From a virus: a DNA stretch of 47,650 bases. A program made the translations under genes and the position numbers. The first letter of the stretch is position 1. Each line of letters starts with the position of its first letter. The notes below the pieces were generated by a model. The model was not told where the DNA came from, made no database searches, and worked only from the letters and a program-made list of their open reading frames with translations. Positions 1 to 47,650 of this stretch are shown piece after piece. The stretch covers positions 1-47,650 of the IMG/VR virus record IMGVR_UViG_3300015371_000068; one strand, written 5' to 3'.

Positions 1-123
1 CGACGGGGCCGACAAGGAAGCAGAAAAAATCCTTGAGGAAGCCTACCCAGAGCGCAAAGCCATTGATCTGCGGGTGGAGTCACGTCGCAAATTCAACGAG
101 AAATTCGGAATTGACCCTAATCG
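1..123. repeat. Left copy of 123-bp terminal direct repeat
   Basis: Bases 1-123 are identical to bases 47528-47650. The reading frame that begins at 47319 continues in phase through the repeat into 124-373, so this is the overlap of a circular (or circularly permuted) genome and not a biological duplication inside it. An exact overlap of this size is also what a k-mer assembler leaves at the ends of a circular contig. A true short terminal repeat cannot be excluded from sequence alone. Confidence 0.95.
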
Positions 124-373
124 GGGCAATCGGATCATCAAAACTGAAATTGCCGACAAGCAGGGTAAGCTCTACAAGGGCCGACTCACGCTCCACTCTG
201 TTCACGGCGAGACATACGAGAAGCTATCCTTCCCGGTCAACGAAGATGTGGCACGGGGCGAGGACTATCTCTTTTATGTGATGAAAAATGCCCACCCTCA
301 CGCAATGAGAGAGCATTTTGAAATCGACGCCGAGAACGAAAGTGATCCAAACCTGCGCAGTCGTTACGAATAA
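2..373 (+). CDS. C-terminal part of a head-region protein that crosses the genome join
   Basis: This is the 3' portion of the gene that starts at 47319. Joined across the circle it encodes 193 residues. The N-terminal third is charged and repetitive (Lys, Glu, Gln, Gly). The C-terminal part, about residues 70-193, looks globular and mixed alpha/beta. The gene directly follows the major capsid gene, a position often used for head decoration or head-completion proteins, but I do not recognise a family. Its stop codon overlaps the next ATG by one base, so translation is probably coupled. Confidence 0.85.
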   Translation, partial: DGADKEAEKILEEAYPERKAIDLRVESRRKFNEKFGIDPNRGNRIIKTEIADKQGKLYKGRLTLHSVHGETYEKLSFPVNEDVARGEDYLFYVMKNAHPHAMREHFEIDAENESDPNLRSRYE

Positions 374-675
374 TGGCTGACACGGCTATTAGTCCAGATC
401 AGGCGACCGACACTCGGACGAGCGAAGTAGAGCTGCCTTGCAGCGTTGACGATCTCATGATTGACGGCACCGCGCCGGAAGTCGGAGACACCGTTGACGT
501 TAAAGTCGGAGCTACGATAACGCGCGTCGTCAATGGTATCGCCTGGTTGAAGCCTACGGACATTCAAAATAAGCCCTTACCGGAAACACCGATGGAACCG
601 GCTGACGATCTGTCGGAACTGGATCGGGCTTATCAGATGAGTATGCAAACGCGGGACGCTGGAAGCGGCTACTAG
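373..675 (+). CDS. Small acidic head-region protein, unknown function
   Basis: This gene encodes 100 residues. The start ATG shares one base with the preceding stop (TAATG), which fixes the start. The protein is acidic and soluble, with no membrane segment or signal peptide. A central stretch (about residues 25-60) has the alternating hydrophobic pattern of a small beta domain, and the C-terminus is probably disordered. It sits in the head gene block just after the capsid gene and its partner, so a structural or accessory role is likely by position only. Confidence 0.7.
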   Translation: MADTAISPDQATDTRTSEVELPCSVDDLMIDGTAPEVGDTVDVKVGATITRVVNGIAWLKPTDIQNKPLPETPMEPADDLSELDRAYQMSMQTRDAGSGY

Positions 676-677
676 CG

Positions 678-881
678 TTGGCAACGTGGGTATATAGGGC
701 TGGGGAACCAGCACGTCTTGTCTCTCGGGGTAAACCCCCGAGGGGCAGTGACGAATTTATATCTCTTCCATTCAAGGAGAGGATGCAAAAAGCCCTCTAC
801 GGGCTTGAATGCGAACAAGGGCCAAAATTCAAAGTTCCTGGTTACTCAAAGGAAACACTCAAAAAGGTCTGGTTTGGTTGA
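678..881 (+). CDS. Small basic protein, unknown function, TTG start
   Basis: This gene encodes 67 residues starting at TTG, two bases after the preceding stop, with a weak purine-rich stretch upstream. No ATG exists near the beginning of the frame. The protein is basic, contains a Trp near residue 4 and ends in KVWFG. No family is recognised. The tight packing between neighbours on the same strand is the main support for it being real. Confidence 0.5.
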   Translation: MATWVYRAGEPARLVSRGKPPRGSDEFISLPFKERMQKALYGLECEQGPKFKVPGYSKETLKKVWFG

Positions 882-894
882 GGTAGAACGGTGA

Positions 895-1272
895 ATGGCG
901 GGAAATGGAACTAATGGGAATGGAAACGATGATCGCACCGCACTCTGGCGAATGGTTGCTGTCGGCTTGGCTGGTTTCGTTCTTTCCGGCGTTGCCGGTT
1001 TCATGGTTTTCGGGTTGGACTCAGTTAAGCGTTCGGAGATGCAAGGCATCCTCGATACTCGCGCTCCTTGGATTTACGACAAGGTGCGAGTTGAAGAGAA
1101 AATCAGGGATAACACTCGCCGGATTGATGAACTTTATGTCATGAAAGAGCGCATCGACCGCAAAGAAACACCACTGTCGAAGGACGTGGAGCAGCTCAGA
1201 GACAAGGTTGATAAACTGCAACAAGCCGTCTGGGACTTGCAGACTCAGCAAAGGAATCACCCCAACCCATGA
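895..1272 (+). CDS. Membrane-anchored coiled-coil protein, lysis-associated candidate
   Basis: This gene encodes 125 residues. A short Gly/Asn-rich N-terminus is followed by one transmembrane segment (about residues 20-42) and then a long charged helical region (about 60-118) with heptad-like spacing. A GAGG ribosome-binding site precedes the ATG. The layout (cytoplasmic tip, one membrane helix, coiled coil) resembles small phage lysis proteins such as inner-membrane spanins or XhlA-type accessory proteins. It begins a run of five small membrane genes upstream of cell-wall-active enzymes, which supports a lysis role. The exact class (holin, spanin or accessory) cannot be decided. Confidence 0.65.
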   Translation: MAGNGTNGNGNDDRTALWRMVAVGLAGFVLSGVAGFMVFGLDSVKRSEMQGILDTRAPWIYDKVRVEEKIRDNTRRIDELYVMKERIDRKETPLSKDVEQLRDKVDKLQQAVWDLQTQQRNHPNP

Positions 1273-1277
1273 CATGA

Positions 1278-1526
1278 ATGAATCAAGCGAAATTCAGCGT
1301 AGCCAACATCGTGACCGTCATTGCGATGCTTGGATCGTTCGCTGTTTTTTTGATGAAGTACGAGGGACGAATTTCCAAGATCGAAAACATCAATGAAGAA
1401 CAAACCCACCGCATCGAGAGGCTGGAAGGATTGATGCGATACATGTACCCAAAAGTAGAAAAAGTAAGCAACAATTTGGAATGGCTAGTCGAGCACGAAA
1501 AAGAAAGAGATAGAAAAAATGAGTAA
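1278..1526 (+). CDS. XhlA-like single-TM coiled-coil protein
   Basis: This gene encodes 82 residues. A single transmembrane helix lies at about residues 9-27, and the rest is a charged heptad-type helix. The architecture matches haemolysin XhlA-like phage proteins, which assist holins, but sequence identity was not tested. The 3' end overlaps the next gene by 8 bases. Together with the gene at 895 it gives two successive proteins of the same layout, possibly paralogues. Confidence 0.6.
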   Translation: MNQAKFSVANIVTVIAMLGSFAVFLMKYEGRISKIENINEEQTHRIERLEGLMRYMYPKVEKVSNNLEWLVEHEKERDRKNE

Positions 1527-1773
1527 ACAACTACTAATCCAAGGCGCTCTTTACACCCTGATCGGTGCTCTTACCCCAGTGATGGCAATGCTATCCTCTG
1601 ACAAGCCACTGGATCGGCGTCAGATCATAACCGCCACCCTCGCTGGCGTAGTCGCCGGAGCTACCGCGCTCAAAGCCTTCCTCAGTACAACCTTCGCCCA
1701 AAGCAAGGAGAGCGAGCTACCCAATCCGCCACTCGGCTTTCGTCGAGAAACCATCGTAAAGGAGAAGAGATGA
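1519..1773 (+). CDS. Putative holin with two membrane helices
   Basis: This gene encodes 84 residues with two hydrophobic segments (about residues 7-25 and 36-57) separated by a short charged loop, and a charged C-terminal tail ending in KEKR. This is the usual layout of class II phage holins. It overlaps the upstream coiled-coil gene by 8 bases and the downstream small hydrophobic gene by 4 bases (ATGA), so the group is translationally coupled. The downstream peptidase and double-psi beta-barrel genes give it a lysis context. The assignment rests on topology and position. Confidence 0.6.
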   Translation: MSKQLLIQGALYTLIGALTPVMAMLSSDKPLDRRQIITATLAGVVAGATALKAFLSTTFAQSKESELPNPPLGFRRETIVKEKR

Positions 1774-1922
1774 GTAGAAGGTCCATCATCTTTATCGTCC
1801 TAGTGATCCTGTTGCTCGGACTGCTCCCAGTATGGCCTTACGGCCCAGCTTTAGGATTCGGCTGGTATGGCCCAGGCGTCATCCTTCTTGCTCTAGTCAT
1901 CTTCCTTTTACTCCAACTATGA
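1770..1922 (+). CDS. DUF3309-like small hydrophobic protein
   Basis: This gene encodes 50 residues and starts in an ATGA overlap with the preceding stop. The protein is almost entirely hydrophobic: an N-terminal helix, a central turn with the words LLPVWPYGPA and GFGWYGPG, and a second helix. Two membrane helices around a Pro/Tyr/Gly turn is the hallmark of DUF3309, a tiny family known from many bacterial genomes with no assigned function. Here it lies between a holin-like gene and another two-helix gene, so an auxiliary role in membrane permeabilisation is possible. Confidence 0.65.
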   Translation: MSRRSIIFIVLVILLLGLLPVWPYGPALGFGWYGPGVILLALVIFLLLQL

Positions 1923-2059
1923 ACTTCAAAAGCCTCTCCGCTTTCTTCGCAATCCTTGCCATCGCTTTTGTGCTCCTGACCTATGTCACGGCAGCACCGT
2001 TGCTTCCAATCGCCATCATCCTTGTGGCAATCGCAGTCATAGTCATCAGAAATCCATGA
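1919..2059 (+). CDS. Tiny two-helix membrane protein
   Basis: This gene encodes 46 residues from an ATG that overlaps the previous stop by four bases. The frame is open further upstream, but the coupled ATG is the likely start. Two hydrophobic segments (about residues 6-22 and 26-42) are separated by a short turn, and the protein ends in IRNP. No family is recognised. It belongs to the same coupled chain of small membrane proteins. Confidence 0.55.
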   Translation: MNFKSLSAFFAILAIAFVLLTYVTAAPLLPIAIILVAIAVIVIRNP

Positions 2060-2370
2060 AAATCATCGCAATCTTAATTACGGCAGCAATGCTGTCGCTT
2101 TCCGCTGTTAGCTTCACGTCCTGTGCCAACATGAGTGGCACAGTTGCTACCGCGCAGGGATGGCTGAATGATCCCAAAAATCAGCAGCTCATTTCCGACA
2201 TCGCTTCTACCGCCATAAGTGTCATCGGCTTACTAGGCGCAAAAGAGGGAGCAAATACTCAGGCTACTACCGTCGGAAAACTTAGTGCCAAATATCCTGA
2301 CGTTCCCGCAGGCGCTCTCCGCGAGATTGCAGCGCATCCCCACGCCTATGCCAAAACCGCTCAACATTAA
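2056..2370 (+). CDS. Putative lipoprotein in lysis cassette (o-spanin-like candidate)
   Basis: This gene encodes 104 residues. The N-terminus is a signal peptide with a lipobox-like SFTSC ending at Cys23, although Phe at -3 is not the classical residue. The mature part is short and mostly helical, with a hydrophobic stretch at about 48-62. It starts in an ATGA overlap. A small lipoprotein directly downstream of single-TM coiled-coil proteins fits an outer-membrane spanin subunit, which would imply a host with an outer membrane. That role is inferred from layout and not from sequence family. Confidence 0.6.
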   Translation: MKIIAILITAAMLSLSAVSFTSCANMSGTVATAQGWLNDPKNQQLISDIASTAISVIGLLGAKEGANTQATTVGKLSAKYPDVPAGALREIAAHPHAYAKTAQH

Positions 2371-3133
2371 ATGGTACGGGTGGAGGGTCGATGTCCCGGA
2401 TAAGCGTGACCGCTACCGCATTGTTCGGCCACGGGTAGAGCCACTGCCAGCTCTGGTCGATCTGCGCGAACACTTCCCGCCCTGCTACGATCAGGGCGAT
2501 CTCGGCAGTTGCACCGCTCAATCCATCGCCGGACTACTTGAGTTTGCCCAACTCAAGCAGCCCGGTGGTGGCGATAACTTTACCCCGTCCCGACTCTTTA
2601 TCTATTACTACGAGCGCAAGATTGAAGGGACGCTAAAAGAGGACTCCGGCGCTCAGATTCGGAGCGGGATCAAGGTCGTGGCCGATCAGGGTGCTCCACC
2701 AGAAGAATTGTGGCCCTACAACATCGAGAAATTTACTACCCGCCCACCGCGCAAGGCTTTTAACGAAGCCAAGAAACATCAGGCCATTTCCTACGAACGA
2801 GTCTGCCAGAAGTTAGAGGACATTCGCGGCTCCCTCGCCGATGGATACCCCATCGCATTCGGTTTCAGTGTTTACGATGGGTTTGAGACTGACGAAGTAG
2901 CCAAGACCGGCGTCTTAGCTTTTCCGAAGTCAGAGGAAACGATGCTTGGCGGTCACGCCGTAGTCTGCTGTGGCTACGATCACGACAAGTCCCTTTTCAT
3001 TATTCGTAACTCATGGGGCACGGACTGGGGAGTAAACGGCTACTTCACAATGCCTTATGAATACGTCCTCGACCGTGATCTGGCGGACGATTTTTGGACA
3101 ATCCGTTTAATCGAAGAAGTAGGAGTAACATGA
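2348..3133 (+). CDS. Papain-like (C1A) cysteine peptidase
   Basis: From the ATG at 2348 the gene encodes 261 residues. The active-site signature YDQGDLGSCTAQS places Gln49 (oxyanion hole) and Cys55 (nucleophile). GGHAVVCCGYD supplies His203, and RNSWGTDWG supplies Asn221, giving a complete catalytic set. An earlier GTG at 2285 would overlap the lipoprotein gene by 86 bases, while the chosen start begins at the conserved KWYGWRVDVPDKRD region. There is no signal peptide, so it would stay in the cytoplasm or virion unless released. It is followed with a 4-base overlap by a double-psi beta-barrel protein. Possible roles are an endopeptidase for lysis, entry or virion maturation. Confidence 0.85.
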   Translation: MPKPLNIKWYGWRVDVPDKRDRYRIVRPRVEPLPALVDLREHFPPCYDQGDLGSCTAQSIAGLLEFAQLKQPGGGDNFTPSRLFIYYYERKIEGTLKEDSGAQIRSGIKVVADQGAPPEELWPYNIEKFTTRPPRKAFNEAKKHQAISYERVCQKLEDIRGSLADGYPIAFGFSVYDGFETDEVAKTGVLAFPKSEETMLGGHAVVCCGYDHDKSLFIIRNSWGTDWGVNGYFTMPYEYVLDRDLADDFWTIRLIEEVGVT

Positions 3134-3663
3134 GCCTGAAACCAGCCCGCTACAAAAAACACGTTCCCTTGCAGCGCCGGATGTCGTGGCGGCACAAACG
3201 CTTCATGGAGTACTCCGCGAAAGCGCCCCCGCAGGAAATTCTCATCGGGGACAAGGGCTTTTATTTCCACGCAGTAGTCGTCGGGGCCGATCTCATTGTC
3301 CGAGGCGTTCTCGCCACTTGGTTCGGCACTTCGCTGGACAAGCAGGATAACGGAGAAACCGCTTCAGGTGTTTCCACTCTCAAGACACCTGATGTAGTTG
3401 GCTGCGCGTTGCCCATGCATGGCTTTGGCCTCGCGGCTACCGATGGTTCACCCCTTCCACGCATCCCCTGGTTTACCAAAGTGCGGGTAGGTGTGCCCGG
3501 ACGCGAGCCAATCGACGTGCCACTGATTGATTTAGGTCCAGCCCGTTACACCAACCACGGAATAGACCTAACACCCGTCGCCTTCAAGAAGCTTGGAGGG
3601 GACTTAAACAGGGGAATCCTGTCTGTAGATTATCGGATATTAGGCGGGGCGCATTATTTATAA
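3130..3663 (+). CDS. RlpA-like double-psi beta-barrel protein (putative cell-wall enzyme)
   Basis: This gene encodes 177 residues. An AGGAG ribosome-binding site precedes the ATG, which overlaps the peptidase stop by four bases. The features ATWFG, NGETASGV, GCALPM, VPLIDLGPA and GIDLTPVAFKKLGGD follow the pattern of the RlpA/3D-type double-psi beta-barrel fold, in which conserved acidic residues act on peptidoglycan. There is no signal peptide. With the holin-like and spanin-like genes upstream it is the best candidate for the endolysin, though the fold also occurs in non-enzymatic proteins. Its last ten bases overlap the convergent HNH gene. Confidence 0.7.
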   Translation: MSLKPARYKKHVPLQRRMSWRHKRFMEYSAKAPPQEILIGDKGFYFHAVVVGADLIVRGVLATWFGTSLDKQDNGETASGVSTLKTPDVVGCALPMHGFGLAATDGSPLPRIPWFTKVRVGVPGREPIDVPLIDLGPARYTNHGIDLTPVAFKKLGGDLNRGILSVDYRILGGAHYL

Positions 3664-4058
3664 CGGTAACTGCCATGACATCTCCTACAGACCCATCTCA
3701 CATCAAGCCATTTAGAATAATCAGGGTGATGAGCATGAATGTCGTTCGACTCTTTCAGGCAATCGGCGCAGACACGGGGCCGAAACAAAAGGCCATGTCG
3801 AATCGCTCTCCGTACAGCGTTATGGGCGGCCCTTTTCTCTGGATTTCTGCGCGACCAGTCATTTCTCCACTTTCGGCAAAGGTCAGGATAACGCTTCCTG
3901 TATTCCTTGCTGCTGGCACGGGCTTTTACCAAAATGTTTTCTCGATTCTCGCGGTATTTTTTAAGGCCAACTTGGATGTGACATGGGGCGCAACGCCCTG
4001 TGCCTTTGTAAAACCTAACTTCGTCGCTGGTCTTTCCGCACATTCCGCATGTTTGCAT
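3654..4058 (-). CDS. HNH homing-type endonuclease, inserted antisense
   Basis: This gene encodes 134 residues. Two CxxC pairs at the N-terminus (CGMCG and CAPCH) and a second pair around CADC and CRRC frame an HH motif in the segment NDIHAHHPDYSKWLDVRW, which is typical of phage HNH endonucleases. The middle is strongly basic (RKRYPDLCRKWRNDW). It is the only minus-strand gene among plus-strand late genes and overlaps the end of the preceding gene by 10 bases, which is how free-standing homing endonucleases usually sit. Its likely job is to cut phage genomes that lack the insert. Confidence 0.8.
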   Translation of the reverse strand: MQTCGMCGKTSDEVRFYKGTGRCAPCHIQVGLKKYRENRENILVKARASSKEYRKRYPDLCRKWRNDWSRRNPEKRAAHNAVRRAIRHGLLFRPRVCADCLKESNDIHAHHPDYSKWLDVRWVCRRCHGSYRYK

Positions 4059-4062
4059 TCAA

Positions 4063-4068
4063 TATAGT
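4063..4068 (+). promoter_or_regulatory. Candidate -10 box for the tail-gene operon
   Basis: TATAGT lies 9 bases before the ATG at 4078, in the short gap created by the antisense HNH gene. No convincing -35 box is seen at 17-18 bp. No Shine-Dalgarno sequence precedes the ATG. If this box is used, transcription would start at about the ATG itself. Confidence 0.3.
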
Positions 4069-4077
4069 TACATAATT

Positions 4078-5196
4078 ATGAAAAAATGTCACTTCTTAAT
4101 CATCCTTTTAATTCCATCCTTCGTCTTTGGCGCAGACATCGGGGTTCCGGGGCAACCGCTCAATCAAGGGCAGATGATCGGTGGCGTAGGCGCTGATGGT
4201 AACTACCACTTTCTCCTTCTCGGCAATGACGGCAGTCTGAGTCTGAGCGGGGGCAGTATTTCCAACGGTGTCGCGCAGGGGTCAACCACCTCTGGACAAG
4301 TCGGCCCCTTGAGCCAAGGAGCAGTCACCACCTCAAATCCGAGTTATACCACGGGGCAAACCAGCCCGCTTAGTCTGGACACCAGCGGAAACTTGCGGGT
4401 GTCTGGAACCTTTGGTGGCCTTTCCCAAGGTTCGACTACCTTGGGTCAGACCGGCAGCCTCATTCAGGGCGCGGTTACGACGGCAGCACCGGCTTACACA
4501 ACGGCGCAGACCAACCCTCTCTCCCTTACTACAGCAGGAGGTTTGCGGACGGACAACACGACCATCGCTGGCACTACGATTGATACCAATTCAGGAAGCA
4601 AGTCGGCTGGAACCCAGCGTGTTGTTATCGCGACGGATCAGCCTGCGTTGACTAATAAACTGCTCGTAACTCCCGACGCCAATAGCGCCGTAAATGTTGC
4701 ACAGATGAATGGAGTCGCTGTGGACATGAACAGCGGCACGAAGAGCAACGGGACGCAGCGGGTTGTGCTGGCAACCGATCAGCCTGCTTTAACTAATACC
4801 TTGAGTGTCAATGGAACGAACTGGCCTGCCACGGTTGACACTAACTCTGGGAACAAGAGCGCCAACACCCCGCGATTTGTTCTGGCAACCGATCAGCCCA
4901 ATCTCACCACTGCTCTTAATGTAAAGCCTCCCGTCCGCACAACTTGGGTAACAGGACAGGTGACTACATCCGGCACTGCGGGAACATTGGTCGCTTCAAA
5001 CTCTACTAGGCGACGGTGCGTGATAAAAAACTTGGATGCAACGATCACCGTTTACGTTGGTCCGGCAACAGTTACTACCTCAAACGGGATGGAAGTAAAA
5101 GCAGGCCAATCCATAGAGATCACTGCGACACCATTGATTCAAGTGATAGCAGCGTCAGGAACACCAGTTGTGGCTTATTCGGATGAAAGCGACTAA
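4078..5196 (+). CDS. Secreted-type repeat protein, putative virion/tail surface protein
   Basis: This gene encodes 372 residues. Residues 1-19 form a clear signal peptide (Lys-Lys, then a hydrophobic core, ending VFGA). Two longer repeats follow (about 66-108 and 116-158), each with QGST, GAVTT and NPLSL/SPLSL words. Three copies of a NSGxKSxGTQRVVxATDQPA-type unit then lie between about 169 and 280. The TQRVV-ATDQP repeat is familiar from phage virion proteins. The C-terminus forms a small beta domain. The ATG lacks an evident ribosome-binding site, and the 3' end overlaps the next gene by 14 bases. The signal peptide is unusual for a virion protein. Confidence 0.75.
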   Translation: MKKCHFLIILLIPSFVFGADIGVPGQPLNQGQMIGGVGADGNYHFLLLGNDGSLSLSGGSISNGVAQGSTTSGQVGPLSQGAVTTSNPSYTTGQTSPLSLDTSGNLRVSGTFGGLSQGSTTLGQTGSLIQGAVTTAAPAYTTAQTNPLSLTTAGGLRTDNTTIAGTTIDTNSGSKSAGTQRVVIATDQPALTNKLLVTPDANSAVNVAQMNGVAVDMNSGTKSNGTQRVVLATDQPALTNTLSVNGTNWPATVDTNSGNKSANTPRFVLATDQPNLTTALNVKPPVRTTWVTGQVTTSGTAGTLVASNSTRRRCVIKNLDATITVYVGPATVTTSNGMEVKAGQSIEITATPLIQVIAASGTPVVAYSDESD

Positions 5197-6007
5197 AGCG
5201 GCTCTTATTGTATTACTCGCGGGCGCGACAGTTGCTCATGGCGCAATCGCCCGCGTCCAGTCGAAAGCTGCCAATACCAGCGCGACCAACGCGACCAGCT
5301 TGCCAATAGTCATGGATTCAACTCCGACTGCTGGGAACGTGCTGGTTATTGCCTATACCGGGGGCGGAACTTCTAACAACGACCCGCGCATGAGCGAGCA
5401 GGCCGGGATTACATGGCAGATCTACCAGAACCATAACTCGACTAGTGGTACGGGCGGAATTGCTTTTGGCCGGGTAGCGGCGGGCATTGCTTCTTCTACG
5501 GTCACGTTAGCCTGTACTTCCTCGCAGCCGCTTGCTGCAATCGCCGTGGAATATAGCGGGACAAATATCCGATCTGATAAACAGATTGCGGCCACAGGAA
5601 GCAGCACCACGGCAGCGACTGGCGCGACGAGCGAGGCCACTAATAACGCTAACGAACTTTGGTTCGCGAGCGTTTCATGTAGAAGCAACGCAAACGTACC
5701 CGTTTTTTCCAGTCCCGTGCTCGCTGGCACCGGAGGGACTGCTGCCTTTGTGGCGCAAACGAACACCAACAACGCCGGCTCGAATCTTGACCGAGATATA
5801 GCGGCAATCGAGCGGATCGTAACCGCTACTGGCAGCCCCAACGCTAGTGCCACCATGTCGAGCACTAACCAATGGAACGCGCTGCTTATGACCTTTGAGG
5901 AAACACCGAGCAGCTCCTCGACCGGCGACACCAAAATTCCCTCGATTGGCATGAATCTTTACAACTGGCTCAAGAGAACAGCAGGCGTGATTCTAACCCA
6001 CCGATGA
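5183..6007 (+). CDS. Secreted-type beta-rich protein, putative tail/adhesion component
   Basis: This gene encodes 274 residues from the ATG at 5183. Residues 1-21 form a signal peptide ending AHGA. The mature part is rich in Ser, Thr, Ala and Asn, with short alternating beta patterns (for example GNVLVIAYTGGG and NALLMTFEE), as in phage surface beta-sandwich modules. The start lies inside the previous gene and the end overlaps the next ATG by four bases. No enzymatic motif is seen. The position among tail genes suggests a fibre or decoration protein. Confidence 0.65.
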   Translation: MKATKAALIVLLAGATVAHGAIARVQSKAANTSATNATSLPIVMDSTPTAGNVLVIAYTGGGTSNNDPRMSEQAGITWQIYQNHNSTSGTGGIAFGRVAAGIASSTVTLACTSSQPLAAIAVEYSGTNIRSDKQIAATGSSTTAATGATSEATNNANELWFASVSCRSNANVPVFSSPVLAGTGGTAAFVAQTNTNNAGSNLDRDIAAIERIVTATGSPNASATMSSTNQWNALLMTFEETPSSSSTGDTKIPSIGMNLYNWLKRTAGVILTHR

Positions 6008-6684
6008 AGCGAACACTACTCAGCCTTTTTGTAAGTATGGCTTTAATCCATGCTTACGCACAGGATATGTCCAAGGGGCATACCTTCACCGATGGTGATA
6101 CCGTTCACGCTGCTGATCTTAACACGCTGGTAGATGGTGCCACTATCCTGCACACGTTCATTTCCAACAAAGCGGTAACTACTCCGCTAACCAGCGATCT
6201 TTTCATTTTCGATCAAGCCTCAACCAACACGCTCAAGGCGGTATCTTTAGCCAGCTTATTGACGGCTGGGAATGCGCTGGACACCAGTACTGTCAGGGCC
6301 GCTAATGTTTTTTATGGTGGGCCTATCAGTGGGGCAAGCGCGGCTCCTACTTTCCGTGCGCTTGTTCCGGCAGACACTTCCGACGCCACCAACACCGCAG
6401 GTGGCACTACGGTTGATTGTTCGCTTGCCAGAACTTTTGATCGAACGCTCTCGGCCAACACCCTCTACACTCTGACCAACATCTCTGATGGAGAAACCGT
6501 GACCGTCGCCGTTCATCAAGCGGCTTCGGGTGGTCCTTATACCGCCACTTTCACTGTAGCTGGGGGTGTGACATGGAGAGGCGGAACAGCACCAACTCAG
6601 ACTACCACCGCGAGCAAGATTGATCTCTACACCTTTATTCACATCGGAAGCAAGGTTTACGCGACCGCGAGCCAGAACTATTAA
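6004..6684 (+). CDS. Tail-fibre-like protein with signal peptide
   Basis: This gene encodes 226 residues. Residues 1-19 form a signal peptide ending AYAQ. The segment HTFTDGDTVHAADLNTLV resembles the N-terminal motif of many phage tail-fibre or spike proteins (GDxVxAADLN). SGASAAPTFRALVPADT is a common fibre linker phrase. The C-terminal half is a beta-rich domain. It is coupled to both neighbours (ATGA with the upstream gene, two bases to the next). It is likely a fibre subunit. Confidence 0.7.
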   Translation: MKRTLLSLFVSMALIHAYAQDMSKGHTFTDGDTVHAADLNTLVDGATILHTFISNKAVTTPLTSDLFIFDQASTNTLKAVSLASLLTAGNALDTSTVRAANVFYGGPISGASAAPTFRALVPADTSDATNTAGGTTVDCSLARTFDRTLSANTLYTLTNISDGETVTVAVHQAASGGPYTATFTVAGGVTWRGGTAPTQTTTASKIDLYTFIHIGSKVYATASQNY

Positions 6685-6685
6685 A

Positions 6686-7108
6686 ATGGTAGCCCTACTC
6701 TTCGCTGTATGCTTGGCTCAACTGGGCCTGCCATTTTCAATGGTGGCGGAAACAGGAGCGGCACCGACAGCTACGCCGACTCCCACTGGGACTTCGACTC
6801 CTTCACCCGGAACCGTTGTAGCAACGCCGGTTATCACTCCCTCTGGCGGGCAAGATCAACCCGTATCAGTCTCAATTACCTGTGCGACTTCTGGCGCGAC
6901 CATTTTTTACACCGTTTCCAATTCCCCAGGGACAACGCCGGGACACAGTGGTGCAACTCCAACTGGCAGCACGTTAATCTACAGCAACCCATTCCAAGTC
7001 ACTGGTAACAATAACAAGACGGTCAAGGCGCTCGGCTACAAATCTGGCCTGACCGATTCAGCCGTTCGCACTGCTGACTATCAAGGCGGTGCGGGAGGAG
7101 GACAATAA
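6686..7108 (+). CDS. Secreted CHB_HEX_C-type domain protein
   Basis: This gene encodes 140 residues. A hydrophobic leader (residues 1-20) is followed by a short Thr-Pro linker and then one domain with the pattern ATPVITPSGG, ATIFYTVSN and VKALGYKSGLTDS. This matches the chitobiase/beta-hexosaminidase C-terminal domain, a small beta-sandwich used by secreted enzymes for attachment. It starts one base after the previous stop and its stop shares a base with the adaptor gene's ATG. It is probably a surface-binding accessory protein. Confidence 0.65.
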   Translation: MVALLFAVCLAQLGLPFSMVAETGAAPTATPTPTGTSTPSPGTVVATPVITPSGGQDQPVSVSITCATSGATIFYTVSNSPGTTPGHSGATPTGSTLIYSNPFQVTGNNNKTVKALGYKSGLTDSAVRTADYQGGAGGGQ

Positions 7109-8688
7109 TGGACTTGGGCGGCTACAGTTCACTCATTTGCAAGAAGGTCGGGACAACTGACCAGGATTCTCAAGCTACCTGCAAAGGTTTTATCCAAAAC
7201 CGCTACCAGTGGATTTACTACCGCTTTGACTGGCGCGATGGACGACGGCGCGATGCGATCACTTCCACCGCCGGAAGTGACAGCGTGGCTCTACCTTCAG
7301 GAGTAGATAGGATTCTGTCCATCCGCTATGGCGACCACTTCCTTGATCCCGTGGATGACACATTCTTTGTCGAGACTGATCCGGGTATTTTCGAGCGCAG
7401 CGGCATCCCGCAATACTATCAGGAGTACACTGAGGACGACGCGACCAAACGCATCCGGCTTTACCCAACTCCTGCGGTTGCTGGAACAATGCTGGTTATT
7501 GGTAAGAAAGCGTTGCCACCGTTGATAGCTGATTCCGACACCCCGATTCTACGAGGAATAGATCAGGTCATCATTGCCTACGCCGAGTCCGACATGCTGG
7601 AATACCATCGGCAGTACGGGAAAGCGCAGCAGAAGTTTGCCGAAGCCGAGAAACTTTTCGCTGATGCAGTGGCTTTGGAGCAGCAACAGACCAATGTTCC
7701 ACGCAAGGCCAAGAATCTGACAGTGGCTGGTGACAGCCTCGCCGAAATGACCGATGCGGTCTGCGCCAGAATAGGTCAATGGACTCCCGACGTATTGATT
7801 ATGGTCAAAGAGTTCCTGCGGCGAGCCTACATCCAAGCCTATGACGCCTATCTCTGGCCGGAGAGTTTAGTAATCGCGCGGGTGGATTCGGATGGAGAGC
7901 AGGTCATTCTCCCGTGGTACATCGGCGCTGTCATTCAATGCCGCGCCGACACCAAAGGGGCTACTCTCGGTCCAGTTGATCTCTCTACCTATTTCGCGAT
8001 CACGCCGACCATCTTTGAACAAATGAGTGGATGGCCGGTAGCTTATTCCATTCTAACGCCGGTAGCAGTATCGCGACTTCCTCCCATTCAGGAGCGGCTT
8101 GCCTTTACCAGCAGTGACCCGAGTGACAACACTCCGATCATGGTCCGCGGAGAATCCAGTGGAGATATTCTGACGGAATCGGTTGAACTTAATGGAACAA
8201 GCCCAGTCTATACCGGATATACTTATCTAACTCCGTTGACCGTAGCAAAACAGCTAACACTAGGAGACATCACAATCGAAGGAGCATCCAGCGGGGCCGA
8301 TCTGGGAGTGCTCCGATCCTACGAGCGCGAACGCAAGCGGATGCGTCTGTGGATTCAGCCTTCTTCCACCACCGCTCATCACTGTTTGGTCTTGGGAAAG
8401 CGCATTATGCGGCCTCTAATTCAGGACGAGGACACCCCAGGTATTCGTAACATTGCCAATTACCTGATTCACATGGCTGTGTCGGAATCCTATTCCAAAC
8501 TGGGTAACGCGCAGGGAGCGGCGGATTGCAAGGCCAAGGCAGATTCTTCTTTGCAGGCTCTGATTGACTTAGAAGTTCGACAGAACAGTAGCGGCACTCG
8601 CGTTATCCCGTATGTCTCGGCTCCGTGGAGTGGTTTAGAGGATGAGTACTTCAGTAACTGGTTGTGTGATAAGGCTGACTTTATATGA
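7108..8688 (+). CDS. Duplicated head-tail adaptor protein (T7 gp11/P22 gp4-like)
   Basis: This gene encodes 526 residues with no signal peptide. Two copies of the same domain are visible. Copy 1 (about 9-200) contains RYQWIYYRFDWRD, IRLYPTPA and LVIGKKALPPLIADSDTP. Copy 2 (about 217-500) contains RAYIQAYDAYLWPE, MRLWIQPS and LVLGKRIMRPLIQDEDTP. The pattern of a short helical start, a Trp-containing motif, then a beta strand ending in YPxP is typical of phage connector/adaptor proteins that form the ring below the portal. Most relatives are single-domain at about 200-250 residues, so this one is roughly double length. Confidence 0.65.
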   Translation: MDLGGYSSLICKKVGTTDQDSQATCKGFIQNRYQWIYYRFDWRDGRRRDAITSTAGSDSVALPSGVDRILSIRYGDHFLDPVDDTFFVETDPGIFERSGIPQYYQEYTEDDATKRIRLYPTPAVAGTMLVIGKKALPPLIADSDTPILRGIDQVIIAYAESDMLEYHRQYGKAQQKFAEAEKLFADAVALEQQQTNVPRKAKNLTVAGDSLAEMTDAVCARIGQWTPDVLIMVKEFLRRAYIQAYDAYLWPESLVIARVDSDGEQVILPWYIGAVIQCRADTKGATLGPVDLSTYFAITPTIFEQMSGWPVAYSILTPVAVSRLPPIQERLAFTSSDPSDNTPIMVRGESSGDILTESVELNGTSPVYTGYTYLTPLTVAKQLTLGDITIEGASSGADLGVLRSYERERKRMRLWIQPSSTTAHHCLVLGKRIMRPLIQDEDTPGIRNIANYLIHMAVSESYSKLGNAQGAADCKAKADSSLQALIDLEVRQNSSGTRVIPYVSAPWSGLEDEYFSNWLCDKADFI

Positions 8689-8963
8689 GTCCAATTCTTG
8701 ACTGGGCGCAGCTCGCGCCAACCTCAGACATCGTTCGTATTACCCGATTCGATATTACCGACCGAATGGCCCTGGCAGCTCTACCTACGGTTGCCCTCAG
8801 GACAGGATCGGTCATCGACATTATTACCGGAGTAGGCACCGGAAGAGCGGCAGCGGAAGTAGAGCTTCAGGATGGAATTGCCGACGCTCTTGATTCCAGC
8901 CAAATCCAGCCTTCAGACGACCTAACAAGACATTGGCAGGTCGTAGGCGGTGTATTGCCATGA
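8685..8963 (+). CDS. Small protein between adaptor and large fibre gene
   Basis: This gene encodes 92 residues, with ATGA overlaps at both ends. It is acidic and soluble with no signal peptide. Residues 28-62 show an alternating beta pattern (VALRTGSVIDIITGVGTGRAA). No family is recognised. Its position suggests a small head-tail or tail component. Confidence 0.6.
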   Translation: MSPILDWAQLAPTSDIVRITRFDITDRMALAALPTVALRTGSVIDIITGVGTGRAAAEVELQDGIADALDSSQIQPSDDLTRHWQVVGGVLP

Positions 8964-11900
8964 TGCGTAAATCAATCGCGGTACTTCTTTTTTGCCTCGG
9001 CGCGGGCCTGCTCTACGCAGCAGAAACCGTGGTGGTAGATTCCAAGACTAGGGATGTAGTCAACACTGGCGTCATTAACTTCGCCAACGGGCAACTGAGA
9101 GTTGGCGGGGTCAACGTCGGGCCTGGTGGTGGCGATGGTGGCGGCACCATAACAGATATTGTTTTAAGCCTGCCAGCTACGCTCTTCCAGAGTCCGGTAG
9201 ATTTTACGATTGACTCAGCCGGCACTGCCACTGGCTCTGCCCTATTAGCTAATGCCCCCAACAACAGTGTCCTCGCCAATTTCAGCGGTGGTGCAGCCGT
9301 TCCAAACTGGCAAAGCCTGACTGCACTAAAGACTGCGGCTGGACTCGATAATCTCGATAACACGTCCGACGCTAATAAGCCTGTTTCCGTCGCCACCCAA
9401 ACCGCGCTCAATTTGAAAGCAGATGTGACGGCTATGAACACGGCACTGAGCGCCAAGGCCGACACCAGCGCACTAACCAGCGGTTTAAATGCAAAGGAGG
9501 ATTTGCTTCCCAATACATCGGTCAATGGCTACATCCTTTCCCGGCAAACTAATGGAACCTATAGCTGGGTTGATCCCGTAACACTTGGAACGACCAGCTA
9601 CAACGGCACCGATGGTGTCTCTAATAGCAGTACTACCTATACGAGCGCGACCGCCAACTTTGTTGCTGGCGACGTTGGCCTGACCATTACTGGCACCGAT
9701 ATTCCCGCAGGCACAACCATCGCCAGCCGAACCAATGCGACAACCATCGTCTTGAGTCAGGCCGCTACTGGCAGTCACACCGGAAATTCTTTCACTATCG
9801 TCAACCGACTCCTTCCAGCAGGCGGCACGGGAACAGTGACAAACTTTAGCGCGGGTGACTTATCCCCGCTCTTCACGACTACGGAAGCCACTACCACTAC
9901 GACACCAGCTTTAAGTTTCAACCTTAGCACCGCCGCGGCTAACACCGTGTTTGGCAATAACACCGGCTCGACCGCTGCACCGGGATTCCAAACCTTAGTG
10001 GACGCACAAGTGCCGGACATCCTCACCCTTACCCGCGCGTCAAATCTGACTACCAACGGTTTTGTAAAAACCAGCGGTGGCAATGGCACTCTCAGCGTGG
10101 ACACGACCGCGGCTTACGAACTCCCGCTTACTTTCAATGCTCCATTCTCTCGTTCCGGCAACATAGTTTCAATGTCTGCGGCCAGCGGAGGCGGGAACGG
10201 ATATCTTAGTTCGACTGATTGGGGTCATTTCAATACCGCTTACTTGATCTCGCCTCAGACCGTCCTAGCCAGCAGTTGCACAGGGAGCAATCCCTGCGTT
10301 CTGGATTTGTCAGCCGGAGCGAACCCGCCGATCAACCGCATCCTACTTACTACCGTTCTGGCAGATGATCTGAAGGTCATCATGCCTCCTTCTGCTAACT
10401 ACAATGCCTCGGTTGGTTTTGAAGCTCTCGAAATCATGGATGTAGTGGGAGGGGCGCAGGGTACGAAGGGTGTCAGCGTTACCGGCTCAGGAGCCAATAC
10501 GGTTGATGGAGTGGCGGCAGGGACATTGGTGGCGATGCCAAGGAGCGCGAGTTACATGAGGTTCGCTCCCAATGGAACCAGCAAGTGGGTATCGACCAAT
10601 TATTACACCACAGCTTTTGTAGATAGAGCCGACAAAAACAAGATCATCACCGTTGATGTTTCGGCGCTCCCTTCGCCCGCTCCCAATCCTAACTACGTTT
10701 TCCGGCCAGCCACAACCGGAGATAGCGTCAGCGTGGTTCCCACTGATTCAGGAGCCGCAGGGTTTATTAAAGACATCGGAAGTAATGGGACCGCGACAAA
10801 GACTCCTCCTACCCCAAGCGATATGGTTCCAATCGAGGAAGTAATTGGAACGGTAGGAGTCGATATTTCTGGATCATCCAAGGACGTAACGACTGGCGGA
10901 ATCATAGACACGATCAGAATAGCCGGAAACCTTGTCTCGTCCTATACCATCCGGTTTCCCAATGCCAGCGACTATCCATCGGGCTTCCCATTGGTTCTCA
11001 TTGATGCCTCAGGCACGGTTTCTTCATCCCATCCTGTCACCGTTACCTCGCAGAATGGAACTGACCTTTTCCCTAACGGGCAAACCTCAATCATCTTCGA
11101 CGAGCCAAATGGCAGGAAGGTGTTCACCTCCGATGGAAACGCCAACTGGAACGTTACTACAGTAAAGACTTCGATTCAGCCGTTCCAGGTTCTCGCCCCT
11201 GGTCAAAACAACACCTTCACCATTTCCGGCAACACTAGTGCGGTGCGGCATAACGCCCATATCCCGCTCGCCAACGGCAACAACATTCTCGCGGTCGATA
11301 ATCCCTATGATGGAATGGATATTTACCTTACCCTTATCCAGCCATCTTCTGGAACGAGGGGATCGCTTTTCCTTCCCGTTGGCAGCAGGGTAGAACCTTC
11401 CGGTGCAGGAGTGGTAACTCTCTCCGCTACCAATGGGAACATCGACACTCTGCACGGCACATACAACGGAGCACTTACGCAGTTTCTATGGGACGCACCG
11501 AAAGGACCATATACTTCCGCATCCGTCCCGACAGCACCTAGCACGCTGGCTACAGGAACAGTCACGGCCAGCACCATTGCTCTGACATGGGCCGATAATT
11601 CATCCAACGAGAGCGGATTCGCGCTTGAACGCTGCGCGGGGGCAAGCTGCAGCAACTTTAACCTAATTGCTACCTACACAGCAGGAACGAACAGCGCGAC
11701 CGATACCGGAGTTTCGGCTGACACCGACTATTCATACCGGATTCGCGCATTTAACTCGGCTGGATATAGCACCTATTCCAACACCGCGACCGCTCACACG
11801 GCTATGGGTGGCCCTACGGCTGATTTGTGGGAGGTTCACTTTAATGACGGGACTGGTAATACTCGCGCCCATGCTACCGCTGGTCCTGATGCCATTCTCT

Positions 11901-12859
11901 CTTACGCGACTGACTGGATTACATCCAATCTTCCCGCAGGCTCAACCGGCGCTGCGCTCCATACCGTAGTTGGAATGGCAGGGACAAGTGGTCTTACGGC
12001 CACACCGACATGCTCCGGCACTTGCGCCACCAGCTACACCTACAAGGTGCTGGCATGGAAGAATGATGGGGTTCATCACAACGGATTTAGCGGAAACGGA
12101 TTCGCAGTGACAAACGCATCCACTCTCGACGGGACGCACTTCAACCATCTTTCATGGACCGCTGTCACAGGAGCGCAGTATTATACCGTTTATAGAGTAG
12201 CCTCGGGCGGGACCAATGGACTAGGGGCGCTCGTAGGAACCGGACCTGGGTTTACTAACACAACCTTCGATGACATGGGAGCGACTTCGGTGTTGCCACT
12301 CCCAGTATTCACCGCGACAGACATTCACAGCGCACAGGCTGAAACTGCGGTTGACTATACCCACGCTGGCGCTGTCACGGGTGACAAGCTGTCAGTCTCC
12401 TTCTGGGCCAAGTCAGTTTACAACACCGCGACCAACACAATCGCGGTTGTGGACGGTGGCACTGGCTCATGGAGAATCATGGCGGCAAACACTGGCACGA
12501 ACGGCAAGTTCCAGATCACATTCCCGCGCGGCACCGGAACTGAATCTGGTACGGCATCAATGAACGTCAGCAGTGGGGGCAATACTATCAACAGCGGAAC
12601 GGGATGGCATAACATCGTAGTCACGATGGACAACTCGACCACGAACCACGGTGCCTCGCAGATACAGGTGTTTTATGACGGGAACAATCCTCAAACCGTG
12701 AGCTATGTCACAACTGGCACGAACCAGAAGATATTTACCAACAGCGCCCCAGTGGTCGGTTCGCAGACCCTAGCTGCTGATGTGAAGGATGTCAGAGTTT
12801 ACGGGCACATCCTGAGCGGCTCAGAAGTGGCTGCAATCTTTAGTGGAAATGCACAATAA
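8960..12859 (+). CDS. Giant secreted-type tail fibre/adhesin with FN3 and LamG-like domains
   Basis: This gene encodes 1299 residues. Residues 1-21 form a signal peptide ending LYAAE. Next come a fibre-like coiled region (QTALNLKADVTAMNTALS), a beta module (about 215-280) with TSATANF and DVGLTITG, and long beta-rich stretches. Near residue 850 lies a fibronectin type III domain (SNESGFALERC, DTDYSYRIRAFNSAGYS). The C-terminal about 350 residues resemble a LamG/concanavalin jelly roll (LSVSFWAKS, WHNIVVTMDN, KDVRVYGHIL). It starts in an ATGA overlap and ends 11 bases inside the next gene. The domain set suggests host glycan or surface binding. Confidence 0.75.
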   Translation: MMRKSIAVLLFCLGAGLLYAAETVVVDSKTRDVVNTGVINFANGQLRVGGVNVGPGGGDGGGTITDIVLSLPATLFQSPVDFTIDSAGTATGSALLANAPNNSVLANFSGGAAVPNWQSLTALKTAAGLDNLDNTSDANKPVSVATQTALNLKADVTAMNTALSAKADTSALTSGLNAKEDLLPNTSVNGYILSRQTNGTYSWVDPVTLGTTSYNGTDGVSNSSTTYTSATANFVAGDVGLTITGTDIPAGTTIASRTNATTIVLSQAATGSHTGNSFTIVNRLLPAGGTGTVTNFSAGDLSPLFTTTEATTTTTPALSFNLSTAAANTVFGNNTGSTAAPGFQTLVDAQVPDILTLTRASNLTTNGFVKTSGGNGTLSVDTTAAYELPLTFNAPFSRSGNIVSMSAASGGGNGYLSSTDWGHFNTAYLISPQTVLASSCTGSNPCVLDLSAGANPPINRILLTTVLADDLKVIMPPSANYNASVGFEALEIMDVVGGAQGTKGVSVTGSGANTVDGVAAGTLVAMPRSASYMRFAPNGTSKWVSTNYYTTAFVDRADKNKIITVDVSALPSPAPNPNYVFRPATTGDSVSVVPTDSGAAGFIKDIGSNGTATKTPPTPSDMVPIEEVIGTVGVDISGSSKDVTTGGIIDTIRIAGNLVSSYTIRFPNASDYPSGFPLVLIDASGTVSSSHPVTVTSQNGTDLFPNGQTSIIFDEPNGRKVFTSDGNANWNVTTVKTSIQPFQVLAPGQNNTFTISGNTSAVRHNAHIPLANGNNILAVDNPYDGMDIYLTLIQPSSGTRGSLFLPVGSRVEPSGAGVVTLSATNGNIDTLHGTYNGALTQFLWDAPKGPYTSASVPTAPSTLATGTVTASTIALTWADNSSNESGFALERCAGASCSNFNLIATYTAGTNSATDTGVSADTDYSYRIRAFNSAGYSTYSNTATAHTAMGGPTADLWEVHFNDGTGNTRAHATAGPDAILSYATDWITSNLPAGSTGAALHTVVGMAGTSGLTATPTCSGTCATSYTYKVLAWKNDGVHHNGFSGNGFAVTNASTLDGTHFNHLSWTAVTGAQYYTVYRVASGGTNGLGALVGTGPGFTNTTFDDMGATSVLPLPVFTATDIHSAQAETAVDYTHAGAVTGDKLSVSFWAKSVYNTATNTIAVVDGGTGSWRIMAANTGTNGKFQITFPRGTGTESGTASMNVSSGGNTINSGTGWHNIVVTMDNSTTNHGASQIQVFYDGNNPQTVSYVTTGTNQKIFTNSAPVVGSQTLAADVKDVRVYGHILSGSEVAAIFSGNAQ

Positions 12860-15668
12860 AATTATTGTTCTGATTGGATTCTTGGCCTGTGCCAAGCTCG
12901 CGGTCGCAAACCCAGGATGCACTGGCGGGAATGACGGACACACCTGTGTATTAACCACGCTGTCTCAGGCGACCGTTCAGTCAACCCTCGATACCATCGC
13001 GGTGAATGGTGACACCATCCAGCTACCAGCCGGAGAAGTGGATTGGACGGGGATATTGAATTACTCCCTCGACATTCAGCTAATTGGAAATGGAATGGAT
13101 GAAAACAATCGGACACCCCATCCGAACGGAGTTCCCTACTACTATCAGGTGGATAACACTAAAGCCACCATCATTCATGTAAAAGACCCGAATGGAGGAT
13201 GCATTCATGCTACCCTGCAAAATACTGACTTTACCTCGCGCGTAAGCGGCATTGTCTTTGAGTTGCACACAACTTCTGACAAGAATTATTGTCTCGTTTT
13301 TGACGGGAGATCGCGCCGCCATAAGAATGCATCAAACAATATTGTTGGTGGTCTGCGCGTGGATCATATCAGGTGGCGTAACACGGCAGACGCCGCTCCG
13401 TGGCCGATAGCTAAACAGGCCAACACTATCAGTTGGTCCGGTGCCAATGGTTTAGGGACAAACCAATACATTACCGGACGCTTTGACCATAATTTCTTCG
13501 ACTATCAGGACGGCCAGAACGGTGGCGGAAATGAAATCACCAGCTTCGGCGCACCCGGCCACGCGCAGCCTAGTGCCACGCCTAACTCAAGTGGAGCCTA
13601 TGCTTGGGCAACGCATTATAGTTATGGTGGTGGAGATAACAATACCGAGCTGGATTGCGTTTACATTGAGGACAACATCATTCATCGCGGCGGGGCTGTT
13701 CTGGACACCCTGGCTGGTGGGGTGCGTGAAATTTTGCGCTTCAACACGAGTTGGGGTGGTTTAAGTAGCCACGGCGTCGATGGTGGAAACCTTGGACCGG
13801 CTTCCGCTGAGTACTACAATAACTTTCTCGTAAACTATCAGGAACACGCTACTTCTCTGATGAATTGTAGAGGAGGCGCACGCGTATTCACTAACAACTA
13901 TTGTCAGACGACAACCTCTGGAAAGCTGATAGCAACACAGACCTATCGCTCCCGCTCGACTCAATCCCAGACGCTCGGTCCCGCGACAGGCAGGAACTTT
14001 CTCGATTATAACTGGCGCGGAAATCTGACACACAATGAAGTGTCCTCGATTCCGGTTGGAGATACGATCACAGCGGAAGCCTCACCGAGTCCCGCTCCTG
14101 ATATTCGCCTCGGCAGTATCTATGCCCACGGCACACTGGCAACCGATGACGTGATTGAGCCACACACAAGATATAAACTGGTCGGAGTAGATGGCGGTAA
14201 CTCGACCACGAAATGGGCTGGATTCACCATTGTTAGTCTAGGGCCCGCCTTTCCAGCCGCGCCACCTGCCGCAGATGGGGAACAAACCGTAGCGGCCCTA
14301 AACAACGGGCAATATTGGGCACTCATCAATAGTAACACCCCCGGAATGGACACCGTGATTTCGGTTGAGGGTGGCGCGAACTATGAGCACGCCGTAGGTG
14401 GCCCCTATTTTGGCCTTGCACCAACCGACCAGAAGTTCACAGACGGAAAAACTCACGGAGATACGACGCTCGATTCCGCGACGGCTAATTTTGCCGCTTC
14501 AGACGTTGGGAAAACAATCACTTCTTCAGGTAACATTCCGAATGGAACAACGATAGCTACCAGAGTTAGTGACACCCAGGTCACACTTAGCGCCGCTGCA
14601 ACGACAACGGCTACAGGAGTGACATTCACGATCCTGAACCGGCGCGGTGGACCTTCCGGTAATTGGGAGATCAGAAGGGTGCGAAGGTATCTGTGCGATC
14701 CTGGGGCTGGCATTCTTGGCGATGGCGTAACGCCAGCCTTTCCGAATGGAGGCAGGCTTGCAACCGACAACTGCAACGGCACTCCGCCGCAATGCGATCA
14801 AAAGGGCTATTGGTACCTGAATGCCAACGCTAACGCAGCAATAGCGCCTATTGGCGTTCACAAGTATTGGGCGGGGCAGGTGGCGTGGGGCGACTGGCAG
14901 AAAGATAATAAATGGCGCACTGGCGGCACAACCGCGACTCCTTGGACTGCCTTCCCCCAAATGTGGACGAATCCTGCTGCTGGTCCACAGGGAGGCGGAC
15001 ACAATGAAGTATTGCCCGACGGCCTAACGATAGGCCATGAAAACGATGGCGGCGGCGGCGGCTATCCATCTGTTAACACGACTGATCCGCTCCTTCGTCA
15101 CATCGGAGCACACTGGTTCGCTCCGGGTTACGGCACCAACGTCAACAACCCAGGGGACGCGCGACCTGCTTTTGATGAAGGAAAGGACATTCCAACTTCC
15201 GATACAACCTATCGGGCCTACTTCCTGCACGTTTATCCCAACCCAACCGGCGAAGGGTTAGTTCCTCGATTCAGCAGCGCCAGCGCGATTGATACTGTTG
15301 TCAGCGTGCCGCTTTCGACGACATTCCCGCCGAGCGGATTCCAACTTACGGTAACAGATTTCCCAGCTAGTCCCGCGCCTACCTTCAGTCTGCGAACAGG
15401 ATCAAATCCCCTGCCAACAGGCTTAACCATGAACGCGGCGGGCCTAATCTCAGGGACGCCAACTGTGGTGAACGCTAATGGAACACTGGTGCTAGTGCGG
15501 GCAGTGAGCGGCGCGGTATCAGCTCCGCAAGATTTGACCATTCGCGTCAATGCTACCCCAACCCCTACTCCAACCCCCAGCCCAACCCCTACGCCGACCC
15601 CCACTCCAACCCCTACGCCGAGTCCGACAGCCGCCCCAACCGCAGCGGTTATACAGGTATCGCCATGA
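12849..15668 (+). CDS. Beta-helix tailspike-like protein with signal peptide and Ig domain
   Basis: This gene encodes 939 residues from ATG 12849 (a GTG at 12843 is possible). Residues 1-21 form a signal peptide ending AVAN. The next about 450 residues have the repeated short-strand pattern of a right-handed beta helix, as in pectate-lyase-like tailspikes (HNFFDYQDG, DNIIHRGG, NNFLVNYQEH). A module with SATANFAASDVGKTIT (about 545-595) is related to one in the preceding fibre. A putative Ig domain (LPTGLTMNAAGLISGTPT) and a Thr-Pro tail finish the protein. It may degrade a surface polysaccharide, but no catalytic residues can be named. Confidence 0.75.
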   Translation: MHNKIIVLIGFLACAKLAVANPGCTGGNDGHTCVLTTLSQATVQSTLDTIAVNGDTIQLPAGEVDWTGILNYSLDIQLIGNGMDENNRTPHPNGVPYYYQVDNTKATIIHVKDPNGGCIHATLQNTDFTSRVSGIVFELHTTSDKNYCLVFDGRSRRHKNASNNIVGGLRVDHIRWRNTADAAPWPIAKQANTISWSGANGLGTNQYITGRFDHNFFDYQDGQNGGGNEITSFGAPGHAQPSATPNSSGAYAWATHYSYGGGDNNTELDCVYIEDNIIHRGGAVLDTLAGGVREILRFNTSWGGLSSHGVDGGNLGPASAEYYNNFLVNYQEHATSLMNCRGGARVFTNNYCQTTTSGKLIATQTYRSRSTQSQTLGPATGRNFLDYNWRGNLTHNEVSSIPVGDTITAEASPSPAPDIRLGSIYAHGTLATDDVIEPHTRYKLVGVDGGNSTTKWAGFTIVSLGPAFPAAPPAADGEQTVAALNNGQYWALINSNTPGMDTVISVEGGANYEHAVGGPYFGLAPTDQKFTDGKTHGDTTLDSATANFAASDVGKTITSSGNIPNGTTIATRVSDTQVTLSAAATTTATGVTFTILNRRGGPSGNWEIRRVRRYLCDPGAGILGDGVTPAFPNGGRLATDNCNGTPPQCDQKGYWYLNANANAAIAPIGVHKYWAGQVAWGDWQKDNKWRTGGTTATPWTAFPQMWTNPAAGPQGGGHNEVLPDGLTIGHENDGGGGGYPSVNTTDPLLRHIGAHWFAPGYGTNVNNPGDARPAFDEGKDIPTSDTTYRAYFLHVYPNPTGEGLVPRFSSASAIDTVVSVPLSTTFPPSGFQLTVTDFPASPAPTFSLRTGSNPLPTGLTMNAAGLISGTPTVVNANGTLVLVRAVSGAVSAPQDLTIRVNATPTPTPTPSPTPTPTPTPTPTPSPTAAPTAAVIQVSP
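15554..15630 (+). repeat. Low-complexity Thr-Pro coding repeat
   Basis: The sequence iterates CCNACNCC-like codons and encodes alternating Pro and Thr/Ser at the C-terminus of the beta-helix protein. Such linkers are common in exported proteins of Verrucomicrobiota. A related, less regular tract occurs at about 16010-16195 in the next gene. These tracts are likely sites of recombination and of assembly error. Confidence 0.85.
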
Positions 15669-16516
15669 AGCTAACCACATTGCTTTTACTGGCTGCATCA
15701 ACGGCAGTCGCTAGGCCGAGTCCAACTCCTTCCAGTCCTACGCCAGCCCCGCTGCCATTAACCTATGATGGCGGACAAGCGTTTGTTAATGGAACAAATC
15801 TGGAAGCGGGAAAGAGCCATCTCATTACCGCAATCACGACTTCTGGGCCAGTGACGTTTCAGCGGGATGGGAGTGTGGTAAGGGTAGATTCAGCCGCGCC
15901 CTTCAACTTCGGCTGGACACCGACTGGTATCGGAGCGCACACCTTTAGAGCACAAGCAGCGAACGATCAGTGGTCGGAAGTGACCTTCAACGTAGTCTCT
16001 TCGACAGTAACGCCCACACCCACACAAACACCGACGGCAACGCCGCCACCGCCATCGCCTTCACCAACAACTCCATCGCCTACCCCTTCCATTTCGCCCA
16101 CGCCGTCAGCAACACCAACAGCCACTCCGGTGCCGTCACCAACAGGAACGCCAACACCCACACCGACTGCAAGTCCGAGTCCATCCCCGACTCTTGCCTA
16201 TGTTACCGTCACCGTCCAGTGGGCGGCTACTACAGACGACCGTTACACAATTCTCTACGGCGAAACCAATCCATCCGATACTCAAGCCGATGGCGGGATC
16301 GCAGTGCGCGATGGGCAAATGACAGTGGCGATCTCCGGCCTAAAGCCCAACACGACCTATTGGTTCAGCGACATCGTGACCAGCCCGACTGGGGCCGAAT
16401 CAGGGCCGCTTCCGCCAATTTCTTATCATACCAACTCGAATCCGGCCCAGCTCTTCAGGATCGGAGCCTTCAACCTTCCACGCAATGCCAGTTCTCAATC
16501 TCGAAACATTAGATGA
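15665..16516 (+). CDS. Secreted Ig/FN3 protein with long Thr-Pro linker
   Basis: This gene encodes 283 residues and starts in an ATGA overlap. Residues 1-16 form a signal peptide (ending TAVARP). A beta-sandwich domain lies at about 30-112 (FNFGWTPTGIGAHTFRAQA), a Thr/Pro/Ser linker at about 115-178, and a fibronectin type III-like domain at about 180-258 (VTVQWAATTDD, LKPNTTYWFSDI). The architecture is that of a host extracellular protein. The last 32 bases overlap the nozzle gene. It is probably a surface adhesin or fibre accessory. Confidence 0.7.
   Translation: MKLTTLLLLAASTAVARPSPTPSSPTPAPLPLTYDGGQAFVNGTNLEAGKSHLITAITTSGPVTFQRDGSVVRVDSAAPFNFGWTPTGIGAHTFRAQAANDQWSEVTFNVVSSTVTPTPTQTPTATPPPPSPSPTTPSPTPSISPTPSATPTATPVPSPTGTPTPTPTASPSPSPTLAYVTVTVQWAATTDDRYTILYGETNPSDTQADGGIAVRDGQMTVAISGLKPNTTYWFSDIVTSPTGAESGPLPPISYHTNSNPAQLFRIGAFNLPRNASSQSRNIR
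16010..16195 (+). repeat. Second Thr-Pro-Ser low-complexity coding tract
   Basis: The tract encodes the Pro/Thr/Ser linker between two beta domains of the preceding gene. It is less regular than the tract at 15554-15630 but made of the same ACN CCN codon pairs. Confidence 0.75.
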
Positions 16517-18089
16517 CCAAATCGTTTACGATGGAGTGGGTTCCTTCGTTGGTGGACAGGTCAGCGGCACTCGGGCCAATCTTCTTCAGGAGAATGAGTC
16601 GTCCCAGCTAATCAACTGCGACGTTACCCGCACGGGAGAGCTTCGCACTCGGCGTGGAACGATCTGGCTCGGCAACGCTAACCCAGGGGTTGCTTCCTTC
16701 ATTCAGGGAATGGGGTTTTATGATTCGCCTTCCAATACCTATCCCGTGGCCGCTTCCAATGAAGGCGTAGTTTACAAATGGAATGGAAGCATCTGGTCAG
16801 GATTGAGTGGTTTTACCACAACCGGAGGACTCACTGATCGCATTCTCCTTGTCAGTGGAGCAGGAAAACTCTTCCACATCTTTCCGGGTGTCGAAGCTGC
16901 CATTCACTATTGGAACGGGACAACTTGGGCGGCACTCGGGACAACAACTAACGCGCATCCCCCAGCCAATCCACGCTGGATGGTATGGCACACAGGGCGA
17001 CTGGTCGTAACGGGTGGTCCGACCGCGCCGGAAGCGATCTACTTCTCGCAATTCTTGGATGGAACAGTTTGGGATCGCGCTCTTTGGTCACTCACCGTTT
17101 CTGGTGATGGCATCCCCGTCACCGGCCTCTGTCCGTGGACTGATTACCGGATGATCGTGATGAAGCGGGACAGCCTCTGGTACATCGACTGTAATCCGCA
17201 GCTCCAAATTCAAGACCCCTCCAACACCATTGCGGGTTTCGAGAAGAAGCCAATCCACCTCGCCATTGGTTGCCTCGCGCCAGCTACAGCGTGTCAGGTC
17301 GGCGGGGATGTCTATATGCTGACGACCAGCGGAGTCAGAAGTGTGCAGCGCACCCTCGCGGCGGAGACTCAGACGGACATTGGTGATCCACTCAGCTACC
17401 CCATTCAGGACATCATTGATCGAGTCAATCCCGCTGCCATTGGAACTGCTAATGCTACTTTCTGGAATAATAGATACTTCCTAGCACTCCCGCTGGATAG
17501 TGCAACCCAGCCCAATTTCGTTGCCGTTTACAACGTCCTTACCCAGAGTTGGCACGGCACCTGGACTGGCTGGAATCCCACCTCATGGTCAACCAATCTG
17601 GTCAATGGAGTGCCGAGGCTCCTCATTGGGCAGACTGACGGCTCAGTCGCAGAATGGCTCGATTACGTGCAGGTGGACAGCGAGGTTGACGCCACTTATC
17701 AGGACGTGCGAGCGGATGGGATTCACAACATCCCGACCACCGTTTTAACCAAAGCCTTCGATCACAAGGAGCCGGTCTGCAAAAAGCAGGGATTCAACTG
17801 CCAGTACGAGTTTTTTCGTTCACTCGCTGATGTCACAGCCCAAGTCATCCTTGATGGTGGCGATCCGCAGACGTTCCAGACGTTCGCGACGAGCGGCGGC
17901 TCAGTTGTTCTGCCTGCCGACCTACCGTTCCTTTTGCCTTCACTCGGGATCAAGCGGCGTGGCTTTAGTCTGCAACGCTTCCCGCCCTACCGCGAGCTAC
18001 AATACAAGCTGACTACCGCCAGTAAGAAGCTGGTCTTACGCAGCATCGTTACTGGCGGATTTATCAATACGGTTGATATAGAAATTTAA
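16485..18089 (+). CDS. Tail nozzle protein (T7 gp12/P22 gp10-like)
   Basis: This gene encodes 534 residues with no signal peptide. The N-terminal statement SQLINCDVTRTGELRTRRGT is typical of nozzle or tail tubular protein B-like proteins. Repeated blades follow with patterns such as YFSQFLDGTVWDRALW, GRLVVTGGPTAPEAIYFSQ, MIVMKRDSLWYI and YNVLTQSWHGTW, which suggest a beta-propeller. With the adaptor it would form the short tail tube through which DNA leaves. It begins 32 bases inside the previous gene. Confidence 0.7.
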   Translation: MPVLNLETLDDQIVYDGVGSFVGGQVSGTRANLLQENESSQLINCDVTRTGELRTRRGTIWLGNANPGVASFIQGMGFYDSPSNTYPVAASNEGVVYKWNGSIWSGLSGFTTTGGLTDRILLVSGAGKLFHIFPGVEAAIHYWNGTTWAALGTTTNAHPPANPRWMVWHTGRLVVTGGPTAPEAIYFSQFLDGTVWDRALWSLTVSGDGIPVTGLCPWTDYRMIVMKRDSLWYIDCNPQLQIQDPSNTIAGFEKKPIHLAIGCLAPATACQVGGDVYMLTTSGVRSVQRTLAAETQTDIGDPLSYPIQDIIDRVNPAAIGTANATFWNNRYFLALPLDSATQPNFVAVYNVLTQSWHGTWTGWNPTSWSTNLVNGVPRLLIGQTDGSVAEWLDYVQVDSEVDATYQDVRADGIHNIPTTVLTKAFDHKEPVCKKQGFNCQYEFFRSLADVTAQVILDGGDPQTFQTFATSGGSVVLPADLPFLLPSLGIKRRGFSLQRFPPYRELQYKLTTASKKLVLRSIVTGGFINTVDIEI

Positions 18090-18091
18090 TT

Positions 18092-18502
18092 ATGATTACG
18101 ATGGATGCAGTTCTTGATCTAATTCAAGAGCATTACCCTTACCCTTGGGCGAAGAACCGTGCCATCGTTTTCGAGTGGGTAGTCTGGTTCATTAAGAACC
18201 GCTACGCTGTCTGTGTGAGCGAGGACAAGGAAACGATTTGCGGACTCGCTCTCTTCCGTCCGGTCATGCGACCACGGGACGGGATGCGATCTTACCGACA
18301 CGATCCCGAAGGTTCTGTTATCTACTGTGATTTTTTCTATGCCGCTCACAATAGAGCCATGCGCGGACTAATCATCGAGGGCACTCACCGCTTTGGAGCC
18401 AGAGCAACCGGCGCATGGATGCGGCGTGGAGAGCTGCGCTCTTATCCTGCACGGCAAATCGTGCAGCACATTTTGAAGGAGAACCATCATGTCTCAGCCT
18501 AA
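18092..18502 (+). CDS. Acyltransferase-like (GNAT-fold candidate) virion-region protein
   Basis: This gene encodes 136 residues. The pattern is a helix, then strands at NRYAVCVSEDKETICGLALFRPVM and SVIYCDFFYA, then a helical segment (NRAMRGLIIEGTHRFGARAT). This resembles a small acyl-CoA N-acyltransferase fold, which often lies next to internal virion protein genes in T7-like phages. The acetyl-CoA-binding loop is not clearly visible, so the call is tentative. Confidence 0.5.
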   Translation: MITMDAVLDLIQEHYPYPWAKNRAIVFEWVVWFIKNRYAVCVSEDKETICGLALFRPVMRPRDGMRSYRHDPEGSVIYCDFFYAAHNRAMRGLIIEGTHRFGARATGAWMRRGELRSYPARQIVQHILKENHHVSA

Positions 18503-19451
18503 ACCGCCCACTCCAAATCCAGGTAAAGATTTAAAGAACGCGACAAAAGTTTACCTAAAATTCCTGCCTCAAATGCTGCAAGCCGAGGCAGATGCAAGGG
18601 CAAAATACGATCCCCAGCGAGTACGCGAACAGCTCGATCTGCAAAAGCAGTTTGGGCCGGAGATGTACGATCAGCAGCTTGCGGCGTTGAATCAACTCGA
18701 TCCGCAGGGAGTAGCTATCAGGAAGCAGCTTGGAAGCACGATTACTGGTAATCTGACTTCGGCTAATGCTGGGGTTCTTCCCCCTGGGCTGGCTGAAGCA
18801 TGGAACAGCATGGCTCGCGCCTCAGAAGTAGCGCATGGTAATACTACTGGGGGTGCCCCTGCTGCCTTTGAGGACATTTTCAAGGCTAATAATCTGCTTA
18901 ACTATCAGCAGCAACAGATTCAAAACGCGGGCAATTTCATCAGCCTTCCGACGCCGGAGCAGCAGCTAACGCTAGTTCAACCAGTGACGCCTGACAGGGC
19001 GAGCGCATACGTTAATCCATCTGCTCCTTCCCAGGCAGCACAGAATAGCTATCAGAATACGCTGGCAGCATGGCAGCTATCACAAGGTCGTGGTGGAGGA
19101 TGGGGCGGTGCGTTGAGTGGAGCGGCTAGTGGCGCTCTTACTGGGGCATCTATTCCGGGCGCGGGATATTATGGTGCAGCGATTGGCGGAGTGCTTGGCG
19201 GAGTGGGAGGCTACTTCTCTGACGCGAGGCTCAAGAACCACATCGAGCACGTCGGGCGCAGCCCGAAGGGGCATCCGATCTACGAGTTCAACTACGATGA
19301 TGTTCCCGATCAGCGATTCCGTGGCACAATCGCACAAGAACTCTTGGCGACTTGCCCAGAGGCTTGCACACTGGGCGACGATGGTTACTGGCGCGTGAAC
19401 TACGATAAGACGGACATTAAACTGGAACAGATTCAGGAGGTGATGGCGTAA
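18489..19451 (+). CDS. Virion protein with C-terminal S74 intramolecular chaperone domain
   Basis: This gene encodes 320 residues, with the ribosome-binding site AAGGAG before the ATG. The N-terminal 200 residues are Gln/Ala-rich and helical. A Gly-rich hydrophobic segment follows (about 205-240, GAASGALTGASIPGAG), and then SDARLKNHIEHVG starts the peptidase S74 domain at Ser244. The conserved YEFNYDD and FRGTIAQELL follow. S74 domains trimerise a protein and then cut themselves off at that Ser. They are typical of tailspikes, so their presence on a protein that looks like an internal or pore-forming virion protein is notable. Confidence 0.75.
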   Translation: MSQPKPPTPNPGKDLKNATKVYLKFLPQMLQAEADARAKYDPQRVREQLDLQKQFGPEMYDQQLAALNQLDPQGVAIRKQLGSTITGNLTSANAGVLPPGLAEAWNSMARASEVAHGNTTGGAPAAFEDIFKANNLLNYQQQQIQNAGNFISLPTPEQQLTLVQPVTPDRASAYVNPSAPSQAAQNSYQNTLAAWQLSQGRGGGWGGALSGAASGALTGASIPGAGYYGAAIGGVLGGVGGYFSDARLKNHIEHVGRSPKGHPIYEFNYDDVPDQRFRGTIAQELLATCPEACTLGDDGYWRVNYDKTDIKLEQIQEVMA

Positions 19452-20584
19452 TGGCCCTTCCTTGGAGTGCTCCGGGCTACGGTCAGGGAATTTTCCCCGG
19501 CCAAGCGCCATTCTATCCCCCAGCCGCAGTCGATCCGCACTTGATCGCTGCGATACTGGCGAATCAAGAGCGCAGGCGGCAGGACATTTCGAGCAGCATC
19601 CAAAGCGCGATGGCTGGCCTCGGCTCGTTGATCGAGCAGCATCGTCAGGATGCTATCGCGAGCCAGCTTCTCGCGGGAAGCGCACCAAAGGCAGAAGCGG
19701 TCGCGGGGCAAACCCCAGCCGCGCAGCCCGCAACAACCCCAGCCGACTCAGTCTATGCCGAACGCGGGCTAACCGATGAATCGGGACAGGCACTCAGTCC
19801 TACGGGAGTACCGATAACGGCACCTGCAACCCCGCCAGCGTCTTTAGCAACCTTCAGGCCGGTAGGAGCGCCATCCACGGTTCTTAGCCCAGCAGAGGCA
19901 GCGCACAACGCCGCGCTGGGCTTTCCTGCGCAACAGCTAATGAGGCCGAGCGAAATTTATAAGGCGCAGCAAGACCTTTACAGTCAGAATTTGGGCGACA
20001 TGCTAAAGCAGGCTCACGTCGCACGATTGCTTGAACTCGCTGGTGGCGGGCAAGGAGGAGAGAGAGCTCCGGTTGGTAAAATTTGGTCAACCTCTCTCGG
20101 CGGCTGGGCTACACCAAAGCAGGACGCGGACGAGCGCAGGCGGCAGGCAGCAGAAGCTGGTGGAGTTATGGATGCAGGGGCGAAACAGTTTTATAAAGAC
20201 ACGGAAGCCAAGACGGGGCTTACCAAAGACATCTTGGAAAAACTCGATACCACAACTCCCTACGATCCGAGTAATCCGGCAACGATCAAGTATGTGGATC
20301 AAACTGGTAAGGTAATTAGCACCGATGAGGCCAATAATCTTCTAAAGTACGAGGTTGCGGGCCAGCCAAGGGCATTTGCTGCCAGCTCCTCCTTCAAGGG
20401 TCAAATTCCATTGGAAGCCTTTAGAACAATGATCGCCAAGCATCAGAATATCCAGTCCTCAATTAAGCCACCACCTAGCCCGACTGCGGCAGCAGGTCTT
20501 GGAGGATATTCCAGACTGGTTCGACAGAACGGAGTGCTCTATCGAGTTTACCCTGATGGGTCATCAGAGGCAGTAGTACGGTGA
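19451..20584 (+). CDS. Putative internal virion protein
   Basis: This gene encodes 377 residues. The ATG overlaps the previous stop by one base. The protein is Ala/Gln/Pro-rich, with a helical N-terminal half (HLIAAILANQERRRQDISSS) and a likely disordered middle. No signal peptide or known domain is seen. Between the S74 protein and two giant proteins it probably belongs to the set ejected into the host. Confidence 0.6.
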   Translation: MALPWSAPGYGQGIFPGQAPFYPPAAVDPHLIAAILANQERRRQDISSSIQSAMAGLGSLIEQHRQDAIASQLLAGSAPKAEAVAGQTPAAQPATTPADSVYAERGLTDESGQALSPTGVPITAPATPPASLATFRPVGAPSTVLSPAEAAHNAALGFPAQQLMRPSEIYKAQQDLYSQNLGDMLKQAHVARLLELAGGGQGGERAPVGKIWSTSLGGWATPKQDADERRRQAAEAGGVMDAGAKQFYKDTEAKTGLTKDILEKLDTTTPYDPSNPATIKYVDQTGKVISTDEANNLLKYEVAGQPRAFAASSSFKGQIPLEAFRTMIAKHQNIQSSIKPPPSPTAAAGLGGYSRLVRQNGVLYRVYPDGSSEAVVR

Positions 20585-20591
20585 CAAGGCG

Positions 20592-22907
20592 ATGCCATTC
20601 AACCCCAATGCGCCATTTGAAGTCGTAGTCGATCCGACATCGCGGCTTCAGGATTTTGGGGATGAACTGAACGATCCGAGAGTAGAGCAAGGGATTTACA
20701 ATCTCACCGCGAACGAGGTAGGAGGGCAGGGCGCAGCGGCACATCAGGCTTTCATTGAAACTCTCTTTAATCGCGCACAAGCGCGAGGGCAAAGCCTCCT
20801 TCAGACGATCAACGACAGGAGTTATTATCCGAGGATTAGCTTTCGACCGCGACCAGGTGCCAATTATCAGGACAACTTACTCGCGGCTTTCCAAGGATCG
20901 GATATTACTGGCGGGGCTACTGGAAACGCATCTGGCAATGTGGGATTTGCCGGTGGTCCGCAAACTTTAGCTGCTGGGGGAGAGCGTTTCGGGATCGAGG
21001 GACCGGATTTCGGCGGACGACGGCGGCGCAGTGGAGGTTTCGATCCAAGCAAGCCCTATGAGCTAGTAGATGAACCCTCTCCTACGGGTGGTGGCAGAGT
21101 GTTGATGGCCGGAGAGCAGGCTGCGCCACCGACAACAGCGCCGGGAGTGCTCGATCCTCTCGGAGTAAAAGAGCTGGGGAGTCAGGCGATGGTAGCAGAC
21201 GTAGCGGCTCGACAAGCAGCGCAGCCCTCGGCTTTCGATAAATTCATGTCGTTCCTGCGGAAACCTTCACAGGAAACAGTGATGGGATTTCCATTGCGCC
21301 GGTTGGAGCAGGCAGTGCAGGAGCCGATTGCCGCTTCCGGCAAAGAAATTATCCAAGGTTTTTATCCGCCTGCGGCAGCAGCATTGGAAGCGGCTAAGGG
21401 AGTTCCGTCTGAAGCTCCGATCCTAACGGGTGCCACCGAAGGCGTGATGGAGCAGGTAGCCAAAATGAGTTCTCCGGGTGGCATCGCGCTAACCGGAATA
21501 ATTCCAACCGGACCAGTCGGCAGAGTAGCAGCGGCAGGGTTTACCGCACAAGGACTCACGCAATTCCCAGAACTTTACCGGCGCTTCATGGCGACGGATG
21601 ATCCTGCGGAAAAAGCAAAGATTGCGGCGGAAGCAGCAGTCGCGATTTCACCCTCGATCGGATTGCTTCCCAAAGGAAAAGTTGCAGCTCCCAGAGAAGA
21701 GCCTGCTCCTCCCACCACACCCGAAGCTCCTAAAGCGCCACCGATTGAAGAGTCACCAGTGACAGCTCTGGGGCAGGTCGCACGTTACCAGCCGCCTCGC
21801 ACCACCGCTGACATTACTCGGTTCATCATTGACCGGAACAAGGTCATAAACGAAGAACTCGGCCCGCTCCTGCAACAGCAAAAACTAATGCAGGATGCAG
21901 GCTTGCGTCTTGATCCAGGGGCCGAGGCTCGTATTGCGGAACTACAAGCAGAGTTAGCGAAACCAAACATACCAGAAGGAGGTGATGGCAGTGCCATTGA
22001 AGAAAGGAACGTCGCGCAAGGTGGTGTCCCAGAACATCAAGGAGTTCCACCAGGGCCAGACGTATCAGCATACGAAAGACAAATTCGGGAAAACCAGAGC
22101 GGACAAGCAAGCAGTAGCGGTGGCGTTGGACGAGAAGCGCCGGAGCAAGCGGCGGTAGGAGGAGAGCCGGTTCGCGGCACACAGGCCGATGTTGAGTCGG
22201 CCCGTGCTGCTGCCGGAGTTGATCCTTATGAGCGGGAACTAACCCGAACGTGGGGGAAAGCTGCTGATGTAGCTCGCGCACGCGACCTTCGTTATCCGGG
22301 TTACGACGAGAGGCTGGCCCAGAAGGTAGCAAAGAAGCCTCGGCCTCTCACCGACGACGAACATGTCAGCCTCCTTCGCAACTGGCAAAAGGCAGAACTG
22401 GATCACAAGGGTGCAGTTGACGCTGTAAACTCAGCTCCCGATGTCGCGACAAAAGAAGTAGCGATGGATCGACTGGCCGCAGCCAAAGATCGTTTGCAGG
22501 AAGCCTTCGATGCTCTTGATAAAAGTGGCACTGCTGCTGGCCGTGGTTTTAACATTCGGAAAATGATCCTGAACGAGTTCTACAGTCCAACAGCGATGGA
22601 GGCCAGATTCCGGGCGGCGAAAGGTGGCAAAGCTCTCAATGAAGCCGAAGCTGCCCAGCTCGGCGAACACGTTAAGGACGTGCAATCGGCGGGCCGCGCC
22701 AGAGGAAAGGTTCAATACCAGATGGAAGCAGACGCGAAATATGCGAAAAAAGCCGAACAGACTATTGGCAAAAAGGCTAACGGGGCTAAGACAGCCAGGG
22801 ATATTAACGACATCCTCAAGGCCGAAGCTGATGCCGCCCGTGCTCGCCTCTCCAAGGAACGCGGCAAGGTGGAATGGACTAAGGAAGTAGAACCCTGTAT
22901 TCTATGA
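20592..22907 (+). CDS. Large internal virion protein with possible N-terminal cell-wall hydrolase
   Basis: This gene encodes 771 residues. Residues 30-75 (NLTANEVGGQGAAAHQAFIE, LFNRAQARGQSLLQTI) resemble the region of SleB-type or lysozyme-like cell-wall hydrolases around their catalytic Glu. The middle is Pro/Ala-rich, and the C-terminal 250 residues are charged helices with long coiled-coil potential. The final four bases overlap the ATG of the next gene. The pair together has the size expected for a single ejection protein such as T7 gp16, so this could be one protein split in two. Confidence 0.6.
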   Translation: MPFNPNAPFEVVVDPTSRLQDFGDELNDPRVEQGIYNLTANEVGGQGAAAHQAFIETLFNRAQARGQSLLQTINDRSYYPRISFRPRPGANYQDNLLAAFQGSDITGGATGNASGNVGFAGGPQTLAAGGERFGIEGPDFGGRRRRSGGFDPSKPYELVDEPSPTGGGRVLMAGEQAAPPTTAPGVLDPLGVKELGSQAMVADVAARQAAQPSAFDKFMSFLRKPSQETVMGFPLRRLEQAVQEPIAASGKEIIQGFYPPAAAALEAAKGVPSEAPILTGATEGVMEQVAKMSSPGGIALTGIIPTGPVGRVAAAGFTAQGLTQFPELYRRFMATDDPAEKAKIAAEAAVAISPSIGLLPKGKVAAPREEPAPPTTPEAPKAPPIEESPVTALGQVARYQPPRTTADITRFIIDRNKVINEELGPLLQQQKLMQDAGLRLDPGAEARIAELQAELAKPNIPEGGDGSAIEERNVAQGGVPEHQGVPPGPDVSAYERQIRENQSGQASSSGGVGREAPEQAAVGGEPVRGTQADVESARAAAGVDPYERELTRTWGKAADVARARDLRYPGYDERLAQKVAKKPRPLTDDEHVSLLRNWQKAELDHKGAVDAVNSAPDVATKEVAMDRLAAAKDRLQEAFDALDKSGTAAGRGFNIRKMILNEFYSPTAMEARFRAAKGGKALNEAEAAQLGEHVKDVQSAGRARGKVQYQMEADAKYAKKAEQTIGKKANGAKTARDINDILKAEADAARARLSKERGKVEWTKEVEPCIL

Positions 22908-24745
22908 ACCCTTGTGCTAACGGGTTGGATTCCGAAAAGCTGCACGATGAAATCATCATAGGTGCCGGCCACATGGCCCGTGGCGTCAAAGACGCAGCAA
23001 TATGGCATCAGACGATGGCAAAGGAATTTGGGCCGGAGATCAAACCCTACTTGCAGGACATGTACGCTCGCTCCAAGGCGACCTACGACTCGGCAATGCA
23101 GACCGTGCTGGCAAAGAAAATCAAGGCTCGCGATGTCAGGCTGCAAAAGCGGACAGAGGAATACGAGAAACGCATTGCGGAAGGGGATTTCGCCAAGCGC
23201 GTCAGGGAGAAACTTCCGGTTGCGGGTGAATCGGTAAAAGTTCAGGAGGCATTCGATAACGCTCGGAAACGCTTTGAAGCGGCGTTGCAAAAGAAGGAAC
23301 TGGAAAGCCAGGGACGACTGCGAAATTTTTCCGATAAAGCGGTGGCGCTGGGCCGGTGGTCAAAGCTGACTGGAATTGAGACAGTGGGAAAGATTGCGGG
23401 TGCGGCCACTGTTCGCGTGGCACAACGGACAGTAGAAGCAGCTTTTAACTCGGTGATGCGGCGTACCCCCTACTTGGGAAAAATCTGGAAAGGGGCGAGC
23501 GTGGAGGGAGCTGGGGTTAGCTCTCTCCCAGCCTACTACAAAGGGGTTTACCAAGGTCTTAAAGATATCCCAGGAGTTTTAGCTGGGCGAATTAAAACCG
23601 GCGAAAACATACGACCTTCGCCCTTTAGCGGGACAGTGACGAAATGGCTGGACCGAAGCAGCATCAATCTCCACGCAGCGGGGAAACGGCCCGCCTACAA
23701 AGCAGCCTATGAACACGCCTCGGCTTTTCTGAAAAAGGAAGCTGTTGATTTAGGCAAGGATTTGTCCGATCCCGAAGTTTTAACTCAAATCCACGAAGCA
23801 GCTAAGGCGGCAGGAGAGCGATCAATTTTCCTGCGAGACAACTTAGCGAGCCAGAGTCTTAATGTTCTGGTTAATTACCTGGAACACGCCAAGATCGCGC
23901 CGACAGCCGGATTCGTTGCGGCCAAGATGATCCGGTTGCTTCTCCCAATCGTCCGGGTGCCGACCAATGTCGCACTTGAGACAGTGAATATGTCCGGTGG
24001 CGGGCTGGTAGCGGGAGCGTTTAAGACAGCTCGCATCATGAAGAAGGGACTCGAAAACGTCACCCCAGCAGAGAAAGCCTCGCTCGTCCGCAGCTATAAA
24101 AAGGGAGCGATTGGGGCAGCTCTCTTCACAACCGGCCTGCTTTTAAAGGATCACTTCGGTCGCCCCTATGATCCAAAACATCCTGCCGAACAGGGCGAGA
24201 TTAAAGAAGGTGAAGCTGAGATTTTAGGGGTGCGGATTCCGCGATGGTTAATGCACGCTCCACCGCTCCTTACCATGCAGGCTGGGGCTGATACAGCTCA
24301 CCTGATGGAAGAAAAGCTACTCAAAAGTGGCATAAAGCCTGGTGCTGGCATGATTTCGGCCTATGGGCAGGCTTTGCAGCATGTCATGCGGGAAGTTCCT
24401 TTTATCAAGGAAGTCTCGACCTTGGACAGTCTGCTCGGTGGCGGTTGGGACAGCAATCCCAGCAAGGAACTAGGAAAACAGATAGTGGGCATGATCCCGC
24501 AACTAATCCAGAATGTCGCCAAGTGGACGGATAATCATGATGGCGATGCGGCTGGCTGGCCGTGGCCCCTAGATTATGGGTATCCGGTGCAGCGGAAGCC
24601 AACCGGAATAGGAGAACAAGTGAAAATGGCAATACCTGGACTACGCCGGACGGTGCCGACCAAAGAAGAAGCAGACTTCAACAAAAAAATCGAGAAGAAA
24701 CTGAAGAGCAGAAAGGGTGGCTCACTCGCAGGCTTCCAAGGATAA
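22904..24745 (+). CDS. Large internal virion/polyvalent-type protein
   Basis: This gene encodes 613 residues. The N-terminal IGAGHMARGVKDAAIWHQTM and FGPEIKPYLQDMYA resemble segments found within large multi-domain phage proteins injected with DNA. Helical regions follow, with a hydrophobic segment at about 398-412 (GAIGAALFTTGLLL) and a Trp/Pro-rich stretch (AGWPWPLDYGYP). The start sits in an ATGA overlap. The frame is open only from 22883, so an upstream extension in this frame is short. It probably acts with the preceding protein during DNA entry. Confidence 0.6.
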   Translation: MNPCANGLDSEKLHDEIIIGAGHMARGVKDAAIWHQTMAKEFGPEIKPYLQDMYARSKATYDSAMQTVLAKKIKARDVRLQKRTEEYEKRIAEGDFAKRVREKLPVAGESVKVQEAFDNARKRFEAALQKKELESQGRLRNFSDKAVALGRWSKLTGIETVGKIAGAATVRVAQRTVEAAFNSVMRRTPYLGKIWKGASVEGAGVSSLPAYYKGVYQGLKDIPGVLAGRIKTGENIRPSPFSGTVTKWLDRSSINLHAAGKRPAYKAAYEHASAFLKKEAVDLGKDLSDPEVLTQIHEAAKAAGERSIFLRDNLASQSLNVLVNYLEHAKIAPTAGFVAAKMIRLLLPIVRVPTNVALETVNMSGGGLVAGAFKTARIMKKGLENVTPAEKASLVRSYKKGAIGAALFTTGLLLKDHFGRPYDPKHPAEQGEIKEGEAEILGVRIPRWLMHAPPLLTMQAGADTAHLMEEKLLKSGIKPGAGMISAYGQALQHVMREVPFIKEVSTLDSLLGGGWDSNPSKELGKQIVGMIPQLIQNVAKWTDNHDGDAAGWPWPLDYGYPVQRKPTGIGEQVKMAIPGLRRTVPTKEEADFNKKIEKKLKSRKGGSLAGFQG

Positions 24746-24769
24746 GGGGCGACTCTTGCGAATCGCCCC
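24746..24769. terminator. GC hairpin between convergent operons
   Basis: GGGGCGA at 24746-24752 pairs with TCGCCCC at 24763-24769 around a 10-base loop. It lies right after the last plus-strand virion gene and before the end of the minus-strand operon, where a shared terminator is expected. No strong U-tract follows on either strand, so termination strength is uncertain. Confidence 0.45.
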
Positions 24770-24795
24770 CTACCAGTTCCCCTTCGACTTAAAAC

Positions 24796-25035
24796 TTACG
24801 ATTTCTTTTTGCGCTTACCTGCAACGGTGTCGGGAACCAGATCATCAACCACTTGCGCTTGCTGCACCACCGCATCAATCGCGGCTTGCAGCTCCGGCTT
24901 CACGTTGTCGGAGTTATTTGCGGCCTCTTCCAAGGCAGTGATCTTGTCGAGCAAGCCTTGAGTTTCCGTGCCGATCTTTTGCAGTTTTTGATTCGTGTCC
25001 TGCAACTGTTGTGCAGCTTCGTCTTGTGTGGGCAT
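24796..25035 (-). CDS. Small coiled-coil protein at end of early operon
   Basis: This gene encodes 79 residues with a ribosome-binding site (AAAGGA) upstream of the ATG. It is almost entirely a charged heptad helix with a Lys-rich end (GKRKKKS). No family is recognised. It is the last gene of the minus-strand operon. The Lys-rich tail may bind nucleic acid. Confidence 0.6.
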   Translation of the reverse strand: MPTQDEAAQQLQDTNQKLQKIGTETQGLLDKITALEEAANNSDNVKPELQAAIDAVVQQAQVVDDLVPDTVAGKRKKKS

Positions 25036-25251
25036 TTAATTTCCTTTCGTTGTTGGTCTGTCGGGCACCATCCGGTCAATCTTTAAGGCTAACCGGCTGG
25101 TGATGTCGATTTGCCTTGCCAGTTCGGGCGAGACTAAGGTTTGCATCGCTTCAAGCTGGGCAAGGATTTTTTCCAGCAGACGCATAATTTTGTCATCTGA
25201 TGGTTTAGCCATGTCGGGGCGCAGTATAAGCCTAACATTTCTTTCCGCCAC
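25036..25251 (-). CDS. Small helical protein, unknown function
   Basis: This gene encodes 71 residues from GTG 25251, or 58 from ATG 25212. The ATG has no ribosome-binding site, while the GTG follows a purine-rich stretch, so the start is unresolved. The conserved-looking part is helical (DKIMRLLEKILAQLEAMQTL). It is adjacent to the coiled-coil gene and overlaps nothing important. The two may form a heteromeric bundle. Confidence 0.5.
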   Translation of the reverse strand: MAERNVRLILRPDMAKPSDDKIMRLLEKILAQLEAMQTLVSPELARQIDITSRLALKIDRMVPDRPTTKGN

Positions 25252-25253
25252 CC

Positions 25254-26522
25254 TTACTCTTGCCGCTCATTTTTTTCTTCTTCGCCATTTGCGATCACCT
25301 CCCTTATCCCGTTTAAAATCTGATAAGCCACCTGTGGGACGATTGCATTACCTAGTCCTCTAAGTCGGTTGGTTCTCTCTTTAACCCCCTTTGCGACACG
25401 AGGAATATATTTCGGTTCTTGGAGCCAGTAAGCCCCCAAGTCCCATCTTTCATGTGATCGTCCTTGTGGCATTTCTGACAAAGAATTTGGAGATTCGACA
25501 ATTCGTTGTTCAAAAGATTCCGGTCGCGATGATGCCTCTGTAAACCATGCCGAGAGCCACACGCTTCGCATTTTTCCATCGTCCTTATTAGCCGATGCGC
25601 TCTCATGCGACCACTTTTCGGTTTCGCCATGTTCCGCGAGATAATCCAGTCTCCGTAGCATCTGCTTGAACAAAAACGACGATGCTTCCAAGTGGCGTCC
25701 AACTTCCCGTTTGACCATCTCGGTCGAATCATTTCCTTGCCACAAAATTCGCAACGCTTCATCTATACCTCCGTCCATGTTTCGGGGTATCCCATTAGCC
25801 ACTCTACCCAATCGGGGTTCAGGGAGCCACTCTCTGCCGTGGCTGCTGTCGCACAAAGGTACTGGCGATCCTCCATGTGTTTCTGGCTCTTGCTCCCCCT
25901 CGGCCCGCTCCCTTTGTAATCGCTCGCGCGTGGCGACGGCCACATCTCCGGCGTGTTCACCTGATCGGCTAGGCTGATGGCGTGGCCCTGCTCCTTCCGA
26001 TCCAAAGCGTTCGCTGCTCCACCCGTTGTCATGCTCGCGTCCGGCGTACGCCACAATCCAGACGCGCATTCGTCGGTGCGGCGCGTCCACGGCACAAGCT
26101 GGAATAGCAAACGCCCGAAACCCATAACCGATATTTGCCAAGTCAGATAGCACCTGGTCGAGTTCCACTCCGATGATTCCAGCAACATTTTCTCCAACAA
26201 TCCAAGTGGGGTGCGCTTCTCTGATAACTCGGAGCATTTCCGGCCAGAGCGCACGGTCATCTGCCGCGCCTCTTCGCTTCCCTGCGTGGCTGAAAGGTTG
26301 GCAAGGAAATCCCCCTGTAATGAGATCGACTCCCCTATACCATCCTCCATCAAGAGTTCTAATGTCGGGCCAGATATGGATGTTGCCGAAGTTCTTGTAG
26401 AGCACTCTTCGACAGTAGGAGTCAATTTCGCAGAATAGGGTGGTTTTGAATCCAGCCCATCGAGCGGCAAGAGCAAATCCTCCGATCCCGCTGAACAGGT
26501 CAAGGTGTGTGGGCCTGTCCAT
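25254..26522 (-). CDS. DNA C5-cytosine methyltransferase
   Basis: This gene encodes 422 residues from ATG 26522, which follows CGGAG. It transfers a methyl group from S-adenosylmethionine to cytosine in DNA, most likely to protect phage DNA from restriction. Motif I is DLFSGIGG (8-15), motif IV GGFPCQPFS with catalytic Cys74, motif VI ENV (111-113), motif VIII-like RMRVW (151-155) and motif X RLRGLGNAIVPQ (from 386). A stretch of about 130 residues between GRVANGIP and the second, similar RVAKGV segment is not methyltransferase-like. It coincides with an HNH gene in another frame, so the protein may be interrupted or enlarged. Confidence 0.85.
   Translation of the reverse strand: MDRPTHLDLFSGIGGFALAARWAGFKTTLFCEIDSYCRRVLYKNFGNIHIWPDIRTLDGGWYRGVDLITGGFPCQPFSHAGKRRGAADDRALWPEMLRVIREAHPTWIVGENVAGIIGVELDQVLSDLANIGYGFRAFAIPACAVDAPHRRMRVWIVAYAGREHDNGWSSERFGSEGAGPRHQPSRSGEHAGDVAVATRERLQRERAEGEQEPETHGGSPVPLCDSSHGREWLPEPRLGRVANGIPRNMDGGIDEALRILWQGNDSTEMVKREVGRHLEASSFLFKQMLRRLDYLAEHGETEKWSHESASANKDDGKMRSVWLSAWFTEASSRPESFEQRIVESPNSLSEMPQGRSHERWDLGAYWLQEPKYIPRVAKGVKERTNRLRGLGNAIVPQVAYQILNGIREVIANGEEEKNERQE
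25352..25762 (-). CDS. HNH endonuclease inside the methyltransferase gene
   Basis: This gene encodes 136 residues. An N-terminal zinc knuckle (CEFCGKEM, CSSRC) is followed by CEACGSRHGLQRHHRDRNL and NLQILCQKCHKDDH, a canonical Cys-flanked HNH nuclease core. It begins directly after a TAG that ends another open frame (25763-25765) and lies in the same frame as that protein. The methyltransferase reads through the whole interval in a different frame. It is likely a homing endonuclease that invaded the methyltransferase locus. Its last residues are encoded by bases that also encode methyltransferase motif X. Confidence 0.75.
   Translation of the reverse strand: MKRCEFCGKEMIRPRWSNGKLDATWKHRRFCSSRCYGDWIISRNMAKPKSGRMRAHRLIRTMEKCEACGSRHGLQRHHRDRNLLNNELSNLQILCQKCHKDDHMKDGTWGLTGSKNRNIFLVSQRGLKREPTDLED
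25763..26350 (-). CDS. Overlapping-frame protein with WLMGYPETWTEV ending
   Basis: The frame is open from 26503 to 25763. ATG 26350 would give 195 residues and ATG 26260 fewer. The words LLEKMLLESSEWNSTRCYLT, LLFQLVPWTRRTDE, GLWRTPDAS, MWPSPRASD and SLNPDWVEWLMGYPETWTEV match a family I know from phage genomes that lies near cytosine methyltransferases and ends in EWLMGFPxGWTxL. Here it is encoded by the same bases as methyltransferase motif VIII through the RVANGIP segment, in another frame. It may be real overprinting, or a conserved-looking shadow of the methyltransferase. The function is unknown. Confidence 0.4.
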   Translation of the reverse strand: MEDGIGESISLQGDFLANLSATQGSEEARQMTVRSGRKCSELSEKRTPLGLLEKMLLESSEWNSTRCYLTWQISVMGFGRLLFQLVPWTRRTDECASGLWRTPDASMTTGGAANALDRKEQGHAISLADQVNTPEMWPSPRASDYKGSGPRGSKSQKHMEDRQYLCATAATAESGSLNPDWVEWLMGYPETWTEV

Positions 26523-26856
26523 TAAACTCCGAAGCCACAAAGACAATGCAGTTCCGGCCCGATGGCCCAGGGCGACGGCGATCAGTTTCTACCGCGAAAC
26601 CTTTACGGATCAATGGCCGCATCCTTGGCGAAACGGTCTGCCACTCCATGCCGGTTTGCGCAACCAGATCGTGCGAAGTAGCCCCATCAGCCCCGAACTC
26701 TTTCAGCGCCTCCAATACTACCGCTTCGGCATCTGTTGTTCGTATAGACTCAGCCGCTTCCTCGGAAGTCTCTGGATCGCTGTTCCGCGAATAGGCGTCA
26801 GTGCGATCCACCATCCCATTAAAAAGGTCGAACTGCTCGGCTTCGTAGATTCTCAT
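26500..26856 (-). CDS. Winged-helix-like DNA-binding protein
   Basis: This gene encodes 118 residues. Residues 27-100 read SDPETSEEAAES, then VLEALKEFGADGATSHDLVA, QTGMEWQTVSPRMRPLIRKG and RRRPGPSGR. This is the layout of a small winged helix-turn-helix used by phages for regulation or replication control. It overlaps the methyltransferase start by 23 bases, which suggests co-translation. The DNA target is unknown. Confidence 0.6.
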   Translation of the reverse strand: MRIYEAEQFDLFNGMVDRTDAYSRNSDPETSEEAAESIRTTDAEAVVLEALKEFGADGATSHDLVAQTGMEWQTVSPRMRPLIRKGFAVETDRRRPGPSGRNCIVFVASEFNGQAHTP

Positions 26857-27094
26857 AAAATTCGTCGCGAAAATGCTGAGTTTTCCATGCTATCACAGGA
26901 TTGATGTCGCAGTTCTGGTGGCTCTTCCACCACGAAAGAAAGCCAGCAGGAATCTCGGCGGCGGCGGGATCATCGGGGTCAACGAGGCTCGGCTTTAGTT
27001 GGGCGAACCCTCGGCTGCGCTGTAGCATGTAAAGGCGCTCTAGGGTGTCCAGAACTTCGCCCAGATCGACCGCTATGGGAGTTGGCTTGCTCAT
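26819..27094 (-). CDS. Small early protein, unknown
   Basis: This gene encodes 91 residues, with AAAGG upstream of the ATG. It is helical and acidic with Trp-rich WWKSHQN and IAWKTQHFRDEFY segments. Its start lies inside the previous gene (116-base overlap) and its end overlaps the winged-helix gene by 38 bases, so one boundary may be wrong. No family is recognised. Confidence 0.5.
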   Translation of the reverse strand: MSKPTPIAVDLGEVLDTLERLYMLQRSRGFAQLKPSLVDPDDPAAAEIPAGFLSWWKSHQNCDINPVIAWKTQHFRDEFYENLRSRAVRPF

Positions 27095-27290
27095 GGGATT
27101 GGCCTTTGAGTTTACGGCGGTATTCGTCGCGCAGATATTGTGGCACGTTCCCCCACGTATGCCACTTCATAATGTCGTCGCGCCGTGACGGATATTTGCG
27201 GACAGCCCATACTTTAAAAAGGTCAGGCAAATCAGCATCGTATTTGGGCCGATAAACGGTTTCCTCCCATCCGCAACGACTACACTTCAT
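26979..27290 (-). CDS. CxxC zinc-finger-type small protein
   Basis: This gene encodes 103 residues from an ATG in an ATGA overlap with the upstream stop. It begins MKCSRCGWEETVYRP (CxxC); only one pair is evident, so zinc binding would need a partner or dimer. The C-terminal 35 residues are basic and Arg/Pro/His-rich and coincide with the start of the next gene in another frame. The function is unknown; nucleic-acid binding is plausible. Confidence 0.5.
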   Translation of the reverse strand: MKCSRCGWEETVYRPKYDADLPDLFKVWAVRKYPSRRDDIMKWHTWGNVPQYLRDEYRRKLKGQSHEQANSHSGRSGRSSGHPRAPLHATAQPRVRPTKAEPR

Positions 27291-27535
27291 GTTTTCTTTT
27301 TTCTTTTGCCCATTGTGCGGCATAGCGCAATGGCATTGGTGGAATCGCTGATCTGTTTTATCAGCACTTCGATCACGTCCTGCCCTTGCTTCCCGCCACC
27401 AGCCTGCCCCCACGCCATCATCGCAATGTCGCGAGATTGCTCCATCATGAACGCCACCGCCGAGGGGAAGCGCGAGGACAGCTCGGCAGTCATGCGCTGC
27501 TTCAAATGGTAGAGAAGGACTTCGGCCTCACTCAT
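27287..27535 (-). CDS. Small helical early protein
   Basis: This gene encodes 82 residues, with ATG overlapping the previous gene by 8 bases and ATGA at its end. It is helical with Met-rich stretches (FMMEQSRDIAMMAWGQAGGG) and ends in KRKKKT. No family is recognised. The strong coupling supports expression. Confidence 0.55.
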   Translation of the reverse strand: MSEAEVLLYHLKQRMTAELSSRFPSAVAFMMEQSRDIAMMAWGQAGGGKQGQDVIEVLIKQISDSTNAIALCRTMGKRKKKT

Positions 27536-27920
27536 AGCCTTGGAACACCAGCTTGTGAAATTCCTGAAAGCTGCGCACGACTGCGACCTGCCAGCCGTTC
27601 ATCGCCATCTGGCGCATGCACTCGTGCTGCTCGGGTCTGACTCGGCCCGCGTCAGTCTTAACTTCAATTCCCCACGGAACACCATCTTTACAAAAGGTAA
27701 GGTCAGGCCAGCCCACAGTGGCGTGGCTCTTTTTGTCGGTGCGATGCCATAAAACGGCGATCCCCTGGTAATTCAGGTATTGCACCATTTCGCTCTGTAA
27801 ATTCCGTTCCGCGCGGGCAGCGCATTTGTCGGCTGCTTCGGCTGCGGTCAGGCCAGCTTTGCCGAGTTTGGCGCGATCCTCTGGCGCAACGCAGCGCAAA
27901 ACGTGTTCAGGTAGGATCAT
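27528..27920 (-). CDS. VRR-NUC nuclease
   Basis: This gene encodes 130 residues from ATG 27920. The core is GWPDLTF (70-76), GIEVKTDAGRV (84-94) and QHECMRQM (98-105), with a preceding Glu in NLQSEMVQYL. This is the PD-(D/E)xK arrangement of VRR-NUC nucleases, which include Holliday-junction resolvase-like phage enzymes acting in replication and recombination. A GTG at 27971 would extend it by 17 residues, but that segment lies within a strong hairpin. The U-tract of that hairpin ends right at the ATG. Confidence 0.8.
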   Translation of the reverse strand: MILPEHVLRCVAPEDRAKLGKAGLTAAEAADKCAARAERNLQSEMVQYLNYQGIAVLWHRTDKKSHATVGWPDLTFCKDGVPWGIEVKTDAGRVRPEQHECMRQMAMNGWQVAVVRSFQEFHKLVFQGYE

Positions 27921-27996
27921 GCGAAAAAAAGATGCCTGCCGCCCGTGGGGAAAGTGGATCGCAAACCCCACACCATGCGTTGAGTGACGGCAGGCA
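27921..27996 (-). terminator. Large branched hairpin with U-tract (terminator or attenuator)
   Basis: On the minus strand TGCCTGCCG pairs with CGGCAGGCA (27988-27996 with 27933-27941). An inner pair GTGGGG/CCCCAC lies at 27967-27972 and 27945-27950. The T-rich run on the minus strand at about 27924-27932 follows immediately. This is a rho-independent terminator shape. It sits between the membrane-protein gene and the start of the VRR-NUC gene, so it may attenuate the downstream part of the operon. Confidence 0.7.
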
Positions 27997-28006
27997 ATTT
28001 CAAATT

Positions 28007-28501
28007 TTAGCGTCCGCTTTCCCGACCTTTCTCGGGATAATTACCGTTCTTATCTACGCCTTCTCCCTTGTAATCCCATGGAAAAGGCGTTGGCATTCCA
28101 CTCTGGTCAAAGGTCTGCTTGAAATTGAACCACCAGACCGACCAATAGGTGTTCCAGTACGGGGTCATCTTGGAATATATCCCGGCGAAGGAACCCGCCA
28201 GATCATCCTCAAAGGCTTTCGCTGGGGTAACGGGAAGTGCCAATGCTATTAGCATCGCTACCACTCCCTTCGTTACCTTTCCCGCTACCGGATCGGCCTC
28301 GCTTTCCTTCCACATCCGGTAGGTGCGAATCACCGCCCACCTAATCAGATAGTAGAGCGGGATCAGCACCAACAGCGGTGACAGGACAATCGCCAAGCTG
28401 TGATTGAATATCACGATCAGGCCGATTGCGCCCACCGCCATAACAACGATGAATACCGCTGTCCAATCTAACATTTCCTTATTACTTGCTTTCTTGTTCA
28501 T
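28007..28501 (-). CDS. Three-helix membrane protein of early operon
   Basis: This gene encodes 164 residues. Hydrophobic helices lie at about 13-32, 36-54 and 79-96 (VVAMLIALALPVTPAKAFE, which resembles an internal signal-anchor). The C-terminal region is Trp/Tyr-rich (YWNTYWSVWWF) and would be outside the membrane. It overlaps the upstream gene by 20 bases. An early-expressed inner-membrane protein could serve superinfection exclusion, but there is no family match. Confidence 0.6.
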   Translation of the reverse strand: MNKKASNKEMLDWTAVFIVVMAVGAIGLIVIFNHSLAIVLSPLLVLIPLYYLIRWAVIRTYRMWKESEADPVAGKVTKGVVAMLIALALPVTPAKAFEDDLAGSFAGIYSKMTPYWNTYWSVWWFNFKQTFDQSGMPTPFPWDYKGEGVDKNGNYPEKGRESGR

Positions 28502-28946
28502 TGTTCCTTTCGTTTGTTGTTGTCGCTTCTGCTAAGGCTTTCAACTGGTGATAGCGTTCAACAGAAATCTCCTTCCGCGCCTTAGCCCGTTCTAGGTAGG
28601 TCGGCCATGCCGTCACGTCCTCGGCGTCACCGACAAATACCTTGATCGCTTTAATGCGATGCCTGCCGGTGGTTTCGTAAATCGGGTAACAAGGAATATC
28701 CTGGGATTGCAGATGCGCGATAGCACGAGAGAGCCTGCGCCGCACATAGGTTTCATTGGTCGGGCTGGGTCTGTTAGTTCCGTACTGCACTCTCGCTATA
28801 TCACGCGGAGTAAAAAGCCTGCGCGGGAATTTTTTAACTAAGTCGATCACAATTTTATCCTGATATGTGCCAACCCTTGAACTAACTAGCCTGCCATTAG
28901 GTTCGATTACTAGCTCTGCTTCCTGTTTAACTAGCGCCTTCTCCAT
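28482..28946 (-). CDS. Putative helix-turn-helix early protein
   Basis: This gene encodes 154 residues. The central part (KFPRRLFTPRDIARVQYGT and TYVRRRLSRAIAHLQSQDI) has the spacing of a winged-helix domain, and the C-terminus is a charged helix. It is probably a DNA-binding regulator or replication accessory. Overlap with the membrane-protein gene implies coupling. Confidence 0.5.
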   Translation of the reverse strand: MEKALVKQEAELVIEPNGRLVSSRVGTYQDKIVIDLVKKFPRRLFTPRDIARVQYGTNRPSPTNETYVRRRLSRAIAHLQSQDIPCYPIYETTGRHRIKAIKVFVGDAEDVTAWPTYLERAKARKEISVERYHQLKALAEATTTNERNNEQESK

Positions 28947-28964
28947 TGTTTACCTTTCTACTGT

Positions 28965-29531
28965 TTATGCTGCCTCTTTGAGCCGCGCCCGAACGGAGTT
29001 GAGACGCTGCATGGCTTCATGGGAGCCGCCGTTTTTATCGGGATGCAATTCGACCGACAGAATCTTGTAGCCAATGTCGATTAAACGCATCGCCAGTTTC
29101 CGCTCTAACTCCCGTTCCTTTTCTTCTGAAAGTGATCGCTCTAGCAAAACCCTAGTGTGGCCTTTTGCCCGACGGACAAAATCGTCAACGGGGTCTTTCC
29201 AACTCCGTTGATGATGCGGACGATGATCGCCCCACATTTCGGATAGTGTTCGCCCTGCACTGCCGGCAGAGGCGTTAGAAGCTGCTCGCATCCATTGCCT
29301 TGCGCTTGCAGAACTCAGATGGAAGTTGCGCGTCAGCCATGGCCCCCACTCTAATGCGCTTAGTTGCGACTTAGCCTCAAGCAGTTCTTCGCCAATCTTG
29401 ATTTGATAAGGCACGGTCGCTTCATCAGCGGCCTTTTTCATTTCCGCAATGTCTCCTTTTATCAATGGCACCAGAACCTTGAGCGGTCGGGCGAGCGCCT
29501 TACTGTTTCTTTTTTGTAACTGTTTGTTCAT
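28965..29531 (-). CDS. DUF3102-like protein with C-terminal J domain
   Basis: This gene encodes 188 residues. Residues 40-85 (IGEELLEAKSQL, WLTRNFHLSSASARQWMRAA) follow the DUF3102 phage-protein pattern. The C-terminal about 40 residues contain YKILSVELHPDKNGGSHEAM with the HPD tripeptide at 163-165, the diagnostic motif by which J proteins stimulate Hsp70/DnaK. Only helices II and III of the J domain are evident. The phage may recruit host DnaK to a replication or transcription complex. It overlaps the upstream gene by 32 bases. Confidence 0.7.
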   Translation of the reverse strand: MNKQLQKRNSKALARPLKVLVPLIKGDIAEMKKAADEATVPYQIKIGEELLEAKSQLSALEWGPWLTRNFHLSSASARQWMRAASNASAGSAGRTLSEMWGDHRPHHQRSWKDPVDDFVRRAKGHTRVLLERSLSEEKERELERKLAMRLIDIGYKILSVELHPDKNGGSHEAMQRLNSVRARLKEAA

Positions 29532-29790
29532 TCGTTTCCTTGTTGTTAATCGTTTTCTCGATGAAATCTTTCTCCGCTCGCGCCAGTTCCTTTTCCAGTC
29601 CGAGCACGGCAGGGAATTTTTCCTTAATCATTTCGTTTATCATCTGGTCGGCCCGTTCGTCTGCCGTCTTGTCCCGCGCCACTGTGCCGGTTTCAGCCCC
29701 ATTGGTTCGCTCGGGATAAAGCTGCCGCAACAGATTCAACCGGCGCACGGTTCGAGGCTCGACATAGATTGTGGAGCTACGGAGTGACAT
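29500..29790 (-). CDS. Small early protein with charged helix
   Basis: This gene encodes 96 residues. The N-terminal SLRSSTIYVEPRTVRRLNLL resembles the strand and first helix of a ribbon-helix-helix DNA-binding protein, and the rest is a Lys/Glu-rich helix. It may be a regulator; no family was confirmed. Confidence 0.5.
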   Translation of the reverse strand: MSLRSSTIYVEPRTVRRLNLLRQLYPERTNGAETGTVARDKTADERADQMINEMIKEKFPAVLGLEKELARAEKDFIEKTINNKETNEQTVTKKKQ

Positions 29791-29792
29791 AT

Positions 29793-30926
29793 CTAGGTGA
29801 GGGGGATTTCATCTTTAACTACTTCTTCCTGCTGCCGCTTGTACTCTTCCTGAAACTCTTTGCCGGTCATTGGTTTCTTGGCCTTAGGGAAACTCTTCGT
29901 GCTGCGTTTCCATGCCAGTAGCCCGTCCATCATGGCGCGTTCCTTAGGGCTAACCGCGAGAGTCAGTTCGCTCTTCATCCGTTTCTCCATCCATTTGTAG
30001 GCCCACTCAAGTTGCTGTTTGTTTAGTTCTCCGAGCGGCATTCCTTCCCACGAACGCAGCCGATCATCGGCATCCTCGCCGAAGTAGATACCCACTTCCT
30101 GCCAGTCTGCGGCCTCGCTCGGAGCCTTCATCGCGGCCTTAGCCTTCTGGAAAGCGTCAGGCGGAGGGCGATAATCAATGCCACCACCGCTTGTTTCCAC
30201 GGCCTCCGGCTCACGCTCCTCGTGATATTCAGCCTCTCCTTGCGCTGCCTTTAAATTCTCGGCCAGTTCCTCAACGTCTTGTGTGAAGATGTCACTCGCT
30301 GCCGTCGCGGTCAGTACAGCGTCAACGTGGGCGCGTTTTTTCGCCATCTTTAAAACCGTGTTATAAGCGTCAGCGATATTCGGGTTCTCGATTGGCTCGC
30401 CCTGTTTGAAAATCTGCCAGATGCCGTCCTCTTTGGCGACGATGTGGCCTTTCCCACCAATCAGTTCCAGCGCCTTTTTGGGATCAGTTTTCCGCGTATT
30501 CCAGTACTCGTGCGGCACTGGCTCCCCCGTCGCTTCCTTCGGCCCTGCGCGGTAGCGATACTTGCTCTCCATCGTGGAACAGGAGCCGACTCCTTGCCCC
30601 ACGCTCCGGCCTGCTGCTGTCCGCAGGGTACAAGTCACCCGATACTCACGGTGGCCGTGCGGCATTTCCCGCTCGATCACTTCGTACTCGGGAGCGAGCC
30701 GGAAGGTGAAGCAGATTTTCTCCGCTCCTGGTTTGTAAAGGGACGGCTTCGGCGTGCCTGGAATCGTGCCGTAGTGCTCGTCTTTTTTCATGACGTTGTG
30801 CATGATCTGCTGGATCAGCCCGACCTGTTCGAGAACGTCCTCGATCCGCAGAGGGCGCTCCAACTCGGCGCTTGCTTTCTGAATTTCCATGCTCATATTC
30901 GGTTTGGTATCACTGGTTGTTTCCAC
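29793..30926 (-). CDS. Putative phage recombination/annealing-type protein
   Basis: This gene encodes 377 residues from GTG 30926 with AAGG upstream (an ATG at 30896 is possible). Conserved-looking blocks are QIMHNVMKKDEHYGTIPGT, LYKPGAEKICFTFRL, REYRVTCTLR, GVGSCSTMESKYRYR and KMAKKRAHVDAVLTATAAS. This family is frequent in phages and prophages beside nucleases and single-strand-binding genes, and I infer a single-strand-annealing or DNA-binding role. The C-terminal third is charged and probably separate. The VRR-NUC gene downstream fits a recombination module. Confidence 0.55.
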   Translation of the reverse strand: METTSDTKPNMSMEIQKASAELERPLRIEDVLEQVGLIQQIMHNVMKKDEHYGTIPGTPKPSLYKPGAEKICFTFRLAPEYEVIEREMPHGHREYRVTCTLRTAAGRSVGQGVGSCSTMESKYRYRAGPKEATGEPVPHEYWNTRKTDPKKALELIGGKGHIVAKEDGIWQIFKQGEPIENPNIADAYNTVLKMAKKRAHVDAVLTATAASDIFTQDVEELAENLKAAQGEAEYHEEREPEAVETSGGGIDYRPPPDAFQKAKAAMKAPSEAADWQEVGIYFGEDADDRLRSWEGMPLGELNKQQLEWAYKWMEKRMKSELTLAVSPKERAMMDGLLAWKRSTKSFPKAKKPMTGKEFQEEYKRQQEEVVKDEIPLT

Positions 30927-30954
30927 TGCTTACCTTCTAACTGTTGATTGTTCA

Positions 30955-31131
30955 TTACGGGGAGCGGTCCTGTTTGGCCGCTCCCCCTCCTTTTACGGCC
31001 CCCTCTAGTAAAGCCTCGATCCAGTAGCGCATTACGAAGTGATTGCGGCGGCAAAACGCCCGCACCTTTTGGTGAACCCGCTGGCTGACTTGGAAGGTCG
31101 TCAAATCCTTGTTTTGGTTCCTTCTATTCAC
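30955..31131 (-). CDS. Small basic DNA-binding-like protein, GTG start
   Basis: The gene encodes 58 residues from GTG 31131, preceded by GGAAG. The frame is open upstream to a TTG at 31170, but the sequence there looks like promoter DNA. The segment LTTFQVSQRVHQKVRAFCRR is consistent with a ribbon-helix-helix fold. It is a probable small regulator. Confidence 0.45.
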   Translation of the reverse strand: MNRRNQNKDLTTFQVSQRVHQKVRAFCRRNHFVMRYWIEALLEGAVKGGGAAKQDRSP

Positions 31132-31141
31132 GACTTCCAGA

Positions 31142-31170
31142 CATATTGATGGGGAAAAAATAGAAGTCAA
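31142..31170 (-). promoter_or_regulatory. Candidate internal promoter of early operon
   Basis: On the minus strand TTGACT (31165-31170) and AATATG (31142-31147) are separated by 17 bases, in the gap before the small GTG gene. The -10 box is a poor match. It would allow the recombination genes to be expressed separately. Confidence 0.3.
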
Positions 31171-31188
31171 TATTGTTCTGATGTTTTT

Positions 31189-31617
31189 TTAGGGTGAGAC
31201 TTCGTAAACTTCGACCAACGCTTTGCCCTCGGTCATGGAGTACCCGCAAACGATGGCAGTATAATGGCCTGCTGGAAGAGTCAGCACCATCGCGCTCTCA
31301 AATTCATTGGAGGGGGCGAGAACCCCAAGCTTGCTGGCGTTAAAATCGGTTTGCCAATCGTCGTTCAGGGCGATCAGATCGTCGTTCCCGTTGTAAACCG
31401 CCAGAATTGGATCAGGCAGGGTGTCGGTGACGCCAAAGGGAATGAGGCTCGGGCCTAGCGCCCGAACCACCACCGTCGTCGGAGTCTTTAAGATGAAGCC
31501 TGCGATCAGGACATCATCAAAAATTCCGACGCGGCCCCTGGTTGAAATGTTTTCCACTTGGCTGAATGCGGTCGCCGCCATGAGCAGCGCCGCGATTGTT
31601 GTGATTGTTCTTCTCAT
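31189..31617 (-). CDS. Secreted beta-sandwich protein of Verrucomicrobiota type
   Basis: This gene encodes 142 residues from ATG 31617 (ATGA overlap, GGAAGG upstream). Residues 1-20 form a signal peptide ending TAFSQ. The mature protein has VVVRALGPSLIPFGV, LPDPILAVYNGNDDLIALND and ALVEVYEVSP, the repeating statement of a small secreted domain that is very common in Verrucomicrobiota exported proteins. It was probably acquired from a host. Its role in the phage early operon is unknown; surface exclusion or envelope modification are options. Confidence 0.75.
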   Translation of the reverse strand: MRRTITTIAALLMAATAFSQVENISTRGRVGIFDDVLIAGFILKTPTTVVVRALGPSLIPFGVTDTLPDPILAVYNGNDDLIALNDDWQTDFNASKLGVLAPSNEFESAMVLTLPAGHYTAIVCGYSMTEGKALVEVYEVSP

Positions 31618-31805
31618 TGTTTTTGTTCCTTCCGGTATGGTGTGTAATCCCAAGGGATGTACGCCGGAAGCGAGGGTTTCCCCTGTCGCTCCGGCGGACT
31701 CGCCTTGCGTTGTTGTCGGTCACGCTCGGTGTGGCGACCGACCTTGTAGCCGGTCATCCACGCCAGAATGGTGAGCGCGGCGCTAAAGAAAAAGTAAGCG
31801 TTCAT
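31614..31805 (-). CDS. Small single-TM early protein
   Basis: This gene encodes 63 residues, coupled by ATGA overlaps on both sides. One membrane helix (residues 3-20) is followed by a basic, Pro-rich cytoplasmic tail. It may anchor or partner the secreted protein encoded immediately downstream. Confidence 0.6.
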   Translation of the reverse strand: MNAYFFFSAALTILAWMTGYKVGRHTERDRQQRKASPPERQGKPSLPAYIPWDYTPYRKEQKQ

Positions 31806-32029
31806 TGCTTCCTTTTTTGCTCGGCAGCATCATGCGCTTGGCGGATGCGCTCCGCATCCTTGCAGGCCCGCGAAGCCTTGTATTCCTCGTAGGTTTCAGG
31901 CTCCTCCGGTTGATCGGGTGGCCCACCACCATGCGCCTCGCGCGGGCGACCTGTGCTTGGATTGTTGTAGTTTTTCATAGCTTTCTCAAACCTTCCGTTG
32001 ATGTCTTTAAGGATTTCGATGAAGTCCAC
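31802..32029 (-). CDS. Small charged early protein
   Basis: This gene encodes 75 residues with an ATGA overlap downstream. It has a helical N-terminus, a Pro/Gly-rich middle and a charged C-terminal helix. No family or membrane segment is seen. Confidence 0.55.
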   Translation of the reverse strand: MDFIEILKDINGRFEKAMKNYNNPSTGRPREAHGGGPPDQPEEPETYEEYKASRACKDAERIRQAHDAAEQKRKQ

Positions 32030-32320
32030 TTAAAGGGTTTTCCTCAGATGTTTGTAGAGCTGGTCGTCCACTTCCTCCTGCGTCAGTTTCATGACGATGG
32101 TGGCGACGTTACCCATGCCATTGCGATAATCGGTGATGCGAACCTGCGCCTTCTTCAAGGCATAGCTCACCTGACCGACACGCAACCCTGTCATGCGGGC
32201 GATGTACTTCCCCGCGAATCCGTAGGAAGCGTAGAATGCAGCATCATGCCGCAATCCGCCTTCCATTAGCTCGCGAGCGACCGGACTCGGCCTCTTGCTG
32301 TTGTTCTTACTGGCTACCAT
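32030..32320 (-). CDS. Helix-turn-helix-like early regulator
   Basis: This gene encodes 96 residues from ATG 32320, which follows a strong GAGGAGG site. SYGFAGKYIARMTGLRVGQV followed by SYALKKAQVRITDYRNG has helix-turn-helix spacing. It overlaps the preceding basic protein gene by 14 bases. It is probably a DNA-binding regulator. Confidence 0.55.
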   Translation of the reverse strand: MVASKNNSKRPSPVARELMEGGLRHDAAFYASYGFAGKYIARMTGLRVGQVSYALKKAQVRITDYRNGMGNVATIVMKLTQEEVDDQLYKHLRKTL

Positions 32321-32855
32321 GTTTGCGTTCCTCCTCAAATCTAAGTGCCACTGTTAGCGCCCTGATCGGACACCCGCAGTTCGGGCACTCGTTGATGTTA
32401 TAAGCCGATGCAGCGGGTGCAGCAGTTGTGCCATTACTGGCCTTAGCCCTCCGCGCGGCCATTACTTTCTCCTTGTTTTTGTGATACCACTCGCGCTGTT
32501 GAGCGCGGGCGCGTTCCTTGCTGGCAGTAGTAAGTCCCCGCTTCATTTCCATCATTCGCGTCGCCTTGGGGAGTTTGCTAAACTGCGCAATCGTCAGCCC
32601 GAGCCGTTCCCGCGCTGCCTTGTGACGAGCCATGAAGTTAGCCTGATACTGACGCTGCTTGGCTGGATCGCGGCGTTTTGCCCTTGCCAGTTTCGGCCTG
32701 CCGCCGCGACGCAGTGGATTGCCTCGGGCACTTAATCCCATGGCATTGAGTTTAGCGACACGTTCCCGCGCCGCTGCCGCATTCCTAGCGCGACGATCAG
32801 CCTCTAACTGCGCTTGATCGACCGCGATTTTCTCTTTTTCTGTTTGTTCTTCCAT
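32307..32855 (-). CDS. Basic protein with C-terminal zinc ribbon
   Basis: This gene encodes 182 residues. It is Arg/Lys/Ala-rich and helical, with a CPNCGCPI zinc-binding word near the C-terminus. The central part (RQYQANFMARHKAARERLGL) resembles nucleic-acid-binding helices. A role in early DNA or RNA binding is plausible; no family is recognised. Confidence 0.55.
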   Translation of the reverse strand: MEEQTEKEKIAVDQAQLEADRRARNAAAARERVAKLNAMGLSARGNPLRRGGRPKLARAKRRDPAKQRQYQANFMARHKAARERLGLTIAQFSKLPKATRMMEMKRGLTTASKERARAQQREWYHKNKEKVMAARRAKASNGTTAAPAASAYNINECPNCGCPIRALTVALRFEEERKHGSQ

Positions 32856-32995
32856 TTGTTGTTGTTCTTTCTTTCCTTATCCCACCGAGCGTTGATCGCT
32901 TTCTTACCAATCTTGCTCAGTTCATCTTTTGTTAATAGCGCCGCGCGAGCATGACCGCCGAGTGATGCCATTTCTTTTACAGTCATTTCTTTCAT
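32804..32995 (-). CDS. Small basic protein with GGHARA motif
   Basis: This gene encodes 63 residues. The segment ASLGGHARAALLTKDELSKI with KKAINARWDK resembles short DNA-binding motifs common in phage and bacterial small proteins (GGxARAxxLT). The Lys-rich tail overlaps the next gene by 52 bases. Confidence 0.5.
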   Translation of the reverse strand: MKEMTVKEMASLGGHARAALLTKDELSKIGKKAINARWDKERKNNNKWKNKQKKRKSRSIKRS

Positions 32996-32998
32996 GTA

Positions 32999-33355
32999 TT
33001 ACTTCTCCAATTCGATTTGACCGCCCCTCCATCCTATCGCCATACCATCCATATAGGCAGCGGTGATAAGGGAGGAAAGCCGTTTCCACTGGTCGGTCTG
33101 CACCAGGCACTTGGCGATCTGCTCGTCGTTATCAGGGTGGTGGCCCATGTTATAGCCAAGGTAGCGGGCGGAAAAGGCGCGGAGAGCGCGTTGCTCGGCA
33201 AGATAGGCCAGTTGCGCCACGCTCACGCCTAGCCCCAAGTCGGCCACCATCCCGTCCAGCCCCTTCGCCTCGGTGCGGTCATTAACGTCCCGCGCCGCTT
33301 TCGCTAAAGGATGCTCGGGATCAATCCGATCTGGATTAGTTCGGTAGTCTTTCAT
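32999..33355 (-). CDS. Early protein, unknown function
   Basis: This gene encodes 118 residues from an ATG in an ATGA overlap with the upstream stop. The protein is helical and mildly acidic, with GHHPDNDEQIAKCL and a Trp in QWKRLSSLITAAYMDGM. No family is recognised. The frame is open further upstream, but the coupled ATG is preferred. Confidence 0.55.
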   Translation of the reverse strand: MKDYRTNPDRIDPEHPLAKAARDVNDRTEAKGLDGMVADLGLGVSVAQLAYLAEQRALRAFSARYLGYNMGHHPDNDEQIAKCLVQTDQWKRLSSLITAAYMDGMAIGWRGGQIELEK

Positions 33356-33708
33356 TTGATCCCCTCGTTTAACCCAATCGGTGGTGTTGTCGTAATCCAT
33401 GCTTTCTCTGCCTCCTCGATTGCTTCCAAAAACTCCAAATGCTTCGGGCTGTTTTCGTGCCGATATTTGTCGATCCCATAGTTTTGCGCCGCCCATTTAG
33501 CTGCTGCCAGTAAATCGGCCTTCCGTTGCCGCTTCCCAAATATCCGTGCTGCTGCGCCTCGGTAGATAGTGCCAGCCTTTAGGTTCTGCTCGACTGCAAA
33601 ACGCAGCTCGGCTCGCCCCTCTCCTGCGCCGCTGGTAAAGCCAGCGTAGCGCAGAAGGTAGCGGCATTGCCGTTTCGTTAGCGAGGCAACAAATTCCCTA
33701 GTGTTCAT
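33352..33708 (-). CDS. Early protein, unknown function
   Basis: This gene encodes 118 residues, basic and helical. The N-terminus (SLTKRQCRYLLRYAGF) looks like a small helical DNA-binding domain. The ATG overlaps the stop of the upstream 45-residue gene. No family is recognised. Confidence 0.55.
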   Translation of the reverse strand: MNTREFVASLTKRQCRYLLRYAGFTSGAGEGRAELRFAVEQNLKAGTIYRGAAARIFGKRQRKADLLAAAKWAAQNYGIDKYRHENSPKHLEFLEAIEEAEKAWITTTPPIGLNEGIK

Positions 33709-33842
33709 CTGCCGTTTCCTGTTGTTGGTTTGCTCAGGCTAGGGAAGCTGCGCCGTGAGCAGTATTTAACGTCGTTACTGTTCATATCTTCTCCACCTGC
33801 TGCGGGAAGAATATCTGATCCTGTTTCCACTTTGTTGTTCAT
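33705..33842 (-). CDS. First gene of early operon, 45-residue protein, possibly leaderless
   Basis: From ATG 33842 the frame runs to a TGA at 33705-33707 that overlaps the next ATG. The protein is polar, with no recognised domain (it begins MNNKVETGSDILPAAGG). The promoter -10 box ends only 7 bases before this ATG, so the message may begin at the start codon. An internal ATG at 33785 has a good site (GGTGGAG) and could be the main start. Confidence 0.55.
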   Translation of the reverse strand: MNNKVETGSDILPAAGGEDMNSNDVKYCSRRSFPSLSKPTTGNGR

Positions 33843-33849
33843 ACCTGCA

Positions 33850-33878
33850 ATTATTACGTGCCTGCATGATCTTGTCAA
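33850..33878 (-). promoter_or_regulatory. Strong early promoter of the minus-strand operon
   Basis: On the minus strand TTGACA (33873-33878) and AATAAT (33850-33855) are separated by 17 bases, five or six of six matches each to the sigma-70 consensus. It faces the 24.8-33.8 kb operon and is the best promoter seen in the window. Confidence 0.75.
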
Positions 33879-33894
33879 ACAATAAAATTGACAC

Positions 33895-33966
33895 GGGATC
33901 GCTTTCGCTATGGCTCATTTTTCCCTCTAGGGATCGCATTCGCTATGACTCGCTTTCGCTATGGCT
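33895..33966. repeat. Three short direct repeats
   Basis: Copies lie at 33895-33916, 33930-33951 and 33947-33966 (the last two overlap). The shared core is TCGCWTTCGCTATGRCT. The spacing between the first two cores is 35 bases. Repeats of this kind can be operators or iterons. Confidence 0.75.
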
Positions 33967-33988
33967 TTTTCCAGCACCCCTGCCGCGA

Positions 33989-34158
33989 GCGACTTTCTCC
34001 CGTGTTCTACATAATACGCGAATTACGTGACGCCGGCTTCCAGGTGCCAGGATGTCGTCACCTCCACGCAGTTTACGTAACAAGGTGAAAACGTAAAAAG
34101 GTAGCAAGCACGAGGGGAACGAGTTTTCCCGCGTTTGATATAATACGCGAATTGCGTG
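33989..34158. repeat. Imperfect 40-bp direct repeat pair with ACGC-GAATT-GCGT core
   Basis: The segments 33989-34030 and about 34119-34158 share TTTCTCCCGTG/TTTTCCCGCG followed by ATAATACGCGAATT[A/G]CGTG, offset 129 bases. In the second copy TATAAT is complete and ACGC/GCGT form palindromic arms around GAATT. They may be paired promoters with an operator. Confidence 0.65.
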
Positions 34159-34173
34159 TGAGAGAATTGTCTG

Positions 34174-34233
34174 GGATTGCGTTTTGCTGCAATCCGATTG
34201 CGAACGAGCGCAATCGCGCGGGAGGATTCCCGC
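34174..34233. other. Three tandem perfect hairpins
   Basis: GGATTGC/GCAATCC (34174-34195), GATTGCG/CGCAATC (34196-34215) and GCGGGA/TCCCGC (34218-34233) follow one another with almost no spacing. They could be an RNA structure, a protein-binding array or an origin element. No U-tract follows, so this is not a simple terminator. Confidence 0.7.
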
Positions 34234-34407
34234 TGCTTTACTAAAATCTAAAGTCCATCAGGCAACTAGAGTCGCACATTTCCGCGTTCGTGCAAGCAAA
34301 TAAACTTTGGGCGCATGGCATTGGTCTTGCTCTAAGACACTCGAAAATAAATGAAAATATTTCACATTCCTGCTTGCATGTATAGTAAGGAATGAGAGAA
34401 TGCGACA

Positions 34408-34605
34408 ATGAATAAGCAAACTACAGAGAAAAAGGTAACACTAGAAACTGCGAAGTTTCTCGTGTGGATACATTACGGGTGGAGCGAATATGGTTATAGG
34501 TTCGCTTCCACTAAACGAGAAGCGAGGATCATTCGCGACGAAGCAAGACGCGAAGGATGGGACTCGTTTATCACAAGCGGAATAATCGGACATCAGATTA
34601 AGTAA
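34408..34605 (+). CDS. Small protein of the amidoligase cassette
   Basis: This gene encodes 65 residues, with AAGGAATGAGAG upstream. WIHYGWSEYGYRFASTKREA and RIIRDEARREGWDSF form one compact basic domain. No family is recognised. It is the first gene of the three-gene cassette, 34 bases before the amidoligase, and has the same A/T-leaning codon use as its neighbours. It may be a substrate or regulator of the two enzymes. Confidence 0.6.
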   Translation: MNKQTTEKKVTLETAKFLVWIHYGWSEYGYRFASTKREARIIRDEARREGWDSFITSGIIGHQIK

Positions 34606-34639
34606 CAATCAACAATCAAACTAGAAGGAAAAAAATAAT

Positions 34640-35737
34640 ATGCCGTGGATAAACACTAGTGGCGAATGGGAATGGATAGACGATCAACCATTCGCAGAAC
34701 CTACGGAGGAGACTCCTCCGCCAATGGTAACGTGCCCTTGCTGTTATAACTATGAGCAAGTCCGCGAGGATCAAACTTGTAACGCGCGAGTTTTTTTGCG
34801 CGAGGGAAATGCGCCGCGACTACCTAATGTCTGCGAGGATTGCCAACGCTATTGCGATTCGTGCGACGAAACTTATGCCGTACAGGGTGGTTGGCATGAG
34901 GATTATTGCCCTAATTGTTATGACAATGATTCATGCGGCGAGGATGAAGAATTCTATTATCCTAGACTCAATAGATTTTTCGGCATTGGCCCGAAATTTT
35001 TCGGTCTAGAAATAGAATGCGAAGTTAATTCCTCGCAAGCGCGAGGAGAAAAGCTGCGTCAGTTGCGCTCTATATTGGGCGACTACGCAGCACTAAAAGA
35101 AGATGGAAGTCTGGACTACGGCATTGAAATTGCCACGCAACCAGCTTCCATGAAGGAGCACAAGGTAAGACTGGCAAAACTATTCGCCAAGCTGCCGCGC
35201 GGGTTGTCAGCATGGCGACGTCCATCATGCGGGTTGCACATTCACGTTTCTAGAAGTCCGTTGTCAGACTTAACGATAGCGAAAACGGTCTGCTTTGTTT
35301 CGGCAAATCACAATCGCCGTTTTATTAAGCTGATTGCGGGACGCGACTCCAACAGCTATTGCAAGATACAGCCTAAGAAATTAGGTACGGCTGCGAAGTA
35401 TAACGCGGATCGTTACGAGGCAATTAACTTGCAGAATATTAACACAATCGAATTTCGATTGTTTAAAGGCACGTTGCGTGACGTTAGCGTCTATAAGGCG
35501 TTGGAGTTTACCGACGCATTAACAAACTATGCCGGATGCGCCGCACGGAGCATTCGCGACTCACAATCGCGCGTTAAATTTTGCGCGTTTGTGGAGGAGA
35601 ATAAGGCGACATGGCCTAATCTATGCGCCTTTATTCAAGCGCGTTGGTTCGGTCGCGAAACTGATTTGACTAAGCAAATTGGTTTTAATGCGAGTGAAAA
35701 CAATCAGGAAACATTAGATCAAACATCAGAACAATAG
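34640..35737 (+). CDS. Zinc-ribbon amidoligase (COOH-NH2 ligase, Amidoligase_2 type)
   Basis: This gene encodes 365 residues, with AGAAGGA before the ATG. Residues 30-99 hold five cysteine pairs (CPCC, CEDC, CDSC, CPNC and others) as a zinc-ribbon region. The catalytic domain follows: FGLEIE (121-126), EDGSLDYGIEIATQP (154-168), CGLHIH (197-202), RYEAINLQ (258-265) and IEFRLFKGTL (270-279). These are the signature blocks of Amidoligase_2, a glutamine-synthetase-like fold that uses ATP to join a carboxylate to an amine. The gene is followed 16 bases later by a glutamine amidotransferase that could supply ammonia. The substrate is unknown: a peptide, a protein tail or a cell-wall precursor. Confidence 0.85.
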   Translation: MPWINTSGEWEWIDDQPFAEPTEETPPPMVTCPCCYNYEQVREDQTCNARVFLREGNAPRLPNVCEDCQRYCDSCDETYAVQGGWHEDYCPNCYDNDSCGEDEEFYYPRLNRFFGIGPKFFGLEIECEVNSSQARGEKLRQLRSILGDYAALKEDGSLDYGIEIATQPASMKEHKVRLAKLFAKLPRGLSAWRRPSCGLHIHVSRSPLSDLTIAKTVCFVSANHNRRFIKLIAGRDSNSYCKIQPKKLGTAAKYNADRYEAINLQNINTIEFRLFKGTLRDVSVYKALEFTDALTNYAGCAARSIRDSQSRVKFCAFVEENKATWPNLCAFIQARWFGRETDLTKQIGFNASENNQETLDQTSEQ

Positions 35738-35753
35738 AAGGAGACAATCAATT

Positions 35754-36674
35754 ATGTGTTTAGCTATATTTAAGCCCAAAGGCGTGGAGATAAAGAAAAA
35801 GTATCTCCGCAACGGATGGGATAACAATGAGGATGGAGCGGGTTTTGCGCTTGCGCGAGGTAATGCTGTGGAAATTCACAAGGGTTTTTTCACCTTTAAG
35901 GAGTTTTACACAGCCTTTAAAGAGTTTAACAATCCGAGGGAGGTAGCGTTGATCCATTTCCGCTGGGGAACGCATGGCCCTAATAACGCGGCGAATTGCC
36001 ATCCATTTAGCGTGTGTGGGGATAAGTATGCCATGATCCACAATGGGATTATTGATATTAAGAGGGAAAATTTCGCGTTATCGGACACAGCGCATTTTTG
36101 CGAATTGGTTTTGCAACCGATTTTGGAAAAAGGCGTGGAATTTGATAGCGGCGCATTGCGTTACCTAGTGGAGGGATCGATTGGAGATTTAAATAAAATT
36201 GTGCTTCTGCGTGGCGACGGAGCGCACGTTATTTTCCACGAGAAAAAGGGGGAATGGAAAAACGGCTCGTGGTATTCCAATAATGGCTACCAGTACGCGA
36301 GCACATTTTCCCGCGCGTGGGCTTATGAGGGAAAAGGTTCCTGCGGCGCGTACGCTGGCTTTGGTGCTGGTTACGGCAGTGGAAGCCAGTGGAAACGTCG
36401 CGAACAGACTAGAGAGGATGAAATGTTGGACGCAGCCTATTGGCAGGGAGAATGCGAGAGCGTGTCTGCTGCTGGTTATGGGAGCGAGTGGGAATACCAG
36501 TACAACAAGGAAACGAACAAATGGAGTCGCGTCGGACTGAACAAGCGCATCGCGGAAATGACGGAGGAGGAATGGAGGAAAGAGTGCGAGGAGGAATTGG
36601 AAATCGCCAATCGTGACGCAATCCAAACGCAAGCGGAAATAGATAAGGAGGAGAATGAAAAATACAGTGGTTAA
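35754..36674 (+). CDS. Class II glutamine amidotransferase (Ntn hydrolase)
   Basis: This gene encodes 306 residues, with GAAGGAG upstream. Cys2, exposed after Met removal, is the nucleophile (MCLAIF). Matching class II blocks are NEDGAGFA (25-32), HFRWGTHGPNNAANCHPF (68-85) with Arg70, and AMIHNGII (93-100), as in GlmS and PurF. The enzyme would hydrolyse glutamine and pass ammonia, or act on a gamma-glutamyl bond. The C-terminal 110 residues are Gly/Tyr-rich and then charged helix, and are not part of the core. It is paired with the amidoligase upstream and closed by a terminator. Confidence 0.85.
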   Translation: MCLAIFKPKGVEIKKKYLRNGWDNNEDGAGFALARGNAVEIHKGFFTFKEFYTAFKEFNNPREVALIHFRWGTHGPNNAANCHPFSVCGDKYAMIHNGIIDIKRENFALSDTAHFCELVLQPILEKGVEFDSGALRYLVEGSIGDLNKIVLLRGDGAHVIFHEKKGEWKNGSWYSNNGYQYASTFSRAWAYEGKGSCGAYAGFGAGYGSGSQWKRREQTREDEMLDAAYWQGECESVSAAGYGSEWEYQYNKETNKWSRVGLNKRIAEMTEEEWRKECEEELEIANRDAIQTQAEIDKEENEKYSG

Positions 36675-36689
36675 GGTTTAATCCCTTAG

Positions 36690-36730
36690 TGCGCCGCTAT
36701 GGTTTAAGGCTGTAGCGGCGCAATTTTTTT
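36690..36730 (+). terminator. Strong rho-independent terminator
   Basis: TGCGCCGCTA (36690-36699) pairs perfectly with TAGCGGCGCA (36713-36722) around a 13-base loop, followed by seven T residues. It closes the amidoligase cassette. Confidence 0.9.
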
Positions 36731-36930
36731 GTACTTGAAAATCAGATGCTTAACTTGCACGTAAGAAAAAAAAGCTTGACAAGTTTCCCTCTTTCCCCCT
36801 TAACAATCCCCCTATCACCTTTCGCTAACGCATTACCACTCTGAAAAAAAACATTTCCACAAACTCGTCGGTCGCCACTGCAAAGCATAACGCGAAAACT
36901 CCTCCCACTGGTAACGACCATGCAATCACA
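36731..36930. other. Intergenic region upstream of small terminase
   Basis: These 200 bases lack a gene. TTGACA occurs at 36776-36781, but no good -10 lies at 16-18 bp (TTAACA at 36800 and TAACAA at 36801 are weak). The region is polypyrimidine-rich on the plus strand at 36785-36800. A late promoter or packaging signal could be here. Confidence 0.4.
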
Positions 36931-37422
36931 GTGGAAACGAGTACACAACGCAGCCTAACACAGCCTAAACGCTCGCAATTAGCCATCATGCGTAAGGTCT
37001 TTCCCGATCTCCTCACCTACATATCGGAGGGAAAACCTATCCGACAATTCCTCCACCAGCACAACCTAGACTTTAAAACTCTTATGCGCTTCTTAGACCA
37101 ACGTCCCGAGCAACGTCATCAGTACTCGCACGCGCGGCGTTGCATGGTGGAAGCGTACGTCGCGGAAATTGTGCCGATGAGTGACGCAGTGATAGGGGAA
37201 GAAATGAATGTGGTGACGGCGACAAGGAATGCCGTTGACGCGCGTAAATGGGTGGCTGGAAAACTCGCTCCCAGAGAGTACGGGGATCAACCGGGAGGAG
37301 TCGTTATCAACAATCAGACCAACGTCATGGTGGTAAGCGAGGATCGCTTAAAGGAATTGCAAGCCGTGCGGCAGAAGCTTCTCGTTGCGCGACCAATCGC
37401 CCAGGCACCAGGCAACACGTAA
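36931..37422 (+). CDS. terS: Terminase small subunit (Sf6/TerS-like)
   Basis: This gene encodes 163 residues from GTG 36931; ATG 36988 is an alternative, and neither has a clear ribosome-binding site. The N-terminal region (FLDQRPEQRHQYSHARR) is a helix-turn-helix type DNA-recognition segment. The block NVVTATRNAVDARKWVAGKLAPREYGD is a strong statement for Sf6-type small terminases. The protein recognises the packaging site and activates the large subunit. It is separated from the large subunit by about 2.9 kb, which is unusual. Confidence 0.75.
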   Translation: METSTQRSLTQPKRSQLAIMRKVFPDLLTYISEGKPIRQFLHQHNLDFKTLMRFLDQRPEQRHQYSHARRCMVEAYVAEIVPMSDAVIGEEMNVVTATRNAVDARKWVAGKLAPREYGDQPGGVVINNQTNVMVVSEDRLKELQAVRQKLLVARPIAQAPGNT

Positions 37423-37432
37423 CTTACGTGTT
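37414..37432. promoter_or_regulatory. Perfect palindrome AACACGTAA-C-TTACGTGTT at end of terS
   Basis: Nine-base arms are separated by one base, and the palindrome contains the TerS stop codon. No U-tract follows. Related CGTAA words recur nearby (37441, 37458-37466, 37480), so an operator is more likely than a terminator. Confidence 0.55.
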
Positions 37433-37628
37433 AAGTAAAACGCGTAAGATCATAGCGTTTACGTAATAAGTTTTTAGCGTAAGAACTTTGCTAAGTTAAC
37501 CTGGGCCGGCGGGGGGGCTTTTCGCGGAAGCGCCCGCGGCGATCTTCTCAGGCGTACCGATCTGAAAATGTGACCCTATAGTAATTATAGCTTGACCTGC
37601 TGGCATGTATGGGGTAGTGGTGTGTGGT
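37423..37628. other. Intergenic region with G7 tract and palindromic motif
   Basis: No gene is seen. The region contains repeated CGTAA words, a G-rich segment with seven G residues (37511-37517) and a partial hairpin (GGGCTT with AAGCGCCC), and CTATAGTAATTATAG (37576-37590), which is a short inverted repeat and a possible -10 box. A packaging site (cos or pac) near terS is possible. Confidence 0.4.
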
Positions 37629-38417
37629 ATGAACGAGATAACAGCGGAAGCGAAAGCGGCGGCAGAGAAGGTGTATCATCCCAACTCCAAGTATGTCATA
37701 GCTACCTTCTGCAAAGGCTACGACAGCCGCAATGAGGAAGTAGCAAGGCTATCGGCATCATTTCTCGACTTGGCTGAAGCAAGCGCGAAGGAAGTAGCCA
37801 AACTGCGGGAAACGAATCAGGCGTTAGTTGATAATGCCAAAGGGCGCAAAGCCTCAGAGGAAGCTGCCGTAGCTGAAGCCAACAAGCTACGGGAGCTAAA
37901 CAAAGACCTTAGCGCAATAGTGCAAACGTTAGCTGGGCAGCCTATGGCGGGAGTGCATAAGCCGGAGGATTTAGTTTATCGTATGGACTGTAAACTTTGT
38001 GGTGAGACAGACAGCGCAACAACATGCCCAAGCGCACCCATGCCGGATGTGGAGCAGCTTGCGCGGGAAGCATTAGATGACATCAAGCCTTTCCTGAAAC
38101 ATCAGGACATTGAAGGCTCTGTTGAGGAATCCGAGACTCATGGCGTATTGCTGCGGCTTGCCACCCAAGCCCGCGCACTTCGGCAGGATGAACTAGACGC
38201 CGAGTGGGACAAGGGCTTTAATGATGCGGAGGAAAAAGCAGAGAAAGCCCGCGCACCGCTGGTGGCGGCTGCTACCATTGCACTAGAGCAATATGAACTG
38301 CTGATTCAGATTGTCTCCGACATCAGCGCCTTCAAAGACGTAGATTGGGAGCAGGACGAGCACATTGAAGCTGCGAAGCGGCTGCGCCGAGCCCTCACCG
38401 GCACGGGGGAGAAATGA
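37629..38417 (+). CDS. Coiled-coil protein with a Cys cluster, unknown
   Basis: This gene encodes 262 residues from ATG 37629 (or 270 from 37605); neither start has a good ribosome-binding site. Residues 35-110 form a charged coiled coil, a CKLCGETDSATTC cluster near residue 127 could bind a metal, and the C-terminus is helical. It lies between terS and the hydrolase. The function is unknown. Confidence 0.6.
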   Translation: MNEITAEAKAAAEKVYHPNSKYVIATFCKGYDSRNEEVARLSASFLDLAEASAKEVAKLRETNQALVDNAKGRKASEEAAVAEANKLRELNKDLSAIVQTLAGQPMAGVHKPEDLVYRMDCKLCGETDSATTCPSAPMPDVEQLAREALDDIKPFLKHQDIEGSVEESETHGVLLRLATQARALRQDELDAEWDKGFNDAEEKAEKARAPLVAAATIALEQYELLIQIVSDISAFKDVDWEQDEHIEAAKRLRRALTGTGEK

Positions 38418-38445
38418 TTCCGAACAACCAAAAAGGAGTGAGTAA

Positions 38446-39471
38446 ATGAAAAGAACAATCATCATAGTAATAGCGGCCATTGGAGTAGCCGCCTTAAGCG
38501 CATCTGCGCAACTCCGGCAAGTAGGCAGCTTCCGTTTAATTGGGAACCTGCCTGTCCCTGTTGGCTTCACTAACGCCTACAAGTTCCAGGTCGATCTGCC
38601 CGACGTCCCCCACACAAACGGCGGCGGCACCGGCAAACTCTTAATCGCCTGCCCTGAAGGGACCAGCGTCAGCATAACCCCAGACCATCACCTCGCTTTC
38701 CTTACCGTAGGAGCGATTCCAGTGCAGGTGGATGTTCACCTCTCTGGGCATGGCGGGACGGGACGCTTCGCCGCCAGTCCCCTCAGCACAGCTTGGCGTG
38801 ACCAGTACTATCTGGACCTGCTCGCCGCTAACCATATCGTGGTAGAAATAAACTGGCTCGGGGGCGGCTGGTTTCAAGCCCAGCTTGGCGTTGCCTCGGG
38901 CATGGCCGCGCTCTACGGGCGACCAGCTACAGCGTTCACTTGGATTTACGATAATATCGCAACTCCCTACGGAGTGCCGATGGATTTAATCGGGATCAGT
39001 GGGGGCAGTTGCCAGATCGCAGGCGCACTCGCTTTCTTTGAGCGGGTGGCAGACGTTACCAAAAAGGCGGTCTTGATTAGCTCGATGCCCTTTGACGAGG
39101 AACGCCGCGGAGTCCTTGGCACCGATACCCTTTTGCCCGATTACACTGGCAGTGAACTCTCTATGCTCGATAAAAGCATTGGCGCAAAGGTCGGCACCGG
39201 CCCCGCCGCGCTGCATGATCCGGCCTGGGGCGATTTCTGGGACTTGCAAAGTGTCACCGCAACCGGCAATACGTTTCTCTATCCATCGACTCAGATAGTC
39301 ATGATCGAAGGGGCAAGGGATTCCAAGGAGATTGTCAGCCGCGCCAATCATTACCAGAGCGTTCTTGTTGGAGCAGGTCAGCCGGTAATTCGCGAGGATA
39401 TTATAGGCATGCACCACGAGATCACGCCGGAGGGCGGAGCGCGGGTGGAAGCCCATGTCTTAGCCCAATGA
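38446..39471 (+). CDS. Secreted alpha/beta hydrolase
   Basis: This gene encodes 341 residues, with a strong AAAGGAGT site. Residues 1-21 form a signal peptide ending ASAQ. An oxyanion-type HGGTG lies at 102-106, the nucleophile elbow GISGG has Ser185, a candidate acid Asp292 sits in GARDSKEI, and His323/324 is in GMHHEI. This is a full alpha/beta hydrolase set (esterase or peptidase type). The substrate is unknown. Export suggests action on envelope or environmental polymers. It lies within the packaging genes, an odd place for an exported enzyme. Confidence 0.75.
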   Translation: MKRTIIIVIAAIGVAALSASAQLRQVGSFRLIGNLPVPVGFTNAYKFQVDLPDVPHTNGGGTGKLLIACPEGTSVSITPDHHLAFLTVGAIPVQVDVHLSGHGGTGRFAASPLSTAWRDQYYLDLLAANHIVVEINWLGGGWFQAQLGVASGMAALYGRPATAFTWIYDNIATPYGVPMDLIGISGGSCQIAGALAFFERVADVTKKAVLISSMPFDEERRGVLGTDTLLPDYTGSELSMLDKSIGAKVGTGPAALHDPAWGDFWDLQSVTATGNTFLYPSTQIVMIEGARDSKEIVSRANHYQSVLVGAGQPVIREDIIGMHHEITPEGGARVEAHVLAQ

Positions 39472-39638
39472 AAGACTGGGAAGCAGCAAAACGACTGGTA
39501 GAATGGGGCATTAAGGAAGGACTTATCAGTCGCCCCAAACCAAACCTGGAGTTGAAAAAAAATGAAAAAAGGCAAACCGATCAAGAAGGAAGTACCAATG
39601 CCCGGAGGAATGAAAAAGATGCGCAAGGGAAAGGTTAG
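39468..39638 (+). CDS. Small charged protein overlapping the hydrolase stop
   Basis: The gene encodes 56 residues beginning in an ATGA overlap. It starts MKDWEAAKRLVEWGIKEGLI and then becomes Lys/Glu/Asn-rich. No family is recognised. Its 3' half overlaps another small frame at 39562. Confidence 0.45.
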   Translation: MKDWEAAKRLVEWGIKEGLISRPKPNLELKKNEKRQTDQEGSTNARRNEKDAQGKG

Positions 39639-39648
39639 GCCGTGTTAA
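39562..39648 (+). CDS. 28-residue Lys-rich ORF in a second frame
   Basis: ATG 39562 is preceded at 10 bases by GGAG and encodes a Lys/Gly/Met-rich peptide (KPIKKEVPMPGGMKKMRKG) ending in Cys. Its stop overlaps the GTG start of the next gene. It may be a true tiny protein, but it overlaps the 39468 ORF, and only one may be real. Confidence 0.3.
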   Translation: MKKGKPIKKEVPMPGGMKKMRKGKVRPC

Positions 39649-39884
39649 AGGGAGTGCCGGTTGGCTGCACTCCCCACACCGAAGTTACCTATTTAGACAA
39701 AGATGGGATCGAACGCTTCCGCCACTTCATGGGATCGAGTGAGGAAGAAGAAAGCCAAACGGATCGCGCCATTAAACGCGAAATCCGCAAATCATTTAAA
39801 AAAATGCTAAAAGAGGAAGCCCCTTTCCTCCATCGCCACGCCGATTATTTCCCCCTCAATCTCTGGGATAAAATAGGAGAATGA
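39642..39884 (+). CDS. Small protein before terminase large subunit
   Basis: This gene encodes 80 residues from GTG 39642. It contains TEVTYLDKDGIERFRHFMGSS and a charged helix (RAIKREIRKSFKKMLKEE). The stop overlaps the next ATG by four bases. No family is recognised. Confidence 0.55.
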   Translation: MLKGVPVGCTPHTEVTYLDKDGIERFRHFMGSSEEEESQTDRAIKREIRKSFKKMLKEEAPFLHRHADYFPLNLWDKIGE

Positions 39885-40138
39885 AAGAGTTACCCGATAA
39901 AGGGCCATTGGCTCGCACGCAGGATACTTCTCTTATCCCCCACGAACTCCCTTCCGATCAACGCGCTCTGGCCGCGCTTATTATTAACATGCTCGCCCGC
40001 CACACTCATGAACAGCGGCAGGCGATTCTGCGCTTCGCCCTGGAAAAGGAAAAGTTTATCCCCGTAAATCAAACCAGTGTCTTTCAGACAGACCAGTTTG
40101 CTGCTATGAGTGAGTCGTGCAACAACAGGATAAGCTGA
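39881..40138 (+). CDS. Small protein, unknown
   Basis: This gene encodes 85 residues in an ATGA overlap. It is helical (LAALIINMLARHTHEQRQAI). No family is recognised. Its end overlaps a further small frame at 40117. Confidence 0.55.
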   Translation: MKELPDKGPLARTQDTSLIPHELPSDQRALAALIINMLARHTHEQRQAILRFALEKEKFIPVNQTSVFQTDQFAAMSESCNNRIS

Positions 40139-40254
40139 TAGAGTTTCTGGCTCGGGAGGCTACCCGTTTCTACCTGGAACGCGAATTTGAAAAATGGAAC
40201 CGAATCGGACTCGGATTTGTGTTCCTGAAATGCCTGCCTAAACTCCCCGCATAA
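40117..40254 (+). CDS. 45-residue ORF leading into terminase large subunit
   Basis: From GTG 40117 it encodes a helical peptide (FYLEREFEKWNRIG) and stops at TAA 40252-40254. The terminase frame opens at 40242, so the two overlap by 13 bases in different frames (terminase is -1). It may be a separate small gene or the first part of the terminase read through a frameshift. Confidence 0.4.
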   Translation: MQQQDKLIEFLAREATRFYLEREFEKWNRIGLGFVFLKCLPKLPA

Positions 40255-41657
40255 GCCCGGATGAATTTGCCGTAACCCCTTTTGGGTTTGCTTCTACCCT
40301 CCTCGCGGAGGACTTATACCCGTGGCAGGGCGAAGCCCTCTCTTATATGGAGGATGTCGGCGGGCGCACTAAAATCGCCGTCTGCACCCCCAATGGCGCT
40401 GGAAAAAGTAAGAAAATTGTCGCTCCGGCTGCTCTTTATGTGGCGGCGATCTTCCCCCGCGGTTGGGCCAATATAACTACCGCTTCCAGTCGCCAACTGA
40501 CCGAACAGGTCATCCCAGCAATCGAACGGCACTTGCCTAAATTCCCGTCTTGGAAAAGAGTCGCTTCCCCTTACTATAGAATAACTACTCCCACCGGAGG
40601 CGGAATATCCGCCTTTACTACCGATGACGCCGGACGGGTCGAAGGTAGCCATCAGGAACTGCCCGAATCCCCTCTCCTCTGGATCGCGGACGAAGCCAAA
40701 TCCATTAAGGAAGAGATCAATCAGGGGATAGATCGCTGCTCCTATACCTGGAAACTCCTGACCAGCTCCCCCGGCACTATGGAAGGCTTCTTTTTTGAAG
40801 CCTTTAATAACGCCGGAATGGGCTACCACACCGTGCGGGCAGGACTAAAAGATTGCCCCCACATCGACCGCTCTAAAATTGATGATGTAATAAAATCTTA
40901 TGGCGAAAATCACCCGCATACCCGCTCGACCATCTACGGCGAGTTCATGGAACAGGACGAAGCCAACCGCTACATCGTCCCTCTTAGCTCTATCGAAAGA
41001 TGCCTTGATAACCCGCCTCCTTACCGACCTGGAAATCGAGTGCTCTTTTGTGATTTCGCGAGCGGCGGAGATGAAAATGTTATCGCTATGCGGGAAGGCA
41101 ATCGCATCAGCATTGAAGCAGCGTGGCGCGAAAAGGACGAGTTCGCCAACGTAGGCCGTTTTATCCACCACTTTAAACGACTCGGAGTCAGGGAAGATCA
41201 AGTTTTCGGAGATGCTTCGGCCAAACGCACCCTCGATTTACTCGCCGAAGCCGGTTGGAACATCCACCGCAAAAACTTTGGGGCGACCAGCGACATCAAA
41301 GCCTCCTACAAAAGCTGGGGCGCTCAAGCGTGGCTGGAATTAGGGACGGCAATCGAAAAATGTGAGTGCATTCTCCCCCGCGACGAAGATTTAAAGAAAC
41401 AGCTCTGCTCCCGCCAGAGAGTGTGGCTGCGCGATGGCCGCATGGGAATAGAAGATAAACACTTGATGCGCATGGAACGCAACCTTCCTTCCCCCGACCG
41501 CGGTGATGCCGCTTCCGGCGCTTGGGTTTGCGGAGAAGTTGATCCCGCTTTCGGCAAGACCTACGACATCCAGCCAGGAGTTTTCTCCTCCATCTACGAC
41601 TACCGCGAGACTACTCTGGAACAGGAAGTACTTGACGATCTCGGTGCCATCTCTTAA
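40242..41657 (+). CDS. terL: Terminase large subunit, start codon not canonical
   Basis: The frame is open from 40242 and encodes up to 471 residues. The adenine-recognition LYPWQ (25-29), Walker A TPNGAGKS (49-56), Walker B LLWIADEA and coupling LTSSPG form the ATPase. FCDFASGGDENV, VFGDAS and DRGDAASGAW are the nuclease acid clusters. The first ATG (40347) lies after LYPWQ and would remove it, so it is not a plausible start. No ATG, GTG or TTG lies in 40242-40346; ATA 40251 is the nearest non-standard candidate. A -1 frameshift from the 40117 ORF is the alternative. The enzyme powers DNA packaging into the head. Confidence 0.85.
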   Translation, partial: TPRISPDEFAVTPFGFASTLLAEDLYPWQGEALSYMEDVGGRTKIAVCTPNGAGKSKKIVAPAALYVAAIFPRGWANITTASSRQLTEQVIPAIERHLPKFPSWKRVASPYYRITTPTGGGISAFTTDDAGRVEGSHQELPESPLLWIADEAKSIKEEINQGIDRCSYTWKLLTSSPGTMEGFFFEAFNNAGMGYHTVRAGLKDCPHIDRSKIDDVIKSYGENHPHTRSTIYGEFMEQDEANRYIVPLSSIERCLDNPPPYRPGNRVLFCDFASGGDENVIAMREGNRISIEAAWREKDEFANVGRFIHHFKRLGVREDQVFGDASAKRTLDLLAEAGWNIHRKNFGATSDIKASYKSWGAQAWLELGTAIEKCECILPRDEDLKKQLCSRQRVWLRDGRMGIEDKHLMRMERNLPSPDRGDAASGAWVCGEVDPAFGKTYDIQPGVFSSIYDYRETTLEQEVLDDLGAIS

Positions 41658-41668
41658 AGAGAGGCGCT

Positions 41669-41845
41669 ATTAGCACCCCACTCGCCTTCGGAACTGTCGT
41701 TACCGACTCTGGTGATGTTAGCTGGACTATCTTCCAGTGCGTCACCTCCTATTCCCCCACCCAAGAGATAGTTCATACTGCCTTACTATATAAGGCGGAT
41801 GGCACCTGCAAGGTGGACGATCTGACCGATTACACCATCCCTTAA
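41669..41845 (+). CDS. 58-residue ORF with possible ATT start
   Basis: An open frame runs from 41636 to the TAA at 41843-41845 with no ATG, GTG or TTG. ATT 41669 follows AAAGAGAGG at 4 bases and would give ISTPLAFGTVVTDSGDVSWT and so on, a beta-rich short protein. Good codon patterning between terL and the portal suggests a real gene. The start assignment is speculative. Confidence 0.4.
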   Translation: MSTPLAFGTVVTDSGDVSWTIFQCVTSYSPTQEIVHTALLYKADGTCKVDDLTDYTIP

Positions 41846-41847
41846 AA

Positions 41848-43992
41848 ATGGTAACGGAAGAACTCCACGACCAGATTTTCGATGCCCTGCGGGATCGCAA
41901 ATCGTGGGAGGATAAACAAACCGTTCTCTATAACCTACGACACGGGCGCGGGAAACCGCCAGAGCCGTACCCCGGCGCTCCCAATCTCAAGTTCAAGCTC
42001 GCGGACGCCCTCATTGAGAAACTCAAGCCCTATTACGTCCAGCAGCTTTATTCGGACGAAAACCTTGCGACTTTCGTCGCCCTCAATGACCAGAGTCCAG
42101 CTCTCACTACCTCTATCGGATATTGGTTTGATTACCAACTCAAGCACTGCTCCAACTTCGAGCGCGAAATCTATGGCGGCATTGACCAGATGCAGGAAGG
42201 AGGTGCGGTCCCCATCAAAGTTTTCTGGAATAGTCAGCTCAAGATGCTGGCTTTCGATCAGGTCGATCCCCTTCATCTCATTGTCCCGAGTTGGACCAAA
42301 GAACTTTATTGTGCCGACTTCCTTGTCCACATCCTACACTACTCCGAAGCCCAGTACCGCGCTAACCCGCGCTATAATAAAGACCCTGATCTAATTAGTA
42401 AGATTAAGGGTAAAGGAAACTCGGAAGATACCGGCGACCAGCAGAAAACTAACGCAGTGGAGTGGCGAGAAGGGATTAACTGCGGAAAAGAAGAGCAGAT
42501 TGTCCTGTGGGAAGTCTATCACAAGCAATCGGAGGACCAGAGCGGCCCCTGGATCGTGGATCTTATCTCCCCAGTCCTTCCCTGCGACACCGAGTTTACT
42601 ATTGCCCCCGGTTTTGGGCTTCCTTTTAAGCACGGGATGCTCCCTTTTTGCCTGCTCCGCTATGAGATAACCAAAAAAGGACACTTTTCCCCGCGCGGCG
42701 TCACTGAACTAACCGCTTCCCATGAGTCTTACCTTAACCGCACTTGGACATCCAAAGCCATTTGGATGCAGTTCAACGTCAACCCCAACTTCGAGTCCGA
42801 CAACCCGATCCCCAACGCAGTCAACTTCCACAACGCGCCGGGGAAACTATTACCAGCGGGACTACGAAAGAGTCAGTCGGTTCCACCGCCCCTTGAATTG
42901 GATCAGGAGATGAATTTTACGAGGGCATTGGCCGAATATCGGGTGCAAATGCCCGATCTGGCTTCGCCTTCTCACCTCACCCCAGGTGGACGCGGCGCAG
43001 CGGGCGGGGAGCGCGTCACTGCTACCGCCATTAACGCCATCGTCGGCCAGTCTGGTCAGGGCAATGACCTGAGAGCGAGAATTTTCCGGTTGGATTTGGG
43101 CGACATCTTCAAGATGGCCTATTCCGTCCTGCTCCAGTACAACTACCAGAGCCTCCGCTACCTCACGCGGGAAGGTTTCGATCAACTCGATCCCGCTGCC
43201 CTCCATGACAAGTACATCATCACCCCCAATGGTAGTCCTGATTCGTGGAACAAAGCTGCCCGGCTCGCTAAGGGCATATCAATGGTGCAACTCTGGCAGA
43301 GCGGGCCGATGGCTCAGTACATCCGTTGGGGCGAAGCTACCAAGTGGCTACTCGAACAGGACGATCCGCGTCTTATTAAACGGCTGGTAGCTGATCCACA
43401 GCAGTTGCAGCAGGATCAAGCGGAAGTTCAGGAGAACGAGATCGTTCGGATACTAAATAACTTCCACGCCCAAACTCACCCGAGCGACGACGACAAAACT
43501 CACTGTGCCGTCCTCCTGAATTTCTACCAGGGCCGGATGAACGAACAAAATCTGGTTACTCCCTTGCAGGCGCAGGCTTTTATCCAGCACACGCAACAAC
43601 ATTTTCAGCAGTTGGCGCAGAAGAAGGATAAGACGGCGAAGCAAATCCAGCAGTCGCTCACCCCCTATCTGCAAATCCTTTCCCAAATCGCTGCTACTCA
43701 AGCCTCCAACGTGGTTCCGATGCAGCCGTCGTCCAACGGTAGTGCCCCTACCGCTCCTCTGGTCCAGGGGGCGGCTGCATCCGAGCAACCGAGCCAGCAT
43801 GAAGTAGCTACCGAACGCGCCGATACCGCAATTAAGGCTGGCAATATGCTGGCAGGGATGATTAAAGCCGGTGTTCCCGTGAGCCACATGGACATTAACA
43901 AGATTTTCCGCGAACTGGGCCTGCCCGATCTCCCCGTCCAACCAATCACTCCGCCCCCAGCAGCACCACATCCAGCTACAGCATCACCATGA
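41848..43992 (+). CDS. Portal protein
   Basis: This gene encodes 714 residues. It has the size and features of phage portal proteins: the N-terminal YNLRHGRGKPPEPYPGAPNL, a wing/stem region with repeated Gln-rich helices, and RGAAGGERVTATAINAIVGQ in the region that many portals use for the clip and stem. The C-terminus is Gln/Pro-rich. Its position directly after terL supports the call. It would form the dodecameric ring through which DNA enters. Its end overlaps the next gene by four bases. Confidence 0.8.
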   Translation: MVTEELHDQIFDALRDRKSWEDKQTVLYNLRHGRGKPPEPYPGAPNLKFKLADALIEKLKPYYVQQLYSDENLATFVALNDQSPALTTSIGYWFDYQLKHCSNFEREIYGGIDQMQEGGAVPIKVFWNSQLKMLAFDQVDPLHLIVPSWTKELYCADFLVHILHYSEAQYRANPRYNKDPDLISKIKGKGNSEDTGDQQKTNAVEWREGINCGKEEQIVLWEVYHKQSEDQSGPWIVDLISPVLPCDTEFTIAPGFGLPFKHGMLPFCLLRYEITKKGHFSPRGVTELTASHESYLNRTWTSKAIWMQFNVNPNFESDNPIPNAVNFHNAPGKLLPAGLRKSQSVPPPLELDQEMNFTRALAEYRVQMPDLASPSHLTPGGRGAAGGERVTATAINAIVGQSGQGNDLRARIFRLDLGDIFKMAYSVLLQYNYQSLRYLTREGFDQLDPAALHDKYIITPNGSPDSWNKAARLAKGISMVQLWQSGPMAQYIRWGEATKWLLEQDDPRLIKRLVADPQQLQQDQAEVQENEIVRILNNFHAQTHPSDDDKTHCAVLLNFYQGRMNEQNLVTPLQAQAFIQHTQQHFQQLAQKKDKTAKQIQQSLTPYLQILSQIAATQASNVVPMQPSSNGSAPTAPLVQGAAASEQPSQHEVATERADTAIKAGNMLAGMIKAGVPVSHMDINKIFRELGLPDLPVQPITPPPAAPHPATASP

Positions 43993-44294
43993 ATATAACT
44001 ACTACTGAAAACATCGTACGGCAGATGACGAAGAAAGAGGAGAAAGCACTCGATCCAGATCGAGAGCCGATCCTGCAAAGCACCTTAAAGAAGGGCCAGA
44101 AGGTCGATGTCTATGATGATCCGACCAGAATAGATGCCCTCCTGCATGGTCGGGCCGAGCTGCGCAAATTAAATGACGCCCAGGTTTATCTTCATAAACG
44201 TGGTTACGAGAACTGGCGAGTGCGCTTTCTCGATAGCGGAGAAGAAGCCGACCGGATAATCTCCCATCGACATCTAGTTAAAGAAGGAGTATAA
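43989..44294 (+). CDS. Small basic protein after portal
   Basis: This gene encodes 101 residues in an ATGA overlap with the portal. Charged and helical at the N-terminus, it ends in a compact RFLDSGEEADRIISHRHL stretch. It is possibly a head-completion or minor capsid factor. No family is recognised. Confidence 0.55.
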   Translation: MNITTTENIVRQMTKKEEKALDPDREPILQSTLKKGQKVDVYDDPTRIDALLHGRAELRKLNDAQVYLHKRGYENWRVRFLDSGEEADRIISHRHLVKEGV

Positions 44295-44302
44295 GGCCAC
44301 CA

Positions 44303-44629
44303 GTGTTCCAGCGATTCCTCTTAGCTTGGCGAATAGCTCGTGGGTTTCCATTCGACAACAAATGGGAGATCGAATGGAACGAGGGCGACCGTAGCTGGCT
44401 CCGAAGTGCTCTATCTACTCATACCGGAGCCAAGCTGCATAAACTACTTCAAAATGAAGTAGGTAGCACCGCGATCTGGGCCGTAGGTCGCAACGATTCT
44501 ATCCGGGCTTGCGGTTACGCTGCCGGCGTAGCTTACGTCGTCGGCCTGATTGAGGGAATGCTCCCGCAAAAAGATCAGATCGTGCCCGCCGACGACTACG
44601 AGATAGAAAACTCGATGCTCGATCAATGA
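44303..44629 (+). CDS. Small head-region protein, GTG start
   Basis: This gene encodes 108 residues from GTG 44303. It begins MFQRFLLAWRIARGFPFDNK and contains SWLRSALSTHTGAKLHKLLQ. It is helical, without a membrane span. Its stop overlaps the scaffold start by four bases. Confidence 0.5.
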   Translation: MFQRFLLAWRIARGFPFDNKWEIEWNEGDRSWLRSALSTHTGAKLHKLLQNEVGSTAIWAVGRNDSIRACGYAAGVAYVVGLIEGMLPQKDQIVPADDYEIENSMLDQ

Positions 44630-45753
44630 GTACAATGACCGAAGAGGAAATTTTAGCTGACTTGGAGTCCTTCGAGAAGGAGCCGGTTCCTGAAATTGGG
44701 CAGACCAGCTCGCAGAAGGCATTGATTTCGCCTGTCGCGCAACCACAGGCTGAAACAGGGGAGGTGCCAGCCGAGAAAACGGGTCCGGGAGAAGAAGATG
44801 CTGGCAAAGACGCAACGGCTGGCACCGAACCACAAGCCACCGAGGAAAAACCGGCAACGGAACGGGAGCGCGATCCTACTACTGGAAAATTTGTTAAAAA
44901 AGCGGAGGAGCAGCCCGCAAAGGCGGAAGAAATCTCAGGAAAAGCGGAAGTTCCAACCGAAAAGCCGGAAACATCGAAATATGACAAAGCCAAGAAAGAG
45001 CAAGAGCGGCAAAAAAGCCTCCTCGCAGGCTTCGATGAAGAAAAAGCAAGGTTCCGCGCTCAAGCAGCAGCAGAAAAGGCCGAAATCGAGCGCGAAAGGC
45101 AGCGCATCGAAGAAGAGAAGCTCAAAATCCGCGCCCAGCGCAACGGACAACGACCCGTGGACGAAAACGGCGACCCGATTTACTCCTCCTACGAGCTTCG
45201 GGAACTCGCCAGGGATTACCGAAGGCGGGCACTAAAGGGCGAAGCCGGTCCCAACGGCGAGGATTACGGCGAAGTAAGCGAGCGGGCCGAAGTAGCAGCC
45301 GAGCGTGCAGCAAAAAAAGAAGCACAGGAGCAACAAGCTCTTTTTGAGCGCCGCCAAACCCAACTGGCGATGGAGCAAATGAGCGCGAATCCTGAACTAC
45401 AGGATGCCAATTCTCCTTTGGCGCAGGAAATTCAGGCCGTATTCACGCAAGAAGCAGAACTCGCCAAGAAATATGATCGCGGCAGCATTTTCCGCATGAT
45501 CCCCGATGGATTTGAACGGGCACTTGAAGTGGCGAGGCTGCGGCAAAAGGCTGCGAGCGCCGAGGAGTGGAAGTCCAAGTACGAAGAGTCCCAGAAGGAA
45601 GTAGATCGGCTCAATTCCCTCACTACTTTAGGTTCCAGTAGTCCAGTTCAATCTCGTCAACCTAAGCCGCAGTCCGAAATGACGGCAGACGAGCTACTCG
45701 ATGAAATGGACAAGCAAGCCGAAAGACAAGGCGTTAAACTTTGGAAACGATGA
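44626..45753 (+). CDS. Putative scaffolding protein
   Basis: This gene encodes 375 residues. It is highly charged, Glu/Lys/Ala/Gln-rich and predicted to be almost all helix with long coiled-coil segments (for example KAEIERERQRIEEEKLKIRA). It lies immediately before the capsid gene (with an HNH gene between), the standard place for scaffolding. The conserved-looking C-terminus (SEMTADELLDEMDKQAERQG) could bind the capsid. It is expected to guide shell assembly and then leave. Confidence 0.7.
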   Translation: MSTMTEEEILADLESFEKEPVPEIGQTSSQKALISPVAQPQAETGEVPAEKTGPGEEDAGKDATAGTEPQATEEKPATERERDPTTGKFVKKAEEQPAKAEEISGKAEVPTEKPETSKYDKAKKEQERQKSLLAGFDEEKARFRAQAAAEKAEIERERQRIEEEKLKIRAQRNGQRPVDENGDPIYSSYELRELARDYRRRALKGEAGPNGEDYGEVSERAEVAAERAAKKEAQEQQALFERRQTQLAMEQMSANPELQDANSPLAQEIQAVFTQEAELAKKYDRGSIFRMIPDGFERALEVARLRQKAASAEEWKSKYEESQKEVDRLNSLTTLGSSSPVQSRQPKPQSEMTADELLDEMDKQAERQGVKLWKR

Positions 45754-46295
45754 AGCGCGTCCGCGATAAAGTTAAAGCCGCCGGGTATCACAAAAAGTGG
45801 TACGAAAAAAATCGCGCCGCCCAACTCGTTGCATTTCGGAAGTGGTACGCCGAAAACAAGGAAGCTCGGAAGCAGAGCAAGGACGCGTGGCGCAAGGCGC
45901 ATCCTGCAAACCATCGAGCCTATTTCCATAAGCGCAGGGATCGACTCAAATCGGTCGAGCAAACAGACGCACAAGATTGGAGCATTCTCCAACAGCTAAT
46001 CCAAGCGTCACCGAGACTAATTTGCGGGATTTGCGGCAAAAACATGCCGAAGAACGACCGAACCATTGACCACATCATTCCGCTGGTTCGCGGAGGCACT
46101 GGACACATCGGAAACTTGAGGGCCGTCCACCGGAAGTGCAATTCACGCAAAAGCGTACGACTTCCGCATGAATTTGACGGTCAGCATGAAATGAATTTCG
46201 CCAGCAGCGGGCGTGCCGCTGCACTTACGACCGTGGGAAAGGCATCCCACAACGTCGCCTACTGTGCCAACAAACTGAAACCAAAACATAAGTGA
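45750..46295 (+). CDS. HNH endonuclease between scaffold and capsid genes
   Basis: This gene encodes 181 residues from an ATGA overlap with the scaffold stop. Basic N-terminal helices (KKWYEKNRAAQLVAFRKWYA) lead to CGICGKNMPKNDRTIDHIIP and GHIGNLRAVHRKCNSRKS, a classical HNH core with the DH pair and an Asn. It is probably a homing endonuclease inserted beside an essential gene. It is the third HNH gene in the window. Confidence 0.85.
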   Translation: MKRVRDKVKAAGYHKKWYEKNRAAQLVAFRKWYAENKEARKQSKDAWRKAHPANHRAYFHKRRDRLKSVEQTDAQDWSILQQLIQASPRLICGICGKNMPKNDRTIDHIIPLVRGGTGHIGNLRAVHRKCNSRKSVRLPHEFDGQHEMNFASSGRAAALTTVGKASHNVAYCANKLKPKHK

Positions 46296-46319
46296 TAACA
46301 CTAACAATATCAACTACTT

Positions 46320-47303
46320 ATGGCGCTAATGACCACGAGCACTACGGGTTTAACCAGTGCTCAGATGGCCTTCGTATTCAGCAAAAAACTGCTGGACTAC
46401 GCAAGGCAGCAGTTGGTCATGAACCAGTTCGGCGACGACGTTACATTCCAAAAGAATGCTGGATCAAAGGTGATCCGGTGGCTACGGCCTGACGCTGGCG
46501 ACCGTTCTCAGGTTCAGACCCTATCAGAAGGGGTGCCGCTTGCTACTTATCGGGAAATTGCTTACACCGCTGTCGAGGCCACGCTCATTCAATACGGCGA
46601 ACTCGCCAAGTTCAGTGACCAATTAACCCTGATCGAGTTGTATCCGACGCTCCGGCAGTCGATCGACACGCTTGGCGAGGATGCGGCTCAACACGCCGAT
46701 TTCATCGTCATGACGGAAGTCGTGACTGGCATTGCTTCAGGAAACAAAATGTATGCCCAGGGCATCACCAGCTTCAATAACCTTGTCGCTGCGACTGCTT
46801 CTGGTGGAGCCTTGACCTTGCCGGATGTCCTCCGCGCAATGACAAAACTCCAACTCACCCGAGCGCCAATGCGCAATGGTGAGTATGTCTGCATTGTCCC
46901 GCCCCAGGTCGCCTTCGATCTGATGCAGGACACCAAATTCATCAATGCCGGTCAGTACGGAACAATTAAGGGACTATTCACGGGAGAAGTAGGACGCTGG
47001 TATAACTGCCGCGTCATAGTTCAGACCCAGCCCTGGATTGAAGCTAACACCAACGGCACCGAAGGAACCTATTCCAGCTCCGGCGCAATCTATAGCTCGA
47101 TTGTGACTGGGAAAGATGCGTATGGCGTTCCCAAGATGGCCGGATTGGACGAGCAGAAACCGCGAATGTACATCAACGACCAGCCAGACAAGAGTGACAA
47201 CCTTAATCAGTTCGTCACCGTTGGCTGGAAGTCGTTCTGGGTAGCAAAAACGCTCAATAACACATGGAGCGTGGTGCTGCGCAGTAAGACGACATTCGCA
47301 TAA
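46320..47303 (+). CDS. Major capsid protein, N4 gp56-like
   Basis: This gene encodes 327 residues. The pattern FSKKLLDYARQQLVMNQFGD, QTLSEGVPLATYREIAYTAV and EATLIQYGELAKFSDQLTLI matches the N4 gp56 family of HK97-fold major capsid proteins. The protein forms the icosahedral shell. It follows the scaffold and HNH genes and precedes the gene that crosses the genome join. Confidence 0.85.
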   Translation: MALMTTSTTGLTSAQMAFVFSKKLLDYARQQLVMNQFGDDVTFQKNAGSKVIRWLRPDAGDRSQVQTLSEGVPLATYREIAYTAVEATLIQYGELAKFSDQLTLIELYPTLRQSIDTLGEDAAQHADFIVMTEVVTGIASGNKMYAQGITSFNNLVAATASGGALTLPDVLRAMTKLQLTRAPMRNGEYVCIVPPQVAFDLMQDTKFINAGQYGTIKGLFTGEVGRWYNCRVIVQTQPWIEANTNGTEGTYSSSGAIYSSIVTGKDAYGVPKMAGLDEQKPRMYINDQPDKSDNLNQFVTVGWKSFWVAKTLNNTWSVVLRSKTTFA

Positions 47304-47318
47304 CCGGAGAAACTACCT

Positions 47319-47650
47319 ATGGCGACTAAAGAAAAAGACGAATCAAGAGAGGCCAAACGTGGTGGCGAATCTGATGCTGGAAAGCAGTTAAAGGCTCGAC
47401 AGCAACAGGTCGAAAACACCATCGAAGGTAAGGACACCGGCAAAACGATCACACAGCAGACAAAGGAAGCTCGCGGCGAGGAGGGGGAAGAGGGTGGCAA
47501 AAAGAACAAGGCCATGCTCGAATACTCCGACGGGGCCGACAAGGAAGCAGAAAAAATCCTTGAGGAAGCCTACCCAGAGCGCAAAGCCATTGATCTGCGG
47601 GTGGAGTCACGTCGCAAATTCAACGAGAAATTCGGAATTGACCCTAATCG
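47319..47650 (+). CDS. N-terminal part of head-region protein crossing the genome join
   Basis: The ATG at 47319 follows CCGGAGAAAC (ribosome-binding site). This part is charged and low-complexity (KDESREAKRGGESDAGKQ and EARGEEGEEGGKKN), then enters the shared globular part. The same frame continues at position 2 and stops at 373, giving 193 residues on the circle. Confidence 0.85.
   Translation, partial: MATKEKDESREAKRGGESDAGKQLKARQQQVENTIEGKDTGKTITQQTKEARGEEGEEGGKKNKAMLEYSDGADKEAEKILEEAYPERKAIDLRVESRRKFNEKFGIDPN
47528..47650. repeat. Right copy of 123-bp terminal direct repeat
   Basis: This is identical to bases 1-123. It marks the circular overlap of the assembled genome. Confidence 0.95.

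Follow-up and report, generated by a model that had tools for sequence, protein, structure and literature searches.

Tailed phages are taught as assembling entirely in the cytoplasm, and the fibre and virion families phrog_11518, phrog_2647, phrog_24595 and phrog_6002 are normally cytoplasmic. Virion proteins with cleavable Sec leaders are familiar from filamentous phages, whose pIII and pVIII enter the membrane and are built into particles as these are extruded, with no lysis of the cell. That spikes can in principle attach outside the cell follows from the tailspikes of P22, which join spikeless particles in vitro; these tailspikes are leaderless and, in vivo, are added in the cytoplasm. A search of the literature, taking in a minority of subscription journals, found no precedent for exported tail fibres, nor do passages of PMC3556154, PMC3338817 and PMC3322345 describe any.

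The fibre module

The stretch of DNA analysed here (the window) is a 47,650-base virus record of IMG/VR, and we read its phage as a podovirus. The major capsid protein at 46320 matches phrog_1357, a tailed-phage major head protein family (E 1e-45), and a portal-like protein at 41848 gives a weak match (E 0.02). Leaders were scored by rule, from the charge of the n-region, an eight-residue hydrophobic core and small residues at -3/-1. On one calibration stretch of E. coli K-12, from which cut genes and very small genes were omitted, eight exported proteins scored 3.51-4.45 and 32 others, cytosolic or in the membrane, reached at most 3.31, export status being assigned by protein name. The module is set out below, each gene being referred to afterwards by its first position.

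4078..5196, + strand: fibre-like protein, 372 aa; leader score 4.66; predicted leader MKKCHFLIILLIPSFVFG (4078-4131), mature start ADIG
5183..6007, + strand: 274-aa protein; leader score 4.99; predicted leader MKATKAALIVLLAGATVAHG (5183-5242; end placed by eye, best-scoring site 5 residues earlier)
6004..6684, + strand: tail-fibre-like protein, 226 aa; leader score 4.55; predicted leader MKRTLLSLFVSMALIHAYA (6004-6060), preceding a tail-protein N-terminal domain
6686..7108, + strand: 140-aa protein with a chitobiase C-terminal/Fn3-associated domain (Pfam PF13290, E 2.7e-10); doubtful leader
7108..8688, + strand: head-tail adaptor (SU10_adaptor, E 4.7e-13); no leader
8685..8963, + strand: conserved 92-aa protein, at the same position in two close relatives (G001 and G002, below); no leader
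8960..12859, + strand: long fibre, 1299 aa, with an Fn3 domain; leader score 4.80; predicted leader MMRKSIAVLLFCLGAGLLYA (8960-9019; end by eye)
12849..15668, + strand: 939-aa protein with a P/T-rich linker and a conserved C-terminal tail; leader score 4.86; predicted leader MHNKIIVLIGFLACAKLAVA (12849-12908; end by eye)
15665..16516, + strand: 283-aa protein with a P/T-rich linker and a conserved C-terminus; leader score 3.82; predicted leader MKLTTLLLLAASTAVA (15665-15712)
16485..18089, + strand: nozzle/head-closure protein; leaderless in this phage and in both relatives

The nozzle matches phrog_5107 (named amidase; E 3e-12), phrog_3287 (virion structural; E 2e-4) and phrog_578 (head closure; E 0.08). 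The adaptor consists of two fused adaptor domains – BLASTP of one half against the other gives E 1e-9 – and both halves match the single-domain adaptor of a distant podovirus relative (L103). Gene 6004 matches phrog_5596 (unknown function; E 2.6e-14), 8685 found no family in Pfam or PHROG, and 5183 aligns at 18-22% with the repeats found in leadered proteins that G001 and G002 have in this module. AlphaFold models of 12849 and 5183 were unusable (pLDDT 26.7 and 36.8). Gene 18489 carries a Peptidase_S74 tail domain.

Signal peptides and gene starts

The earlier note on this DNA had claimed that seven genes of the module begin with clear signal peptides, and that the adaptor and nozzle genes interleaved with them do not. 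The second claim stands, since neither gene scores anything, and the same is true of 8685. The first holds for 4078, 5183, 6004, 8960, 12849 and 15665 (3.82-4.99) and fails for 6686 (1.71): the features of a substrate of Sec and signal peptidase I – charge, core and small residues at -3/-1 – are present in those six of the seven. The N-terminus of 6686 is hydrophobic and lacks positive charge; it falls short of the score in all three phages (1.71 in the window, none and 2.33 in the two relatives), and its hydrophobic segment is kept as sequence (LGLPFSM), unlike the leaders. By eye, no lipobox cysteine, the mark of signal peptidase II, lies at +1 of the cleavage sites of the fibre genes. Elsewhere in the window, gene 2056 looks lipoprotein-like, and leadered genes also occur outside the module at 31189 and 38446.

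For wide scans we used a cut-off of 3.6, which would lose two of the eight exported calibration proteins, and tried every start within the first 30-60 codons, a procedure biased toward finding leaders. At this cut-off the background among other fetched viral loci is 36 of 1754 closed genes of at least 100 aa (57 of 1797 less four loci of close relatives). Six passing genes among ten neighbours thus have a probability of about 1.5e-8 if genes are independent, and are not chance.

That the starts are pinned by overlaps, as had also been claimed, is true of five genes, which overlap the gene upstream by 14 (5183), 4 (6004), 4 (8960), 11 (12849) and 4 (15665) bases, and the starts of these five are thereby supported. 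It does not apply to 6686, where a single spacer base follows the upstream gene and adjacency supports the start, nor to 4078, which is preceded by a gap of 414 bases in which an ORF lies on the minus strand; the homologue of 4078 in G001 directly follows its upstream gene. An artefact – misplaced starts, chimerism of the contig, or genes of the host within the window – might be suspected from the fact that most genes lack, by eye, an obvious ribosome-binding site. Such an error would have to be repeated in three contigs that share the same gene order, stop-start overlaps, interleaved neck genes and leaders at the same places, and we regard it as scarcely credible. Chance, chimerism and wrong starts were each considered and judged unlikely. 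Our data support leaders that are real and selective, and make export by Sec a well-supported prediction.

Close relatives

G001 and G002 are two contigs of one metagenome, and were the only matches in nozzle and capsid scans (single-protein and three-row queries). Their nozzles are 83 and 77% identical to that of the window, and their capsid proteins 96 and 95%. Among annotated phage records the adaptor, the 499-aa protein and the 12849 orthologue are all unmatched; 4078 yields one short match, 6004 three partial matches, the nozzle matches in 4 records and the capsid protein in 32. A search for the host by profile in genome contigs, with the adaptor and the protein at 31189, returned no relatives. 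The DVUA0089 family of 31189 is present in one of 14 control genomes (Deinobacterium chartae); a host among the Verrucomicrobiota may be suggested, very tentatively.

Scores of at least 3.46 are reached by six of seven fibre-like genes in G001 and seven of eight in G002, the exception in both being the homologue of 6686; the lowest passing value, 3.46 for 6004 of G001, lies between the two calibration ranges. Gene content varies among the three phages, and the genes found only in the relatives are also leadered (498 aa in G001; 126, 547 and 499 aa in G002). Leaders score 4.89 and 5.36 in the orthologues of 12849, and 4.54 and 4.76 in those of 15665. In the G001 orthologue of 4078 the leader MKKLLLLLLIPAFAYG precedes the same ADIG, and between 6004 and its two orthologues 8/19 and 10/19 leader residues are identical, as against 27/30 and 23/30 of the next 30. 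The mature N-termini of 12849 and 15665 diverge as much as the leaders or more. Simulated neutral mutation left a passing score in 9-42% of trials, depending on the comparison, which amounts to modest evidence of constraint; the product of single comparisons, one from each family, is about 1.5e-4 to 2.5e-3.

These patterns bear on the idea that the hydrophobic N-termini stay uncleaved and serve as fibre anchors, either in the virion or in a membrane. The N-terminus of 6686, charge-free and conserved as sequence, is what such an anchor might look like; the other leaders diverge and yet keep small residues at -3/-1, and those of 4078 and 6004 precede conserved mature starts. As an account of the module we consider anchoring very improbable.

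Origin of the 6004 leader

A profile scan with 6004 recovered eight loci: the two relatives and six in more distant phages, all six leaderless and starting at the mature position. The homologues in L099 and L103, whose genes stand upstream of the adaptor and nozzle, either directly or at one gene's distance, begin MGLSKGHTFTDGETVTAAKLNNLVDNATI and MPDITKGHTFTDGESVTHVKLNNIVDSASI, where the window reads AYA|QDMSKGHTFTDGDTVHAADLNTLVDGATI. In an alignment of 12 leaderless rows (from 11 contigs) and three leadered ones, the leaderless rows start at the mature position, five of them (L105, L124, L125, L126 and L015, at 14-17% identity) being matched by position and N-terminal motif only; it leaves out copies or near-copies (L100-L102, L104, L114, L115, L122), the L127 gene and those loci of a 29-locus set beyond the 13 displayed. 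A nozzle tree of 18 rows places the three leadered phages in one clade (100/100), for which one change is needed. L127 is treated there as leaderless, though its record, G004, has leadered genes elsewhere; counting these, the trait needs two gains.

The leader of 6004 thus looks to have been gained. Homologues starting downstream of the leader, which the earlier note had named as a refuting result, do exist, in other clades; they point to gain and not to a misread start, because the in-frame ATG that stands exactly at the mature start of 6004 in the window is CTT in G001 and ATC in G002.

Internal starts nonetheless raise a different possibility, namely that export is partial: a cytoplasmic share, arising from leader failure or internal initiation, would be built into virions, while the exported share acted elsewhere, for instance in receptor masking. 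Besides the ATG in 6004 of the window, all three phages have GTG codons a few residues past the 8960 leader, and all three have an ATG at codon 18-19 of 6686, so leaderless products of both genes may occur; in the 4078 pair an ATG stands at codon 31-33. Against this stand the absence of the 6004 codon from both relatives, the lack of any single alignment column common to the 8960 GTGs of all three phages, and the finding of no common start within 35 codons behind the leaders of 5183, 12849 and 15665. Partial export is, in our view, improbable.

Virion-type domains on leadered chains

A further question is whether the leadered genes encode virion-like proteins, as had been asserted for all seven. 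For 6004 the assertion holds by homology: its N-terminal domain is shared with leaderless proteins that adjoin the same neck genes and have matches in tail-fibre families. For 8960 it holds through the orthologues, which match phrog_2647 (head decoration; E 9e-34 and 9e-33), phrog_11518 (tail fibre; E 2e-14 and 5e-23) and phrog_24595 (virion structural); 8960 of the window itself gives only weaker matches, to phrog_18315 and phrog_21285 at the Fn3 domain. Against solved structures most hits of the 8960 profile are Fn3 domains, with a 'tail fiber gp9' chain (E 2e-4) among the others. The phrog_6002 family (virion structural) is matched by the 547-aa protein of G002 at E 2e-22. The assertion finds no such backing for the remaining five: 4078, 5183, 12849 and 15665 have no virion-family match in Pfam or PHROG – 12849 has no PHROG match of any kind – and 6686 has no tail-fibre match. 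The module lies next to the neck genes, where relatives have theirs.

The combination of a leader with such domains is rare. The scan with the 8960 fibre domain gave 79 viral loci, 77 of them closed at the 5' end, and three of these had leaders, namely those of the two relatives and L020; that with the 547-aa protein gave 80 loci, 75 closed, with a leader on one (L146). Loci open at the 5' end (2/79 and 5/80) were left out, and since many loci are near-copies the counts are of loci, not lineages. Together, four of 152 closed ORFs combine the two features, G001 and G002 contributing two of the four, and 156 of 190 loci are without a non-lipoprotein leader.

In each of three further phages two or three leadered genes pass, and some of these genes are fibre-like. 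G003, which holds L020, is a phage by its terminase match; the record lacks a capsid-protein match, and tblastn of its 16.5-kb locus against the window ORFs gave none. Its leadered proteins are of 774, about 724 (in an ORF of 731) and 176 aa, the 731-aa ORF scoring 4.55 and the 176-aa one 5.4 with their own starts, and the protein of about 724 aa matches phrog_2647 and tail-fibre families. Two neighbours, which we read as adaptor and nozzle, are leaderless and match no phage family; in annotated phage records the adaptor-like protein matched only its own record. G005, which holds L146, encodes T7-type tail tubular proteins (phrog_376, phrog_394, phrog_9239); there a tail protein without a leader (phrog_1640) comes first, and after it three leadered proteins (1589, 234 and 231 aa) and a 281-aa protein with a weaker leader (3.04), the 1589-aa protein matching phrog_6002 and the 231-aa one tail families over its Fn3 part. 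G004, which holds L127, has a distant nozzle relative (29%) adjoined by a leaderless tail protein (phrog_21562), and three consecutive leadered genes, one of them fibre-like by eye and without a PHROG match. L105 has a 108-aa protein scoring 3.73, and L083 two passing genes. In the distant podovirus relatives listed at the end of the Discussion, from a comparison over 13 of 29 loci, the scored leaders are on a gene that is lipoprotein-like by eye and on an antisense ORF of L114.

The leadered proteins could, then, be exported without being virion parts; they would work in the periplasm, at the cell surface or beyond it, for instance by masking receptors against superinfection and re-adsorption to debris, or by binding or degrading matrix. 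Their Fn3, chitobiase C-terminal and LamG (below cut-off) domains and P/T-rich linkers resemble those of secreted bacterial proteins; leadered genes exist beyond the module (31189, 38446); four genes of the module are without a virion-family match; and the leaderless phrog_1640 protein of G005, and likewise the phrog_21562 protein of G004, may be the true virion fibre beside leadered neighbours. Set against this are the leader and virion or tail domains joined on one chain, the placing of leadered genes in the gene-order slot of the relatives' leaderless tail proteins, and the absence from the window of any other clear receptor-binding protein, though 18489 has its Peptidase_S74 domain. We consider a purely secreted role unlikely, though it is the main alternative, whether for some or for all of the proteins.

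Discussion

We favour the view that the fibre module has moved to the Sec route, its fibres folding in the periplasm and docking on virions at lysis, and give this a probability of about 0.48. Late in infection the fibre proteins would be synthesised with cleavable signal peptides, pass through the inner membrane and shed the leader; their folding would take place in the periplasm, where closely spaced pairs of cysteines could oxidise. Heads with adaptor and nozzle would meanwhile be built in the cytoplasm without fibres, and once lysis proteins had opened the cell the particles would traverse the periplasmic contents and acquire them. The sequences show the leaders, their conservation, rarity and recurrence, and the placing of a leader ahead of a tail-protein domain that elsewhere has none; from these we infer actual export and cleavage, and also docking at or after lysis, which follows if the exported proteins are the receptor-binding proteins.

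The cysteines of 8960 offer a further pointer. All six in the mature protein fall in three pairs with gaps of at most 6 (P 1.5e-5), and two such pairs are present in G002 (P 0.001) and one in G001 (P 0.06); close pairs also occur in leaderless proteins, with gaps of 7 in the nozzle and of 4 in 18489. Leaders that look cleavable, their absence from the neck genes and the cysteine pairs of 8960 are together consistent with export and periplasmic folding. The presumed lysis enzymes (C1 peptidase; DPBB, below cut-off) are leaderless, 2285 by score and 3094 by eye, so export is not general among late genes. Genes 895, 1278, 1519 and 2056, read as holin or spanin candidates, have no lysis-family match.

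It is possible, and we suggest it tentatively, with the odds somewhat against, that several unrelated podoviruses independently adopted Sec-exported fibres, periplasmic maturation and fitting at lysis, so that the particle is completed only outside the cytoplasm. A two-repeat fused neck protein accompanies the trait in the window lineage (the double adaptor), perhaps also in G003, and could provide an extra docking ring.

A module in which nearly all fibres are leadered would imply a second assembly compartment and oxidative folding of receptor-binding proteins. Export could prevent sticky fibres from binding receptor precursors inside the cell, or could serve to coat the dying cell. In practice, a leader joined to a fibre domain is a signature by which similar phages can be found, and annotators should not trim such leaders as wrong starts.

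The pIII and pVIII of filamentous phages are likewise leadered virion proteins, but the proteins and the particle are unrelated to those of the window, the gene content of which – a tailed-phage head protein, an adaptor, head-closure matches and a weak portal match – does not fit assembly by extrusion. The families phrog_11518, phrog_2647, phrog_24595 and phrog_6002 share virion domains with the orthologues of 8960 and with the 547-aa G002 protein, and 148 of the 152 closed ORFs are leaderless. Closest in organisation are the tail-fibre modules of distant podoviruses (L103, L099/L122, L106, L109, L110, L112, L114, L115), which have the same order of 6004-type protein, adaptor and nozzle, and whose 6004-type proteins carry the same N-terminal motif, S-x-GHTFTDGE-V or close to it; they differ from the window in that their tail-fibre genes are leaderless.

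Conserved termini in the fibre module

The N-terminus of the 6686 product (window 6686-7108), which fails the leader score, is charge-free, and its sequence is itself kept in the window phage and in its two closest relatives, G001 and G002. The kept segment – LAQLGLPFSM, or LAQVGLPFSM in G002 – is followed by a P/T linker and then by a chitobiase C-terminal domain. Perhaps this N-terminus is a docking peptide instead of a leader. At the other end of a protein, the leadered 12849 product carries a short C-terminal tail, A-x-I-x-V-x-P (window 15640-15668), preceded by a P/T-rich linker and kept in all three phages; the gene that follows is not the same in G001, yet the tail persists there.

Genes outside the module

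Leaders also occur beyond the fibre module:
31189-31620, minus strand: leadered gene, DVUA0089-family protein (NCBIfam match above cut-off)
38446-39471, plus strand: leadered gene, with no family match in Pfam and NCBIfam searches

Other genes of the window are:
2285-3663: lysis-type region, encoding a C1 peptidase of the papain family as well as a protein whose DPBB match falls below cut-off
3654-4058, minus strand: HNH endonuclease-like ORF (by eye), within the gap preceding 4078
34640-35737: Amidoligase_2 domain protein
35754 (start): glutamine-amidotransferase-like gene (by eye), adjoining the Amidoligase_2 gene

The peptidase and the DPBB-match protein seem an unusual pair in a phage. The minus-strand ORF looks like an insertion, because G001 lacks the gap before its 4078 homologue.

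Duplication in the adaptor and neck region

Two proteins are relevant here:
window 7108-8688: adaptor of 526 aa, two fused adaptor domains
L020 9964-12570: neck-region protein of phage G003, 868 aa, internally duplicated (E 3e-23)

The G003 protein matches the adaptor in place and the adaptor of locus L105 at E 8e-4; a phage-family search returned no match. On sequence it might, tentatively, be considered a candidate adaptor. It contains a chitobiase C-terminal domain (E 3e-9), in common with 6686. The adaptor fusion is found in the window lineage, whereas the adaptors of five leaderless relatives measure 214-326 aa and are without such an internal repeat; in G005, a phage with T7-type tail tubular proteins, the tubular protein is short, at 203 aa.

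Follow-up and report, generated by a model that had tools for sequence, protein, structure and literature searches.

The stretch of DNA analyzed here is the 47,650-base IMG/VR virus record IMGVR_UViG_3300015371_000068 (hereafter the window). It carries a C5-cytosine methyltransferase frame (alpha), an overlapping frame at +1 (beta) and an HNH endonuclease gene (Table 1). A sequence-only reading had reported a second open frame over a methyltransferase together with an HNH gene, and all three frames are indeed present on the minus strand. The two-frame stretch of about 1.15 kb which it described is present as well, but really consists of about 740 nt of alpha/beta overlap followed by about 410 nt of alpha/HNH overlap, the two second-frame ORFs (beta and HNH) being mutually in register. 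The same bases encode motifs of both proteins, and the overlaps match those described in that reading.

Table 1. Features of the methyltransferase locus in the window.
Feature	Position	Strand	Remarks
Alpha, C5-cytosine methyltransferase frame	25254..26522	-	422 aa + stop, from ATG; PF00145, phrog_363, TIGR00675
Alpha motif IV (GGFPCQPFS), catalytic Cys	26289..26315	-	Sequence
Alpha motif VIII region (APHRRMRVWIV)	26052..26084	-	Sequence
Alpha motif X (GLGNAIVPQVA), past the HNH insertion	25326..25358	-	Sequence
Beta, +1 frame, putative recognition region and motif IX	25763..26350	-	ATG at the family's conserved start position; start uncertain
Beta, putative motif IX: LNPDWVEWLMGYPETW	25775..25822	-	Sequence comparison
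HNH endonuclease ORF, 136 aa, in beta's frame	25352..25762	-	Between beta end and alpha motif X
GGAGG, Shine-Dalgarno-like site for HNH, within beta's end	25768..25772	-	Sequence, duplex -10.1

Alpha matches PF00145 (3e-40), phrog_363 (7e-77) and also TIGR00675, and its membership in PF00145 is borne out by the presence of motifs I (DLFSGIGGF), IV (GGFPCQPFS, with PCQ), VI (ENV), VIII and X. The PF00145 match stops at profile position 168 of 324. A search for motif IX in the alpha frame ahead of GLGNAIVPQ did not find it, and the motif is present in the +1 frame; alpha is thus not a complete single-chain C5-methyltransferase, in which motif IX would precede motif X on one polypeptide. Positions 25763-26503 are open in the +1 frame, which matches phrog_1008 at 2e-30; the C-terminal end of its ORF is SLNPDWVEWLMGYPETWTEV followed by a stop. 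No Shine-Dalgarno (SD) sequence was found ahead of the beta ATG at 26350 in the window, so the exact start is uncertain. The beta stop (TAG, 25763-25765) directly abuts the HNH ATG, with which it is in frame, and the alpha frame is uninterrupted through the HNH gene to motif X. Closely upstream of the methyltransferase lies a VRR-NUC nuclease gene (PF08774; 27528-27971, minus strand).

Elsewhere in the window, a putative amidoligase gene (PF12224, 6e-10; 34640-35737, plus strand) adjoins a gene for a glutamine amidotransferase-like protein (PF13522, below cut-off; 35754-36674, plus strand), possibly forming a peptide or cell-wall modifying pair, and a papain-family cysteine protease (PF00112, 2e-15) is encoded near the start of the record (2285-3133, plus strand). 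A second HNH endonuclease gene (PF14279/PF01844, about 1e-11) is located at 45741-46295 (plus strand), and an ORF at 3654-4058 (minus strand) looks HNH-like by eye and gave no Pfam match.

A single protein query from the window retrieved no related loci, and profile queries were used instead. Using profiles of both frames, 80 viral and 80 bacterial loci were collected via beta and 80 viral loci via alpha alone; together with the window and four phage records, these 240 loci form a set of 245, with 200 distinct alpha sequences. Both frames were open, with beta at +1 of alpha, in 245 of 245 loci (median overlap 729 nt), and in the third frame 6% of codons were stops. As a stop test on open ORFs alone is conditioned on openness, the test was performed on regions bounded only by alpha motifs. 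In the alpha-ascertained loci, two stops were observed in the +1 frame of these regions versus 133.8 expected from synonymous codon shuffles, and the +2 frame contained 490 stops versus 524 expected from the shuffles, which is near expectation. For the window's gene alone, the open +1 frame over 194 codons from 26350 was kept in 0.27% of synonymous codon shuffles.

The window is without close relatives, and selection was therefore measured on the family and not on the window's own sequence. In close pairs, alpha third positions were the most variable outside the overlap. Within the overlap, many close pairs showed no more variation at alpha third positions than at first positions, which are the third positions of beta. 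This pattern is the signature of a second coding frame. An OLGenie-style count over 55 independent pairs gave a dN/dS (NN/NS) for beta of 0.48 (0.42-0.53) within the overlap and a neutral beta-frame value of 0.92 (0.79-1.07) in the part of alpha without beta cover. The alpha-synonymous/beta-nonsynonymous distance in the same pairs fell from 2.09 outside to 0.39 inside the overlap, and change at alpha fourfold sites dropped from approximately 0.57 upstream to 0.20 from codon -30, the position of beta's start. An SD duplex of -7 or below was found ahead of candidate beta starts in 39% of loci, compared to 3% of control windows. Both frames are coding and under selection, and beta is a real, selected, dual-coding gene rather than a shadow. 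The sequence-only reading had considered a second frame that is coding and constrained beyond the methyltransferase frame, and stop depletion, rate tests and fourfold sites agree with this. Lack of extra constraint, the outcome it had named as speaking against itself, was not observed.

That reading had also proposed that the second frame became an independent gene. When about 1,490 species genomes were searched by profile, beta was matched at 50 loci. At 48 of these it overlaps alpha in the same +1 register; of the other two, one, adjacent to alpha, is a degenerate remnant, and the other, scoring 20 bits, is probably a false match. No convincing stand-alone beta was thus found among the sampled genomes, including at loci without a methyltransferase, where the reading had suggested to look, and independence from alpha did not hold up. 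Rate tests that included both internal and external controls show the overlap to be conserved in phages of many hosts and in genomes from the Bacillota, Pseudomonadota, Bacteroidota and Acidobacteriota.

Beta proteins match phrog_1008 in 98 of 98 cases, and no relevant Pfam family was found for them. A point absent from the sequence-only reading is that the EWLMG motif near the end of beta is, judged by sequence comparison, methyltransferase motif IX, so that alpha and beta are most probably subunits of a single enzyme. In M.HhaI, motif IX is LHPRECARVMGYPDSY, the counterpart of LNPDWVEWLMGYPETW in beta. The compact single-chain enzyme of locus L274 links the two, as its KLNAKFVEYMMGLPEGWV..GNGVV aligns with KLHPRECARVMGYPDSYKV..GNSVV of M.HhaI (motifs IX and X) and its AF2 model spans M.HhaI 16-324 (Z 23.5, rmsd 2.4, 214 residues aligned). 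This alignment and the predicted structure argue that LNPDWVEWLMGYPETW of the window is the motif IX which alpha is missing. The HMMER score of motif IX by itself is below significance, and the case for motif IX rests on collinearity and structure. A search of the beta profile against the PDB gave one weak match (E 1.6), in which the motif IX stretch hit 4onj, a DNA methyltransferase; this is a hint only. The AF2 model of beta by itself is weak (pLDDT 66), and in a fold comparison this model matched no known fold.

Versions of the enzyme with the beta domain in cis exist. In actinophage enzymes (Estave1, L252, and most of L257-L288), WPTP repeats and WMMG are in frame with the catalytic domain and motif X. 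Among 22 single-chain enzymes with the motif in cis, the +1 frame contained 111 stops versus 131 expected and was open in none of the 22; the +1 frame stays open where the enzyme needs beta. In a Brevibacillus locus (L137) and in Streptomyces phage Samy (L255), the WPTP/WLMG domain is on the +1 ORF together with motif X. A third layout was observed in L274-L276, where motifs IX and X lie in the alpha frame and the +1 frame is still open over a WPTP region and an N-terminal part resembling that of beta; opposite these, alpha (156-223) is predicted to be disordered. In four actinophage loci (L282, L283, L285 and L287), WMMG and motif X lie off the frame of the catalytic half while relatives nearby are single-chain, and this layout reflects either frameshift lesions or switches between cis and trans in the recent past. 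In the stretch from motif VIII to motif IX, the rate test over the 55 pairs gave 0.45 for beta and 0.84 (0.75-0.97) for alpha. As beta is constrained and alpha near neutral there, the recognition region apparently lies on beta, and alpha appears to be filler in this stretch.

We consider it very probable that this locus specifies a C5-methyltransferase that is naturally split, in the manner of M.EcoHK31I and M.AquI, and receives its recognition region and motif IX in trans. Motif X and the large catalytic domain with motifs I-VIII would come from alpha in the 0 frame. Beta, from an internal start near motif IV in the +1 frame, would contribute motif IX and the variable recognition region. Presumably they form a heterodimer in which beta completes the small domain, and the active enzyme would methylate phage DNA against host restriction; assembly, activity and target site of the pair are predicted. 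A broader proposal, which we hold to be likely with somewhat less assurance, is that this is a large family of phage methyltransferases distributed over many bacterial phyla, in which the recognition region and motif IX are encoded at +1 over the catalytic domain, have moved repeatedly between in-cis and in-trans arrangements, and in which specificity and catalysis co-evolve in the same nucleotides.

Beta might instead be an overprinted protein with a function of its own, such as an anti-restriction or DNA-binding accessory protein, whose overlap with the methyltransferase is incidental. Its first approximately 60 residues (T.SGRKC..L..PLG.L.KMLL.S..W.ST...LTWK) are without a classical C5-methyltransferase counterpart, and the missing fold match would also fit such a protein. 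We regard this as unlikely, given that the end of beta corresponds to motif IX, which is absent from alpha and is part of the small domain of classical C5-methyltransferases, that L137, L255, L282 and L283 have motif X fused to beta, which is in cis in the actinophage enzymes, and that beta's linkage to alpha is obligate.

A shadow ORF, that is a +1 frame which conserved methyltransferase codons leave open as a side effect and which has been annotated again and again, was the other suggestion of the sequence-only reading. It would account for beta being practically never found without alpha, for its best-conserved stretches sitting over conserved alpha motifs and for the lack of such a family in Pfam. 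Stop depletion far exceeds that in codon shuffles preserving the alpha protein, alpha-synonymous change is suppressed only inside the overlap, and SD enrichment occurs at internal beta starts. Moreover, the same protein domain is read in frame in single-chain enzymes, and the +1 frame is not maintained where the domain sits in cis. The stop depletion, the rate tests and the fourfold-site change reject this explanation, which we consider very improbable. Least credible of all is programmed ribosomal frameshifting that joins the N-terminal half of alpha to beta in one chain: the shared stretch does span hundreds of nucleotides, and L137, L255 and L282 have an alpha frame that stops early and a beta that runs on to motif X, but main-type alpha itself extends that far, SD sequences are enriched at beta's separate start position, and alpha-synonymous constraint sets in at beta's start.

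In addition to the proposed split, the window's locus carries the HNH gene, whose ORF is out of the alpha frame inside the methylase while the methylase frame is open throughout, as in ShiLan-type hidden endonucleases. We interpret it as an endonuclease of this type that arrived as a later insertion, presumably by homing, in an event separate from the overprinting. The gene would have entered just past motif IX of beta, later than the overlap. The insertion would have restored a beta stop, with HNH starting at once behind its own SD sequence, and would have kept the alpha frame open as far as motif X. The last residues of the HNH ORF before its stop are TDLED, the usual tail of uninvaded betas; HNH therefore apparently took over a beta-type 3' end and beta gained a new stop. 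HNH is absent from the compared relatives, among which there is no close pair of invaded and uninvaded loci, and the same site is occupied in phage phiKX1. A duplication of the flanks around HNH (RVANGIP..RVAKGV) was considered and rejected, since the HNH-less loci L017, L035 and L036 carry WLDEP.DIPRVATG, which is native to the subfamily. Coding in two frames explains why hidden HNH insertions here must leave both frames intact. In Staphylococcus phage CUB-EPI_14 (L289), a hidden out-of-frame HNH gene is found in a conventional single-chain methyltransferase with its own motif IX (RKLTEKECWRLQGF), and hidden HNH insertions therefore also occur outside the split family.

Overlapping genes that share a strand over a long stretch are considered rare in phages and bacteria and are dropped by standard annotation. 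If the broader proposal is true, few long dual-coding genes on a single strand would be known to be as widespread as alpha/beta among prokaryotes and their viruses. On the split-enzyme reading, annotation would present many phage C5-methyltransferases as whole one-chain enzymes and either omit their recognition subunit or call it hypothetical, and alpha cloned alone would probably yield a dead enzyme. This reading also makes the function of beta directly testable. In the open-licence literature we found no paper describing the alpha/beta overlap, which does not imply that there are none.

M.EcoHK31I is a YGGCCR methyltransferase whose beta polypeptide is read from the alpha gene in another frame, and the family described here likewise has the small polypeptide in an alternative frame over the large one, at +1 in 245 of 245 loci. 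In M.EcoHK31I, motifs I-VIII and X are on the large and motif IX is on the small polypeptide (PMC3404938), and our locus also has I-VIII and X on one polypeptide and, as we read it, IX on another. The systems appear to differ in that the recognition domain of M.EcoHK31I is predicted in the large subunit (PMC3404938), whereas here the recognition region is constrained in beta and near neutral in alpha. The window's locus has an extra inserted HNH gene, and the likeness to M.EcoHK31I is set by description, not by sequence. The two-subunit M.AquI has motifs I-VIII on one chain and the distal variable region and motif IX on the other (PMC3404938). L137 and L255 have an AquI-like layout, with motif X also on beta, whereas the window keeps motif X on alpha, and its beta lies inside alpha and is not the distal part of the enzyme.

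The abstract, introduction, results and discussion of the paper on the ShiLan domain (PMC11855218) describe a hidden HNH endonuclease that is out of frame in mycobacteriophage DNA methylases without an intron or intein and has a GTG start and no detectable RBS; a beta frame is not mentioned in these sections. Compared with that description, the window similarly has an HNH gene out of frame in a phage C5-methylase whose own frame is open through the insertion, but its HNH gene is in beta's frame, right after the beta stop, and has a strong SD sequence. Escherichia phage K1ind2 has a beta relative annotated over a 'C-specific methylase' as 'Mte8-like protein' (phrog_1008); the records name no subunit role, and the PHROGs label is 'DNA methyltransferase'. 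Komagataeibacter phage phiKX1 (L290) has the gene order of the window, with a beta that ends in WLMGFP, a stop, an HNH gene in beta's frame and an alpha frame open to motif X, but its methyltransferase is a divergent one of the N15/PMG1 type and its HNH protein is 34.5% identical to that of the window.

Follow-up and report, generated by a model that had tools for sequence, protein, structure and literature searches.

A bacterial virus represented by a 47,650-base record (the window, meaning the whole stretch of DNA analysed) carries two adjacent genes encoding a GS-fold amidoligase and a class II glutamine amidotransferase (GATase). The cassette is a fresh instance of an already described module, and the pair is widespread in viruses and integrated elements. 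The sequence-only reading had described a self-contained unit of these two enzymes with intact active-site signatures, and motifs, profiles and conserved residues all bear this out. We put at about one in two the probability that the pair works as a phage-borne two-enzyme amidation system.

Genome setting and limits of the cassette

The first 123 bases of the window (1-123) are repeated directly at 47528-47650, and this terminal direct repeat suggests a complete, circularly assembled phage genome. Genes at 25254-33708 are read leftward and all others in the window rightward. The first of the rightward units is the cassette, which lies immediately 5' of the small terminase gene. The three open reading frames initially proposed for the region were recovered at their positions, and the features considered here are the following.

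34375..34397 (approximate limits), + strand: putative promoter/leader-like element (TGCTTGCATGTATAGTAAG region), kept ahead of the L003 and L004 cassettes in a three-phage alignment
34408..34605, + strand: 65-residue ORF between the leader and the amidoligase gene, not conserved with the module, absent at this site in L003 and L004
34640..35737, + strand: Amidoligase_2 (GS-fold COOH-NH2 ligase), 365 residues, assigned from Pfam PF12224, invariant residues and AlphaFold2/Foldseek
35754..36674, + strand: class II (Ntn) GATase, 306 residues, nucleophile Cys2, assigned from conserved residues, a PDB profile and AlphaFold2/Foldseek
36690..36722, + strand: intrinsic terminator at the end of the cassette, 15-pair stem and 7 T
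36931-37422, rightward: small terminase, Sf6 type
46320-47303, rightward: major head protein

The strong terminator at the end of the unit is thus where it had been placed, and AG-rich leaders precede both enzyme start codons. Judged from the three-phage alignment, the TGCTTGCATGTATAGTAAG region may be a promoter or leader; a sigma-70 scan made no call at this element. Farther upstream, the intergenic region 5' of the cassette (33995-34165) contains two TAATACGCGAATTRCGTG-type copies 129 bases apart, with an imperfect inverted copy (CACGCAGTTTACGTAACAAG) after the first of them. This repeat region is kept in the window, in L003 (about 7550-7715) and in L004 (about 6480-6645), and possibly represents an operator, an origin or a promoter element. 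Its single-sequence RNA fold was not above that of shuffled sequences (z -0.6), and an Rfam search returned no match. A 27-nt repeat of the TCGCTTTCGCTATGGCTC type also occurs, in three imperfect copies, in the divergent intergenic region (33895-33972).

The A/T-leaning composition attributed to the cassette relative to its neighbours is evident in the GC content of the 65-residue ORF, amidoligase and GATase genes (0.43, 0.47 and 0.48, respectively, versus 0.53 for the genome). The same tendency appears more weakly in L003 and L004 (0.50 and 0.49 versus 0.53), so that low GC characterises the cassette within this phage lineage and is no proof of a recent acquisition.

The 65-residue product had been put forward as a member of the module and as a candidate substrate, a proposal that did not hold. 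L003 and L004, the two closest phages, correspond to the window at this site, in the upstream region, in the leader and at the 5' end of the amidoligase gene, and both carry the enzyme pair with no 65-residue gene beside it. Searches of viral contigs and phage records gave no homologue of the protein, and phrog_21645 matched it only at an E-value of 0.016. The absence of the gene from both phages and its lack of relatives speak against it as partner or likely substrate and remove it from the module; it is an insertion in this phage or a loss in the others.

Elsewhere in the window, a C5 cytosine DNA methyltransferase is encoded on the - strand at 25254-26546 (Pfam 3e-40), near a gene for a VRR-NUC domain protein (27528-27971). 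Within the rightward genes lies a papain-family (C1) cysteine protease (2285-3133, Pfam 2e-15), a family that to our knowledge is rare in phages.

Signatures and folds of the two enzymes

The amidoligase is composed of a Cys-rich, LIM/zinc-ribbon-like N-terminal domain (around residues 30-95) and a catalytic domain (around residues 115-320). It matches PF12224 (Amidoligase_2) with 39.8 bits (E 6.2e-10) against a curated cut-off of 22, and phrog_16683 with an E-value of 1.6e-22. The signature motifs announced for both enzymes are all present, namely FGLEIE (121-126), CGLHIH (197-202) and IEFRLFKGTL (270-279) in the amidoligase and RWGTHG (70-75) and HNGII (96-100) in the GATase, the latter also containing SDT (110-112). 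Across 40 amidoligase relatives E124, E126, D155, E163, C197, H200, R235, N263, E271 and R273 are invariant, and conservation of the ExE, E, H and ExR residues places the protein in the GS superfamily. The N-terminal CxxC...CxxC cysteines (C32, C35, C65 and C68) are kept in 38-40 of the 40 relatives, and profile searches return the region as LIM-like. The zinc ribbon suggested earlier is plausible on these grounds, zinc itself being a presumed ligand.

Foldseek comparison of the AlphaFold2 model of the amidoligase (mean pLDDT 84.7) recovers YbdK, glutamine synthetase and gamma-glutamylmethylamide synthetase (GmaS), with weaker matches to the depupylase Dop and the Pup ligase PafA (E 3e-4 to 1.4e-3). 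The TM-scores are low (about 0.2-0.4), so this match is to be read at the level of the superfamily and points to no specific function. Three rows from phage records were left out of the alignments behind the structure models.

The GATase consists of a catalytic domain (residues 1-180), modelled with a pLDDT of about 97, and a 125-residue C-terminal tail that is partly poorly predicted and shows no conservation in the family. Profile comparison, one of the checks that had been proposed, was clear for Amidoligase_2 and divided for the second enzyme: as a single sequence the GATase scores 24.4 bits against GATase_6 (E 3e-5), just below the Pfam cut-off of 27, and its family profile matches the GlmS glutaminase domain in the PDB with an E-value of 2e-12. 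It also matches phrog_25883 (E 1.4e-14). On the basis of the family profile and of a fold matching GlmS, the protein is assigned to the class II GATase superfamily and not to the Pfam GATase_6 model. Foldseek ranks the GlmS glutaminase domain first for the GATase model, followed by PurF and EgtC (the last with E 7.6e-5 and about 13% identity). In agreement with this assignment, the glutamine-binding R70, the oxyanion N-G and the Asp of SDT (D111) are conserved. C2, H68, R70, G98 and D111 are invariant in 43 aligned GATases; T73, H96 and N97, and HNG as a whole, are kept in at least 42 of them; and a Cys directly follows the initial Met in all 43. Catalytic-type residues of both enzymes are therefore retained in their alignments of 40 and 43 relatives.

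Pairing in viruses and bacteria

Searches with the amidoligase alignment as the sole query yielded at least 511 viral relatives, the best 80 of which were kept, giving 79 loci. A co-directional GATase gene adjoins the amidoligase gene in 79/79 of these loci, a figure that applies to the closest relatives because the set includes near-duplicates and the query alignment derives partly from loci first found through the GATase. The GATase gene lies downstream in 78 loci, with gaps of at most 92 bases, and upstream in one; the larger negative gaps are probably due to over-extended ORF starts. Two more distant relatives (L015 and L016) have an amidoligase gene with no GATase gene nearby. The protein distances of both enzymes correlate over 40 loci (Mantel r 0.78, a value reached in 0 of 5000 permutations), and no fusion of the two was found among the loci examined.

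Bacterial genome contigs contain at least 478 further amidoligase relatives. Just downstream of the amidoligase gene, 63 of 80 bacterial loci have a profile-detected GATase and 7 more an HNG-containing ORF with a Cys start. Together with the viral loci, this recurrence defines a conserved two-gene system. Nearly all the bacterial loci belong to Clostridia, mostly Ruminococcus and Oscillospiraceae. Integrase or resolvase genes stand beside the pair in three loci examined closely, so that the pair apparently travels on bacterial integrative elements too, and a mycobacterial plasmid carries both genes. L113, L107 and L120 (Ruminococcus flavefaciens and Oscillibacter) have the pair near DUF960 or DUF6809 genes as well as integrase/resolvase genes.

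Listing the neighbours of homologous pairs, as had been suggested, showed that only these two genes recur. No third gene family is common to all viral loci: the top cluster is antisense noise, and others are either confined to particular groups or common phage genes, terminase for example. Among 25 viral records tested, the window included and some of them fragments, GGCT (PF06094) was found in none and COOH-NH2_lig (PF14395) was absent from 22, the window among these.

Several described systems resemble the cassette. The phage modules of Iyer et al. 2009 (phiEco32 and others), as presented in papers citing that work (PMC10580990, PMC11318856), contain the same two enzyme families within a larger gene set, whereas only two genes are present here. 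The LUZ24-like 'peptidoglycan modification module' of Pseudomonas phages (UFV-P2 ORF21-29, phage U17) likewise includes Amidoligase_2 and GATase_6 but adds COOH-NH2_lig, ATP-grasp and GGCT (PMC11945000); the window has neither PF14395 nor PF06094. In mycobacteriophage Marvin, gp105 is an amidoligase and the neighbouring gp106 a Cys2 GATase, with about 28% and 31% identity to their counterparts here, although gp105 is longer (453 residues) and phage and host group differ. The OM43 phages MEP401 and MEP402 (gp06-gp07 in MEP402) have the adjacent pair in the same order, with a GATase 41% identical to the present one. Their pair sits 5' of replication genes whereas ours precedes terminase, their amidoligase has a much longer N-terminus, and the start of their GATase gene overlaps the end of the amidoligase gene.

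Possible reactions and targets

In the amidation system that we favour, removal of Met would expose the catalytic N-terminal Cys of the GATase, which would hydrolyse glutamine and release ammonia. The amidoligase would use ATP to activate a carboxylate as an acyl phosphate, and attack by ammonia, or by another small amine, would produce an amide. The N-terminal cysteine cluster of the amidoligase would most likely bind zinc and position the target or a partner. No activity measurement or other experimental test of function for phage amidoligase/GATase pairs was found in the openly licensed papers searched.

In ergothioneine synthesis a GS-fold ligase, EgtA, is established as the partner of EgtC, a glutaminase-like class II Ntn enzyme. 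Known biochemistry thus already couples these two classes of enzyme, and a similar pair that first ligates and then hydrolyses is a serious rival to amidation, with a clear minority chance of being right. In that case an acid such as glutamate would be joined to an amine by the amidoligase and then removed or trimmed by the Ntn enzyme. Foldseek places EgtC, which cleaves a gamma-glutamyl bond and feeds no ammonia, on the GATase list (E 7.6e-5), and puts two GS-fold ligases, YbdK and GmaS, near the top of the amidoligase list. However, the ammonia-transferring GlmS is the better GATase match in both sequence and structure, and no further pathway enzyme is co-inherited. The cassette differs from the ergothioneine pair in its low identity to EgtC (about 13%), and no ergothioneine genes were seen here.

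Less probable is a role in host metabolism, with a small amidated or gamma-glutamyl metabolite shifting nitrogen supply or signalling during infection. Both genes were classed as auxiliary metabolic genes in the description of the OM43 phages (PMC10580990), but no metabolic partner gene accompanies the pair, and a conserved N-terminal cysteine domain would be unusual in a small-molecule enzyme. A nucleic-acid role, in which the pair would amidate a modified base of phage DNA or RNA and so help to evade restriction, would be in line with the zinc-finger-like N-terminus and with the C5 cytosine methylase of the same phage (25254-26546). We regard it as very improbable, however: genes for base synthesis, transglycosylation or other DNA-modification pathways were not recognised among the window genes scanned, and no DNA-modification gene recurs beside the pair. 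The least probable is a pupylation-like tagging in which the amidoligase would attach a small protein, such as the 65-residue product, through an isopeptide bond and the GATase would act as amidase or deamidase; Dop and PafA among the structural matches and the small ORF 5' of the pair in this phage recall such systems, but L003 and L004 lack that ORF at the corresponding site, it has no relatives, and a small protein common to the loci was not found.

Returning to amidation, no partner protein is inherited along with the pair, and the host therefore most likely encodes the target; a host product or a common metabolite is a better candidate than a small protein from the phage. Iyer et al. 2009, as cited in PMC10580990, PMC11945000 and PMC11318856, proposed cell-wall modification or superinfection exclusion for phage amidoligases, and preparation of the wall for lysis has been mentioned as an alternative (PMC11945000). 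By analogy with these proposals, made for larger modules, our favoured but tentative guess, at less than even odds, is that the amide would form on a carboxylate of the cell envelope, for instance an acid in the stem peptide of peptidoglycan. The phage could then profit by excluding competitors or by tuning lysis. The counter-defence role that had also been raised received no direct support. Neither enzyme matches a PADLOC profile, and membership of a known anti-phage defence family was dropped for this reason; since PADLOC models cover defence and not counter-defence, this result weighs little on the latter.

The pair is common and nearly always consists of two genes, and its presence in phage genomes has been noted for more than a decade. 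With a minimal unit of two genes, comprising neither the 65-residue gene nor the larger Pseudomonas-type set, its reconstitution becomes simple and well defined. It is conceivable, though rather unlikely, that the pair provides a minimal two-protein, zinc-finger-targeted amidation of a host protein or envelope carboxylate in unrelated phages and integrated elements. If true, the host modification would be one not yet seen in bacteria, and such a minimal amidation pair could block competing elements.
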